Assembly: GCF_001434465.1 (NCBI RefSeq) | Contig: NZ_AZGE01000006.1 | Span: 35,960 to 88,535 of the forward strand | DNA: 52,576 nt | Direction: 5' to 3' | Origin: Limosilactobacillus oris DSM 4864 | GTDB lineage: Bacteria; Bacillota; Bacilli; Lactobacillales; Lactobacillaceae | Notes under the pieces: generated by a model | Database searches by the model: none | What the model was told of the DNA's origin: nothing | The model's input: only the letters and a program-made list of their open reading frames with translations | Program-made: the position numbers and the translations under genes | In this document: piece by piece, positions 1-52,576 of the stretch | How positions within the stretch are numbered: position 1 is the stretch's first letter | Layout: each line of letters opens with the position of its first letter

Positions 1-35
1 ACTGCCCCAAATAGGCTAGCTGCGCGTCGAAAGAC

Positions 36-78
36 AAACGTCTAAAATCAGCTTGTCAGCCGATTTTAGGCGTTTTTT
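36..78 (+). terminator. Hairpin repeat copy 1, terminator-like
   Basis: A 13-bp stem (arms AACGTCTAAAATC and GATTTTAGGCGTT, with one G-U pair) encloses the loop AGCTTGTCAGCC and runs into TTTTTT. It has the form of a rightward intrinsic terminator, presumably for a gene left of the window. The loop and the upstream tag CGAAAGACAA recur at 20751-20800 and, inverted, at 5860-5906, so it belongs to a dispersed hairpin family. The shape is seen directly; termination is inferred. Confidence 0.8.
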
Positions 79-168
79 CTCACTCTCTTGTTGTTTTAAA
101 GTTGGCGCGGCGTGGTGCTGGGATGGGAGCGTCAAACCAGGACAGTTGCTTCTGTCCACCTGCCTTTC

Positions 169-182
169 ATTTCCCGGGAAAT
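169..182. promoter_or_regulatory. Perfect Noc-binding site (NBS)
   Basis: ATTTCCCGGGAAAT is an exact 14-bp match to the NBS palindrome defined for Bacillus subtilis Noc. It lies upstream of the rsmG-noc-parA-parB operon, whose second gene encodes Noc, so it could serve nucleoid occlusion, autoregulation or both. A 6-bp inverted repeat (GGACAG/CTGTCC, 140-157) lies just to its left. A second perfect NBS is at 16676-16689. Confidence 0.75.
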
Positions 183-209
183 AATTGCCGATTATCTCAG
201 GCCAAGCAG

Positions 210-238
210 TTGAAAGAGCGGCCATTTTAGAGTACAGT
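210..238 (+). promoter_or_regulatory. Probable promoter of rsmG-noc-parAB
   Basis: TTGAAA at 210-215 and TACAGT at 233-238 are separated by 17 bp, a sigma-A-like arrangement. The predicted start near 245 falls at the edge of the inverted repeat 248-269. No other promoter of comparable quality is seen before rsmG. Confidence 0.5.
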
Positions 239-247
239 ATAAGGGTA

Positions 248-269
248 CGTGAAACATAAATGTTTCACG
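248..269. promoter_or_regulatory. Inverted repeat of parS-like half sites
   Basis: The arms CGTGAAACA and TGTTTCACG are separated by TAAA. Each arm is a half site of the parS consensus (TGTTTCACGTGAAACA), but the halves are in inside-out order. It sits in the presumed leader of the operon encoding ParB and Noc, 19 bp before the rsmG start. It could be a ParB or Noc operator or simply an RNA hairpin. Confidence 0.45.
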
Positions 270-288
270 AAAAGGAGCGCTTACTTAA

Positions 289-1011
289 ATGAACCCAGAA
301 CAATTTCAACAGGCACTTGCTGATCGGGGGATTAACCTTACCGACCGGCAGATGCAACAATTTGCTGATTACTACCAATTGTTGGTGACGACCAACCGGC
401 AGGTGAATTTGACCCGGATCACAGAAGAAAACGATGTGTACCTCAAACACTTTTACGACTCATTGACGGGGGCATTTGCTGAACCGCGGCTCCAGACCGA
501 GCAGCTGACCCTTTGCGACATTGGTGCCGGCGCCGGCTTTCCATCGCTGCCGCTCAAAATTGCTTTTCCCCAGCTCCAAGTAACCATTGTTGATTCCCTG
601 AATAAACGAATCAACTTTCTGCAGGAGCTAGTTGCTAAGTTGGGTCTGAGCGGGATCACCCTGGTTCATGACCGGGCGGAGACGTTTTCAGCAAAAAAGG
701 CGGCAAACCGGGAAAAGTATGACCTTGTCCTTGCCCGTGCGGTTGCCCGGCTCAGTGTTCTAGCTGAACTGTGCCTTCCCGCAGCGCGGGTCGGCGGTGA
801 GCTAGTAGCGTATAAGGCGAGTGCGGCCGACGACGAACTGGCGGACGCACAAGGGGCAATCAGTAAGCTGGGCGGCGAAGTGCAGAAGGAGTTTGCAATG
901 ACTCTGCCAGGAACTGCTGACCAGCGCAAGATCATCATCATCGATAAGGCCACGGCAACGCCACCGAAGTATCCCCGTCGTCCGGGCCTGCCAAATAAGA
1001 AACCGTTATAG
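289..1011 (+). CDS. rsmG: 16S rRNA m7G527 methyltransferase RsmG
   Basis: A SAM-dependent methyltransferase (240 aa, normal for the family) that modifies G527 of 16S rRNA; its loss in other bacteria gives low-level streptomycin resistance. The N-terminal helical region is followed by the Rossmann SAM motif CDIGAGAGFPSLPL (about residues 76-89), then VDSLNKR and the family segment LARAVARLSVL. The ATG at 289 follows AAGGAG at 272-277. It begins the rsmG-noc-parA-parB cluster usual near the origin of Firmicutes, and noc follows 18 bp after its stop. Confidence 0.95.
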   Translation: MNPEQFQQALADRGINLTDRQMQQFADYYQLLVTTNRQVNLTRITEENDVYLKHFYDSLTGAFAEPRLQTEQLTLCDIGAGAGFPSLPLKIAFPQLQVTIVDSLNKRINFLQELVAKLGLSGITLVHDRAETFSAKKAANREKYDLVLARAVARLSVLAELCLPAARVGGELVAYKASAADDELADAQGAISKLGGEVQKEFAMTLPGTADQRKIIIIDKATATPPKYPRRPGLPNKKPL

Positions 1012-1029
1012 AAGTAAGGAGGATGAAAG

Positions 1030-2004
1030 ATGGCTTTTTCATTATTTAACTTTGGGAAGAGCGACAGTAATGACAGCAAGCAGAAGGTCGTAGAGATCAA
1101 GCTCGACCAGATTGTTCCTAACCGTTATCAGCCCCGCCAGGTCTTTGATAAGGAAGGAATCCAGGAACTGGCCCAGACGATTGACGAACACGGCCTGCTC
1201 CAGCCGATTGTAATTCGGGAATACGAACCCGCTAAGTACGAAATCATTGCTGGGGAGCGGCGTTTTCGCGCGATGAAGCTGTTGCAGTGGGAAACCGCGC
1301 CGGCAATTATCGAAAAAATGAGTGATCATGAGGCCGCCTCCCTTGCCTTAGTAGAAAATCTCCAACGCTCCCAACTGAGTTCGGTCGAGGAGGCCCAGGC
1401 CTACCGTCGGCTGATGGATCTCAACCACTTGACCCAGGCGGCCTTAGCGAAGGGGATGGGCAAGAGCCAGTCCTTTGTGGCGAATAAGCTGCGCCTCCTC
1501 AAGCTGATCAAACCGGTGCAAACGGCCATCCTTGACCACCGGATTTCTGAACGGCACGGACGGGCAATGTTGGACCTCAACGAGAAACAACAGCGTGAGA
1601 TGCTGATGCGGGTAGTCAATAACCGCTTGACGGTTCGCCAAACCGAAGACGAAGTGGCCCGGTTGTTGGGCCGGCCACTGCCGTCAGAAATTGCCAAACA
1701 GAAAGCGGCCGCTCGTCAGCGGGAATTATCCACGATTGCCCCGGTCGCCGAACCAGGCCAGGAAGCAAGTCCCGCCCCGGCGCCGGCTAATGACGCGACC
1801 CCGGCTAACAAGCCGGCGAAGAAGGCTCCCCGCAAGAAGAATAAGACGAAGCCAGCCAAGCAGATCAATGATGCCCGGTTAGCGTTGAATACGATTAAGA
1901 AGTCAATCAAACTGGCAACTGATAGTGGTTTTAAGGTCACGACCAAGGAATCGGACAACGACCAATCCTACCAGCTGGTAATTGAGATTCCGAAGAAGCA
2001 GTAG
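1030..2004 (+). CDS. noc: Nucleoid occlusion protein Noc (ParB-like CTPase family)
   Basis: A ParB-family DNA-binding protein that in other Firmicutes binds NBS sites, spreads as a CTP-gated clamp, contacts the membrane and blocks Z-ring assembly over the nucleoid. Visible parts are an amphipathic N-terminus (MAFSLFNFG) of the kind used for membrane contact, the CTP-binding motif GERRFRA (75-81), the ENLQR segment, and a helix-turn-helix around residues 133-158. Between the DNA-binding part and the C-terminal dimer region lies an Ala/Pro/Lys-rich low-complexity linker (about 228-275), which makes the protein somewhat long (324 aa). Its position between rsmG and parA, together with perfect NBS sites in the window, supports Noc over a second ParB. 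The ATG at 1030 has AGGAGG upstream; an ATG at 1023 is out of frame. Confidence 0.9.
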   Translation: MAFSLFNFGKSDSNDSKQKVVEIKLDQIVPNRYQPRQVFDKEGIQELAQTIDEHGLLQPIVIREYEPAKYEIIAGERRFRAMKLLQWETAPAIIEKMSDHEAASLALVENLQRSQLSSVEEAQAYRRLMDLNHLTQAALAKGMGKSQSFVANKLRLLKLIKPVQTAILDHRISERHGRAMLDLNEKQQREMLMRVVNNRLTVRQTEDEVARLLGRPLPSEIAKQKAAARQRELSTIAPVAEPGQEASPAPAPANDATPANKPAKKAPRKKNKTKPAKQINDARLALNTIKKSIKLATDSGFKVTTKESDNDQSYQLVIEIPKKQ

Positions 2005-2015
2005 GAGGCATATTA

Positions 2016-2786
2016 ATGGGTTCAGTAATTGCATTAGCTAACCAAAAAGGCGGCGTGGGTAAGACCACCACGAGCGTTAACTTGGGTGCCTGCCTGGCAG
2101 ACCAGGGCCAGCACGTTTTGTTAATTGACCTTGATCCCCAGGGGAACGCCACCAGTGGCTTAGGAATTGAAAAGCGCAATATTGAAAAGAGTGTCTACGA
2201 CGTTTTAATCAATGATGAGCCACTAGCCAATGTCATCCAGCATTCCAGCCATCCGGGCTTGGACATTGCACCGACCACCATTGAGTTATCCGGGGCGGAG
2301 ATTGAGCTGACGAACTTGATGGCGCGGGAGACCCGGCTCAAGGATGCCTTTGGGGACGTCAAAGATGACTATGACTTTATCCTGATTGACTGTCCGCCGT
2401 CGTTGGGACTGTTGACCATCAACGCCTTTACCGCTTGTGACTCCATTTTGATTCCGGTCCAGAGTGAATACTATGCTTTGGAGGGGCTGAGCCAGCTGCT
2501 GAACACAATCAAGCTGGTTCAAAAGCACTTCAATCCGGCGCTCAAAATTGAGGGCGTTCTTCTGACGATGTATGACAAGCGAACCAACCTCGGCCAGCAA
2601 GTTAACGCGGAAGTTAAGAAGTTCTTTGGCAATCAGGTCTACCAGACCGTGATTCCACGCAACGTCCGTCTATCGGAAGCCCCGAGCCATGGCTTGGCAA
2701 TTGTCGATTATGATAAACGGTCGACCGGTGCCGCAGTCTATCAAGCATTAGCAAAGGAAGTGTTGGCGAATAATGGCAAAGCGTAA
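2016..2786 (+). CDS. parA: Chromosome partition ATPase ParA (Soj)
   Basis: A deviant Walker-A ATPase (256 aa) that works with ParB-parS in origin segregation and affects DnaA. The motif KGGVGKTT lies at residues 11-18, followed by LLIDLDPQGN and the Walker-B-like segment LIDCPPSLG. AGGAGG precedes the ATG. parB starts inside its 3' end with a 14-bp overlap, indicating translational coupling. Confidence 0.95.
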   Translation: MGSVIALANQKGGVGKTTTSVNLGACLADQGQHVLLIDLDPQGNATSGLGIEKRNIEKSVYDVLINDEPLANVIQHSSHPGLDIAPTTIELSGAEIELTNLMARETRLKDAFGDVKDDYDFILIDCPPSLGLLTINAFTACDSILIPVQSEYYALEGLSQLLNTIKLVQKHFNPALKIEGVLLTMYDKRTNLGQQVNAEVKKFFGNQVYQTVIPRNVRLSEAPSHGLAIVDYDKRSTGAAVYQALAKEVLANNGKA

Positions 2787-3660
2787 AAAGGGCGGCCTTG
2801 GTCGCGGAATTGAAGCCCTATTTGAAGAAAATACCATTGAAGAGCCGGTAAATGGCGAGACGGTCCAGGATGTTAAATTGTCACTAATCCGCCCCAACCC
2901 CTACCAGCCGCGGCGGACATTTGATTCCGCGGCTTTGCAGGAGCTGGCCGATTCAATCAAGGAAACCGGTGTTTTTCAGCCGGTTATCCTGCGGCAGCCG
3001 GATGCGGCGGTCGAACGGTATGAGCTGATTGCCGGTGAACGGCGCTTTCGGGCGTCAAAAATGGCCCGGCAGGAAACGATTCCGGCGATTGTGCGGAATA
3101 TGACCGATGAACAGATGATGGAGGTCGCGGTCCTCGAAAACTTGCAACGGGAAGACCTGACCCCCTTGGAAGAGGCTCAGGCCTACCAGACGCTGATGGA
3201 CAGGCTTTCCCTAACGCAGGCTCAGGTTGCTAACCGCTTGGGCAAGAGCCGGCCTTACATCGCCAACTACTTACGCTTGCTCGGCCTGCCACCCCTGATC
3301 AAGGAAGCCTTGAACGAGGGGCGGCTCTCAATGGGGCAGGCCCGGACGATTCTGGGACTCAAAGATAAAAAGCAGCTGGTCGGTCTGGCGAAGCGGGCGA
3401 TGGACAAGAACTTGACTGTCCGCCAACTGGAGGAAATCGTTGCCCAAATGAATGGGACCAGCAAGAAGAAGGCCCAGAAGAAGGGACAGCGGAAGCCCGT
3501 TTACCTGCGGGAGGCAGAAGCCCAGCTGCAAAGCAAGTTTGGTGCGAAGGTCGCTGTTTCACAAAGTCGCAAGCGCGGTGCCGGCAAGATTGAAATTCCG
3601 TACACGTCCAATGATGACTTAACCCGGATTTTGGAAGTATTAAACATCTCTTTAGACTAG
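2773..3660 (+). CDS. parB: Chromosome partition protein ParB (Spo0J)
   Basis: A centromere-binding CTPase clamp (295 aa) that loads at parS and partners ParA. It has the ParB N-terminal start GGLGRGIEALF, NPYQPR, the CTP motif GERRFRA (88-94), ENLQRE, and the helix-turn-helix region LTQAQVANRLGKSRPYIANY. A basic linker precedes the C-terminal dimer domain. It overlaps parA by 14 bp and DUF951 follows 13 bp later. No canonical parS site was found in the window; only the inside-out half sites at 248-269 resemble it. Confidence 0.95.
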   Translation: MAKRKKGGLGRGIEALFEENTIEEPVNGETVQDVKLSLIRPNPYQPRRTFDSAALQELADSIKETGVFQPVILRQPDAAVERYELIAGERRFRASKMARQETIPAIVRNMTDEQMMEVAVLENLQREDLTPLEEAQAYQTLMDRLSLTQAQVANRLGKSRPYIANYLRLLGLPPLIKEALNEGRLSMGQARTILGLKDKKQLVGLAKRAMDKNLTVRQLEEIVAQMNGTSKKKAQKKGQRKPVYLREAEAQLQSKFGAKVAVSQSRKRGAGKIEIPYTSNDDLTRILEVLNISLD

Positions 3661-3673
3661 GAGGGACTTAACC

Positions 3674-3874
3674 ATGGCAGCTTATGATAAGGGCGATGTT
3701 GTTTTGATGAAGAAAGCCCACCCCTGTGGCACCAACCGCTGGCTGATTACCCGGGTCGGCGCTGATATTAAAATCCAGTGCCAGGGCTGCGGCCACGTCG
3801 TCATGATGACCCGTCAGAAATTTGATAAGGGCTTTAAGAAAGTCCTTGAAAAAGCACCAGCAGACAATCAATAA
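3674..3874 (+). CDS. DUF951 family small zinc-ribbon-like protein
   Basis: A 66-residue conserved Firmicutes protein of unknown biochemical role. CGTNRW at residues 18-23 and CQGCGH at 36-41 provide cysteine and histidine ligands suggesting a small zinc-binding fold. GGAGG precedes the ATG. Its place between parB and ychF is conserved in lactobacilli, so it is probably co-transcribed with the partition genes. Confidence 0.85.
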   Translation: MAAYDKGDVVLMKKAHPCGTNRWLITRVGADIKIQCQGCGHVVMMTRQKFDKGFKKVLEKAPADNQ

Positions 3875-3924
3875 TTAGGTGTTCTTAGTTAAAAAATATA
3901 ATTAAAAAGGAAAGTGAAGATTTC

Positions 3925-5022
3925 ATGTCATTAACTGCAGGAATTGTCGGCTTGCCAAACGTCGGCAAGTCAACGTTGTTTAACGCAATCACGAAGGCGG
4001 GCGCTGAAATGGCTAACTACCCGTTTGCCACGATTGACCCGAACGTGGGGATGGTGGAAGTGCCGGATAAACGCTTGGACCGGATTCAAGAACTGATTCC
4101 GGCTAAGAAGATTGTTCCGACCACCTTTGAATTTACCGACATCGCCGGGATCGTCAAGGGTGCCAGCAAGGGTGAAGGACTGGGTAACAAGTTCCTGGAA
4201 AACATCCGGCAGACCGACGCCATCGTTCACGTGGTGCGGGCCTTTGACGACGATGACATCACCAGTGTTTCCGGGAAGGTCGACCCAATCGAAGACATCG
4301 ACACCATCAACCTGGAACTGGTCATGGCGGACCTCGATGCCGTTAACAAGCGCTTAGCCAAGGTTCAGCGGGCAGCCAAGGGCCGTGATAAGGACGCCCT
4401 GGCTGAGCTGGCGGTGCTCAACAAGATTAAGCCGGCTCTGGAAGACGGGAAGAGCGTACGGTCCCTCGACTTTAGCGACGATGAAAAGAAAATCGTCAAG
4501 GGCCTCTTCCTCCTGACCAGCAAGCCGGTGCTCTACGTGGCCAACATCGCGGAAGATGATATGGCGGATCCAGATGCCAACAAGTACATGGACCAGATTA
4601 AGGAACACGTGAAGGACGACGGTGAAGTCATCGGTGTGGCTGCCGCGGCCGAAGAACAGATTGCTGAAATGGACGATGCCGATAAGGCGGACTTTTTGGA
4701 GATGGAAGGGGTGACCGAACCAGGGTTGAACCGGTTGATCCGGGCAGCTTACAAGCTCCTGGGTCTGGAAACCTTCTTTACTGCCGGGGGTCCCGAAACC
4801 CGGGCTTGGACTTACCGGAAGGGCACGAAGGCCCCTCAAGCGGCTGGAATTATTCACTCTGACTTTGAACGGGGCTTTATCCGGGCCGAAGTAATGAGCT
4901 TTGAAGACCTGGACCAGTTAGGCTCAGAGGCGGCCGTTAAGGAAGCGGGTAAGCTGCGGCTGGAAGGAAAAGATTACGTCATGCAGGACGGCGACATCGT
5001 TGAATTCCGCTTCAACATTTAA
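3925..5022 (+). CDS. ychF: Redox-regulated P-loop ATPase YchF (OLA1 family)
   Basis: A universally conserved Obg-family nucleotidase (365 aa, standard length) that prefers ATP and associates with ribosomes. The G1 loop GLPNVGKS lies at residues 9-16, [10 protein letters not shown] is the switch region, and NIAE replaces the usual NKxD guanine specificity motif, which is diagnostic of YchF. A TGS domain forms the C-terminus ([13 protein letters not shown] to VEFRFNI). It has its own AAAGG-type ribosome binding site. Confidence 0.95.
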
Positions 5023-5067
5023 GCGCCGTTAAACTCAGAAAAGTAAAGTGATGAGAGGAGTTTCACA

Positions 5068-5829
5068 TTGAGCGAGGAACAACCACGAAATGCGCAGGCC
5101 GGCCAACGGCAAAAACAGCGTGAGAAAGCCCAACGGCAAGAAAAGGGCAACGCTTTTGCTAATTTTGGCCTGACCCGGAAAAACGAAGAATTTATTTATC
5201 AGCTAAACAAACAGCTTGACCGGCTGGGTGTCGCTAAGGACAAGCGGGACACGATGATCAACGAGACGGTTGCCAAGCTGCAGGCTGGTCAAAAGAAGGG
5301 GCAGACCGCGAAGACCCTTTTTGGCACGCCGACGGAATACGCCAAGGAATTAAAGAATCCGAAACCTAAGGATGAACCGGCGGATGGCAAGCAGTCGATG
5401 AAACTGTTGTCCATTGACAATACCCTGATCTTCTTTAGTATCTTTACCTTCATGTACGGAATTATGTTCCTGCTGTCGCCAGAAATCCTCAAGACGAAGC
5501 AGTATGGTAGCTCTGGAATTACCGCAATCGTCCTCGTGGCGGTCATCGGGGGTGTCCTCTTTAGCTACATTATGCTCCAGTTGCAACCGCGGGGTCGGAC
5601 GAAGAAGCGGCCACTGGCGACCCGGATTTTAATCCTGGTCTGTGGGCTGATCCTCTGGCTGGGAATCTACATGATGGCTAGCTGGCTGCCGAACGTGATT
5701 AACCCACGGCTGAATGCTTGGGTCTACATCATCTTGGGGATGGTGGCCTTCGGTGGAGATATGTACTTCCGGAACAAGTACCACGTTTCCGGGGGGTACC
5801 CAGTTGGCCGGCATTCGCAACGGCGCTAA
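5068..5829 (+). CDS. DUF1129 family membrane protein
   Basis: 253 residues. The N-terminal third is charged and soluble (Gln/Lys/Arg-rich) and is followed by four hydrophobic segments at about residues 118-136, 150-172, 187-207 and 216-233. The layout and the position after ychF match the DUF1129 proteins of lactobacilli; the function is unknown. TTG at 5068 is taken as the start because GAGAGGAG lies 8-10 bp upstream. Several terminator-like hairpins follow it. Confidence 0.8.
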   Translation: MSEEQPRNAQAGQRQKQREKAQRQEKGNAFANFGLTRKNEEFIYQLNKQLDRLGVAKDKRDTMINETVAKLQAGQKKGQTAKTLFGTPTEYAKELKNPKPKDEPADGKQSMKLLSIDNTLIFFSIFTFMYGIMFLLSPEILKTKQYGSSGITAIVLVAVIGGVLFSYIMLQLQPRGRTKKRPLATRILILVCGLILWLGIYMMASWLPNVINPRLNAWVYIILGMVAFGGDMYFRNKYHVSGGYPVGRHSQRR

Positions 5830-6225
5830 AATTATAACAACTGAGATTAGAAGCGAGTGAAACACCGCAAATCGGCTGGCAAGCTGGTTTGCGGTGTTTG
5901 TCTTTTACTGCCCAGCTGGCTATTGTGCTGAGCTAGCGTAATCTAGCAAGTAGCTAGGAGGTTGAGCTAATTTCCCGCCTCCCCGCTAGTTTTTGGAAAG
6001 CACAAATGGGTCCCTCCTGGAGTTCGGTTTTACCGAGCGCAGGAACTCATTTGTGCTTTTTATTAAAGTGGTGGAATTTACACGTCCCAGCCATTTCTAC
6101 GGCTATTATCAAAAAAATCATTAAACAGTGACGATTATATCAATGTTGTTAAGGCTAATACAAAGTTATTTTTATTTGAGGATTTATAATTTTAAAGATA
6201 TGATGATGGCTAGGAGGTGGTCAGA
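5830..6225 (+). other. Structured intergenic region with stacked hairpins
   Basis: A 396-bp gap without a convincing gene. It contains the hairpin at 5860-5906, a second at about 5953-5993 (CTAGGAGG pairing with CCTC and CTAG, then TTTTT), and a long third at 5997-6062. The third has perfect 12-bp outer arms AAAGCACAAATG/CATTTGTGCTTT, an inner CCTG/CAGG, an apical CGGT/ACCG, and ends in CTTTTTATT. A TATAAT at 6185-6190 is a likely -10 for glutaminase. Three terminators in a row suggest an insulated boundary; a small RNA between 5907 and 6062 is possible but unproven. Confidence 0.6.
5860..5906 (+). terminator. Hairpin repeat copy 2 (inverted core), terminator-like
   Basis: Arms AAACACCGCAAA and TTTGCGGTGTTT enclose a loop that is the reverse complement of the loop at 36-78 and 20757-20800, and GTCTTTT follows. 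In its own orientation this copy reads AAAGACAA, stem, AGCTTGCCAGCC, stem. Here it follows a rightward gene, so it may terminate in both directions. Confidence 0.7.
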
Positions 6226-7146
6226 TTGAACCTACAAGAGGTTATTGATAATAATTTGGCTAAAACTGCTAATGGAAAAGTAGCAGACTACATTCCTGCG
6301 CTCGGCCAAGTCGCGCCTAAGCAGCTTGGCGTTGCGCTTTACAATTTAGATCAAAACGAATTAGAACAGGCTGGTGACGCGAACGTTCGCTTTGCCATTG
6401 AAAGTATTTCGAAAGTAATTGTTTTTTTATACGCCGTAAAGCAGCTGGGGCTGGACGAGGTGACTAAACACGTAGGCGCCCGACAGACCGGCTTCCCATT
6501 TAATTCCATTTTAAATCTAGAAATTGAACGGGCCCAGCACCCGCTGAACCCGTTCGTTAACGCGGGCGCGATTGAGGTCACGTCGTTGATCAAGCCGCTT
6601 GCCGACCGGCAGCCGTTTGAACAGATTATCATGTTTGCCCGGGAAATCTGCCATGACCCGCAAATTACGCTCAATAATGAAATCTTTGAGTCTGAAGACC
6701 GAACCGGCGATACGGACCGTTCTTTGGCATACTACTTGAAAGCCAATGGGATAATGCAGGGTGACGTGACCGCGAGCCTGACGACCTACTTTAAGCAGTG
6801 CTCGATGATGGTCACTGCCGTGAGTCTGGCGAACCTTGGTGCGGTCCTGGCAAATAACGGGGTCAAGCCCTGGGACCAGGACCGGCTGATTTCCAGTCAG
6901 GCGGCGACCTACGCCAAGTCATTAATGATGACGACCGGCCTTTACAATGAGTCAGGGACTTATTCGTCTATTATCGGGGTGCCGACAAAGAGCGGGGTTG
7001 GCGGCGGCTTAATGTCTGCCGTGCCAAACCGGGTCGGGGTCGGGATCTTTAGCCCTCCCTTGGATCAGGCAGGCAATAGTGTGGCGGGCTTAGGCGCCTT
7101 AGGGGACCTGAGCACCGATTTGAAATTAGATATTTTCCGGTATTAA
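6226..7146 (+). CDS. glsA: Glutaminase (beta-lactamase-like fold)
   Basis: Hydrolyses L-glutamine to glutamate and ammonia and is often linked to acid tolerance and flavour in lactobacilli. The serine nucleophile motif ESISK, NPFVNAGAI, KQCS and VPTKSGVGGG are all present, and the length (306 aa) is typical. TTG at 6226 is preferred over GTG at 6217 because AGGAGG at 6212-6217 would overlap the latter but is 8 bp from the former. No glutamate decarboxylase or antiporter lies beside it, so it stands alone. A terminator follows at 7191-7228. Confidence 0.9.
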   Translation: MNLQEVIDNNLAKTANGKVADYIPALGQVAPKQLGVALYNLDQNELEQAGDANVRFAIESISKVIVFLYAVKQLGLDEVTKHVGARQTGFPFNSILNLEIERAQHPLNPFVNAGAIEVTSLIKPLADRQPFEQIIMFAREICHDPQITLNNEIFESEDRTGDTDRSLAYYLKANGIMQGDVTASLTTYFKQCSMMVTAVSLANLGAVLANNGVKPWDQDRLISSQAATYAKSLMMTTGLYNESGTYSSIIGVPTKSGVGGGLMSAVPNRVGVGIFSPPLDQAGNSVAGLGALGDLSTDLKLDIFRY

Positions 7147-7190
7147 AATGCGTTCTCCCAAGCATTGCAGCAAACAGTTATATCAATATT

Positions 7191-7228
7191 AAAGGTCCTT
7201 GTGCGGTTCATCGCTACGGGGCCTTTTA
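7191..7228 (+). terminator. Terminator after glutaminase
   Basis: AAAGGTCC pairs with GGGCCTTT (one G-U pair) around an 18-20 nt loop and is followed by TATA. It is of moderate strength and separates glsA from the deo promoter. Confidence 0.6.
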
Positions 7229-7257
7229 TAATACTTTCCTAAAAGTCTTTAGTTTTT

Positions 7258-7292
7258 GAAAAAATGTTCCCGGATTATGTGGACATTTTTTC
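7258..7292. promoter_or_regulatory. Palindromic operator upstream of deo operon
   Basis: Arms GAAAAAATGTTC (7258-7269) and GGACATTTTTTC (7281-7292) form a 12-bp inverted repeat with one mismatch and an 11-bp spacer. The right arm overlaps the -35 box (TGGACA). This fits repression by the SorC/DeoR-type regulator encoded at 11427-12380; the pairing of regulator and site is inferred. Confidence 0.65.
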
Positions 7293-7307
7293 ATTTAATG
7301 TTAAACT
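7280..7307 (+). promoter_or_regulatory. deo operon promoter
   Basis: TGGACA at 7280-7285 and TAAACT at 7302-7307 are separated by 16 bp. It overlaps the palindrome 7258-7292 and is followed by a cre site, the layout of a repressible catabolic promoter. Confidence 0.6.
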
Positions 7308-7322
7308 ATACACATAGCGAAA

Positions 7323-7338
7323 ATGAAAGCGAATTCAA
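7323..7338 (+). promoter_or_regulatory. cre site (CcpA), deo operon
   Basis: ATGAAAGCGAATTCAA matches the cre consensus WTGNNARCGNWWWCAW at every position. It lies just downstream of the predicted transcription start, a position typical for carbon catabolite repression by CcpA-HPr(Ser-P). Confidence 0.8.
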
Positions 7339-7357
7339 AAAAAGAGGAGATTTAAGA

Positions 7358-8035
7358 ATGAAGTTAACACAAGCACAATTAGCCAAGTACATGGACCACA
7401 CGATGCTCAAGCCGGAAGCAACGGCGGAAATGATTGACAAGACGGTTGAGGAAGCTCGGAAGTACAACACCGCTTCTGTCTGCATCAACCCCTACTGGGT
7501 CAAGCGGGTTCACGAAGGCCTAGAAGGAGCGGACGTTAACACTTGTACTGTGATTGGCTTCCCTCTCGGGGCAACGTCAACGGCCAGCAAGGTCTTCGAA
7601 ACTAAGCAGGCGATTGCCGACGGGGCTGATGAAATTGACATGGTTATCAACATCGGCGAATTAAAGGGCGGCAATGACCAAGCGGTTGAAGACGACATCC
7701 GGGCCGTGGCCGAAGCAACCCACGCCGAAGGCAAACTGCTAAAGGTCATTATTGAAAACTGCCTGCTGACTGACGAAGAAAAGAAGCGGGCTTCTAAACT
7801 GACCGTCAAGGGCGGCGCGGACTTCGTTAAGACGTCCACCGGGTTCTCCACTTCTGGTGCCAAGGCCCAGGACGTTAAGCTGATGCGGGAAGCAGTTGGC
7901 CCAGACTTCAAGATCAAGGCCGCCGGTGGCATCCACAGCTTGGCTGAAGCCTACGACATGATTGAAGCGGGCGCTAACCGGCTTGGGGTTTCCGCCTCTG
8001 TGAAGATTTTGGAAGAAGCCGCTAAGCAAGATTAA
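7358..8035 (+). CDS. deoC: Deoxyribose-phosphate aldolase DeoC
   Basis: Cleaves 2-deoxyribose 5-phosphate to glyceraldehyde 3-phosphate and acetaldehyde. The Schiff-base lysine motif [10 protein letters not shown] is present, with AAGGIH near the C-terminus. The ATG at 7358 follows AGAGGAG and gives [20 protein letters not shown], a standard 225-residue protein; the reading frame extends upstream to 7256 but crosses the promoter and cre site, so that start is rejected. First gene of deoC-deoB-pdp-deoD-regulator. Confidence 0.95.
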
Positions 8036-8081
8036 CTTTCGGCCATGTTGCATTTTTAGTTAACAAATTGGAGGGGTCAAG

Positions 8082-9275
8082 ATGTCATATAAACGTGTAT
8101 TTGTGATTGTAATGGACTCAGTTGGTACTGGTGCCGCTCATGACGCCGACAAGTTCGATGATGTTGGTTCAGATACCTTGGGCCACGTTGGTGAATACTA
8201 CAAGGGTAAGCTGGCTTTGCCAAACCTGGGCAAGCTGGGAATCAGCAACCTGCGGGACACACCTATCGAGGGCGTTCCGGTCGCTGATCCGGCAATTGGT
8301 GACTACGGCAAGATGGAAGAAATCTCAGCTGGTAAGGATAGTATGGATGGCCACTGGGAAATGATGGGCCTGCCGGTTACCAAGCCACTGTCGACCTTCC
8401 CGAATGGTTTCCCACAGGAAATCGTCGACAAGTTGGAGAAGTTTTCCGGCCGGAAGGTCATCGTTAACAAGCCGTACTCCGGAACCGAAGTTATTCATGA
8501 CTACGGTGAACGGCAGATGAAGACCGGCGAACTGATTCTCTACACTTCTGGGGACTCAGTAATGCAAATTGCCGCCCATGAAGACGTCATTCCAGTTGAA
8601 GAACTCTACAAGATCTGTGAATATGCCCGGACCCTGGTGAACGGCCCTGAATACACGGTAGGACGGATTATTGCCCGGCCATACGTGGGACCTGACAAGG
8701 ACCACTTTACCCGGACCGCTAACCGCCATGACTTTAGCCTAAAGCCAATCGGTGAAACCGACATGGACCGTCTGCGGGCCGCTGGCTACGACGTTATTGG
8801 TGTGGGGAAGATCAACGACATCTTCTCCGGCCAAGGAATTGACAAGGGTTACCACAACGAAAGCAACATGGACGGGATGGACCACGTGGACGAAGTGATG
8901 AAGCGGGACTTCACCGGCTTCTGCTTCACCAACCTGGTGGACTTTGATGCCATGTACGGTCACCGGCGGAATCCAAAGGGTTTTGGTCAGGCACTGATGG
9001 ACTTTGACAAGCGTCTGGGAACCGTCTTGAAGGAAATGAAGCCGGATGACCTGCTGATGATTACGGCCGACCACGGGAACGACCCTGGCTTCCGGGGCAC
9101 TGACCACACCCGTGAAAATGTTCCATTGCTGGTTTACTCCCCATCAATGAACAAGAGCAACCAGTCACTCGGCCTGCGGAAGACTTTCTCCGACCTCGGG
9201 GCGACGATTTTGGAAAACTTTAATGTGGAAGCAAAGCGGGGGACGAGCTTCTACAAGGAAATCAGCAACGACTAA
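8082..9275 (+). CDS. deoB: Phosphopentomutase DeoB
   Basis: Interconverts (deoxy)ribose 1-phosphate and 5-phosphate, linking the nucleoside phosphorylases to DeoC. It is an alkaline phosphatase superfamily member with metal-binding motifs [11 protein letters not shown] at the N-terminus, [10 protein letters not shown] with the phosphorylated threonine region after it, and TADHGNDP towards the C-terminus. 397 aa is normal. GGAGG precedes the ATG. Confidence 0.95.
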
Positions 9276-9296
9276 TTAAAAAGGAGGACGCCAACG

Positions 9297-10595
9297 ATGC
9301 GGATGGTGGACATAATTGACGCCAAACGAAACGGCCACGAGTTGACCGACGACCAGCTCCAGTTCTTCGTGGACGGAGTGGTTGACGGGTCAATCCCGGA
9401 CTACCAGGTCAGTGCGCTGTTAATGGCAGTTTACTTTCAGGGGATGACGAGCGAAGAACAGACTAGTCTGACCATGAAAATGATGCACTCGGGAACCCAC
9501 TTGGATTTAAGTGCCATCCCGGGAACCAAAGTTGATAAGCACTCGACTGGTGGGGTCGGTGATAAGGTGAGTCTACCACTCGCAGCGATGGTGGCGGCCA
9601 CGGGGATCCCGGTACCGATGATTTCTGGCCGGGGACTTGGCCACACTGGTGGAACCCTGGATAAACTGGAGGCGATTCCCGGGTTCAAGGTCGAGATTAG
9701 CGAAGCCGATTTTATCCGGCAGGTGGCTGACGAGAAACTAGCCATCGTTGGTGCGACCGGGGAAGTGGCACCGGCGGACAAGAAGATTTACGCTCTCCGT
9801 GACGTGACTGACACGGTGGACTCAATTCCGCTGATTGCCAGCTCGATTATGAGCAAGAAGATTGCTTCGGGTACCGACGCCCTGGTGATTGACGTCAAAA
9901 CGGGGGCCGGAGCCTTCATGAAGACCCTCGACCAGTCACGGGCCCTGGCACACGCCCTGGTTGGCATTGGCAAGCAGGCCGGTCTCCAGTGCATGGCGGT
10001 AATTTCAGACATGAACCAGCCCTTGGGGAACAAGGTCGGCAATTCCTTGGAAATCGAAGAGTCGCTTGACGTCTTGAAGGGCAAGGGCCCGGCTGACCTG
10101 ACCGAGCTGGTACTGACCCTCGGCAGTTACATGGTGGTGATGGGTGGCAAGGCTGCTAACCCTGCGGAAGGCCGGCAGCTGCTGGAACAAACCATTGCCG
10201 ACGGAACGGCTCTCGACCGTTTCCGGGCGATGGTGGTAGCCCAGGGCGGCGATCCCCGGGTGATTGATGACTATACGGTAATGCCACAGGCCCAGTACAA
10301 GATTCCGTACCGGGCAAAGCGGGCCGGAGTCCTTAGCCGGCTGGCGGCGGATGAAGTCGGGATGGCAAGTATGCTCCTCGGCGGCGGCCGCCAGCAGGCC
10401 GATGATCAGCTGGATTACAGCGTCGGAATCGAGCTCCACCACAAACTTGGCGACCAGGTCGAAGCGGGCGAACCGCTCCTGACGATTTACAGCAACCAGG
10501 AGGAGGTACCAGCCGTCGAAAAGCTCCTCGATGAGAGCATTGAAATCAGCGACCACTATGACCAGCCAGAATTGATTCACGAAATTATTGAATAA
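9297..10595 (+). CDS. pdp: Pyrimidine-nucleoside phosphorylase
   Basis: Phosphorolyses uridine, thymidine and deoxyuridine to the base and (deoxy)ribose 1-phosphate. The family signature SGRGLGHTGGTLDKLEAIPG, the phosphate loop KHSTGGVGDKVS and the C-terminal domain are intact, with 432 aa as in Bacillus Pdp. The start MRMVDIIDAKRNG is the family start, with AAGGAGG upstream. The gene lies 21 bp after deoB and 18 bp before deoD. Confidence 0.93.
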   Translation: MRMVDIIDAKRNGHELTDDQLQFFVDGVVDGSIPDYQVSALLMAVYFQGMTSEEQTSLTMKMMHSGTHLDLSAIPGTKVDKHSTGGVGDKVSLPLAAMVAATGIPVPMISGRGLGHTGGTLDKLEAIPGFKVEISEADFIRQVADEKLAIVGATGEVAPADKKIYALRDVTDTVDSIPLIASSIMSKKIASGTDALVIDVKTGAGAFMKTLDQSRALAHALVGIGKQAGLQCMAVISDMNQPLGNKVGNSLEIEESLDVLKGKGPADLTELVLTLGSYMVVMGGKAANPAEGRQLLEQTIADGTALDRFRAMVVAQGGDPRVIDDYTVMPQAQYKIPYRAKRAGVLSRLAADEVGMASMLLGGGRQQADDQLDYSVGIELHHKLGDQVEAGEPLLTIYSNQEEVPAVEKLLDESIEISDHYDQPELIHEIIE

Positions 10596-10613
10596 TTTAA
10601 GGAGGAACACGAA

Positions 10614-11324
10614 ATGAGTACACATATTGGCGCCCAAATGGGTGATTACGCAGACACTGTTTTACTTCCGGGTGACCCTCTCCGGGCAAAGTACATTGCG
10701 GAAAACTTCCTGGACAACGTTAAGCAGGTTAACTCCGTCCGGAACGCCTTTGGTTACACTGGTGAATACAAGGGCCACCGGGTTTCCGTCCAGGGCTCTG
10801 GGATGGGGATTCCGTCAATGTCCATCTACATCAACGAACTGGTTAAGTTCTTTGGTGTTAAGACGATTATCCGGGTCGGCTCCTGTGGGGGGATTGCACC
10901 GGACGTTCACCTGCGGGACGTCATCTTGGCCCAAGGTTCCTCAACGGACTCCGCGGTAACGGTGAACACCTTCGGCCCCGGCTTCCACTACGCACCATTG
11001 GCTGATTTTAAGCTGCTGGATACTGCTTACCACACGGCCGAAAAACTGGGAATCGACACCAAAGTGGGGGACATCTTTGCGGCGGATCGCTTCTACAATG
11101 ATGAACTCGACATGCAGAAACTCCGTGACTATGGCATCCTGGGAACGGAAATGGAATCTGCCGGCCTGTACCTGCTTGCCGCTAAGCTGCACTTCCGGGC
11201 CCTATCCGTACTGACCGTCAGTGACCTGATCTTTGGCGAAGAAAAGACGACTGCGGAAGAGCGGGAGAAGACATTCAACGATATGATTAACATTTCACTG
11301 GAAACTGCGATTGCTGGGAAGTAA
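10614..11324 (+). CDS. deoD: Purine-nucleoside phosphorylase DeoD
   Basis: Hexameric-type PNP that cleaves purine (deoxy)nucleosides. [11 protein letters not shown] (phosphate site), [17 protein letters not shown], the nucleoside-binding [10 protein letters not shown] and the catalytic aspartate in TVSDL are all visible. 236 aa is standard. AAGGAGG precedes the ATG. It completes the catabolic set of the operon. Confidence 0.95.
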
Positions 11325-11327
11325 TGG

Positions 11328-11333
11328 TATAAT
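11328..11333 (+). promoter_or_regulatory. Extended -10 promoter upstream of the deo regulator
   Basis: TGGTATAAT (11325-11333) is a strong extended -10 just after the deoD stop, without a good -35. A start near 11340 would place a small hairpin (GGCCGT/ACGGCC, 11335-11354) and the terminator 11372-11405 in the leader of the regulator gene. Confidence 0.5.
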
Positions 11334-11371
11334 AGGCCGTAATTAATGACGGCCAGTCAGTGACGATAGTG

Positions 11372-11411
11372 GGGGCCTGTTTCAGAAAAGTTCTGTAACG
11401 GCCCCTTCTTT
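11372..11411 (+). terminator. Strong hairpin between deoD and regulator gene
   Basis: GGGGCC pairs with GGCCCC and the stem extends through G-TT/AA-C and CAGAA/TTCTG to a 3-nt loop AAG, followed by TTCTTTTGTT. It terminates the deo structural genes and, if transcription starts near 11340, could attenuate the regulator. Confidence 0.8.
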
Positions 11412-11426
11412 TGTTGAGGAGGAGCA

Positions 11427-12380
11427 ATGATGGTTAATGATGATACAAAGAAGATAAGTCAGGCCCTCAAAGTGGCGACCCTGTACTACCGGGATGGCTA
11501 CAACCAGCAGGATATTGCAACCGAACTGAATATTTCCCGGGCAACGGTTTCCCGCCTGCTGCAATTTGGTCGTGACCAGGGACTGGTGACCGTCAAAATC
11601 AATAACCCGTTGGCCCCCCTCCAACAGTTGGAGTCCGAGCTGTTAGCGAAGTACCCGACCCTGAAAAAAATAATTATCGTTCCGGGGAAAAAGGACCCGC
11701 TGGAAGAGGTGGGAGTTGCCGGTGCCCACTACCTGGAAGAAATCGTCCAGGATAACGACATCATTGGTCTCGGCTGGGGACGGACGGTCTACCAGGTGGC
11801 CTTGCACATCGCACCGAAGGACGTTTCGGGAGTGAAGGTTGTTCAGATGAAGGGGAGCATGGCAAACACTGAAACCCGGAATTACGCCTTTGAAACGGTC
11901 AATACCTTTGCTAGTGCCTTCAGTACGCCGCCCCAGTATCTACCGGTTCCGGTCATCTTTGACCATGCCCAGACGAAGGAACTGGTCGCCAACGATACCC
12001 ACATTAAATATATTCTCAAGCTGGGGCGGGAGGCCGATATTGCCATGTTCACCGTCGGCACCGTTCGGGATTCGGCCCTGCTCTTCCGCTTGGGCTACTT
12101 CAAAGAGCATGAGCAGCAGGTCCTCCAAAAGGCGGCGGTCGGGGACGTCTTCTCCCGCTTCATCGACGGTCAGGGGCGGGTTGTCAACCAGGACATTAAC
12201 CGCCGAACCATCGGCATCGACCTGCCAGAGTTAAAAAAGAAGAAGCACAGTATTTTGGTCGCCGCCAACGTTGCCAAAGTGCCGGCAATTAACGGTGTAT
12301 TGACTGCTGGCTATGCCAATACCCTGGTGATTGACCAGGAAAGTGCGAACGATTTACTGACTTTTTCGCCGGAATCTTAA
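11427..12380 (+). CDS. deoR: SorC-family transcriptional regulator, DeoR of the deo operon
   Basis: The N-terminal helix-turn-helix (YNQQDIATELNISRATVSRLLQFGR, about 29-53) is followed by a sugar-phosphate-binding SorC domain with GLGWGRTVYQVA and the late segment NGVLTAGYANTLVIDQESA. 317 aa fits Bacillus subtilis DeoR, which answers to deoxyribose 5-phosphate. The location at the end of the deo genes and the palindrome at 7258-7292 suggest it represses this operon. GAGGAGG precedes ATG 11427; ATG 11430 is an alternative. The effector is inferred. Confidence 0.88.
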   Translation: MMVNDDTKKISQALKVATLYYRDGYNQQDIATELNISRATVSRLLQFGRDQGLVTVKINNPLAPLQQLESELLAKYPTLKKIIIVPGKKDPLEEVGVAGAHYLEEIVQDNDIIGLGWGRTVYQVALHIAPKDVSGVKVVQMKGSMANTETRNYAFETVNTFASAFSTPPQYLPVPVIFDHAQTKELVANDTHIKYILKLGREADIAMFTVGTVRDSALLFRLGYFKEHEQQVLQKAAVGDVFSRFIDGQGRVVNQDINRRTIGIDLPELKKKKHSILVAANVAKVPAINGVLTAGYANTLVIDQESANDLLTFSPES

Positions 12381-12387
12381 CTTTTTC

Positions 12388-12416
12388 TTGATTTTGTTCC
12401 CAATTCCTAGTAGCAT
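12388..12416 (+). promoter_or_regulatory. guaB promoter
   Basis: TTGATT at 12388-12393 and TAGCAT at 12411-12416 are separated by 17 bp, directly after the deoR stop, giving guaB its own promoter. Confidence 0.5.
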
Positions 12417-12447
12417 TGACCTAACCAAAATTAAGGAGTGTGTATGA

Positions 12448-13593
<1,146 letters not shown>

Positions 13594-13613
13594 TGGTTAA
13601 TCAAAGCGAGATT

Positions 13614-13645
13614 AAAAAGCTCCGAGAAATTTCGGGGCTTTTTTG
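13614..13645 (+). terminator. guaB terminator
   Basis: AAAAAGC-CCGA pairs with TCGG-GCTTTTT around a GAAAT-type loop and ends in TTTTTT. Confidence 0.8.
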
Positions 13646-13706
13646 TTTGCCGGGGAGAGAAACTGGTACAATCAGTAGTGAGATTGAATAATGGGGGATT
13701 ATAAGC

Positions 13707-14708
13707 ATGAATAACCAAGATGAGGAGCAATTTGAAAAACGCAGCGACTACCGCCAACGGGAGGACCGGCCCCACCGCCACTGGAAAATCTTCGGCTGGC
13801 TAGTCCTGATTGTAGCGGTAATTGCCGGGATCTACGCCTTTTTGGCCTGGCACAACGTCAAGGTAACGACTAATCAAATGTTTAATTCGTCTGGTGCGAC
13901 CCGGCAACGGGATGCCCAGAAAGTGCTTGACCAGCGGCGCCCAGTGTCAATCTTATTGCTGGGAACTGATACGGGGGCGCTCGGGCGTTCCTACAAGGGT
14001 CGGACCGATACGGTAATGGTCATGACGATCAACCCGCAGAAACAACAAACAACGATTGTCAGCATTCCCCGGGACATGAAGGTCAACCTACCGGGCTACC
14101 CGGAGGATTCACCCGCCAAAATTAACGCGGCCTACACTTTCGGTGGTGTTAAGGAGACCATCAACGTGGTCCAAAAGCACTTCAACATTCCGATCGACTA
14201 CTACGTCCTCGTTAACATGGGTGGCCTCAAGCAGGCGATTAACCAGGTCGGTGGGGTCACCGTTACCTCGCCACTGACCTTCGACTATGAGGGCAGCCAC
14301 TTCGAAAAGGGTGAAACCTACCACCTGAACGGGGCCACGGCTTTGAAATTTAGCCGGATGCGCTACGACGATCCCCAGGGAGACTATGGCCGGCAGCAGC
14401 GTCAGAAGCTGATAATTGAGGCCTTATTGAAGAAGTCTGTTTCGTACAAGACGGTCCTGAACCAGGCCTTCCTCAAGTCGATTTCGCATAACTCCAAGAC
14501 TGACCTGACTTTTGATGATATGCTCCAACTGGCCCGCCACTACCGGAAGGCGACGAAGAACATCAGCCAGGACCACGCCCAGGGTGAGGGCGAGAACAGC
14601 GATGGTCAGGCCTTTGAAGTCGTTCCCCAGGACGAACAGCAGCGGATTTCCAACCTGCTGCGGAAGAGCCTTGGACTGGAAACGGCTAACCTCGATGCTG
14701 AAAACTAG
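13707..14708 (+). CDS. LytR-CpsA-Psr (LCP) family cell-wall polymer ligase
   Basis: LCP enzymes transfer teichoic acids or capsular polysaccharides from undecaprenyl phosphate to peptidoglycan. A charged cytoplasmic tail is followed by one transmembrane helix (about 28-48), then the extracellular LCP domain: LLLGTD, GRTDTVMVM, SIPRDMKV, KINAAYTFGG and KFSRMRYDDPQGDYGRQQRQ, which carry the conserved Arg/Asp residues binding the lipid pyrophosphate. 333 aa. An extended -10 (TGGTACAAT) ends at 13672. A two-component system follows after 110 bp under its own -10. The polymer transferred is unknown. Confidence 0.9.
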   Translation: MNNQDEEQFEKRSDYRQREDRPHRHWKIFGWLVLIVAVIAGIYAFLAWHNVKVTTNQMFNSSGATRQRDAQKVLDQRRPVSILLLGTDTGALGRSYKGRTDTVMVMTINPQKQQTTIVSIPRDMKVNLPGYPEDSPAKINAAYTFGGVKETINVVQKHFNIPIDYYVLVNMGGLKQAINQVGGVTVTSPLTFDYEGSHFEKGETYHLNGATALKFSRMRYDDPQGDYGRQQRQKLIIEALLKKSVSYKTVLNQAFLKSISHNSKTDLTFDDMLQLARHYRKATKNISQDHAQGEGENSDGQAFEVVPQDEQQRISNLLRKSLGLETANLDAEN

Positions 14709-14818
14709 CCGGCCCGGCTTAAACTTTTCGTTAAGCTAGCGCGAATCCATCGTTATTAACCAAGGAGTTCGGTATAATAGATAATGAGATTAAGTGCGAA
14801 AATAAGGAGTGGCCATAA

Positions 14819-15508
14819 ATGAAAATTCTAGTTGTTGATGATGATAAAGAAATTGTTCAACTGCTTGAGATTTATATCCGCAACGAGGGCTACGAGCCGC
14901 TATCCGCGTATGACGGCAAGGAAGCGTTGACTAAGCTCAACACGAACCCGGACATTAACCTGGTAATTTTGGATTTGATGATGCCGGAAATGGACGGAAT
15001 GGAAGTCATTAAGCAGGTGCGGAAGGATTCAGACATTCCAATCTTAGTTTTATCAGCCAAGACGGCGGATATGGACAAAATCCAGGGGCTGATTTCCGGG
15101 GCGGACGACTACGTTACCAAGCCGTTCAACCCGCTAGAAGTGATGGCCCGGGTCAAGTCCCTGCTGCGGCGGACCCAGGGGGAAGTGACCAACGACCAGC
15201 CAGATGTCCTGAACGTCGGTCCGTTGATTATCAACAAGGACTCCCACGAGGTTAAGACAATCAAGGGGGATGTCATTCAGCTGACGGCCCTGGAATTCGG
15301 GATCCTGTACCTGCTAGCGAGCCACCCGAACCGGGTCTTTTCGGCCGATGATATTTTCGAACGGGTCTGGCAGCAGGAGAGTGTTGTTTCGGCCAAGACG
15401 GTCATGGTCCACGTCAGTCACCTGCGGGATAAGATTGAAGAAGCTACTAACGGTGAGAAGGTTATTCAAACCGTTTGGGGCGTTGGGTATAAGGTTGAAA
15501 GCCATTAA
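14819..15508 (+). CDS. OmpR/PhoB-family response regulator
   Basis: 229 aa. The receiver domain has acidic residues D7-D9, the phosphoacceptor D52 in ILDLMMPEMDG and K-P in YVTKPF; the C-terminal winged helix includes QLTALEFGILYLLASHPNRV and VHVSHLRDKI. AAGGAG precedes the ATG and TATAAT at 14773-14778 is a likely -10. Paired with the downstream kinase. It resembles VanR-type regulators, but the target genes are not shown by the sequence. Confidence 0.92.
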   Translation: MKILVVDDDKEIVQLLEIYIRNEGYEPLSAYDGKEALTKLNTNPDINLVILDLMMPEMDGMEVIKQVRKDSDIPILVLSAKTADMDKIQGLISGADDYVTKPFNPLEVMARVKSLLRRTQGEVTNDQPDVLNVGPLIINKDSHEVKTIKGDVIQLTALEFGILYLLASHPNRVFSADDIFERVWQQESVVSAKTVMVHVSHLRDKIEEATNGEKVIQTVWGVGYKVESH

Positions 15509-15531
15509 TTGCGGTTGCCGGAGGAAAAAGA

Positions 15532-16662
15532 GTGAAGTTAACTGGACGTGAAAAAAGTTCGTTGATTTTGGAGGGGGTCGTTACCGTCGTCCTCCTGGTC
15601 TTGCTTAACATGGCGATCATCATGATTATCCAGGACGTGATTCAGGGCAACCCTGGCGTCACGAACGGGATTTTTATGATTAAGCAGTCGTTGCGGCTGG
15701 GCCCGTTTCAGACCCAAATCTGGAGTTACCAGCGGATTATCATCGCCCTTTTTGTGGTGATTGATGCCTGGGTTGTCTGGTGGCGACTGCGCCGGCGTTA
15801 CCACCTCTACCAGATGAACCATATCATTGGCGAACTGCACTACATTGCTCAAGGGCACCTCGACCACCGGATTCCGTTCCGGCTCAAGGGGAGCGAGCAG
15901 CACGTTATCAGCAGTGTCAATGCCTTGGTAGATAGCGCGGTCAAGTCAATGGATGACGAACGCAAGATCGAGAAGTCAAAGGATGAGCTGATTACCAACG
16001 TCAGTCACGACCTGCGGACCCCGCTGACCAGTATCATTGGCTACCTGGGGCTGATTGAGGACAAGCAGTACCAGAGTGAAGAGGATATCCTCAAGTACAC
16101 CCACACGGCTTACGAGAAGGCCAAGCAAATGAAAAACCTCGTGGAGGACCTCTTTGAATACACCAAAGTCCAGCAGCACGGCGCCCCGGTCAATATCATG
16201 CGGATTGACCTTAACCAGCTGTTAGAGCAGCTAACCGCGAGCTTCGAACTGGAAGGCCAGCACCGGGGGATTGAAATCTCCTCCAAGGTGGTGCCAAACC
16301 CGTTGATGATTGAGGCTGACCCAGAAAAGCTCGGCCGGGTCTTCAACAACCTGGTTGCAAACGCCTTTAAGTACGGCAACGGTGCGAGCTATATCAGGGT
16401 GGATGCCCGCCAACGGGCTGACCAGGTGGAGGTAACGGTTGCCAACGACGGGACCCCCATTCCTGCCCAGTCCCTTGACCACCTTTTCGAACGCTTTTAC
16501 CGGGCGGAAGCCTCCCGCTCTCGGGCAACCGGGGGGACGGGACTAGGATTGGCAATCGTCAAGAGTATCGTTGATCTTCACCACGGGACGGTGACGGTGA
16601 CCTCGGATGAAAACGAAACGGCCTTCGTGGTCACTTTGCCGTTAAAACAGGCTGAAAAATAA
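15532..16662 (+). CDS. Sensor histidine kinase
   Basis: 376 aa with a GTG start after GGAGG. Two N-terminal membrane helices (about 12-34 and 68-86) flank a short external loop, then a HAMP-like linker, the phosphoacceptor H159 in NVSHDLRTPL, the N box NLVANAFKYG and the G box GGTGLGLAIVKSIV. The small sensor loop suggests sensing within or at the membrane. It begins 23 bp after the response regulator; both end at the palindromic terminator 16665-16700. Confidence 0.92.
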   Translation: MKLTGREKSSLILEGVVTVVLLVLLNMAIIMIIQDVIQGNPGVTNGIFMIKQSLRLGPFQTQIWSYQRIIIALFVVIDAWVVWWRLRRRYHLYQMNHIIGELHYIAQGHLDHRIPFRLKGSEQHVISSVNALVDSAVKSMDDERKIEKSKDELITNVSHDLRTPLTSIIGYLGLIEDKQYQSEEDILKYTHTAYEKAKQMKNLVEDLFEYTKVQQHGAPVNIMRIDLNQLLEQLTASFELEGQHRGIEISSKVVPNPLMIEADPEKLGRVFNNLVANAFKYGNGASYIRVDARQRADQVEVTVANDGTPIPAQSLDHLFERFYRAEASRSRATGGTGLGLAIVKSIVDLHHGTVTVTSDENETAFVVTLPLKQAEK

Positions 16663-16664
16663 GG

Positions 16665-16703
16665 AAGAGCAGAAAATTTCCCGGGAAATTTTCTGCTCTT
16701 TAT
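16665..16703 (+). terminator. Perfect palindrome terminator carrying an NBS
   Basis: A perfect 36-bp palindrome with arms AAGAGCAGAAAATTTCCC and GGGAAATTTTCTGCTCTT, followed by TATA. Its centre (16676-16689) is the exact Noc-binding site ATTTCCCGGGAAAT, so one sequence may act both as RNA hairpin and as a Noc nucleation site. The lack of any unpaired loop is unusual for a terminator. Confidence 0.75.
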
Positions 16704-16791
16704 ATACTCAAGCAATTTATTGTATGTTAGACTAAAGAGGCATTGTGTCGTCTTAATTATTAATAAGTTGACAAACATTGGAGGAAATTCT

Positions 16792-17643
16792 GTGGCAAAA
16801 GCACAAATAAATCCAGGTAGAGCACGCTGGCTCGAAGTCCTCGGGGTTTCGATGCCGCTTTGCTTGAGCTATATTCCGATTGGGTTAGCTTGTGGGATTT
16901 TATTGCACGCGGCGGGCTTCAATTTTATTATGATCCTGATCGTGTCGATCGTTGTTTTTTCAGGCGGTGCCCAGTTTATTCTGGCGTCCCTGTTGACCAT
17001 TAACGCGCCCCTATCTTCAATTTTCTTAACGCTCTTTTTCTTAGAGCTGCGGTATGCGTTGCTGGGTTCGAGTCTATCCAAGTATATTAAAAGTGAGTCG
17101 CAGCACTTTATCTGGCTGTTCGCCGTTTCAATGAACGATGAAAACTACGCGATCAACTACTTGAAGTTTGCGACGGACAAAAAATGGACCCCGAAAGATG
17201 CCTTGATGGTCGAACACTACTCACTGATTTCGTGGTCGGTCGCCAACATGGTCGGGGGACTGATCGGTAGTGCCATTTCAATCAACCTGGAAGTGGTTGA
17301 CTTTGCGCTGACGGCCCTGTTCTTATACATGATCGTTATGCAGGTTCAAAGCCACCTGACCCTGCTGATCAGCATCCTGTCAGCGGTTTTGGCAGTCGTC
17401 TTTATGGTGCTGACCAAGAGTATCATTGGGGTCATTATTGCCACCCTGATTGCCTCCTTTGTCGGTTTCCTGATTGAAAACACTGTCCGGCGGCGCAGCA
17501 AGCACCCGGAAAGCAACTGGTTCTTGACGAAACTATTCCGGCCGAAGATTACCCGGACCACGGTGGAAGACCAGCAGGAACGCCGGCAGTTAGCCGAGGT
17601 TAAGAAGCAGCTTGAGGCTCAAGAGCAGTCACAGGATAAGTAG
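16792..17643 (+). CDS. azlC: Branched-chain amino acid exporter large subunit AzlC
   Basis: Membrane protein of the AzlC (LIV-E) family, which with AzlD exports branched-chain amino acids or analogues. The conserved start region MPLCLSYIPIGLACGILL and the motif FSGGAQFILASLL are followed by further membrane helices and a basic cytoplasmic tail. GTG at 16792 is chosen because GGAGG lies 7 bp upstream; the open frame to 16720 has no ribosome binding site. 283 aa. azlD follows after 12 bp. Confidence 0.88.
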   Translation: MAKAQINPGRARWLEVLGVSMPLCLSYIPIGLACGILLHAAGFNFIMILIVSIVVFSGGAQFILASLLTINAPLSSIFLTLFFLELRYALLGSSLSKYIKSESQHFIWLFAVSMNDENYAINYLKFATDKKWTPKDALMVEHYSLISWSVANMVGGLIGSAISINLEVVDFALTALFLYMIVMQVQSHLTLLISILSAVLAVVFMVLTKSIIGVIIATLIASFVGFLIENTVRRRSKHPESNWFLTKLFRPKITRTTVEDQQERRQLAEVKKQLEAQEQSQDK

Positions 17644-17655
17644 TGGGGACAGAGG

Positions 17656-18036
17656 ATGGAACAGCTATTTAGTAATCTGCCGGCATTAATTGCACACGCC
17701 GGTCAAAACAAAATTTTATATCACCTGGTAGTTATCATTTTCGCTGCCTTTGCGGCTTTCATTCCCCGCTATTTCCCGGTACTCTTTTTCTCAACCCGGC
17801 ATATCCCGGAGTGGTTCAACGAGTGGATGAAGTACGTGCCCGTCAGCCTGTTCACGGCCCTGGTCGTGAAGAATATCTTCATTACCACAGCGGGCTACCG
17901 TTTCGTGCCGTTTGGTCATGTTGAACAAATTTTGGCTGCGGTGATCGTAATGATTGTTGCCTACTTTACCCGGTCGATGTCGATGTCCGTCATTGCCGGC
18001 TTGGTCGGTGTCTGGCTGTTGAGCCTGGTGGTATAG
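17656..18036 (+). CDS. azlD: Branched-chain amino acid exporter small subunit AzlD
   Basis: A 126-residue protein with four hydrophobic segments. IPRYFPVLFF and the segment VPVSLFTALVVKNIF are typical of AzlD (PF05437). It is the partner of AzlC and is translated 12 bp downstream of it. The ribosome binding site is weak. Confidence 0.85.
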   Translation: MEQLFSNLPALIAHAGQNKILYHLVVIIFAAFAAFIPRYFPVLFFSTRHIPEWFNEWMKYVPVSLFTALVVKNIFITTAGYRFVPFGHVEQILAAVIVMIVAYFTRSMSMSVIAGLVGVWLLSLVV

Positions 18037-18059
18037 CCAGAATTGCGGGGAAAAGGGAG

Positions 18060-18088
18060 TTGACTTTTTCTCCCGGAGTGATTATTAT
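18060..18088 (+). promoter_or_regulatory. pyr operon promoter
   Basis: TTGACT at 18060-18065 and TATTAT at 18083-18088 with 17 bp between. The predicted start near 18095 precedes the first PyrR site by about 20 nt. Confidence 0.7.
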
Positions 18089-18094
18089 CAATAC

Positions 18095-18197
18095 TAACAA
18101 ATTTACCTTTAAACTAGTCCCGTGAGGCTAAGAAGGATTTAATTGTGCGTTACCAAAAACGGCCTTCTTAGTCCACTGCTAAGATGGCCTTTATTTT
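18095..18197 (+). promoter_or_regulatory. PyrR-dependent attenuator 1
   Basis: AGTCCCGTGAGGCT (18116-18129) matches the PyrR RNA-binding consensus ARUCCNGNGAGGYU throughout. CTAAGAAGG (18128-18136) can pair with CCTTCTTAG (18163-18171) as antiterminator. The terminator is GGCCTTCTTAG (18161-18171) with CTAAGATGGCC (18179-18189) plus TTTATTTTTG. These are the three mutually exclusive elements of a UMP-responsive PyrR switch. No pyrR gene lies in the window. Confidence 0.85.
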
Positions 18198-18298
18198 TGC
18201 CAGAATTTCTCCAGCCATCTGCAGTGGATTGAGGTGCCGGGAGCGGAAACCATCAATGTGATCAAAGGTATTTTGTTGAATACGAAAACCATTTAATT

Positions 18299-18399
18299 GA
18301 CTCCTGTGAGAGCAAAACGGTACGGTGTTTGGCATTAGAGAAAGACTAGAGCACAGCGATCGCTTAATCAGGATGATTAGGTGGCTCGCTGTTTTTTTG
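18299..18399 (+). promoter_or_regulatory. Second attenuator in pyr leader, diverged PyrR site
   Basis: ACTCCTGTGAGAGC (18300-18313) partly matches the PyrR-binding consensus, keeping the UCC-N-GNGAG centre. It is followed by a very strong terminator: ACAGCGA (18353-18359) with TCGCTGT (18386-18392), an inner CTTAATCA/TGATTAGG, and TTTTTT. Terminator certain by shape; PyrR control here less so. Confidence 0.6.
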
Positions 18400-18425
18400 T
18401 TGTCGAGCGAAAGGAGCACGTTTAG

Positions 18426-20074
<1,649 letters not shown>

Positions 20075-20076
20075 CC

Positions 20077-20718
20077 ATGACCTATTCAGAAACAGTTGCT
20101 AAGGACCTGCTAGAAATTCATGCGGTGACGCTCAGCCCAGACCAGCCTTACACCTGGGCCAGCGGCTTGCATTCGCCGATTTATACCGACAACCGGCTGA
20201 CCATCTCCTACCCCAAGGTCCAGCGGGCGATTTATCAAGGAATGACGGCCTTGATCAAGGACCACTTTACGGATGTTGACGTCGTAGCAGGGACGGCAAC
20301 AGCCGGGATTCCCCATGCTGCCTGGGTAGCGGAAGAACTGGGCAAGCCCTTGATTTATGTCCGTTCTAAGCCCAAGGACCACGGCCGGGGAAAGCAAATT
20401 GAGGGCGTGCTGACGGCTGGGCAACGGGTCGTTGTAATCGATGACTTGATTTCGACTGGTGGCAGTGTCCTCAACGCGGTCCGGGCAGTCCAGCAGGCCG
20501 GCGGTGAGGTCGTCGGTGTGATTGCCGTCTTTAGTTATCAATTACCGGCGGCAGATCAGAACTTCGCAGCGGCGGGCCTGAATTACTATGCCGTTACTAA
20601 TTACCCGACCTTGATTAACGTGGCTAAGGAAGACGGGTTAATCAGTGCCGCTCACCTGAGCTCACTGCAAGACTGGCGCCAAGACCCGGCAGCCTGGAGC
20701 GCCCAGCACGCCAATTAG
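20077..20718 (+). CDS. pyrE: Orotate phosphoribosyltransferase
   Basis: Joins orotate and PRPP to give OMP. The PRPP-binding motif VVVIDDLISTGGS and the segment VAGTATAGIPHAAWVA are intact; 213 aa. It starts 2 bp after pyrF with GGAGG upstream and ends the operon, followed by hairpin repeat copy 3. Confidence 0.94.
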   Translation: MTYSETVAKDLLEIHAVTLSPDQPYTWASGLHSPIYTDNRLTISYPKVQRAIYQGMTALIKDHFTDVDVVAGTATAGIPHAAWVAEELGKPLIYVRSKPKDHGRGKQIEGVLTAGQRVVVIDDLISTGGSVLNAVRAVQQAGGEVVGVIAVFSYQLPAADQNFAAAGLNYYAVTNYPTLINVAKEDGLISAAHLSSLQDWRQDPAAWSAQHAN

Positions 20719-20750
20719 AAGTAGCCCCCTAGGGAATAATGGCTGCATAT

Positions 20751-20804
20751 CGAAAGACAACCCCCGAAAATCAGCTTGCCAGCCGATTCTCGGGGGTTGT
20801 TCTT
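20751..20804 (+). terminator. Hairpin repeat copy 3, pyr operon terminator
   Basis: The tag CGAAAGACAA leads into arms ACAACCCCCGA and TCGGGGGTTGT, with inner AATC/GATT and the loop AGCTTGCCAGCC, then TCTTATCCCC. The tag and loop equal those at 29-78 while the outer stem differs completely but still pairs. Confidence 0.8.
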
Positions 20805-20925
20805 ATCCCCCCTATATCACGCCCATAAAAAATCCTGGTTGACTTTTACCCCACCAACGATTAAAGTATCATTAAAATAAAATTAGAAAACGACAAGGCG
20901 AATAGTGGAAAGGAAGGGACCGTGG

Positions 20926-21870
20926 ATGACACGAAAAGTTGGTGTGATTGGTCAGGGCCACGTTGGTGAGACCCTGGCGAATAATTTATTAGTAACGGGG
21001 ACGGTGGATGAACTGGTCCTAGTCGATACCGACCAGAAAAAGCTCAACGCCAACGCGACGGACTTCGAGGACGCGGCGGCGAACCTGCCGACTCATACCC
21101 GGATCAGAAAGAATGATTATGCCGCGCTGGCGGACGCCGATGTGGTAGTAATCGCTGTGGGAAATATCGGCATTCAAAATGACGATGCTAAACACGATCG
21201 CTTCATGGAACTGAAAGTGACGAGCCGGGCAGCCAAGGAGGTCGGGACGAAGCTCAAAGAGGTGGGCTTTAAGGGAGTGTTAGTTTCAATTAGCAACCCC
21301 TGTGACGTTATTGCAGCCCTGTTTCAAAAGTATACCGGCTTGCCGAAAAAGCGTGTGATTGGGACAGGGACCCTGCTTGATACGGCCCGCTTAAAGAAGG
21401 TTGTGGGTCAGGCCCTGGATGTTGATCCGCGGTCCGTATCTGGTTACGCGTTAGGTGAGCACGGTAATTCCCAGTTTGCGGCCTGGTCGCAAGTTCGGGT
21501 TCTGGGGCAGCAGATCACGGACTTAGCCGCGGTGAGTGACCAGCTGGACCTTGATGGCCTGGCGGAAGCAACGAAGGCGGGGGGCTACACGGTCTTCCAT
21601 GGAAAGTTCTACACGAACTTTGGCATTGCCGCGGCGGCACTCCGCCTTGTCACCGCCATCCTTAACGACGCTAACATTGAACTGCCAGTCTCGAACTTCC
21701 GTGAAGAATACGGAACGTACTGCGGTTATCCGGCGGTAATCGGCCAGCAGGGGGTGGTGAAGCCCTTGCAGCTGAACCTGACCGCCGAGGAAGAACGGCA
21801 ACTGGCTGCGTCGGCTAACTACATCAAGGACCGTTTCGATGAGGTCGCCCAGCAGCTGGAAGCGGAATAA
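20926..21870 (+). CDS. L-2-hydroxyisocaproate dehydrogenase (LDH/MDH family)
   Basis: NAD-dependent reductase of branched 2-oxo acids such as 2-oxoisocaproate. It has the Rossmann start VGVIGQGHVGET, SISNPCDV, GTGTLLDTARLKK and the active-site histidine segment YALGEHGNSQFAAWS. From memory it resembles Weissella confusa L-HicDH more than L-lactate dehydrogenase, including the NIGIQ loop and GTYCGYPAVIG. ATG 20926 gives MTRKVGVIGQ, 314 aa; the frame extends to 20905 before the ribosome binding site. Substrate range is inferred. Confidence 0.82.
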   Translation: MTRKVGVIGQGHVGETLANNLLVTGTVDELVLVDTDQKKLNANATDFEDAAANLPTHTRIRKNDYAALADADVVVIAVGNIGIQNDDAKHDRFMELKVTSRAAKEVGTKLKEVGFKGVLVSISNPCDVIAALFQKYTGLPKKRVIGTGTLLDTARLKKVVGQALDVDPRSVSGYALGEHGNSQFAAWSQVRVLGQQITDLAAVSDQLDLDGLAEATKAGGYTVFHGKFYTNFGIAAAALRLVTAILNDANIELPVSNFREEYGTYCGYPAVIGQQGVVKPLQLNLTAEEERQLAASANYIKDRFDEVAQQLEAE

Positions 21871-21884
21871 GAAGCTGCACAACG

Positions 21885-21923
21885 GCCGTAAATTAGCGCA
21901 GCGGAGAACGGTAATTTAGCGGC
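21885..21923 (+). terminator. Hairpin after L-HicDH gene
   Basis: GCCGTAAATTA pairs with TAATTTAGCGGC (one bulged A, one G-U) around a 16-nt loop, but only a short T run follows. It stands before the stronger terminator at 21947-21990. Confidence 0.45.
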
Positions 21924-21946
21924 TGTTTGGTAGTTAACCGGTAAGT

Positions 21947-21991
21947 AAAAGCCCTCGCAAATACGGCAGAGCCGCTTGCGAAGGCTTTTTC
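21947..21991. terminator. Bidirectional terminator between L-HicDH and cfa
   Basis: AAAAGCC-TCGCAA pairs with TTGCGA-GGCTTTT, with an inner CGGC/GCCG hairpin. Poly-T on the right and poly-A on the left let it serve the two convergent genes. Confidence 0.8.
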
Positions 21992-21999
21992 AGTTGGCG

Positions 22000-23178
22000 T
22001 TACTTTTCATACATGTATTCCCGGGTCATCGGCAGGTTCTTTCCTGACGCACCCTTGGTGATCAGGTACTGGATAACGTCGATGTTTCCGGACTCAAACG
22101 AGGCGGCGCAGGCCTGCAGGTAGAGGTCCCACATCCGGGTGAAGCGTTCGCCCATCATGTCCTGGATTTGGTTCCGGTTAGCGTTGAAGTTAGCGTCCCA
22201 GATTTCCAGCGTCCGTTGGTAGTGCCGCCGGAGCATTTCCATGTCGGCAATCTGCATGTGGTTTTCTTCGATGTGGCCGATCATTTCTTCCAGGCCAGGA
22301 ACGTAGCCGCCTGGGAAGATGTACTTGTTGATCCAGCCGTTGTAGGCTCCACCTTGCTGACGGGTGATTCCGTGGATCAATGCCACCCCGTTATTCTTCA
22401 GGTAGCGGTTAACATCCTTGAAGTAGAGACCCAGATTTTCCTTGCCGACGTGTTCGAACATTCCGACGGAGGTAATGTAATCCCAGGTTTGGTCACCGAG
22501 TTCCCGGTAGTCGATTAATTTGACTTCGGCAACGTCTTCCAGTCCTTCATCCTTGATCCGTTGCTGAACCAGGCGGTACTGTTCTTCACTCAGGGTCACC
22601 CCGGTAACCTTCAGCCCGTATTCCTTGGCCGCGGTCAGCATCAGGGTTCCCCAGCCACAGCCGATATCAAGGAGGGTCTTCCCTGGTTGGGGATCGAGTT
22701 TCTTGAGGATGTGGTGAACTTTATCTTCCTGGGCCTTGGTGAGGTCATCCCAATTGCCATCCGTGAAGTAGGCACAGGAGTAAGTCATGGTGTCATCCAG
22801 CCACAGCTTGTAGAAGTCGTTACCAACATCGTAGTGACTCTGCACGTCGGACTCGCTTTCCTTTTCGGAGTGGCCCTGCTTTGGCAAGAACTTGCGGAAC
22901 TTTGAACTCCGCATGAAGCTGTTGGCACTCTCGTAGGCGGAGGCAATCAGCTTTTGGATGCTGCCCTCAATTTCGATGTTCCCGTCCATGTAGGCTTCCC
23001 CTAGGGCGATTGAGGCGTTCTTGGTAACGTCGCGAATCGGAATTTTCTCCTTAAAGGTGATGGTTACTTCCGGCTCGCCGTTGCCATAAACAGCACTTTT
23101 ACCATCCCAGTACACAACCTTAACGGGAAAGGTAAAGGAACGGCTAAGCAGTGACTTGTAGAACGTCTTTTCTAACAT
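22000..23178 (-). CDS. cfa: Cyclopropane-fatty-acyl-phospholipid synthase
   Basis: Methylates the double bond of membrane phospholipid acyl chains using SAM, making cyclopropane fatty acids (lactobacillic acid) in acid or stationary-phase stress. The SAM loop [13 protein letters not shown], the segment [20 protein letters not shown] (split by family alignments) and [14 protein letters not shown] are present. 392 aa, normal. An AAGGA ribosome binding site lies about 10 bp before the ATG. Confidence 0.95.
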
Positions 23179-23324
23179 TGCAACGTTTCCTTCTTTCTTT
23201 TCTAACGTAATGTGATTATTATAACACCCTATACATTATTTATCGGAAAAGAAGAACAAGTCTGGCAAAATAATGGGAATATTTTATACTATTATTAAAT
23301 AGCAATTAAAAAAGGGATGATGAT

Positions 23325-24368
23325 ATGACGGATGCTTGGCATCGCTTTATAGAAAACGTTGAGGTGCGCCGCTTTGCTGTCCTAGCGGTAGTTATTTTTG
23401 CCCTTTGGATGATGCGGTCGATGATGAACATGATCCTGTTCACCTTCATCTTGACCTACATCGTGGTTAACTGGGTCCACCTGGTCCGGCGCTGGTTGCC
23501 CAAACTATCGCCCGCGGTGGTGGTGATTATCACCTATACGCTGCTGGTTCTCCTGCTGTACTTTGGAATCACCCAGTACCTGCCCGTGCTGGTTCGGCAA
23601 ATCATTAAGATGGTCAACTCGGTCCTGAAGTTCTACAGTACCAACGATGCGACGGTACTTTATCATTACGTTAATCAGTACGTTAGCACCGGGACGATTA
23701 TGACTCAGCTCCGGCATGGCTTGACAATCGCGGTCAGCACCATCACCAGCGTGGGTGTGGTGGCCTTCACCTTCCTCCTCTCGCTGATTTTGAGCTTCTT
23801 CTACACCCTGGAACTACCCCAAATGGAGAGCTTCTCACGGCTTTTTCTCGACAGCAAGTTTGACTGGTTCTTTCAGGATATTGCCTACTTTGGCAAGAAG
23901 TTTACCAATACCTTTGGGGTTGTCTTGGAAGCCCAATTTTTCATTGCCATCTGCAACACGGTGATTACGACGATCTGCCTCTTCTTTGTGAAGATGCCGC
24001 AGATTTTCGCCCTCGCCCTGGTGGTCTTCGTCTTTAGCCTAGTCCCGGTCGCCGGGGTGATTATCTCGACGATTCCGCTGAGCATCGTGGCTTACTCGGT
24101 CGGTGGGATTCGGGACGTGATTTACATCATCATTATGATTATTGTTATTCACGCCTTTGAAGCCTATGTCTTAAATCCGAAGTTTATGTCCAGCCAGACG
24201 GATTTGCCGATTTTTTACACCTTCATTGTCCTTTTGATTGGAGAACACTTCTGGGGAACCTGGGGGCTGATTGTCGGGGTGCCGATTTTTACCTTCCTCT
24301 TGGATATCCTTGGTGTCAAATCAATTCACAAAGCGAAGAGAAAACGCTCACAGACTAGTGGGCAGTAA
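23325..24368 (+). CDS. AI-2E family transporter (PF01594)
   Basis: 347 aa with about seven to eight hydrophobic segments: three near the N-terminus, a soluble stretch (about 90-145), then several more ending with the conserved region HAFEAYVLNPKFMSSQTDLP and GLIVGVPIFTFLLDIL. This pattern is typical of the AI-2 exporter-like family, whose substrates are mostly unknown; some members are Na+/H+ antiporters. AAGGGATGA precedes the ATG. Single gene with its own terminator. Confidence 0.85.
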   Translation: MTDAWHRFIENVEVRRFAVLAVVIFALWMMRSMMNMILFTFILTYIVVNWVHLVRRWLPKLSPAVVVIITYTLLVLLLYFGITQYLPVLVRQIIKMVNSVLKFYSTNDATVLYHYVNQYVSTGTIMTQLRHGLTIAVSTITSVGVVAFTFLLSLILSFFYTLELPQMESFSRLFLDSKFDWFFQDIAYFGKKFTNTFGVVLEAQFFIAICNTVITTICLFFVKMPQIFALALVVFVFSLVPVAGVIISTIPLSIVAYSVGGIRDVIYIIIMIIVIHAFEAYVLNPKFMSSQTDLPIFYTFIVLLIGEHFWGTWGLIVGVPIFTFLLDILGVKSIHKAKRKRSQTSGQ

Positions 24369-24390
24369 TCATTACAACTTGTGCAAGTAA

Positions 24391-24441
24391 TAACATGGTC
24401 GAACTAGGGGAAACTTTTTTGCCGGTTTGACCATGTTTTTT
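24391..24441 (+). terminator. Terminator after AI-2E transporter
   Basis: AACATGGTC pairs with GACCATGTT, with inner CGAAC/GTTTG, and TTTTT follows. Confidence 0.85.
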
Positions 24442-24462
24442 GTATGTGAAGAAGCAACAATC

Positions 24463-24491
24463 TTGTGAAAATCATCGAAGGGGCCTAAACT
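24463..24491 (+). promoter_or_regulatory. alsSD promoter
   Basis: TTGTGA at 24463-24468 and TAAACT at 24486-24491 with a 17-bp spacer, about 40 bp before the alsS start. Confidence 0.55.
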
Positions 24492-24530
24492 TTTCTCAAT
24501 GGATTTAATTTAGGTACAGAGGTGTTTAAG

Positions 24531-26210
24531 ATGGAAAAGAAACAGTATGGTGCGGACGTCATTATTGATAGTCTGCGGAAACACGGTGTCGACCTAGTCT
24601 TCGGGATTCCCGGCGCCAAAATTGATCGTCTGTTTGAAGGCTTAGATGGGCAGGACAGTGAGGACGCGCCCAAGTTAATCGTCACCCGGCACGAGCAAAA
24701 CGCGGTATTCATGGCCCAAGCCTACGCTCGCTTAACCGGCAAAACCGGGGTGGCTATCAGCACGTCCGGCCCGGGGGTTGGTAATTTGACGACTGGGATC
24801 ATGACGGCCAATGCGGAGGGGGACCCGATTTTAGCAATCGGTGGTCAGGTGCAGCGGAAGGACCTGCACCGGTTGACCCACCAGAGTACCCCGTCAGCTG
24901 AAATTATGGCGCCGATTACCCGGTACAGCGCTGAAATCCAGGATCCCAACAACATTTCGGAAACGATGGCCAACGCCTTTGAAGCCAGTCAAGGGGCCGA
25001 AAAAGGAGCTGCCTTTGTCAGCCTGCCACAGGACGTGGACGACGCGGTGGTTGATGAACAGCCGTTGCCAATCTACGAGGCTCCAAAGATGGGACCAGCG
25101 GACCCCGGTGAGTTGGCTAAACTGGTTGACCTCATCAAGCACAGTAAGCTGCCGGTCATCCTGGTCGGTCAGCGGGGCGGTAGTGCGGCCGTTGCCAACG
25201 CCCTCCACCAGCTATTGCGGCATTATGCCTTTCCAGTGGTTGAAACATTTCAGGCGGCTGGAGTGGTGTCCCGGGACCTGGAAGACCAGTCTTACTTTGG
25301 CCGGGTCGGCCTCTTCCGCAACCAGGTTGGTGACCAGCTTCTCCAACAGAGCGACCTGGTAATTGCGGTCGGCTATGACGCAATTGAATATGAGCCGCGG
25401 AACTGGAACAAGGAAGACCAGCTGCGGATTGTCAACCTCGACACGAAACCGGCCCAGATTGACAATCACTACACGCCAGTAATGCAGCTGGTCGGTGACC
25501 TGACGAGCAGCTTGACCCAGCTAGACCAGCTTTTGAGTGGCTTTAGCTACCCGGCAGCGGCCCAGGAGCAACTGGCAACGTACCGCCAGCAGCTCGACCG
25601 GGATAAGCAGCTGCCGACACCGCCAGCTGGTCAGCAGAGCCACCCCTTAGCGGCCGTTCAGGCCATCCAGGAGAACGTTACCGATAACATGGTTGTTTCC
25701 CTGGATGTCGGTTCACACTACATCTGGATGGCCCGGCACTTCCGCTGTTACCAGCCACGCCATTTGCTGATCAGCAACGGGATGCAAACCCTGGGTGTCG
25801 GTCTGCCATGGGCGATGGTAGCCGCAATGCTTCATCCCGAGCAGAAGGCCGTTGCGGTCTGCGGGGACGGGGGCTTCCTCTTCTCTGGGGCCGAACTGTC
25901 GACTGCCGTCCAGCACCAGCTCAACCTGGTAGTGGTCGTTTGGAACGACGGTGGACACTATGACATGGTCAAGTTCCAGGAAGAAATGAAGTACCCGCAA
26001 GCCGCCGGGGTTAAGTTTGGCGACTGCGACATCGTCAAGTACGCGGAGAGCTTTGGCGCAACTGGCCTGCGGGTTGACAAGCCAGCTGACCTGAACAAGG
26101 TCATGCACCAGGCTTTCAGCACTGATGGCCCGGTAGTCGTGGATGTTCCGGTTGATTACAGCAACAACAAGGACCTGGCTGCCCACTTGATCGATTCACA
26201 ATTAGGATAA
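24531..26210 (+). CDS. alsS: Catabolic acetolactate synthase
   Basis: ThDP enzyme condensing two pyruvates to alpha-acetolactate. The N-terminal domain holds the ThDP glutamate region RHEQNAVFMAQAYARLTGK, and the C-terminal ThDP-Mg motif is GDGGFLFSGAELSTAVQHQ. It lies with acetolactate decarboxylase and without an ilvN-type regulatory subunit, which marks the FAD-independent catabolic AlsS rather than the IlvB biosynthetic form. ATG 24531 follows GAGGTG at 24519-24524; the frame opens at GTG 24522, which overlaps that site. 559 aa. Confidence 0.93.
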   Translation: MEKKQYGADVIIDSLRKHGVDLVFGIPGAKIDRLFEGLDGQDSEDAPKLIVTRHEQNAVFMAQAYARLTGKTGVAISTSGPGVGNLTTGIMTANAEGDPILAIGGQVQRKDLHRLTHQSTPSAEIMAPITRYSAEIQDPNNISETMANAFEASQGAEKGAAFVSLPQDVDDAVVDEQPLPIYEAPKMGPADPGELAKLVDLIKHSKLPVILVGQRGGSAAVANALHQLLRHYAFPVVETFQAAGVVSRDLEDQSYFGRVGLFRNQVGDQLLQQSDLVIAVGYDAIEYEPRNWNKEDQLRIVNLDTKPAQIDNHYTPVMQLVGDLTSSLTQLDQLLSGFSYPAAAQEQLATYRQQLDRDKQLPTPPAGQQSHPLAAVQAIQENVTDNMVVSLDVGSHYIWMARHFRCYQPRHLLISNGMQTLGVGLPWAMVAAMLHPEQKAVAVCGDGGFLFSGAELSTAVQHQLNLVVVVWNDGGHYDMVKFQEEMKYPQAAGVKFGDCDIVKYAESFGATGLRVDKPADLNKVMHQAFSTDGPVVVDVPVDYSNNKDLAAHLIDSQLG

Positions 26211-26944
26211 TGAAAGGAAATGGTATTATCAGTACCTTATACGAACACGGCACGCTGGCCTCGTTAATGGCCGGCAATATGGCAGGGACGATAACCTTGG
26301 CGGACCTGTTGAAGCACGGGTCTACTGGGATTGGCACCTTTGACGGCCTGGACGGGGAGGTCATCATCCTCGACGGCGAGGTCTACCAGGCAGTTTCCGA
26401 TGGAACGGTCAACCACGTTACTGACAGTCAGGCAAAGATGCCGTTTGCCTCAGTCCATACGCCAGCCGACCTGGAGGAATTAAAGCTGGCTGACGTTGAC
26501 TTCAATGCTCTCAACGGGAAGTTTGTCCAGCAGCACGAACTCAAGAACGTCTTCGCGGCCCTATGCTTGACGGGGAAGTTCAGCCACGTCAAGGTGCGGA
26601 TCGCACCCAAGCAGAAAGAACCGTACCCGAGTCTGCTGGAAGTTGCCCAGGGCCAGCCGACCTTTACCCGGGATGACGTTAACGGCACGATCATTGGTTA
26701 CTACGCGCCGGAGATTTTTGGCAGTGTAACGGCGGCCGGCTGGCACCTCCACTTCATCAGTGATGACCGCCAATTTGCCGGGCACTTGCTGGAATTTACC
26801 GCGCCGGCACTGACCGGTGACCTGCAGATTTTCGACACGCTCGAACAACACCTGCCAATCGCCGACCAGGCTTTCCGCCAGGGCGAGGTTGACATGGCAA
26901 CCCTGCGGGACAGCATCGCCCAGTCCGAGGGAAATCAGGATTAG
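26210..26944 (+). CDS. alsD: Alpha-acetolactate decarboxylase
   Basis: Converts alpha-acetolactate to acetoin, diverting pyruvate and limiting acidification. The metal-binding HLH (H179, H181) and H192 lie in WHLHFISDDRQFAGH, and the N-terminal segment LASLMAGNMAGTITLADLL and ELKNVFAALCLTG are typical. 244 aa. Its ATG overlaps the alsS stop (TAATG), so the two are translationally coupled. Confidence 0.94.
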   Translation: MKGNGIISTLYEHGTLASLMAGNMAGTITLADLLKHGSTGIGTFDGLDGEVIILDGEVYQAVSDGTVNHVTDSQAKMPFASVHTPADLEELKLADVDFNALNGKFVQQHELKNVFAALCLTGKFSHVKVRIAPKQKEPYPSLLEVAQGQPTFTRDDVNGTIIGYYAPEIFGSVTAAGWHLHFISDDRQFAGHLLEFTAPALTGDLQIFDTLEQHLPIADQAFRQGEVDMATLRDSIAQSEGNQD

Positions 26945-27016
26945 AAGTGCTAAGCCAGCTCCTCGACATGGCGTGCACGTTATGGCTGCGTAATAGTTGA
27001 ACTACTAAAAAGTTGT

Positions 27017-27070
27017 TGAAATGAACCCCCATAGTTGGATAAAGAATTCCAACTATGGGGGTTCATTTCA
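27017..27070. terminator. Strong bidirectional terminator after alsD
   Basis: 22-bp perfect arms (27017-27038 and 27049-27070; inner part CCCCCATAGTTGG/CCAACTATGGGGG) around a 10-nt loop. It marks the edge between GC-rich core genes and the AT-rich stretch to its right. Confidence 0.85.
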
Positions 27071-27089
27071 GTTCAATAGGTTAGCTTTT

Positions 27090-27299
27090 TTATTTCCAAA
27101 AAATCATTGTAAGCACAAACACTCCGAAACACAAATAAAATATTCCTAGTCCCTTGTGATGTTTTTCTACAGAATCATTACTATCTCCAAATATATTCCC
27201 GGCGATTAAACGATAAAATTTTTTGTTTCCTCGATATATTTCCCAACCGAACCAGAAGAAAAATAATGCTATTGCACATATTAAAATAATTGGCGTCAA
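27090..27299 (-). CDS. Small two-helix membrane protein
   Basis: 69 aa, not recognised. Two hydrophobic helices (about 3-20 and 50-67) flank a basic loop. The TTG start has a good AAGGTGA ribosome binding site and overlaps the TGA of the preceding 39-codon reading frame, indicating coupling. Base composition is clearly AT-richer than neighbouring core genes, suggesting transfer. Confidence 0.55.
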   Translation of the reverse strand: MTPIILICAIALFFFWFGWEIYRGNKKFYRLIAGNIFGDSNDSVEKHHKGLGIFYLCFGVFVLTMIFWK

Positions 27300-27415
27300 C
27301 TAAAATCACCTTCCACACCATTAGGTACTGACAAAGTTATTCCTGGGTGAGCTTTAAGATATTCTTCTGTTTCCTCACACTGTTTTGCAATCTGTATGCT
27401 ATGGATTGACTTCAT
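27296..27415 (-). CDS. Hypothetical 39-residue reading frame, possibly a remnant
   Basis: Begins MKSIHSIQIAKQCEETEE and ends VPNGVEGDFS; soluble and acidic in the middle. No ribosome binding site precedes the ATG, and its stop overlaps the start of the 69-residue protein. It may be the C-terminal part of a gene whose N-terminus is the 37-residue frame just upstream, separated by stops and a frame change. Low certainty. Confidence 0.3.
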   Translation of the reverse strand: MKSIHSIQIAKQCEETEEYLKAHPGITLSVPNGVEGDFS

Positions 27416-27443
27416 TTTGAGGTTCAAGGCGCAGAATCAATCA

Positions 27444-27557
27444 CTAGTTTGGGCAATAGTGGAAATGGAGTCCTGTACTTACCGCAAATACTATCAATAA
27501 GCTGGCACAAAACGCCTGTATTTTCTTGCCTTTAATAATTGAGTTAAAACTTATCAT
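27444..27557 (-). CDS. 37-residue peptide with one membrane helix
   Basis: Begins MISFNSIIKGKKIQAFCA, has a hydrophobic stretch LLIVFAVSTGL and ends FHYCPN. The ribosome binding site AGGGAGGT lies immediately before the ATG. It resembles a signal-anchored small peptide; the function is unknown. It might also be the broken start of a longer gene including 27296-27415. Confidence 0.4.
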   Translation of the reverse strand: MISFNSIIKGKKIQAFCASLLIVFAVSTGLHFHYCPN

Positions 27558-27792
27558 ACCTCCCTTTATAATTAATAATACTTTTCAAACTTAAATGACT
27601 ATTATCTATAAGATATTATATTCCCATATTGTGAATGTTTAAACAATATAAGGGCTTATTTAAACGATTGTTTTATATGCTACTCTGACGTTTTTTGATA
27701 GATTATTTTAAATAAACTAAGTTCACTTGTAGCCTAAAACAAAATAAGTGATTGACAACAGCTTTAATATTGTAAAGTAATTTATGTAAAAT
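27558..27792. other. AT-rich gene-free stretch
   Basis: Very AT-rich sequence without a convincing coding frame. It includes an imperfect repeat (GTTTAAAC at about 27637 and TTTAAAC at about 27661) and TATTGTAAAGTAAT at 27768-27781, which matches 13 of 14 bases of the dyad operator at 28995-29008. It looks like promoter or accessory DNA flanking the leftward genes. Confidence 0.4.
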
Positions 27793-27820
27793 AAAAAGGA
27801 GTCTGCACGACTCCTTTTTT
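27793..27820. terminator. Terminator of the DUF2975/HTH operon
   Basis: AAAAAGGAGTC pairs with GACTCCTTTTT around TGCAC. The leftward operon's last stop codon (27819-27821) lies in its stem, so it acts mainly on the minus strand. Confidence 0.8.
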
Positions 27821-28205
27821 AGTCATGATGTTGGATGAAAGAACCAACGGTAGCAATAATGCCGAGCACGATGAAGGTGATGTTTTCCCACCGGTCGAGT
27901 CCTGTTCCGAGCGGTAAATCAATCAGGATTATAAAAAGGCCAGCGTAGAAGTTGCCCCGGCGGTAAAAGTGACGGTTGAATTCCAGCTGGCGGCCCCGTC
28001 CTGCGATAATCCAGTCCCCAGTATCACCGTCATCAAAGAAGAGGGTGAAGATGAGCATGATTAGTCCAAATAATGCAAAGAGAAGCTGGAAGAAGTTGAC
28101 GAAGATATTACTAGGCTGCAAGACAACAATCGCCAGCGGCCAGCAGAGAAAACAGAGGGCGAAGTAGAAACTGGCAGATTTATAGAATTGGTGATTAAAG
28201 CGCAT
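27819..28205 (-). CDS. Small membrane protein with duplicated FNRxFYK unit
   Basis: 128 aa of unknown function. It is an internal duplication: unit 1 begins RFNHQFYKSASFYFALCF and unit 2 begins EFNRHFYRRGNFYAGLFI, each followed by a second hydrophobic helix, giving about four helices; an acidic DDGDTGDW linker lies between. The separate gene at 41738-41917 encodes a single copy of the same unit. ATG 28205 is chosen because GGGAGG is 9 bp upstream; it overlaps the end of the HTH gene by 11 bp. Likely works with or is controlled by that regulator. Confidence 0.65.
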   Translation of the reverse strand: MRFNHQFYKSASFYFALCFLCWPLAIVVLQPSNIFVNFFQLLFALFGLIMLIFTLFFDDGDTGDWIIAGRGRQLEFNRHFYRRGNFYAGLFIILIDLPLGTGLDRWENITFIVLGIIATVGSFIQHHD

Positions 28206-28413
28206 TCGACTCATCCTCCCGGTATTCAAGAATGTCGCCTGGCTGGCAGTCCAGCTCGTGGCAGATTTTAGACAGGGTTTCGAAACGGATCCCGCGGGCC
28301 TTTCCCGTCTTGAGAATTGATAAGTTGGCCGGGGTAATGCCAATTCGTTGTGCTAAGGTTTTCGAAGTCATTTTACGTTCTGCTAATAAAACGTCCAAAT
28401 TGACCGTAATCAC
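28195..28413 (-). CDS. Cro/CI-type HTH regulator (YozG-like)
   Basis: 72 aa: almost only a helix-turn-helix (LAQRIGITPANLSILKTGKA) and the trailing LDCQPGDILEYRED, the form often found downstream of DUF2975 membrane proteins. GTG 28413 follows AAGGAGG; GTG 28425 overlaps that site and is rejected. It probably binds the paired dyads at 28973-29010 upstream of the operon. Confidence 0.8.
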   Translation of the reverse strand: MITVNLDVLLAERKMTSKTLAQRIGITPANLSILKTGKARGIRFETLSKICHELDCQPGDILEYREDESNAL

Positions 28414-28432
28414 AGTGGTCAGCACCTCCTTG

Positions 28433-28942
28433 CTAGATTATTTCATCCGCGTCCTTTTGTAGGGCGATTCCCCGTTTGAAGATTAGGTAAATTAAAAAGA
28501 AAATCACCAGTGAAAAAAGGTCGTTGCTGAAATCACCCTCACGAAAAGTCATTAGGCCCATTAAATCCTGAATATTCCAGAGATGAAAACAGATGGAAGC
28601 TAGAGATTGCAAGACGAAGACTACTAACGATGGCCATAAAATTTGCCGAACGGCCACCAGGTTTTGATTAACGAAGTAGAGGCCACTATTAATATTGCGC
28701 AAAAGGCTATGGACGCCGACAAACATAATGATGGCGAGGAAGACCATCATGGCCGCCGCAACTGCCTGGAGGACCAGGCTCCACCAGCTGTGGTAGTCAA
28801 AGAGTTCGTGGGCAAAGCCGGTAAAGGGGGTACAGGCGACGAGAATAATTCCTAGGACTAATGCGACACTGGTAACTACAATACAAAAATCAACGGAAAG
28901 CTGGATGAGCGTCAAGATAAGGCTGATGAGTTTCTTTTTCAT
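28433..28942 (-). CDS. DUF2975 family membrane protein
   Basis: 169 aa with four hydrophobic helices (about 10-35, 52-78, 100-122, 140-157). The arrangement with a downstream 70-residue HTH protein is the common DUF2975 gene pair of Firmicutes; the role is unknown and the membrane protein may control the regulator. GGAGGAGG precedes the ATG. Confidence 0.7.
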   Translation of the reverse strand: MKKKLISLILTLIQLSVDFCIVVTSVALVLGIILVACTPFTGFAHELFDYHSWWSLVLQAVAAAMMVFLAIIMFVGVHSLLRNINSGLYFVNQNLVAVRQILWPSLVVFVLQSLASICFHLWNIQDLMGLMTFREGDFSNDLFSLVIFFLIYLIFKRGIALQKDADEII

Positions 28943-28972
28943 GGTCGGAAACCTCCTCCGGTAAATTCGTAA

Positions 28973-29010
28973 TTATTGTAAAACGATAATTAGTTATTGT
29001 AAAGCAATAA
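28973..29010. promoter_or_regulatory. Paired dyad operators upstream of DUF2975 operon
   Basis: TTATTG-TAAAA-CGATAA (28973-28989) and TTATTG-TAAAG-CAATAA (28994-29010) are two near-palindromes whose starts are 21 bp apart, two DNA turns, so dimers would bind the same face. They lie 31 bp upstream of the DUF2975 start on the minus strand. Likely autoregulatory sites for the HTH protein. Confidence 0.6.
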
Positions 29011-29109
29011 TTGGGCTTGAAGTGAACTTTGACAGCTGCTCAGGAAAAGGTTAAGCTTAAAAAGGCGACTGATTTTAATTTAAAATCGTCAATTATTCGT
29101 GAAAAGAGG

Positions 29110-29138
29110 TTTACTTAACGCAGAAAATACAGTATTGT
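29110..29138 (+). promoter_or_regulatory. fhs promoter
   Basis: TTTACT at 29110-29115 and TATTGT at 29133-29138 with a 17-bp spacer. Two same-orientation TTCG elements (29096-29099 and 29180-29183) flank it and resemble PurBox cores, weakly suggesting purine control. Confidence 0.45.
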
Positions 29139-29208
29139 ATGAATATAAACGGATGATGGTTTATATTTCAAAAATAAAGTTCGTGAATAATGGAAGGGGA
29201 CGATTGCG

Positions 29209-30870
29209 ATGATGACTGATATCGAAATTGCTGACCAGGCGGAAATGAAGCCAATTAAGGAGATTGCTGCCCAGATTGGTTTGGGTGAAGACGACATTGA
29301 GCAGTACGGCAAGTACAAAGCCAAAATTAGTTTGCCTGTCAAAGCGCACCCGGATAAGAAACACAAGCTGGTGTTGGTCACGTCGATTAACCCAACGCCA
29401 GCCGGTGAAGGTAAGTCGACGGTGCTGGTTGGCCTGGGGGATGCCCTCAACCAACTCGGTCACCAAACGATCATCGCAATGCGGGAACCATCCATGGGGC
29501 CCGTCTTCGGAATCAAGGGGGGTGCCACTGGTGGTGGTTACAGCCAGGTAGTACCGATGGAAGACATCAACCTCCACTTTACTGGTGACCTCCACGCCCT
29601 GACCAGTGCTAATAACACCCTGGCGGCTTTAATTGATAACTACATCATGCGGGGCAACGAGCTGGGCCTGGATCCACGGCGGATTATCTGGAAGCGGGTC
29701 GAGGACGTCAACGACCGGGCACTACGGAACGTGGTCACGGGTCTTGGCGGCCTCATGCAGGGGGTTCCCCGTCAGACCGGCTTTGACATCACCGCGGCGT
29801 CCGAATTGATGGCAATCCTGTGCCTGTCCACTGACCTGATGGACCTCAAGAAGCGGGTCGGCCAAATTGTCGTGGGTTACAGCTATGACAAGCAGCCGGT
29901 GACGGTCGGTGAATTAGGCTTTGCCGACGCCATCACCATCCTGCTGAAAGACGCCATTAAGCCTAACTTGGTTCAGACCCTGGACCACACCCCAACCATT
30001 ATCCACGGGGGGCCGTTTGCCAACATTGCCCACGGATGCAACAGTGTGCTGGCGACCCAGACGGCACTGCAGCTCGCAGACTACACCGTCACTGAATCCG
30101 GCTTCGGTGCTGACTTAGGGGCGGAAAAGTTCATGGATATCAAGCGGCGGCTCCTCGGTAAGAATCCGGATGCCGTAGTGATCGTGGCAACGGTCCGTGC
30201 GCTAGAATACAATGGTGGCGCGGCCCTGGCCGACCTCAAGGACGAAAACCTGCCAGAACTGAAGAAGGGGCTGGCAAACCTGAACCGCCACATCAAGAAT
30301 ATGCAGCGTTACGGTGTTCCATTGGTTGTTGCTATCAACCACTTTGCCACTGACACACCAGCCGAAATCAAGATGATCGAGGATAACTGCAAGGCCTTAG
30401 GGGTCAACGTGGTAACGGCAGACGCCTGGGCAAAAGGTGGTGCTGGCACGCAGGACCTAGCGCAGGAAGTTGTTCGCCTGGCTGACCAAGACAGCGACTT
30501 CCACGAGCTGTACAGCCTGGATGCGAGTCCGGCAGACAAGGTGCGGATCGTGGCTACTAAGATTTACGGCGCCAAGGACGTTGAATTTAGCCGCAAGGCC
30601 CAGCGCCAGTTAAAGCAGTTTGCCGAGTTAGGCTGGGACAAGCTGCTGGTCTGCATTGCCAAAACCCAGTATTCCTTTACTGATGACCAAACTCAGCTGG
30701 GGGCACCGACCGACTTCACCTTCCACATTCGGGAATTCGTGCCGAAGCTCGGCGCCGGCTTCATCGTGGCCCTATCCGGCAACATGATGACCATGCCGGG
30801 CCTCTCGAAGGTTCCGGCCGCCGTTAACATGACGATTGACAAGGACGGCAAGATTACCGGTTTGTTCTAA
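29209..30870 (+). CDS. fhs: Formate-tetrahydrofolate ligase
   Basis: ATP-dependent synthesis of 10-formyl-THF from formate, the one-carbon donor for PurN and PurH encoded later in the window. The P-loop [35 protein letters not shown], and the C-terminal [11 protein letters not shown] are all intact. 553 aa, normal. Two possible ATGs (29209, 29212) follow GGAAGGGGA. Single gene with its own terminator. Confidence 0.95.
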
Positions 30871-30890
30871 ATTAAACGCTAAATAAATGC

Positions 30891-30924
30891 AAAATCCGCA
30901 CTGCAAAAAGGTGCGGATTTTTTA
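30891..30924 (+). terminator. fhs terminator
   Basis: AAAATCCGCAC pairs with GTGCGGATTTT around TGCAAAAAG, followed by TT and more T. Confidence 0.85.
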
Positions 30925-30969
30925 TGTTTCCGTATTTATTAAGTAGGGGAATAAATGCGGGGTGAGCAA

Positions 30970-31809
30970 ATGAATAATGAAATTAGTATCCAGGATGACT
31001 TTGTCTTTGGTAGCGTGATGAGTAACAAGCGGCTTTGTCAGCGCTTGATTCAGCTAATCCTGCCCAAGGTGAAAATTGAGCGAATTGATTTTCCAACCGT
31101 CCAAAAGACAGTCCAGGAGAGCCAATTTAGCCGGGGCGTCCGCTTTGATGTTTATACCAAGGACCAGGATGGGGTGGTCTATGAGATTGACATGCAGGTG
31201 CGGCACACTCGCGGCCTTCCACAACGAGTGCGCTATTACCAGGGCCGAATCGACAGCGAAATGTTGAAACACGGGCAGCAATATGCGTCGTTGCGCCAGT
31301 CCTACGTGATTTTTATTTGCCCCTTTGATCCTTTTGGTCAGGGACGGCACCGGTATGACTTTATTAACTATTGTAAGCAGAACAAGTCGTTAGAGCTGGG
31401 CGACGGGCGGACGGCAATTTTTCTCAACACTAAAGGGACGAAAAATGACGTGTCAAATGACTTGCGTAACTTCCTTGATTACGTGGATAATAAGGATGTA
31501 GACAATGACGAATACGTTAAAGAACTGAGGGACTACATCCGAAATTTGAGCAAAAACACGGAATGGAGGAATGATTACATGGATAACAAGACACACATGA
31601 TGTTCCACGATGAGGATGTTCGTGAGGAGGGGAAAAAAGCAGGTATTGCTTTAGGAAAAAAAGAAGGCATTGTTGCCGGTAAGCTGGAGGCGGTTCGGGG
31701 CACAATTGAACTGCTGCATCAAATGGGGCTACCAGAAGACCAACTTAAATCCAAAGTCCAGCGGCAATTTGACCTGAGTAATGCCCAAATGCAGGAATTG
31801 TTCGGATAA
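30970..31809 (+). CDS. Rpn-family PD-(D/E)XK nuclease
   Basis: 279 aa. Begins NNEISIQDDFVFGSVM, the usual start of Rpn (recombination-promoting nuclease, formerly transposase_31/PDDEXK_2) proteins. The nuclease core is visible as RFDVYTKD and YEIDMQV (D...ExDxQ). The C-terminal part (EEGKKAGIALGKKEGIVAGK) is the Gly/Lys-rich repeat typical of these proteins. Rpn genes are now linked to phage defence and genome rearrangement. ATG 30970 follows GGGGTGAG. Single gene, terminator at 31888. Confidence 0.82.
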   Translation: MNNEISIQDDFVFGSVMSNKRLCQRLIQLILPKVKIERIDFPTVQKTVQESQFSRGVRFDVYTKDQDGVVYEIDMQVRHTRGLPQRVRYYQGRIDSEMLKHGQQYASLRQSYVIFICPFDPFGQGRHRYDFINYCKQNKSLELGDGRTAIFLNTKGTKNDVSNDLRNFLDYVDNKDVDNDEYVKELRDYIRNLSKNTEWRNDYMDNKTHMMFHDEDVREEGKKAGIALGKKEGIVAGKLEAVRGTIELLHQMGLPEDQLKSKVQRQFDLSNAQMQELFG

Positions 31810-31887
31810 CTAAACAGGACTGCTACTGATTAATTTGTGTGCCACAGCAAGTCAAAGTTCTCCACTTGTTTAGGACTGTTAAAACGC

Positions 31888-31921
31888 AAGAGGCTGAGAA
31901 AAACTCAGCCTCTTATCTATT
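31888..31921 (+). terminator. Terminator after Rpn gene
   Basis: AAGAGGCTGAG and CTCAGCCTCTT enclose AAAAA; an AT-rich tract with T6 follows. Confidence 0.8.
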
Positions 31922-32076
31922 TTTTAAGATAAAAATACAACAGCGCAGTAGCTGGCTAGCCAAGCCAGTTTCGTCCCCCTCTCTAGTGAATATTGACGTC
32001 TGCTGGGGGCATGACTAAAATATGGGGGGGGAAAAAAAGAGCCCTTTAGATTAACGGGAGCTGGAGAACTGGCACG
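31922..32076 (+). promoter_or_regulatory. Leader and promoter of the LDT-like gene with G8A7 tract
   Basis: TTGACG at 31993-31998 and TAAAAT at 32016-32021 with a 17-bp spacer form a good promoter. The expected start (about 32028) lies inside a run of eight G (32024-32031) followed by seven A. A short palindrome (CTGGCT-AGCC-AAGCCAG, 31951-31967) lies upstream. The gap 31810-32076 has no gene. Confidence 0.55.
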
Positions 32077-32643
32077 ATGAATGAAGAATTAAAGAAAATG
32101 TTTAAAGTTGGCTTTGGCGTTTTAGCACTGCTATTGGTAATCATTAACTTTATCGCGTGGCTTTCCCATAACCAGGCGCTGGGGGCTACCTATAGCAGTC
32201 AATGCTTAGCAGTGAATCGGCTTCGTAGTCCTCGAGTAGGGCGACCGTCAGAGCACGGGCACTACCCACAGCTGGCTCGTCACCAGCGGGTAAAACTGGT
32301 GGTCATGAAAAAGGAAAAGCGGCTGTACGTTCTCAGCAACCATCACGTGTTATACATCATCAATGCTAAAACGAATCTCGCCCCCACGACGACCCAAATC
32401 AACGGGGCCCGGGGCACAATTATCTTTACTCAGAACAATGGCATCCGGCAGGTGGGCGCCAACTTGCTAAGCCTCAATCATGCCGACACGTTCATCGAAG
32501 CCCCTGCCTATATTAATAATCACCGGGTCCATGGCAATTGGCTCCGCAGTCGTTATCAATGTACTAACACGGTTGACGTTTCTAAACCGGATGCTCACTG
32601 GTTGCAGAGCTTGCCCAATAATACCCGGCTGGTTATTAAATAA
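32077..32643 (+). CDS. Degenerate L,D-transpeptidase (YkuD-like) paralogue
   Basis: 188 aa with an N-terminal membrane anchor (about 10-30). The remainder aligns by eye with the L,D-transpeptidase at 32835-33503: VKLVVMKKEKRLYVL against VKVSLKKNRTYLYDG, and QCTNTVDVSKPDAHWLQSL against GCIRLSIPDAQWMSTHL. The cysteine remains, but the catalytic histidines (LFHS and SHG) and the arginine after the cysteine are replaced (FIEA, RYQC). It is therefore probably not a normal transpeptidase; a binding or regulatory role is possible. Its own promoter is at 31993. Confidence 0.6.
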   Translation: MNEELKKMFKVGFGVLALLLVIINFIAWLSHNQALGATYSSQCLAVNRLRSPRVGRPSEHGHYPQLARHQRVKLVVMKKEKRLYVLSNHHVLYIINAKTNLAPTTTQINGARGTIIFTQNNGIRQVGANLLSLNHADTFIEAPAYINNHRVHGNWLRSRYQCTNTVDVSKPDAHWLQSLPNNTRLVIK

Positions 32644-32657
32644 GGATATTAACAAAA

Positions 32658-32870
32658 ATGAAATATCACTTAACGAGAAAATTTATTAAACACGTTGCGG
32701 TGACCGACCTCTTTGTTTTTCTGGCACTCTTCTGCTATGACATTTTAGCGTGGCTGATTCCGGTGGTACGGGTGCGATTCTGGGGGATTATTCTTATCCT
32801 GCTGATTGTGGACCTCTGCCTCATTAGCATTAAGTTAATTAACAATTACGATTTTGGTCCCCACCGGTAA
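32658..32870 (+). CDS. Small two-helix membrane protein A
   Basis: 70 aa with two hydrophobic helices (about 15-33 and 41-59) and a basic N-terminus. It begins 14 bp after the LDT-like gene, so is probably co-transcribed, and its 3' end overlaps the convergent L,D-transpeptidase by 36 bp. It is related to the protein at 33695-33943: YDILAW/YNLVHF, DLCLI/NLCLI, IKLINNYD/IKMFLNAYD. Function unknown. Confidence 0.55.
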   Translation: MKYHLTRKFIKHVAVTDLFVFLALFCYDILAWLIPVVRVRFWGIILILLIVDLCLISIKLINNYDFGPHR

Positions 32871-33503
32871 ATGGGTCGACATCCACTGCGCGTCGGGGAT
32901 TGAGAGCCGAATACAGCCGTGGGAACCGGTCGACTTCCCTAATTTATCAGCTTCCTTAACATTGTAGGCACCACCGGCCACAGTCGGAACACTGTGAAAG
33001 AGGTATGTTCCGTGGTCGAGCCAGGAAACATAGTAGTTGGCCCCCTCATTTAAGGATGAGTTGAAAAAGCTATCGCCGCGTTCGGCTTGAGCGTAGTAGG
33101 TGCCGGTGGGCGTCATGCTTTCTATTTCTCCGGTCTGGGGATTCCTCTTATACATACCACCGGTACTGTACATGGTATAGAGCAATTTCTTGCCGTCATA
33201 CAAATAGGTGCGGTTCTTTTTCAAGCTGACCTTGACCCAAAAGTCCTTGGTGGTTGCCAAATCTGGGTAGGGGACGGTTTCTGACGACTTGTGCCAGTCA
33301 ATCGGCACCCGCATCCTGCTCGGCTGGGCAGTAGTGTGGCCGTGCTTGGGATGACTCTCCCGGTGGCTGTTACTGGCCACCTGGGTCTGCCGCGCCGCCT
33401 TAGACGGTTTCTGGCGGTTATTGCGCAGCTCCGGTCCCATTCCGATGGTGGCAACGAATAAGCAGACTCCCGCATAGATTCGGTTTTTAACGACTAATTT
33501 CAA
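32835..33503 (-). CDS. L,D-transpeptidase (YkuD domain)
   Basis: 222 aa: membrane anchor or signal (about 8-24), a Ser/His/Arg-rich linker, then a YkuD domain from about residue 95. The catalytic motif STGSHGCIRL holds the nucleophile cysteine, and LFHSVP supplies the upstream histidine. Such enzymes make 3-3 cross-links or attach proteins to peptidoglycan; lactobacilli often encode several. TTG start with GGAAG upstream. Convergent with and overlapping membrane protein A. Confidence 0.85.
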   Translation of the reverse strand: MKLVVKNRIYAGVCLFVATIGMGPELRNNRQKPSKAARQTQVASNSHRESHPKHGHTTAQPSRMRVPIDWHKSSETVPYPDLATTKDFWVKVSLKKNRTYLYDGKKLLYTMYSTGGMYKRNPQTGEIESMTPTGTYYAQAERGDSFFNSSLNEGANYYVSWLDHGTYLFHSVPTVAGGAYNVKEADKLGKSTGSHGCIRLSIPDAQWMSTHLPVGTKIVIVN

Positions 33504-33602
33504 CGTCTTCCACTTTCTTTATCTTTTCCCGATTCCTAAAATAATGGTTTATAATTATTATAAAATTATCAATGTTCAATTCAATAAGGCAGGCCATTTA
33601 TC

Positions 33603-33683
33603 TTGAGAAATAACTTAAAATTATCATACCTGACCGCAATCTTTTTCTTTGTGGTTGCTGTAATTTGTGCTAATTTCGCGTAG
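33603..33683 (+). CDS. 26-residue hydrophobic peptide
   Basis: TTG-initiated frame MRNNLKLSYLTAIFFF...ICANFA: a basic start and one membrane helix. The upstream AAGGCAGG is a weak ribosome binding site. It ends 11 bp before membrane protein B. It could be a real membrane peptide or an upstream decoy; unproven. Confidence 0.3.
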   Translation: MRNNLKLSYLTAIFFFVVAVICANFA

Positions 33684-33694
33684 GGATGAGAATA

Positions 33695-33943
33695 ATGATA
33701 AAAAAGATTTGGGATTACACAATTAGTCATAAGTGGTCGAAGGATATCCTCCGTGCCAACCTGTTGTATCTGCTATTAGTTCTGGTTTATAACCTCGTTC
33801 ATTTCCACCTGCAGCCGATTAGCTGGCACCTACTTAGCAAGGCTTTCTTGCTGATGAACCTGTGCCTAATCATCAAAATGTTTTTGAATGCCTACGATAA
33901 GGCTGAGCGGCAAGCGGACTGTGATACTATCCACCATAACTAA
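33695..33943 (+). CDS. Small two-helix membrane protein B
   Basis: 82 aa with helices at about 19-37 and 44-62, a basic N-terminus (MIKKIWDYTISHKWSKD) and a charged tail. It is a paralogue of 32658-32870 over about 57 residues with a 2-residue gap. ATG 33695 is preferred (GGGATGAG upstream); ATG 33686 is in frame. It lies divergently from the L,D-transpeptidase and before the araC terminator. Confidence 0.5.
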   Translation: MIKKIWDYTISHKWSKDILRANLLYLLLVLVYNLVHFHLQPISWHLLSKAFLLMNLCLIIKMFLNAYDKAERQADCDTIHHN

Positions 33944-33952
33944 ACTTTGCCT

Positions 33953-33981
33953 GAGGCTGCCCAATCAGGGGCGCCTTTTTT
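33953..33981. terminator. Terminator between membrane protein B and the AraC regulator
   Basis: AGGC-CCC pairs with GGG-GCCT around AATCA, then TTTTTTA. It overlaps the stop of the leftward AraC gene and mainly serves the rightward gene. Confidence 0.6.
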
Positions 33982-34933
33982 ATTTTAAATTGCCGTTTTC
34001 GGGAATATAGTCAATCAGGTCTTCGATTTGCTTAGGGAGCGGGATCTGAGGGTCAATATGTGGATTGTTGTGGTGAATTTCGCGGTTGGACTGTCGGTAT
34101 TCGGTTGGTGTCAAACCAGTCATCGCCTTAAAGCGTCGCAAAAAAGTTCGGGTATCGCTGAAAAAGGAATTTGCCGCAACTTCTTTTATCGGCATCCCGG
34201 TCCTAATTAGCAGGGAGGAGGCAGTCTCAATTTTGATTCGGTTGAGGTACTGGCGGGTGGTTACTCCCAGGACCCGTTTAAACATTCGAGTTAGGTAGTC
34301 CGGATTGAAATTATTATGGTCGGCAATCTCCTCGACCGTTAGCTGGCTACTCATATGGGCACGAATCCATTCCTGAACTGTGGCAACGCGCCGTTGGTCC
34401 GCCCGGGTGCTTTCGGTAGTAGCAGTGCCGGCAAAGAGCTTGATCAGCAGTGCGGCCGTGAGCAGGTTTCGGTCGTCAAGGTAGGGGCGCGGTGGGGTGC
34501 TGGCGAGAATCTGGTGAATCAAAACAGTTACCTCTTCAAAGTTGGCTACGGCAAATTTAAGGGGAAGAAAAATAGTTTGTTGGTGCTTGCTTTGACCAAC
34601 TGCGTTAATCATCGGAGCAATTGATGCTGGCGTCTGTTCAGTTATTTGTGCCCGTTCTTGGGGAAGAAAGTGCAGCCAGTAAAAGGCGGTTCCTACCGGT
34701 GACTTAGCATTGCCGACCATCTTGCAGTAGGGTGGCACAATTAGTAAATCATGGGGCTTGAGAACCAGCTGCTGCTGATTGAGGGTCAGAAAAATTTGCC
34801 CCTGGAGGCAGAAGATCAGTTCGTAGTCACCGTGATGATAGACGGCTTGGTGTTGCCAGGGCTGGTCGGTACGGAATTCACCGCCCTTGTAGTAGAAAAT
34901 GCTCTTGCCAAGATTAAAACTAACGTACTTCAC
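33980..34933 (-). CDS. AraC-family transcriptional regulator
   Basis: 317 aa. The N-terminal cupin-like sugar-binding part contains HHGDYELIFCLQGQ; the C-terminal double helix-turn-helix is VEEIADHNNFNPDYLTRMFK and TGMPIKEVAANSFFSDTRTF...FRRFKAMTGLTPTEYR. GTG 34933 is chosen because AAAGGAGG lies 8 bp upstream; an in-frame ATG at 34975 lacks this. It is divergent from the transporter/GH127 pair and very likely activates it on an arabinose-containing sugar. Confidence 0.88.
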   Translation of the reverse strand: MKYVSFNLGKSIFYYKGGEFRTDQPWQHQAVYHHGDYELIFCLQGQIFLTLNQQQLVLKPHDLLIVPPYCKMVGNAKSPVGTAFYWLHFLPQERAQITEQTPASIAPMINAVGQSKHQQTIFLPLKFAVANFEEVTVLIHQILASTPPRPYLDDRNLLTAALLIKLFAGTATTESTRADQRRVATVQEWIRAHMSSQLTVEEIADHNNFNPDYLTRMFKRVLGVTTRQYLNRIKIETASSLLIRTGMPIKEVAANSFFSDTRTFLRRFKAMTGLTPTEYRQSNREIHHNNPHIDPQIPLPKQIEDLIDYIPENGNLK

Positions 34934-35093
34934 CGTTGCTTCCTCCTTTATAATCTCGTAGTCGGATAGTGTCACCTTTTATTTGCTTTTTGCTACTAAT
35001 AGCTATTATGCCAGTGGTTTGCTACCGCAATTGTACCATCCTTTTATCGGAAAGTGACATCTATTATCTAAATTTCGCCCTTATATCTATTTC

Positions 35094-35107
35094 TGCAAGC
35101 GCTTACG
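35094..35107 (+). promoter_or_regulatory. cre-like site
   Basis: TGCAAGCGCTTACG holds the AAGCGCTT core and matches most of the cre consensus. It lies about 40 bp upstream of a possible -10 (TATTAT, 35140-35145) of the transporter gene, suggesting catabolite control. Confidence 0.55.
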
Positions 35108-35120
35108 ATAATAACTGTAA

Positions 35121-35136
35121 ATTAAGAGCTCTTAAT
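35121..35136. promoter_or_regulatory. 16-bp perfect palindrome in the transporter promoter
   Basis: ATTAAGAGCTCTTAAT sits just upstream of the -10 TATTAT. It is a candidate operator for a dimeric regulator. The AraC protein usually binds direct repeats, so its identity as the binder is uncertain. Confidence 0.45.
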
Positions 35137-35173
35137 CTTTATTATCAAGTTTTGCAATTTTGGAGGAATGATT

Positions 35174-36559
35174 ATGGCGGAGAAAAAGCAGCCTGTGGCT
35201 GGTGAAAACGCAATGGTCCAAGATCATTTACCGTGGCACCGGCGAATTACCTATGGTTTTACTGATATGTCGGGGAACTTGTTATACTGCATCATCAGTT
35301 CCTATATGTTGTACTTCTTTACCAATGTGTTTGGCTTAACGGTCGGCGTGGCCGGAGTATTGCTGTTAATTGGACGGTTCTTTGATGCCCTGGGTGCACC
35401 GGTGATGGGAATTCTGGTTGACCATACCCATAGCAAGTACGGGAAGAACCGGCCCTGGTTCTTATGGATGGCATTACCGTTTGCTGTCTTTGTATGGTTG
35501 CTGTTTACCACGCCACATCTTAGTTATGGAATGAAAATTGTGTATGCCGGGGTAATGTATATCCTCGCGGACCTTTCCTATACTGCTGTTTCAACCCCGA
35601 TTACATCAGTCTTACCGAACCTGACGGGCAGTTCTGACGGGCGGATGTCCGCGAACTCAATTCGGTTAGTGTTGGGGAACGTCGGCAACTTCTTTGCGGT
35701 GACCTTTATTATCCCATTTGCTGACCATCTGGGTCATGGCAACGCCCAAAAGGGTTGGTCCCTGGCAGTTGGTGTTTACGCTATTATTGCCTTTATCCTG
35801 CTAATCGTTGCCTTTCTGGACATGCGTGAAATGAATATTACCAAGGAAAAGGTAATTACGATTAAGGAAAGCCTTAAAGCGACGCGGGGCAACTGGCCGT
35901 GGATAATCATTGTGCTAGCTAACTTAACCTATTGGACTGCCTTCACGATGCGAAATGCGGCCCTTCCTTACTACTTCCAGTACAACTTAGGCAATAAGGG
36001 CCTGATTTCCTTCTTCAACGGTTTTACGATTATCCAAGTCTTGGGAATGGCGGCAGTGCCACTCTTTGCCAAGTTCCTGCACAAGTGGGGGACGACGGTC
36101 TTTATGTTAGCCTTAACAATTATCGGGCAAGTATGGTTAGCCTTCGCGGGGAATAACATCACAGCCGCCTTGATTGGCTGGTGTATTGCCTGCATTGGTT
36201 CCGGGTCAGCCTGCACCATGTTCTTTGCGATGGTGGGGGATACGGTCGACTTTGGTGAATGGAAGAATGGTATCCGGGCCAATGGTTTCCTGACCGCGAT
36301 TGGGGCGTCCTTCTGTATTCAAATGGGGTCTGGGATTGGTTCCTTTATCGCCTCAATGATTATGAAGGGCTTTGGCTTCGATGCCAGCAAGGCGGTTCAG
36401 TCGGCAGCCAGTCTCCATGGAATCAGTTTCTCGTTCCTGTGGGCACCGGTAATTATTTACATTATCAGTATGCTGCTGATGGTTGGCTACCGGAAGTGGG
36501 AAAAACACGAACCGGTTGTGCAACGTGACTTGGAAGCGCGGGCTAAGATGGCCGATTAG
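35174..36559 (+). CDS. GPH-family sugar:cation symporter
   Basis: 461 aa with about 12 membrane helices. Glycoside-pentoside-hexuronide family hallmarks: GFTDMSGNLLY near the start, GRFFDALGAPVMGILVDHT, SKYGKNRPWFLW, and MVGDTVDFGEWKNGIRANG late in the protein. Probably imports an arabinose-containing oligosaccharide for the GH127 enzyme encoded next. ATG 35174 is 8 bp from GGAGG; ATG 35168 is too close. Confidence 0.88.
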   Translation: MAEKKQPVAGENAMVQDHLPWHRRITYGFTDMSGNLLYCIISSYMLYFFTNVFGLTVGVAGVLLLIGRFFDALGAPVMGILVDHTHSKYGKNRPWFLWMALPFAVFVWLLFTTPHLSYGMKIVYAGVMYILADLSYTAVSTPITSVLPNLTGSSDGRMSANSIRLVLGNVGNFFAVTFIIPFADHLGHGNAQKGWSLAVGVYAIIAFILLIVAFLDMREMNITKEKVITIKESLKATRGNWPWIIIVLANLTYWTAFTMRNAALPYYFQYNLGNKGLISFFNGFTIIQVLGMAAVPLFAKFLHKWGTTVFMLALTIIGQVWLAFAGNNITAALIGWCIACIGSGSACTMFFAMVGDTVDFGEWKNGIRANGFLTAIGASFCIQMGSGIGSFIASMIMKGFGFDASKAVQSAASLHGISFSFLWAPVIIYIISMLLMVGYRKWEKHEPVVQRDLEARAKMAD

Positions 36560-36573
36560 ATGGAGGACGCGAA

Positions 36574-38520
36574 ATGAAAATTCAAAAAATTAAAATCACG
36601 GCGGACTTTTGGCGCCGGTACAGAGAACTGGTCGTCAAAGAAGTGCTGCCGTACCAATGGAAAGTCATGAATGACGAGGCGGGAATCAACATTGCTGACG
36701 ATCCCCAGAATAACGGGCAGGACCAAAACAGTCACGCCATCGCTAACTTAAAGATAGCGGCTGGTAAGATGAAAGGTCACCATTATGGTTTTCCCTTTCA
36801 AGATACGGACGTTTACAAGTGGCTGGAGGCGGCGGCTTATACACTAAAGTACCACCCGGACGATGACCTGCGAAAGATTACCGATCGCCTAGTTGACCTA
36901 ATTGCGGCGGCCCAGGAAGATGATGGCTACCTCTCAACCTACTTTCAAATTGATGCCCCTGATCGCAAGTTTAAGCGTCTCCAGCAGTCCCACGAGCTGT
37001 ATACGATGGGGCACTACATCGAAGCAGGGGTGGCCTACTATCAAGTTACTGGTAGTCAAAAGGCGCTGGCGATTGCCAAGAAAATGGCGGACTGCATTGA
37101 CCGCCACTTTGGTCAGGACGAGGGAAAAATTCGTGGAGTAGATGGCCACCCGGAGATTGAACTGGCTTTGGCACGTTTATACGAAGTTACGACGGATCAC
37201 CGTTATCTGGAATTGGCACATTTCTTCTTGACTGAACGGGGACTGGATCCAGACTTCCTTGACCGGCAAGTCCAAGCGGACGGTCCTGACCGGGACATTA
37301 TTCCCAATATGCAGGGATTGCCCAAGGAATACTATCTGACTAATGCTCCGCTTAAAGACCAGCAGGCACCACATGGGCATGCGGTCAGGGTAGTGTACCT
37401 CTGCACGGGGATGGCTTACGTAGCCCGCTACACCCACGATAAAGAGCTGCTTGCCGCCTGTGATCGTTTCTGGAACGACATCGTTAAACGGCAGATGTAT
37501 ATTACCGGTAACATTGGGCAGACGACAACTGGAGAGGCGTTTACTTACGACTATGACTTGCCAAACGATACTAACTATGGTGAAACGTGCGCCTCAGTCG
37601 GACTGGCATTTTTTGCCAACCAAATGCTCAAACTACGGCCGCTTGGTGAATATGCTGACGTCTTAGAGAAGGAGCTGTTCAACGGGGCACTAGCTGGGAT
37701 GTCGTTAGACGGTAAGCATTTCTTTTACGTCAACCCCTTGGAAGCTGATCCGGCGGATAGTAAATGGAATCCCGGAAAGGCTCATATCTTGACACGCCGG
37801 GCAGAGTGGTTTGGCTGTGCCTGCTGCCCATCGAATCTGGCGCGGCTGATTGCATCTGTTGATCGTTATATCTATACGGTTAGCGACGAGACGGTGCTTT
37901 CTCACCAGTTCATTGCCAATGATACGCAGTTCAGCAATGGTGCTCGGATTCAGCAGGAGAATAACTATCCGTGGTCTGGCGACATTCACTACCGGGTTAG
38001 CCCCGGAAAAACGCCGTTTCGGTTAGGGATTCGGCTCCCGCACTGGTCGGCAAAAACTGCTTTGACCGTTAACGGGCAGAAAAAAGAGCTGGCCGTTGAT
38101 AATGGCTTTATCTACTTTGAGGTAGCGGATAAGGAATTAGCCATCGACTTGCAGCTAGATATGAGTGTGAAGTACATGGTTGCTAACAACCGTGTTAAGG
38201 CTGATATTGGCAAGGTTGCTGTTCAACGGGGTCCGCTTGTTTATGCGGCAGAAGAAACTGATAACGACTTTCCTCTTTGGACCGCCCGGGTGCTGACAGA
38301 AGAAGAGCCAAGAGTTAGTTTTGAACCGCAGCTCCTAGGTGGGGTAGCAATGGTCCGGATTCCCGTCGAAAGTGACCAGTTGGCAAGTGTGGATGCGCCA
38401 CTCTACCAGGCACTGCCAGAGAAGGTGCACCGCCAACAGGCAATGTTAAAACTGATCCCTTATTATGCTTGGGCTAATCGACGAGATGGTGCCATGCAGG
38501 TTTGGCTTCATCGCCGGTGA
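36574..38520 (+). CDS. GH127 beta-L-arabinofuranosidase
   Basis: 648 aa, full length. Removes terminal beta-L-arabinofuranose residues such as those on hydroxyproline-linked arabino-oligosaccharides of plant glycoproteins. The zinc and catalytic residues known from Bifidobacterium HypBA1 are present: E337 and C339 in YGETCASVG, and C417 (nucleophile) and C418 in CACCPSN. No signal peptide is seen, so the enzyme is cytoplasmic and acts on sugar imported by the GPH transporter, whose stop lies 14 bp upstream. Which linkage is cleaved is inferred from the family. Confidence 0.88.
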   Translation: MKIQKIKITADFWRRYRELVVKEVLPYQWKVMNDEAGINIADDPQNNGQDQNSHAIANLKIAAGKMKGHHYGFPFQDTDVYKWLEAAAYTLKYHPDDDLRKITDRLVDLIAAAQEDDGYLSTYFQIDAPDRKFKRLQQSHELYTMGHYIEAGVAYYQVTGSQKALAIAKKMADCIDRHFGQDEGKIRGVDGHPEIELALARLYEVTTDHRYLELAHFFLTERGLDPDFLDRQVQADGPDRDIIPNMQGLPKEYYLTNAPLKDQQAPHGHAVRVVYLCTGMAYVARYTHDKELLAACDRFWNDIVKRQMYITGNIGQTTTGEAFTYDYDLPNDTNYGETCASVGLAFFANQMLKLRPLGEYADVLEKELFNGALAGMSLDGKHFFYVNPLEADPADSKWNPGKAHILTRRAEWFGCACCPSNLARLIASVDRYIYTVSDETVLSHQFIANDTQFSNGARIQQENNYPWSGDIHYRVSPGKTPFRLGIRLPHWSAKTALTVNGQKKELAVDNGFIYFEVADKELAIDLQLDMSVKYMVANNRVKADIGKVAVQRGPLVYAAEETDNDFPLWTARVLTEEEPRVSFEPQLLGGVAMVRIPVESDQLASVDAPLYQALPEKVHRQQAMLKLIPYYAWANRRDGAMQVWLHRR

Positions 38521-38545
38521 TGGGAGATCAATATAGTAAAGTGAT

Positions 38546-38577
38546 AAAAAGACTGAGCCAATGCCCAGCCTTTTTTA
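38546..38577 (+). terminator. Terminator after GH127 gene
   Basis: AAAAAG-CTG pairs with CAG-CTTTTT (one mismatch) with T6. Confidence 0.65.
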
Positions 38578-38580
38578 ATT

Positions 38581-38656
38581 TTAAACGAACTATATAATTT
38601 AAATCATCAATTTTGTTCGTAAAATTATTGAAGCCGGCGTCCTTATCTGTTATCCT
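38581..38656 (+). promoter_or_regulatory. purE promoter with paired PurBoxes
   Basis: TTGAAG (38628-38633) and TATCCT (38651-38656) are 17 bp apart. Upstream, TTAAACGAACTAT (38581-38593) and the inverted GTTCG (38615-38619) place CGAA and TTCG cores 26 bp apart, the spacing of paired PurR boxes in Bacillus. The first core is about 77 bp before the predicted start, where lactococcal PurR acts. Confidence 0.6.
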
Positions 38657-38682
38657 TAAAGCAGTTTTAAGGAGGTAGGACA

Positions 38683-39168
38683 ATGAGTGCAATTAGTGTT
38701 GTAATGGGTAGTAAGTCTGACTGGCCAACGGTTAAGGAGGCCTGCCGGATTCTGGATCAGTTTGGCGTTGATTATGATAAACATGTAATTTCGGCTCACC
38801 GGATGCCACAAGAAATGTTCGCCTTTGCTCAGGGGGCCGTGGCGGCAGGGACCAAGGTCATTATCGCCTGCGCTGGTGGTGCCGCCCACCTGCCGGGAAT
38901 GATTGCGGCCAACACGCCACTGCCGGTGATTGGGATTCCGGGTCAGACCAAGGCCCTCGGTGGGATGGACTCACTACTGTCCATCGTTCAGATGCCGGCT
39001 GGGATTCCCGTTGCTACCACTGCCATTGGGGTCGCCGGGGCCAAGAACGCCGCCCTGCTCGCTTTACAGATCCTGGGGATTACCGACCAGCAAATCCAGC
39101 AGCAGATTGTTGACTACCGCCAGCAAATGCACGATCAGGCAGCAGAAAGCGGGGCGCACCTTGACTAA
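38683..39168 (+). CDS. purE: 5-(carboxyamino)imidazole ribonucleotide mutase
   Basis: Class I PurE (161 aa) converting N5-CAIR to CAIR. MGSKSDWP, the active-site SAHRMP and the AGGAAHLPGM segment are typical. AAGGAGG precedes the ATG. It overlaps the purK start by 8 bp. First gene of purE-purK-purB. Confidence 0.95.
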   Translation: MSAISVVMGSKSDWPTVKEACRILDQFGVDYDKHVISAHRMPQEMFAFAQGAVAAGTKVIIACAGGAAHLPGMIAANTPLPVIGIPGQTKALGGMDSLLSIVQMPAGIPVATTAIGVAGAKNAALLALQILGITDQQIQQQIVDYRQQMHDQAAESGAHLD

Positions 39169-40285
39169 GCTGATTCAACAAGGACAAACCATCGGGATCA
39201 TCGGCGGGGGCCAGCTCGGCCAGATGATGGCGTTAGACGCTAAGCAGACCGGGATGAAGGTCATCGTCCTGGATCCAACGCCGGCTTGCCCAGCCGGCCA
39301 AGTTGCTGATGACCAGATCGTGGCCGAATACGCGGACGTGTCCGCAATTGAAGAATTAGCCCGCCGGTCGGACGTCCTGACCTACGAATTTGAAAACGTT
39401 GACCTCAACGCCCTCAAAGACGTCGCTGACCAGGTTTACATTCCCCAGGGCACCCACCTGCTCTATACGACCAAGAACCGGATTCGGGAAAAGACCTTTC
39501 TCCGGGATGCGGGCCTCCAGACGGCACCGTTTCGGGCGGTCAAGGACGCGACGGACTTGAAGCGTGCCGTGGCAGAACTCGGCTACCCCTGTGTCCTCAA
39601 GACATGCGAGGGGGGCTATGACGGTCACGGTCAGGAAGTCCTCCATAGCGATGCCGACCTTGCCAAATGTACCGGTATCCTGTCAACCCGGGACGCGATT
39701 TTGGAAGGCTGGGTACCATTTGAACTTGAATGTTCGGTCATGGTGGGGCGGAACGAAAATGGCGAAGTCACCGTCTTCCCGGTTGCCGAAAACATTCACC
39801 ACGACGAAATCCTCCACATCAGTATTATCCCGGCACGGATTTCACCAGAATTGCAAGAGAAGGCCCAGCAGATGGCAGTTCAAATTGCCCACGCGATCGA
39901 CCTGCGCGGGATCCTCGGCGTGGAAATGTTTGTTGGCCGTGACGGCGAAATCTACATCAACGAGCTGGCACCGCGGCCGCACAATTCCGGTCACTACTCC
40001 ATTGAAGCCTGCAACTTCTCCCAGTTTGCAATCCACAACCGGGCCGTTTGCAACTGGCCGCTGCCAAAGATTGAACTGCTCAAGCCGGCCGTGATGGTGA
40101 ATGTCCTCGGCCAGCACGTTACTGGTGTGCGGGAACAAATTAGCCAAAAACCGAACTGGCACTTCCATGATTATGGCAAAGCGGCGGTCCGCCATAACCG
40201 CAAAATGGGCCACGTAACGATTTTAACTGATGACGTTGAGCAAACACTAACAGAAATTGACAATACGGGTATCTGGTCTGAGTAA
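39161..40285 (+). CDS. purK: 5-(carboxyamino)imidazole ribonucleotide synthase
   Basis: ATP-grasp enzyme making N5-CAIR from AIR, bicarbonate and ATP. IGIIGGGQLGQMMALDAKQ opens the protein, and ELAPRPHNSGHYSIEA is the family motif near the end. TTG 39161, overlapping the purE stop, gives 374 aa; the frame is open further upstream to 38930 but only as a second frame within purE. Confidence 0.92.
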   Translation: MTKLIQQGQTIGIIGGGQLGQMMALDAKQTGMKVIVLDPTPACPAGQVADDQIVAEYADVSAIEELARRSDVLTYEFENVDLNALKDVADQVYIPQGTHLLYTTKNRIREKTFLRDAGLQTAPFRAVKDATDLKRAVAELGYPCVLKTCEGGYDGHGQEVLHSDADLAKCTGILSTRDAILEGWVPFELECSVMVGRNENGEVTVFPVAENIHHDEILHISIIPARISPELQEKAQQMAVQIAHAIDLRGILGVEMFVGRDGEIYINELAPRPHNSGHYSIEACNFSQFAIHNRAVCNWPLPKIELLKPAVMVNVLGQHVTGVREQISQKPNWHFHDYGKAAVRHNRKMGHVTILTDDVEQTLTEIDNTGIWSE

Positions 40286-40357
40286 AGTTCGGCTTTACGG
40301 CATGGCGGTGCCTGTGCGATAATAACTGGAGAACAAAATAGAGAGGATTTTGAACTG

Positions 40358-41653
40358 ATGATTGATCGCTATACAAGTCCGGAAATGGCAAAGATTTGGA
40401 GCTTGGAAACCCAGTACCAGTGCTGGCTGGAAGTCGAAATTGCCGCTGACGAAGCCTGGAGCAAGCTCGGCCACATTCCGGCAGAAGACGTGGAAAAGAT
40501 TAAGAAGAACGCTAAGTTTACCGTTGACGGGATTGCGGAAATCGAAGCCGTTACCCACCACGACGTCATCGCCTTTACCCGGGATGTTTCCAAGTCCCTT
40601 GGCCCGGAAAAGAAGTGGGTGCATTACGGAATGACCAGTACCGACGTGGTGGACACCGCCCAGGGACTGCGGCTCAAGAAGGCCAACGATATTTTACGCC
40701 AGGACATCGACAACTTTATGGCAGTCCTGAAGGAAATGGCGGAGAAGTACAAGTACACCGTCTGCATGGGCCGGACCCACGGGATTCACGCCGAGCCAAC
40801 CACTTTTGGCCTCAAGGCAGCCCGCTGGTACTCTGAAATGAAGCGGAACAAGGAACGCTTTGAACACGCGGCCCAGGGCGTTGAAGCTGGTAAGATTTCC
40901 GGGGCGGTCGGCACCTTCGCCGAAATCGACCCCTTCGTTGAAGAATACGTCTGCAAGCGGCTTGGCCTGCGTCCTCAGGAAGTTTCTACCCAGGTACTGC
41001 CGCGCGACCTGCACGCCGAATACATTGCGACGATTGCCCTGATTGGGACCAGCCTGGAAGAAATGGCGACGGAAATCCGCTCCCTCCAGCGGACGGAAAT
41101 CCACGAGGTCGAAGAACACTTTGCCAAGGGACAAAAGGGTTCTTCGGCAATGCCGCACAAGCGGAACCCAATTGGCTCGGAGAACATCTGCGGTTGTGCC
41201 CGGGTCCTGCGCGGCCACGTGGTTACGGCCTATGAAGACGTGGCCCTCTGGCATGAACGGGACATTTCCCATTCCAGCGCGGAACGGATGATCCTGCCGG
41301 ACTCTACTTCGCTGCTGGACTACATGCTCCGGCGTTTCGGCCGCATTTTGAAGAACCTGGATGTGTTCCCAGAAACGATGAAGAAGAACATGGACAAGAC
41401 CCTCGGCTTGATTTACTCCGGTCGGGTCCTGCTCAAACTGGTCAACAGCGGGATGAGCCGGGAGGCCGCCTACGACCTAATTCAGCCGTACACTGCGAAG
41501 TGCTGGGCCGAACAGATTGCCTTCCGTCCGTTGCTGGAAGCTGACCCGACTATCCAAAAGCAGTTGACTAAGGAAGACCTGGACGACGCCTTCGACTACC
41601 ATTGGCACCTCCGCCACGTCGACGACATTTACAAGCGAATTGGCTTAGATTAA
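40358..41653 (+). CDS. purB: Adenylosuccinate lyase
   Basis: Acts twice in purine synthesis, on SAICAR and on adenylosuccinate. The fumarase/aspartase signature [12 protein letters not shown], the TSTDVVDT region and [12 protein letters not shown] are intact; 431 aa. A 72-bp gap after purK holds a possible weak promoter (TTTACG, GATAAT); GAGAGG precedes the ATG. Confidence 0.95.
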
Positions 41654-41658
41654 CTAGT

Positions 41659-41698
41659 AAAAAGCGGCCCTGGACTTTTATCCGGGACCGCTTTTTGT
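41659..41698 (+). terminator. purEKB terminator
   Basis: AAAAAGCGG pairs with CCGCTTTTT, with inner CC/GG pairs and one mismatch. Confidence 0.85.
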
Positions 41699-41737
41699 TA
41701 TGGTAAGGACAATTATGTTGTAGTGAGGAGTACTCAG

Positions 41738-41917
41738 ATGAAATTTAACCGTCAATTCTATAAGACAAGCAGCTTCTACTTCGGCTGGGCCCTCGTATTA
41801 GCGCCCCTCGTCAACCTAGCCGTTAGTCAGGACCCGGTGGGGAAGATTCTCAATTATGGGTGCCAGCTTTTTGGCCTGCTTTTCCTGATTGCGTCCCTTA
41901 TTAAACGCGAACGCTAG
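41738..41917 (+). CDS. Small membrane protein with a single FNRxFYK unit
   Basis: 59 aa: begins MKFNRQFYKTSSFYFGWAL, with two hydrophobic helices and a basic end (IKRER). It is closely similar to each half of the duplicated protein at 27819-28205. TGAGGAG lies about 9 bp before ATG 41738; an in-frame upstream ATG at 41723 is rejected because it overlaps that site. Its 3' end overlaps the convergent acetyltransferase gene by 17 bp. Function unknown. Confidence 0.6.
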   Translation: MKFNRQFYKTSSFYFGWALVLAPLVNLAVSQDPVGKILNYGCQLFGLLFLIASLIKRER

Positions 41918-42419
41918 GGTAGTTCTTGCCATAAATCTTGAGTTCCCGGTATTCGCCGGCAACTTTGGCGATGGCGGGGAGGTGGCCCCAGTATTCAAAG
42001 CCGCTCTGCTTGAAGAGACCCTGGCTTGCCTGGTTGCGTTCGTAAATGTAGGCAACGACCGTCTTAAAGTGGAGCTCTTCTTTGATTTGCTGGTCGGCAA
42101 ATGCGAGGAGCCGACGGCCGAGACCCTGCCGATGGGCGCCGTGGTGGATGTAGATCGCAATTTCTGCTGTGTCTGTGTAAGCGGGGTGGGTGGAAAAGTA
42201 TTCCAGGGCGCACCAGCCGCTGACCTTGCCATCGCTGGTAATTACCCAAAGGGGGTGGCGGTCGTCAAACTGGGCGAACCACTCTTCGCGGTCCGCAACG
42301 GTAATCGGCTTGCTTTCGTCGGTGGCAATACCGGCCGCAACGGCCTCATTAAAAATGTTGATGATGGTTTCCCAGTCGCTTGCCTCTGCCCGGCGAATGT
42401 TAATTGTTGCTTTTGTCAT
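41901..42419 (-). CDS. GNAT-family N-acetyltransferase
   Basis: 172 aa. The acetyl-CoA loop RQGLGRRLL, the FNEAV...ESKPIT start and the segment VAYIYERNQASQGLFKQSGF resemble phosphinothricin/methionine sulfoximine acetyltransferases. AAAGGAG precedes ATG 42419; the ATG at 42443 lies before that site and is rejected. It is transcribed against the purine genes; the substrate is unknown. Confidence 0.82.
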   Translation of the reverse strand: MTKATINIRRAEASDWETIINIFNEAVAAGIATDESKPITVADREEWFAQFDDRHPLWVITSDGKVSGWCALEYFSTHPAYTDTAEIAIYIHHGAHRQGLGRRLLAFADQQIKEELHFKTVVAYIYERNQASQGLFKQSGFEYWGHLPAIAKVAGEYRELKIYGKNYPSVRV

Positions 42420-42457
42420 TGTAAGATCTCCTTTATGAATCATTGTAGCCGCTCTTA

Positions 42458-42496
42458 CGGGTGCTGACCAGTTATCTGGTCGGCACCGTTTTATTT
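42458..42496 (+). terminator. Strong hairpin between GNAT gene and purC
   Basis: GGTGCTGACCAG pairs with CTGGTCGGCACC (one G-U) around TTAT and ends in TTTTATTT. Only rightward transcripts would be stopped, that is read-through from 41738-41917 running antisense to the acetyltransferase gene, or an unseen RNA starting nearby. Confidence 0.75.
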
Positions 42497-42535
42497 ACGG
42501 ACAAAGTTAAGCGGCGACCCCTTTTTATTAGCAAT

Positions 42536-42612
42536 AATAGCGAACAATTTCACGTAATAAATGGCTAAAGTTAACAAAAATCATTGACAGACAGCACCGC
42601 CGATAGTATATT
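42536..42612 (+). promoter_or_regulatory. purC operon promoter with PurBox
   Basis: TTGACA (42584-42589) and TATATT (42607-42612) with a 17-bp spacer form a near-consensus promoter. ATAGCGAACAATT (42537-42549 region) matches the PurBox AWWWCCGAACWWT at 12 of 13 positions and is centred about 77 bp before the predicted start. No clear second inverted box is present. A further CGAAT lies in the leader at about 42629. Confidence 0.7.
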
Positions 42613-42688
42613 GTTAGCATGAAAGGGCGAATAAATTTCACCCATCGCTTAACATAGTTCGTGATTTGGTAAAGGAGACGCAACTGAG

Positions 42689-43408
42689 ATGGAAAAACTA
42701 TTGTACACCGGTAAGGCAAAACAGATGTGGCAAACCGACGACCCCGAGGTTTTACGGGTCGTTTACATGGACCAGGCCACGGCACTGAACGGCAAGGAAA
42801 AGGACCATTTTGCTGGTAAGGGGAAGGCCGCCAACGCAATTTCCACCCTGGTTTTCCAATACTTAGTCCGTCATGGTATCCAGACCCACTTCATCAAGAA
42901 GCTGTCTGATAAGGAAGAGTTGGTTAAAAAGTGCCAGATGGTGCCGCTGGAATTCGTGACCCGGAATGTGATCGCGGGCCACTTCGCCAGCCGTTACGGC
43001 TTGCATGAAGGGGACTCTTTAACCGAACCGGTGGAAGAAACTTTCTACAAGAGCGACCAGCTGGACGATCCATTCATCAACGAGTCGGCGACGATTGCGC
43101 TCGGGATTGCGACCCACCAGGAACTCGAACAGATGTGGGGTGTCTGCCGGGAAGTCAACACCCTGCTGACCCACCTCTTTGCCCAGGCGGGAATGCGGTT
43201 GGTGGACTTCAAACTGGAATTTGGTCACCTCAGTGACGGCAAAATTATTCTGGCTGACGAATTTTCGCCGGACAACTGCCGGCTTTGGGATCTCAAGACG
43301 AACGACCACCTGGACAAGGACGTTTACCGGCGGGACCTCGCCGACTTGACGACCACCTACGATGAAGTGCTGGCCCGGTTACAACAAGCAATTGCGGAGG
43401 AAAACTAA
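42689..43408 (+). CDS. purC: SAICAR synthase
   Basis: Condenses CAIR with aspartate. It has the ATP-binding start LLYTGKAKQMW, PLEFVTRNVIAGHFASR and LVDFKLEFG; 239 aa. AAAGGAG precedes the ATG. Its stop overlaps the purS start (TAATG). First gene of a nine-gene operon. Confidence 0.95.
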   Translation: MEKLLYTGKAKQMWQTDDPEVLRVVYMDQATALNGKEKDHFAGKGKAANAISTLVFQYLVRHGIQTHFIKKLSDKEELVKKCQMVPLEFVTRNVIAGHFASRYGLHEGDSLTEPVEETFYKSDQLDDPFINESATIALGIATHQELEQMWGVCREVNTLLTHLFAQAGMRLVDFKLEFGHLSDGKIILADEFSPDNCRLWDLKTNDHLDKDVYRRDLADLTTTYDEVLARLQQAIAEEN

Positions 43409-43659
43409 TGACTAAAGTTCGGATTTTCGTTACCTACAAGCCGTCCGTATTTGACCCTCAGGGGGACACGATCAAGAAGACCATTCACAACCTCGGACAC
43501 GATGAAGTGCAGGATGTTCAAGTCGGTAAGTTCTTCGACGTCACGGTTGACGGGGACAGCGACCAAGTTGCCGCTACCGTCAAGCAAATTGCCGACCAGC
43601 TCCTGGTCAACTTCAACATGGAAACCTACACCTACCAAGTAATGGAGGATCATCAATGA
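43408..43659 (+). CDS. purS: FGAM synthase subunit PurS
   Basis: Small subunit (83 aa) of the three-part formylglycinamidine ribonucleotide synthase PurS-PurQ-PurL, bridging glutaminase and synthase. [20 protein letters not shown] is the family start. Overlaps purC by 1 bp and purQ by 4 bp (ATGA). Confidence 0.93.
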
Positions 43660-44336
43660 AAATTGCGGTAATCGTTTTTCCAGGTTCCAATTGTGACATT
43701 GATATTTACGAGGCCCTGCACACGGTCTGTGGCGCGGACGTCGACTACGTTTCCCACAAGCAGGAGAGCCTGGCAGGCTACGACGCGGTGATGCTTCCTG
43801 GAGGCTTTTCCTACGGCGACTACCTGCGGGCTGGCGCAATTGCCCGTTTTTCACCCGTGATGGGGGCCGTGGTTGAAATGGCCCGGGCTGGCAAACCAGT
43901 TTTTGGGACCTGCAATGGCTTTCAGATTTTAACCGAGGCGGGACTGTTGCCGGGCGGCTTGAAGCGCAATGATAGCCAACAGTTTGTCTGCAAGACGGTA
44001 CCGCTGGAGGTGGTTTCCAACCGGACCCTCTTTACTAGCCAGTACCAAGAGCACGAGCGGATTGCCCTGCCAATTGCTCACGCAGACGGCAGCTACTATG
44101 CCGATCAGGAGACCCTTGACCAGCTCGAGGCGCACCACCAGGTCGTCTTCCGTTATGCCGAAGAAAACCCGAATGGCAGTCTGCGGAACATCGCTGGAAT
44201 TTGCAACGAGCGGGGCAATGTGCTCGGCATGATGCCGCACCCGGAGCGGGCCGTTGAAGCGCTCCTCGGCAATACCGATGGACTGCGGTTGTTCAAGTCC
44301 CTGTTAGCAAACGGCAGTGTGAAAGTGGAGGAATAG
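43656..44336 (+). CDS. purQ: FGAM synthase glutaminase subunit PurQ
   Basis: Class I amidotransferase (226 aa) supplying ammonia to PurL. The catalytic cysteine lies in [11 protein letters not shown] and the His/Glu pair in MMPHPERA. Intact, in contrast to the interrupted purL that follows 3 bp later. Confidence 0.95.
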
Positions 44337-44339
44337 ACG

Positions 44340-46568
44340 ATGAAGCAAGCAATGTCACCGGAAGAAATCAAAGCCCAAAAGCCTTACCTGGACTGGAGCC
44401 TGAGCGAAGCGGAATACAACTACATCAGTGAACAGCTCCTGGGGCGGTTGCCAAACTACACGGAAACCGGCCTCTTCTCCGCAATGTGGAGCGAACACTG
44501 TTCTTACAAGAAGTCCAAGCCGGTCCTCCGGCTCTTCCCCAACACAAACGCCCGGGTGCTCCAGGGACCTGGTGAAGGCGCCGGGGTCGTGGACATTGAT
44601 GATGGGCAGGCGGTTGTCTTTAAGGCCGAAAGCCATAACCACCCGACGACCGTGGAACCCTACCAGGGGGCCGCAACTGGAATCGGCGGTATCCTGCGGG
44701 ACATCTTTAGCATGGGTGCCCGTCCGGTAGCATCGCTTGATTCCCTTCACTTTGGCGAACTGACTGACGCGTAGACGAAGATGCGGGTTACCGGAACCGT
44801 CCGCGGAATCGGTGACTACGGAAACTGTATGGGGATTCCGACGGTCGCTGGGGAAACGACCTTTGATCCTTGCTACCAGGGCAACGTCCTCTGCAACGCC
44901 ATGAGTGTTGGCCTGATGGACCAGAAAGACCTGCAAAAGGGGAAGGCGGCCGGAATCGGCAACGCGGTCATGTACGTCGGTGCCAAGACCGGCCGGGATG
45001 GAATCCATGGTGCGACCTTTGCCTCCGCGGACTTTAGCGACGAAAACGCGACCCAGCGTTCCGCTGTCCAGGTCGGGGATCCCTTTATGGAAAAACTCCT
45101 GTTGGAGGCCTGCCTGGAGGTAATCACGAAGTACCCCGACTGGCTGGTCGGCATCCAAGATATGGGTGCCGCCGGAATCGTTTCCTCCAGTGCCGAAATG
45201 GCTTCCGAGGGGAACAGCGGGATGGAACTAGACCTTGACCTGGTACCCCAGCGTGAAAGCGGGATGTCGGCTTACGAAATCATGCTCAGTGAGTCCCAGG
45301 AACGGATGCTGCTCTGTGTTAACAAGGGCCACGAGGAAGACGTCAAGAAGGTCTTTGACTTTTACGACCTCGAGGCGGTCACCATCGGCCGGATCACGGC
45401 TGGTCACCAGTACGTCCTCCACCATGACGGCGAGGTGGTCTGTGACATTCCGGTCAGCAGCCTGACCGACGACGTGTTGGAAGAACACAGTGAGGAAAAG
45501 AAGCCCGCACGGATCGTTGCGGCTGAACAGGCACCCGCTTGGCAGCCCCGCATTACGGACGTGGAAGCAACCCTCCGCTCCCTGCTCCAGCAAAGTACGG
45601 TTGCCGACAAGAGCAGCCTTTACCAGCAGTACGACTCCCAGGTTCGGACGAACACCGTTGTCGGTCCCGGCAGTGATGCTGGGGTAATCCGGGTGCGGGG
45701 AACGCACAAGGGCCTGGCAATGACCACCGACGGCAACGGCCGCTTCGTCTACCTGAGCCCGAAGGTTGGTGGTCAGATTGCCCTAGTTGAAGCGGTCTGC
45801 AACATCATCGCCAGCGGGGCCGAACCATTGGCGATTACTGACTGTCTTAACTACGGTGACCCGAACGACCCGGAAATTTTCTGGGAGCTGCACCAGTCCG
45901 TCCAGGGGATGGCAAATGCCTGCCGGGTCTTTGATACCCCGGTCATCTCCGGGAATGTTTCCCTGTACAACGAAAATAATGGTCAGGCTATCCACCCGAC
46001 CCCGATGGTGGGGATGGTCGGCCTGGTCAAAAACCTCGACCACGTTATTCCGTCCTTTGCCCAGCATCCTGGCGACCATGTTTACCTGGTAGGGCAGACC
46101 GGCGACGACTACGCGGGTTCCGAACTGCAAAAAATGCTTCAGGGGGATATCAGCGGGACGTTAGCTGATTTCGAGCTGGAAACCGTCCGTGACTACCTGC
46201 ACCGCCTGCTCAAGCTAATGCAGGCTGGTAAGGTTGCCAGCGCCCATGACCTCAGCGAGGGCGGCCTCGGGGTGGCCTTGAGCGAAACCCTCTTTAAGAC
46301 GGACCTGGGGATGGACCTCGACCTGCGTCATTTGACCGCGGACCAGTTCTTTAGCGAAACTCCGGGCCGGCTAGTTGTGACTGTACCAGCGGAAGCCGCC
46401 GCGGACTTTGAAAGTGCTATGGGCGGGGATGCCACAATGGTTGGGACCGTTACTAATAGCCACTGGCTGCAAGCCCGGCTAGCAGACGCGGAGGTAAACC
46501 AGAGCGTGGCTGAACTGCAAAAACTATGGGAGGAGGCACTGCCTTGCCAGCTGAAATCAAAGGATTAA
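44340..46568 (+). pseudogene. purL: FGAM synthase PurL interrupted by an in-frame TAG
   Basis: The small-form PurL (742 codons) has normal motifs: [11 protein letters not shown] and [21 protein letters not shown] early, then [29 protein letters not shown] and GGLGVALSE later. Codon 145 (44772-44774) is TAG, between GELTDA and TKMRVTG, in a conserved stretch where relatives have a sense codon. Frame is kept on both sides and the remaining 597 codons are undamaged, so this is a point nonsense mutation and not a frameshift. Products would be a 144-residue fragment and, only with reinitiation at ATG 44781 (no good ribosome binding site), a 595-residue one. Consequences: purine auxotrophy, suppression, a split enzyme, or a base error. 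Confidence 0.88.
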
Positions 46569-48010
46569 ATGAAGAGTGTGGCGTCTTCGGCGTCTTCGGG
46601 GCGCCCGACGCTAGCCAACTGACCTACTACGGTCTCCATACCCTGCAACACCGGGGACAGGAGGGTGCCGGAATTGTTTCTAGCGATGGCAAGCAGCTGT
46701 ACCAGCACCGTGACAGGGGACTGCTGGCGAAGGTCTTCGCAGACCCGGCAGAGTTGAAACGCCTGGTGGGCGACGCGGCAATCGGCCACGTTCGCTACGG
46801 GACCAGCGGTCATAACTCGATTGCCAACGTCCAGCCATTCCTCTTTCGTTTCCACGATGGTGACGTCGCCCTGGCCCACAACGGCAACTTGACCAACGCG
46901 GTCACCCTGCGGCGCCAATTGGAAGACGAGGGGGCGGTCTTTCAGTCCGACTCCGATACGGAAATCTTGATTCACCTGATTCGCCAACACATCAAGGAGG
47001 GCTTTATCCCGGCCCTGAAGAAGAGCCTCAACCAGGTCCACGGCGGCTTTGCCTACTTGCTCTTGCAGCGGGATCGCCTGATTGCGGCCCTCGATCCGAA
47101 CGGTATTCGGCCCCTCTGCATTGGTCAGCTGGCTAACGGCGCCTATGTGGTGGCCAGTGAGACCTGCGCCCTGGACATTATTAACGCCAAGTTCGTCCGC
47201 GACGTCCAGCCGGGTGAGCTGATTATCATTGATCGCGACGGCCTCCACATCGACCACTACACGACGGATACCAAGCTGGCAATCTGCTCGATGGAGTACA
47301 TCTACTTTGCCCGGCCGGATTCCATCATCCACGGGGTGACGGTTCACAACGCCCGCAAGGAGATGGGCCGGCGTTTGGCCCAGGAACATCCAGTTGACGC
47401 GGACATCGTCATCGGGGTACCGAATTCCTCCCTTTCGGCGGCCTCAGGTTATGCCGAAGCCAGCGGTCTTCCCTATGAGATGGGCCTGATCAAGAGCCAG
47501 TACGTTGCTCGGACCTTTATCCAGCCGACCCAGGCGTTACGGGAACGGGGCGTTCACCTGAAACTGTCTGCTGTTCGCGGGGTGGTCAATGGCAAGCGGG
47601 TCATCGTGGTCGACGACTCGATTGTCCGGGGGACGACCTCCAAGCAGATTATCAAGATGTTACGGGACGCCGGGGCGAAGGAAGTACACATGCTGATTGC
47701 GTCACCGCCGTTCAAATTTCCCTGCTTCTACGGGATCGATATTTCCACCCGGTCGGAACTGTTTGCGGCCCACTACTCAGTCGAAGAGATGCGGCGGCAG
47801 ATGGGGGCGGATTCGCTCAGCTTCTTGAGCGTTGAGAGCTTAATCAAGGCCATCAACGTTCCTGACGCCGGGGATGCACCGTATGGCGGCCTGACAGTGG
47901 CCTACTTTAATGGCGACTACCCGACGCCGCTGTACGATTACGAGGCGGGTTACCTTAAATCGCTGAATGCACAGGAGCAGCGTGAACGAAAGGAGCGTGC
48001 GCGGCAATGA
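46544..48010 (+). CDS. purF: Amidophosphoribosyltransferase PurF
   Basis: First step of purine synthesis, PRPP plus glutamine to phosphoribosylamine. TTG 46544 gives [16 protein letters not shown], with an 11-residue propeptide before the N-terminal nucleophile Cys12, as in Bacillus PurF. The PRPP motif [14 protein letters not shown] is intact. It overlaps purL by 25 bp; GGGAGGAGG lies upstream. 488 aa. Confidence 0.94.
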
Positions 48011-49044
48011 ACCGTTATCAAGAAGCTGGCGTTGACGTCAATGCCGGTTACGAATTAGTAGACCGGATCAAGAATGCAGTGAAGTCTACGAACCGGCCGG
48101 GCGTGGTTGGTGGCATCGGCAGCTTTGGCGGCTTGTTCGACCTCGGTGAGTTACACGTGAAACACCCGATCCTGGTTTCGGGAACTGATGGTGTTGGTAC
48201 TAAATTAATGATTGCCCAACGCCTTAACAAGCACGACACGATCGGCATCGACGTGGTTGCCATGTGCGTCAATGACGTGCTGGCCCAGGGCGCCGAACCG
48301 CTCTACTTTCTTGACTACATCGCCACCGGCCACAATGACCCGGCCAAGATGGCGGCAATCGTCACTGGGGTTGCCCAGGGTTGCCGGGACGCCGGCACCG
48401 CTTTGATTGGTGGCGAAACGGCGGAAATGCCGGATATGTATGCCCGGGACGAATATGACCTGGCGGGAACCGTGACGGGCGTGGCCGAAAAAGGTGAAAT
48501 GCTGACGGCAGACCGCCCGGCAGCCGGGGACGTCCTGCTTGGCCTCCCGTCTAGCGGCCTCCACTCCAACGGCTTTTCCCTTGTCCGGCAAATCCTCTTC
48601 AAGGACCACCAGCTGGCCTTGGACGCGCGCCCGGCTGAATTAGCGGGGCAGACGATCGGTGAAGCCCTCCTGACGCCGACGAAAATCTATGTTCGGCCGG
48701 TCCTGCCGCTGGTCCGCCAGGGGCTGGTTAACGGGATTGCCCACATCACCGGCGGGGGCCTCATTGAGAACCTGCCGCGGATGTTCGGCGACCACTTGCA
48801 GGCCGTTGTCAACGCGGGTAGCTGGCCGGTACCACCGATTTTCACCTACCTGCAAAAACTCGGGGGCCTCCCGCTAGCAGATTGCTGGCAGACCTTTAAT
48901 ATGGGGCTTGGCCTGGTCCTGGCTGTCCAGCCGGAAAAGCTGGCGGCGGTGCAGGCGGCCCTGACCGATGCGGGACAAGAAAGCTACCAGGTTGGCCGTC
49001 TGCAAGAGCGGCCGGCTGGGGCAGCAAAGATTGAAATTAAGTGA
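48007..49044 (+). CDS. purM: AIR synthetase PurM
   Basis: ATP-dependent ring closure of FGAM to [30 protein letters not shown] and the late [13 protein letters not shown] are the family motifs; 345 aa. Its ATG overlaps the purF stop by 4 bp (ATGA). Confidence 0.95.
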
Positions 49045-49054
49045 GGCGTGCAGC

Positions 49055-49636
49055 ATGAGAGTAGCGATTTTTGCTTCCGGCAACGGAACGAATTTTGAAG
49101 AACTAGCCCAGCACTTTCAGGCCGGCAACCTGCCAGGGGAACTAGCCCTGCTGTTTTGCAACCACCCGGACGCACCGGTGATGGGACGGGCAGCGCGGCT
49201 CGGTGTCCCCGCCGAAAGTTTTACGGTCAAGGAAAGCGGCGGCAAGCTGGCCTATGAGCAGCGGGTGCTGGCCGTCCTGAAGCAGTACCGGATCGACTTC
49301 ATCGTCCTGGCCGGCTACCTGCGGGTGGTTGGCCCGACGATCCTCGATGAATATGACCACCGGATTGTCAACCTGCACCCGGCCTGGCTGCCGGAGTACC
49401 CGGGCCTCCATTCCATCGAACGGGCCTTTAACGATGGCCGGACCCAGACCGGGGTAACGGTCCACTACATCGACGCCGACTTGGACGCCGGGCCGGTGAT
49501 TGCCCAGTGCCACGTGCCGATTTTGCCAGACGACACGGTGGCGAGCTTGGAAGAGCGGGTTCACGCGACAGAACACCAGTTATACCCATTAGCACTACGA
49601 GAAGCACTGTTGGCAGCAGGAGAAAAGGAGTATTAA
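49055..49636 (+). CDS. purN: GAR transformylase PurN
   Basis: Transfers a formyl group from 10-formyl-THF to GAR. The catalytic Asn and His lie in [12 protein letters not shown], and the Asp in [19 protein letters not shown] 49055, with GTGAGGCG upstream, gives [15 protein letters not shown], 193 aa; the open frame upstream runs through the end of purM and is rejected. Confidence 0.94.
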
Positions 49637-49638
49637 GA

Positions 49639-51177
49639 ATGAAACGAGCATTGGTAAGCGTATCTGATAAGGCAAACCTGGTTCCCTTTGTTCAGGGGCT
49701 GGTCGACAACGGCTACGAAATTGTTTCTACCGGGGGTACCAAGCGGGTCTTGGACGAAGCGGGCATTTCGACCATTAGTATCGAGGACGTTACCCACTTC
49801 CCTGAAATCCTGGATGGGCGGGTCAAGACCCTCAACCCCTATGTTCACGGTGGCCTGTTAGCACGGCGGGAACTGCCAGAACACATGGCAACGCTGGAGA
49901 AGCTCAACATCACGCCAATCGACCTGGTTTGCGTCAACCTATACCCATTTAAGGAAACGATTGAACAGCCGGACGTCAAGCTCGCCGACGCAATTGAAAA
50001 CATCGACATTGGTGGCCCAAGCATGGTTCGGTCCGCGGCGAAAAACTACCGGGACGTGACCATCGTCGTTGACCGGGCCGACTATGACCAGGTGCTGGCG
50101 GAAATCGAGGCGGACGGTGATACCAACCTCGCTACCCGGACCAAGCTCGCCGCCAAGGCCTTCCGCCACACCGCCGCTTATGATGCCCTGATTTCTCAAT
50201 ACCTGACCAAGCAGGACGGGCTGGAAGACCCAGAGCAGCTGACGTTGACCTGGGACCTCAAAGAAACGATGCGCTACGGGGAAAACAGCCACCAGAAGGC
50301 CTGGCTCTACGAGGACGCCCTGCCAAAGAGTTTCTCAGTTCTTTCGGCTAACCAGCTCCACGGGAAGAAGCTGTCCTACAACAACATTAAGGACGCTGAC
50401 GAGGCCCTGCGGTGTATCCGCGAATTTGACGAACCAACTGTCGTAGCGATGAAGCACATGAACCCGTGTGGGATTGGTCGGGGTGAAAACCTGGAACAGG
50501 CTTGGGACCGGGCCTATGAAGCGGACCCGGTATCAATCTTCGGTGGGGTAATTGCCCTGAACCGTCAAGTAGACCTGGCAACGGCCGAGAAGATGCACAA
50601 GCTCTTCCTGGAAATTATCATTGCACCGGGCTTTGACGACGATGCCTATGCCGTACTGGCAAAGAAAAAGAACCTGCGCCTGCTGACCGTCGACTTTAGC
50701 AAGAAGGACGAGGACATCCGCCACGAAGTTGTTTCCGTCATGGGCGGGATGCTGATGCAGGAACAGGACGTCCTAGATGAAGACTACCACGACTGGAAGT
50801 GCGTCACGGAGACCCAACCGACGGAAGCCCAGCTCCGGTCACTGGCCTTTGCCTGGAAGGCCGTTAAGCACGCCAAGTCGAACGCCATCGTGGTAGCAAA
50901 TGACGAACGGACGCTGGGCGTCGGCGAAGGTCAGCCTAACCGGATTGACTCACTCAAGATTGCCGTTCAACACGCCGGTGACGCGATTGACGACCGGGCG
51001 GTGATGGCGAGTGACGCCTTCTTCCCGTTTGGCGACTGTGTTGAGTACGCCGGCCAGCACGGGATCAAGGCCGTGGTCCAACCGGGCGGCTCGATTCGCG
51101 ACCAGGAGTCGATTGAGATGGCAAACAAGTACGGGATTGCAATGGTCACGACGGGGGTTCGCCACTTCCGCCACTAG
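49639..51177 (+). CDS. purH: AICAR transformylase/IMP cyclohydrolase PurH
   Basis: Bifunctional enzyme for the last two steps to IMP. The N-terminal cyclohydrolase domain has [11 protein letters not shown] and [14 protein letters not shown]; the C-terminal transformylase domain has [10 protein letters not shown] and [20 protein letters not shown] 49639 follows AAGGAG; 512 aa. It overlaps nothing and starts 2 bp after purN. Confidence 0.95.
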
Positions 51178-51198
51178 AAAGATTGTGAGGAGAAGCAG

Positions 51199-52455
51199 AT
51201 GGCAGGACAAGTAAACGTGTTAGTAGTTGGTGAAGGTGGTCGGGAGTTTGCGATTGCCAAGAAACTCCAGGAGAGTCCCCACGTCAAGCAGGTGTACTGC
51301 GCGCCCGGCAACGTGGGGATGCCGACCGTCGGCGTCCAACCGGTGGCGATTGCGGAAACCGACTTTGCGGGGCTGATCAAGTTTGCCAAGGAGCACGCGG
51401 TGGCCTGGACCTTCGTTGGCCCTGAAGACTGCCTGGTCGACGGGATCGTGGACGACTTCGCGGCGGCCGGCTTAAAGGCATTTGGCCCCAACGCCCGGGC
51501 CGCCCAGCTCGAGGGTTCCAAGGATTACGCGCTCAACTTCATGAACAACTACGGGGTGCCGACTGCCCGCCATGCCTCCTACCGGGACCAGACCGCGGCC
51601 CTCGCGGAAATCGACCAGTTTGGCTTTCCGTTGGTAATCAAGGAAAACGGTCTGGCAGGTGGTAAGGGAGTTGTGATCGCCCAGGACCACGCTACGGCCG
51701 TTCAGACGGTCAAGGAGATGTTTGCCAGCGGTCAAGCCCGGCTGGTGCTGGAAGAATGCCTGGTCGGCCCGGAATACTCGATGTTTGTCCTGCTGAGCAA
51801 TGGTCACTACCGGATCCTGCCGATGGCCCAGGACCACAAGCGGGCCTACGATAGTGATAAGGGACCGAATACCGGCGGCATGGGCGCGTACAGTCCGCTG
51901 CCCCAGCTGAGTGCTGCGGACCGCCAGGCGATGGTTGACCAGGTAGTCGTGCCCACGGTTAACGGTCTGGTGGCTGGTGGCTACCACTACCACGGCATTC
52001 TCTACATCGGCCTGATTATGACGGCTACTGGTCCGAAGGTGATCGAATATAACGTCCGCCTAGGCGATCCCGAGACCCAGGTGATCCTGCCCCGGCTGCA
52101 GACCGACCTCTTTGAGCTGGTTGACCGGGCGTTAAACGATCAACCATTGCCAGAGGTGGTCGAGGATCCGCGGGCCAGTTTCGGGGTGGTTCTGGCGTCG
52201 CAGGGCTACCCGCAAAAGCCGGTCCACGGCCAAGCCCTTGGCAAGTTCCCGACCGCGGCCGGGGTTGAGATCGACTACGCCAACGTGGCGGGAAGTCTTG
52301 CCGATTTGCGGGGTGCTGGTGGCCGCCTGCTGATGGTGCTGGCCCAAGCTGATTCCCTCGCGGCTGCCCATGACCGCGTCTACGACTACCTGGCGGCACT
52401 GGATGAGCCGGAGTGCTTCTACCGGACCGACATTGGTGCGAAGGCGGGATTATAG
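51199..52455 (+). CDS. purD: GAR synthetase PurD
   Basis: ATP-grasp ligase joining phosphoribosylamine and glycine. VLVVGEGGREFAIAKKL, ENGLAGGKGVVIA, the MAQDHKRAYDSDKGPNTGGM loop and NVRLGDPETQ are present; 418 aa. GAGGAG precedes the ATG. Last gene of the operon. Confidence 0.95.
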   Translation: MAGQVNVLVVGEGGREFAIAKKLQESPHVKQVYCAPGNVGMPTVGVQPVAIAETDFAGLIKFAKEHAVAWTFVGPEDCLVDGIVDDFAAAGLKAFGPNARAAQLEGSKDYALNFMNNYGVPTARHASYRDQTAALAEIDQFGFPLVIKENGLAGGKGVVIAQDHATAVQTVKEMFASGQARLVLEECLVGPEYSMFVLLSNGHYRILPMAQDHKRAYDSDKGPNTGGMGAYSPLPQLSAADRQAMVDQVVVPTVNGLVAGGYHYHGILYIGLIMTATGPKVIEYNVRLGDPETQVILPRLQTDLFELVDRALNDQPLPEVVEDPRASFGVVLASQGYPQKPVHGQALGKFPTAAGVEIDYANVAGSLADLRGAGGRLLMVLAQADSLAAAHDRVYDYLAALDEPECFYRTDIGAKAGL

Positions 52456-52467
52456 CTTATAACTTGC

Positions 52468-52513
52468 AAAAGCGTCCGAACGCTGCACGAGAGTAGCGAT
52501 TGGCCGCTTTTTG
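52468..52513 (+). terminator. purC-D operon terminator
   Basis: AAAAGCG pairs with CGCTTTT, with an inner hairpin CGCT...AGTAGCG, then TTTTT. Confidence 0.75.
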
Positions 52514-52523
52514 AGTTCCATAA

Positions 52524-52542
52524 TAAAAAAACTCCAGAGTTT
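52524..52542 (-). terminator. Leftward terminator at the right edge
   Basis: AAACT-CCAG-AGTTT with seven A on its left reads as a minus-strand terminator (T7), implying a leftward gene beyond the window. Confidence 0.5.
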
Positions 52543-52576
52543 GGCTAAGGCACTATGTCCAGTCAAGTATACAGGT

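Follow-up and report, generated by a model that had tools for sequence, protein, structure and literature searches.

According to a passage of a review (PMC13328217), Lactobacillus species that have adapted to rich habitats lack de novo purine synthesis. Among the top-ranked results of our literature searches, none concerned purL in Limosilactobacillus by title or opening abstract, and the main text of PMC8461469 does not mention purine. When one genome per species was searched, purL was present in 42 of the 50 Limosilactobacillus genomes and missing from the other 8. These same 8 genomes also lacked purM, among the 47 that were searched for both genes, indicating that some species can do without the pathway; half of the 8 were less than 90% complete, and the 41 genomes that passed our quality bar comprised 37 with purL and 4 without it. 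Absence of purine synthesis is not rare in this genus. Disturbed purL genes were also seen in other genomes. In Lactobacillus kitasatonis DSM 16761 (L060), purL (about 2531-4753) lies in three pieces in differing frames and is either broken or mis-sequenced, while in the metagenome-derived genome UBA639 (L016, L053) homology is lost between PurL residues 67 and 105 (39 residues, 118 bases) and then resumes, as would fit a local frame disturbance that is either real or an assembly error.

The locus analyzed here is a stretch of 52,576 nucleotides (hereafter the window), with a GC content of 52.6%, whose end is also the end of its contig in a draft assembly of 75 contigs and 2.03 Mb that is 99.95% complete. 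In a whole-genome search, the downstream piece of its purL gene displayed 67-98% protein identity to Limosilactobacillus genomes, Limosilactobacillus viscerum (89%) and L. panis (87%) being among the named relatives, and, judging from its sequence, the host is a Limosilactobacillus. The nearest genome, referred to as G028, was 98% identical over this 595-aa downstream piece and 96.5% identical at the DNA level across the entire gene. The window carries purE (38683-39168), purK (39161-40285, with a probable TTG start in a frame that is open from 38930), purB (40358-41653), purC (42689-43408), purS (43408-43659), purQ (43656-44336), purL (44340-46568), purF (46526-48010, overlapping the end of purL, with an uncertain true start), purM (48007-49044), purN (49055-49636), purH (49639-51177) and purD (51199-52455), all on the forward strand. 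The 83-aa PurS matched NF004630 and TIGR00302 above cut-off, whereas purE, purK, purB, purC, purF, purM, purN, purH and purD were named by their sequences, and purQ by its position and sequence. All of these genes other than purL are open, and purQ and purD both end with TAG at the same place as in G028. Upstream of them, about 5.8 kb of the window (around 30894-36657), including genes for an AraC-type regulator (33980-34975) and an MFS sugar transporter (35168-36559), matched nothing in the 60-kb region of G028 that corresponds to it, and a GH127 beta-L-arabinofuranosidase-like gene (36574-38520) follows downstream of the MFS gene. The window contained no Rfam match at gathering thresholds and no tRNA gene that we could find.

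The purL frame runs over 742 codons from an ATG at 44340 to a TAA at 46566-46568, and its codon 145 (44772-44774) is an in-frame TAG, exactly as the original prediction had described it. The 5' piece (44340-44774) comprises codons 1-144 and the TAG, covers the linker and the beginning of the first AIRS domain, and its 144-aa product matched positions 1-122 of the 723 positions of the NCBIfam PurL model NF002290. The 3' piece (44781-46568), a 595-aa frame from an ATG at codon 148 to the TAA, matched positions 129-722 of the same model. Each piece thus matches PurL on the expected side of the stop, and the two lie in the same frame, as had been claimed. Since the downstream piece is conserved across the genus and since the TAG is a single-base difference from G028, this frame is not a product of chance. 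The DNA around codon 145 found no match among viral contigs.

We then compared codon 145 with its counterparts in relatives; of the 42 genomes of the genus in which the whole-genome search matched purL, the best 30 were taken as loci. Removal of exact duplicates between two genome sources reduced 57 rows to 40 distinct genus rows, from which the window's own copy (L001), an Aquificaceae sequence (L059) and the frame-shifted L. kitasatonis sequence (L060) had been dropped. Codon 145 was a sense codon in all 40 of them, encoding T in 18, Q in 10, K in 7, A in 2, and L, R or S in one each; in G028, it is a glutamine codon, one transition away from TAG. The TAG is thus a stop in a gene that its relatives keep open, as in recent nonsense pseudogenes. 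Column 145 ranked 42 of 742 by entropy, and columns 141-152 were mostly variable and flanked by invariant blocks. In an alignment with solved enzymes, Thermotoga maritima PurL lacked eight residues at this stretch, which were kept in the Thermus-type enzyme 3viu. The variable columns and the residues absent from the Thermotoga enzyme suggest that the site is probably a surface loop. It nevertheless falls within the first AIRS domain, as the best AIRS stretch spans residues 78-193 in the intact relative L031 (Pfam).

Beyond this stop, purL showed no sign of decay, with neither a frameshift nor a second stop. Compared with G028, it differed synonymously at 65 codons and nonsynonymously at 11 (dN/dS 0.049), and dN/dS values ranged from 0 to 0.097 for the ten other pur genes compared, purK not being one of these. 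The purK gene, read in its proper frame, had no internal stop and differed from G028 at 4 amino acids, purS had no gap and no internal stop relative to G028, and purN had no internal stop in the window. Of 42 matched G028 open reading frames (each of at least 100 aa), purL was the only one interrupted by an internal stop in the window. Thus, the claim that the remaining pur genes look functional held in that all are open frames without internal stops. The reverse comparison of window frames with G028 flagged 3 of 42. Two of these (7256-8035 and 48968-49636) were rejected as broken genes, because the flagged stops lay upstream of their likely true starts. The third was a glutaminase gene (PF04960, full-length match) that is open in the window (6217-7146); its G028 counterpart (L111, 12712-13548) misses about 80 bases and lies in two frames, so that it matches the window gene in two pieces and is broken in G028 itself. 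Codon changes in purL relative to G028 amounted to 53 synonymous and 10 nonsynonymous after the stop, and to 12 and 1 before it, counts that are too small to argue for relaxed selection. Two substitutions in the window, H265Y at a position where all 40 relatives have H, and K69T, where K occurs in 35 of 39 relatives, hint at relaxation only faintly, if at all. Considering that no other matched frame is stopped and that the dN/dS of purL resembles that of its neighbors, the TAG either arose long after the split from G028 or is an error. The view that the event is recent, compensated or an error was therefore borne out by the sense codons in G028 and in all 40 genus rows, together with the undecayed state of purL.

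Altogether, the TAG is probably a very recent and ordinary nonsense null allele of purL, with purine dependence following from it. A single transition at what is a glutamine codon in G028 would have created the TAG and ended purL at codon 145, and this mutation would have arisen in the sequenced Limosilactobacillus strain or in its culture stock. Since translation would halt inside the first AIRS domain, no working PurL should be made and the conversion of FGAR into FGAM would be blocked; we know of no enzyme that bypasses FGAM synthesis. The 75-contig draft yielded a single purL match and no second copy, so that purine dependence would be the expected phenotype. Two proteins over the HGPRTase cut-off and one adenine phosphoribosyltransferase (apt) over its cut-off were encoded in the host genome, as were two permeases, which scored above the cut-offs of pbuX and NCS2_1, respectively. 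The cell may then live on purines imported by such nucleobase permeases and salvaged by the hypoxanthine and adenine phosphoribosyltransferases, while the rest of the pathway would have remained intact simply for lack of time to decay since the mutation.

The main rival of this null-allele reading holds that the strain has an intact purL and that the TAG is an error in the consensus or represents a minority or laboratory variant. The assembly is a draft in 75 contigs from which tRNA genes are missing (50 were found, compared with 61 in G028), purL is otherwise under normal constraint, and a pathway free of further lesions would be equally expected if the base was wrong. We nonetheless consider an error rather unlikely: the site is a clean single-base difference, away from any homopolymer and at a distance of about 7.8 kb from the end of the contig, and the consensus appears generally good, since none of the other matched frames contains an internal stop. 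The base is thus presumably real.

Read-through of the TAG, by a suppressor tRNA or by leaky near-cognate decoding that would insert a residue at codon 145 and allow enough PurL to be made, appears improbable. The site itself might tolerate it, as seven different residues occupy column 145 among the 40 relatives and the solved Thermotoga enzyme has fewer residues in the surrounding stretch. A passage of PMC6102412, which cites a 1995 Lactococcus lactis nonsense-suppressor paper (Dickely et al.) for a purine auxotroph, also suggests that nonsense suppression was selected in another lactic acid bacterium. We searched the host tRNA genes with ARAGORN for a CUA anticodon and found it in none of the 50, which is the number over the Rfam cut-off, two weaker matches falling outside the anticodon check. 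This host set is incomplete, as it counts 11 genes fewer than that of G028 and as lysine tRNAs, present in G028, are missing among the host tRNA genes identified. With such an incomplete set and no CUA tRNA in it, suppression is unsupported, and the escape from the block by codon suppression that the original prediction had left room for found little backing. A TAG that is no longer an ordinary stop, or the loss of release factor 1, marks codon reassignment and not suppression; here, release factor 1 (prfA) is intact and TAG ends 5 of the 21 genes whose terminal stops were listed, at the same places in the host and in G028, showing that TAG is an ordinary stop in the host. A more elaborate version, in which a suppressor tRNA among the unassembled genes, or leaky decoding, would keep full-length PurL at a low and tunable level as a natural conditional switch, is very improbable.

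Least credible of all is a working split enzyme, in which residues 1-144 and 148-742 would be made separately through a restart at ATG 44781: this ATG is in frame with the 5' piece, six bases past its stop, and the variable stretch that holds the break is flanked by conserved blocks, but the Shine-Dalgarno pairing energy before codon 148 amounts to just -0.3 kcal/mol, ranking 36 among the 42 start-like codons in frame, compared with -9.3 kcal/mol at the purL start, the break interrupts the first AIRS domain, and no split at codon 145 occurs in any of the 40 distinct rows from the genus. The second piece thus has no recognizable ribosome-binding site, although a coupled restart would need none. 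In these scores, which left out the purK and purH starts, the start of the purF frame (46526) likewise paired weakly (-1.5), since it is probably not the true start. A parallel could be seen in L. kitasatonis (L060), from another genus, where purL changes frame twice, first between residues 147 and 157 and then near residue 378, but sequencing errors are as likely there. Of the earlier interpretation, then, a recent, compensated or erroneous event stands, while neither suppression nor complementation between two fragments gained much support.

Returning to the null allele, the closest comparison within the genus is Limosilactobacillus coleohominis 101-4-CHN (L056, and G008, which we take to be the same from contig coordinates), whose purL is likewise not one open frame. 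Its lesions are frame changes near residues 126 and 389, whereas the host carries a stop, and the first of these changes is likely a sequencing error, since it falls at a run of seven G; its purM (in G008) is split too, whereas that of the host is open. Nonsense mutants of Lactococcus lactis are reportedly laboratory selections with known suppressors, and the host differs from them in that no suppressor was found among its 50 tRNA genes, an incomplete set. These mutants are reported to share with the host a nonsense codon that blocks purine synthesis in a lactic acid bacterium (Dickely et al. 1995). If the TAG is real, a purine requirement is predicted, which would be relevant to growing the strain and would leave the general picture unchanged. 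As in other cases of single-lesion biosynthetic pseudogenes and purine auxotrophy in lactobacilli, one gene is disrupted in a pathway that some members lack altogether. The host differs from these in that its pathway is complete but for one stop, so that, if real, this locus would capture the earliest stage of purine-pathway loss in a lactobacillus, a first step taken before the other genes of the pathway decay.
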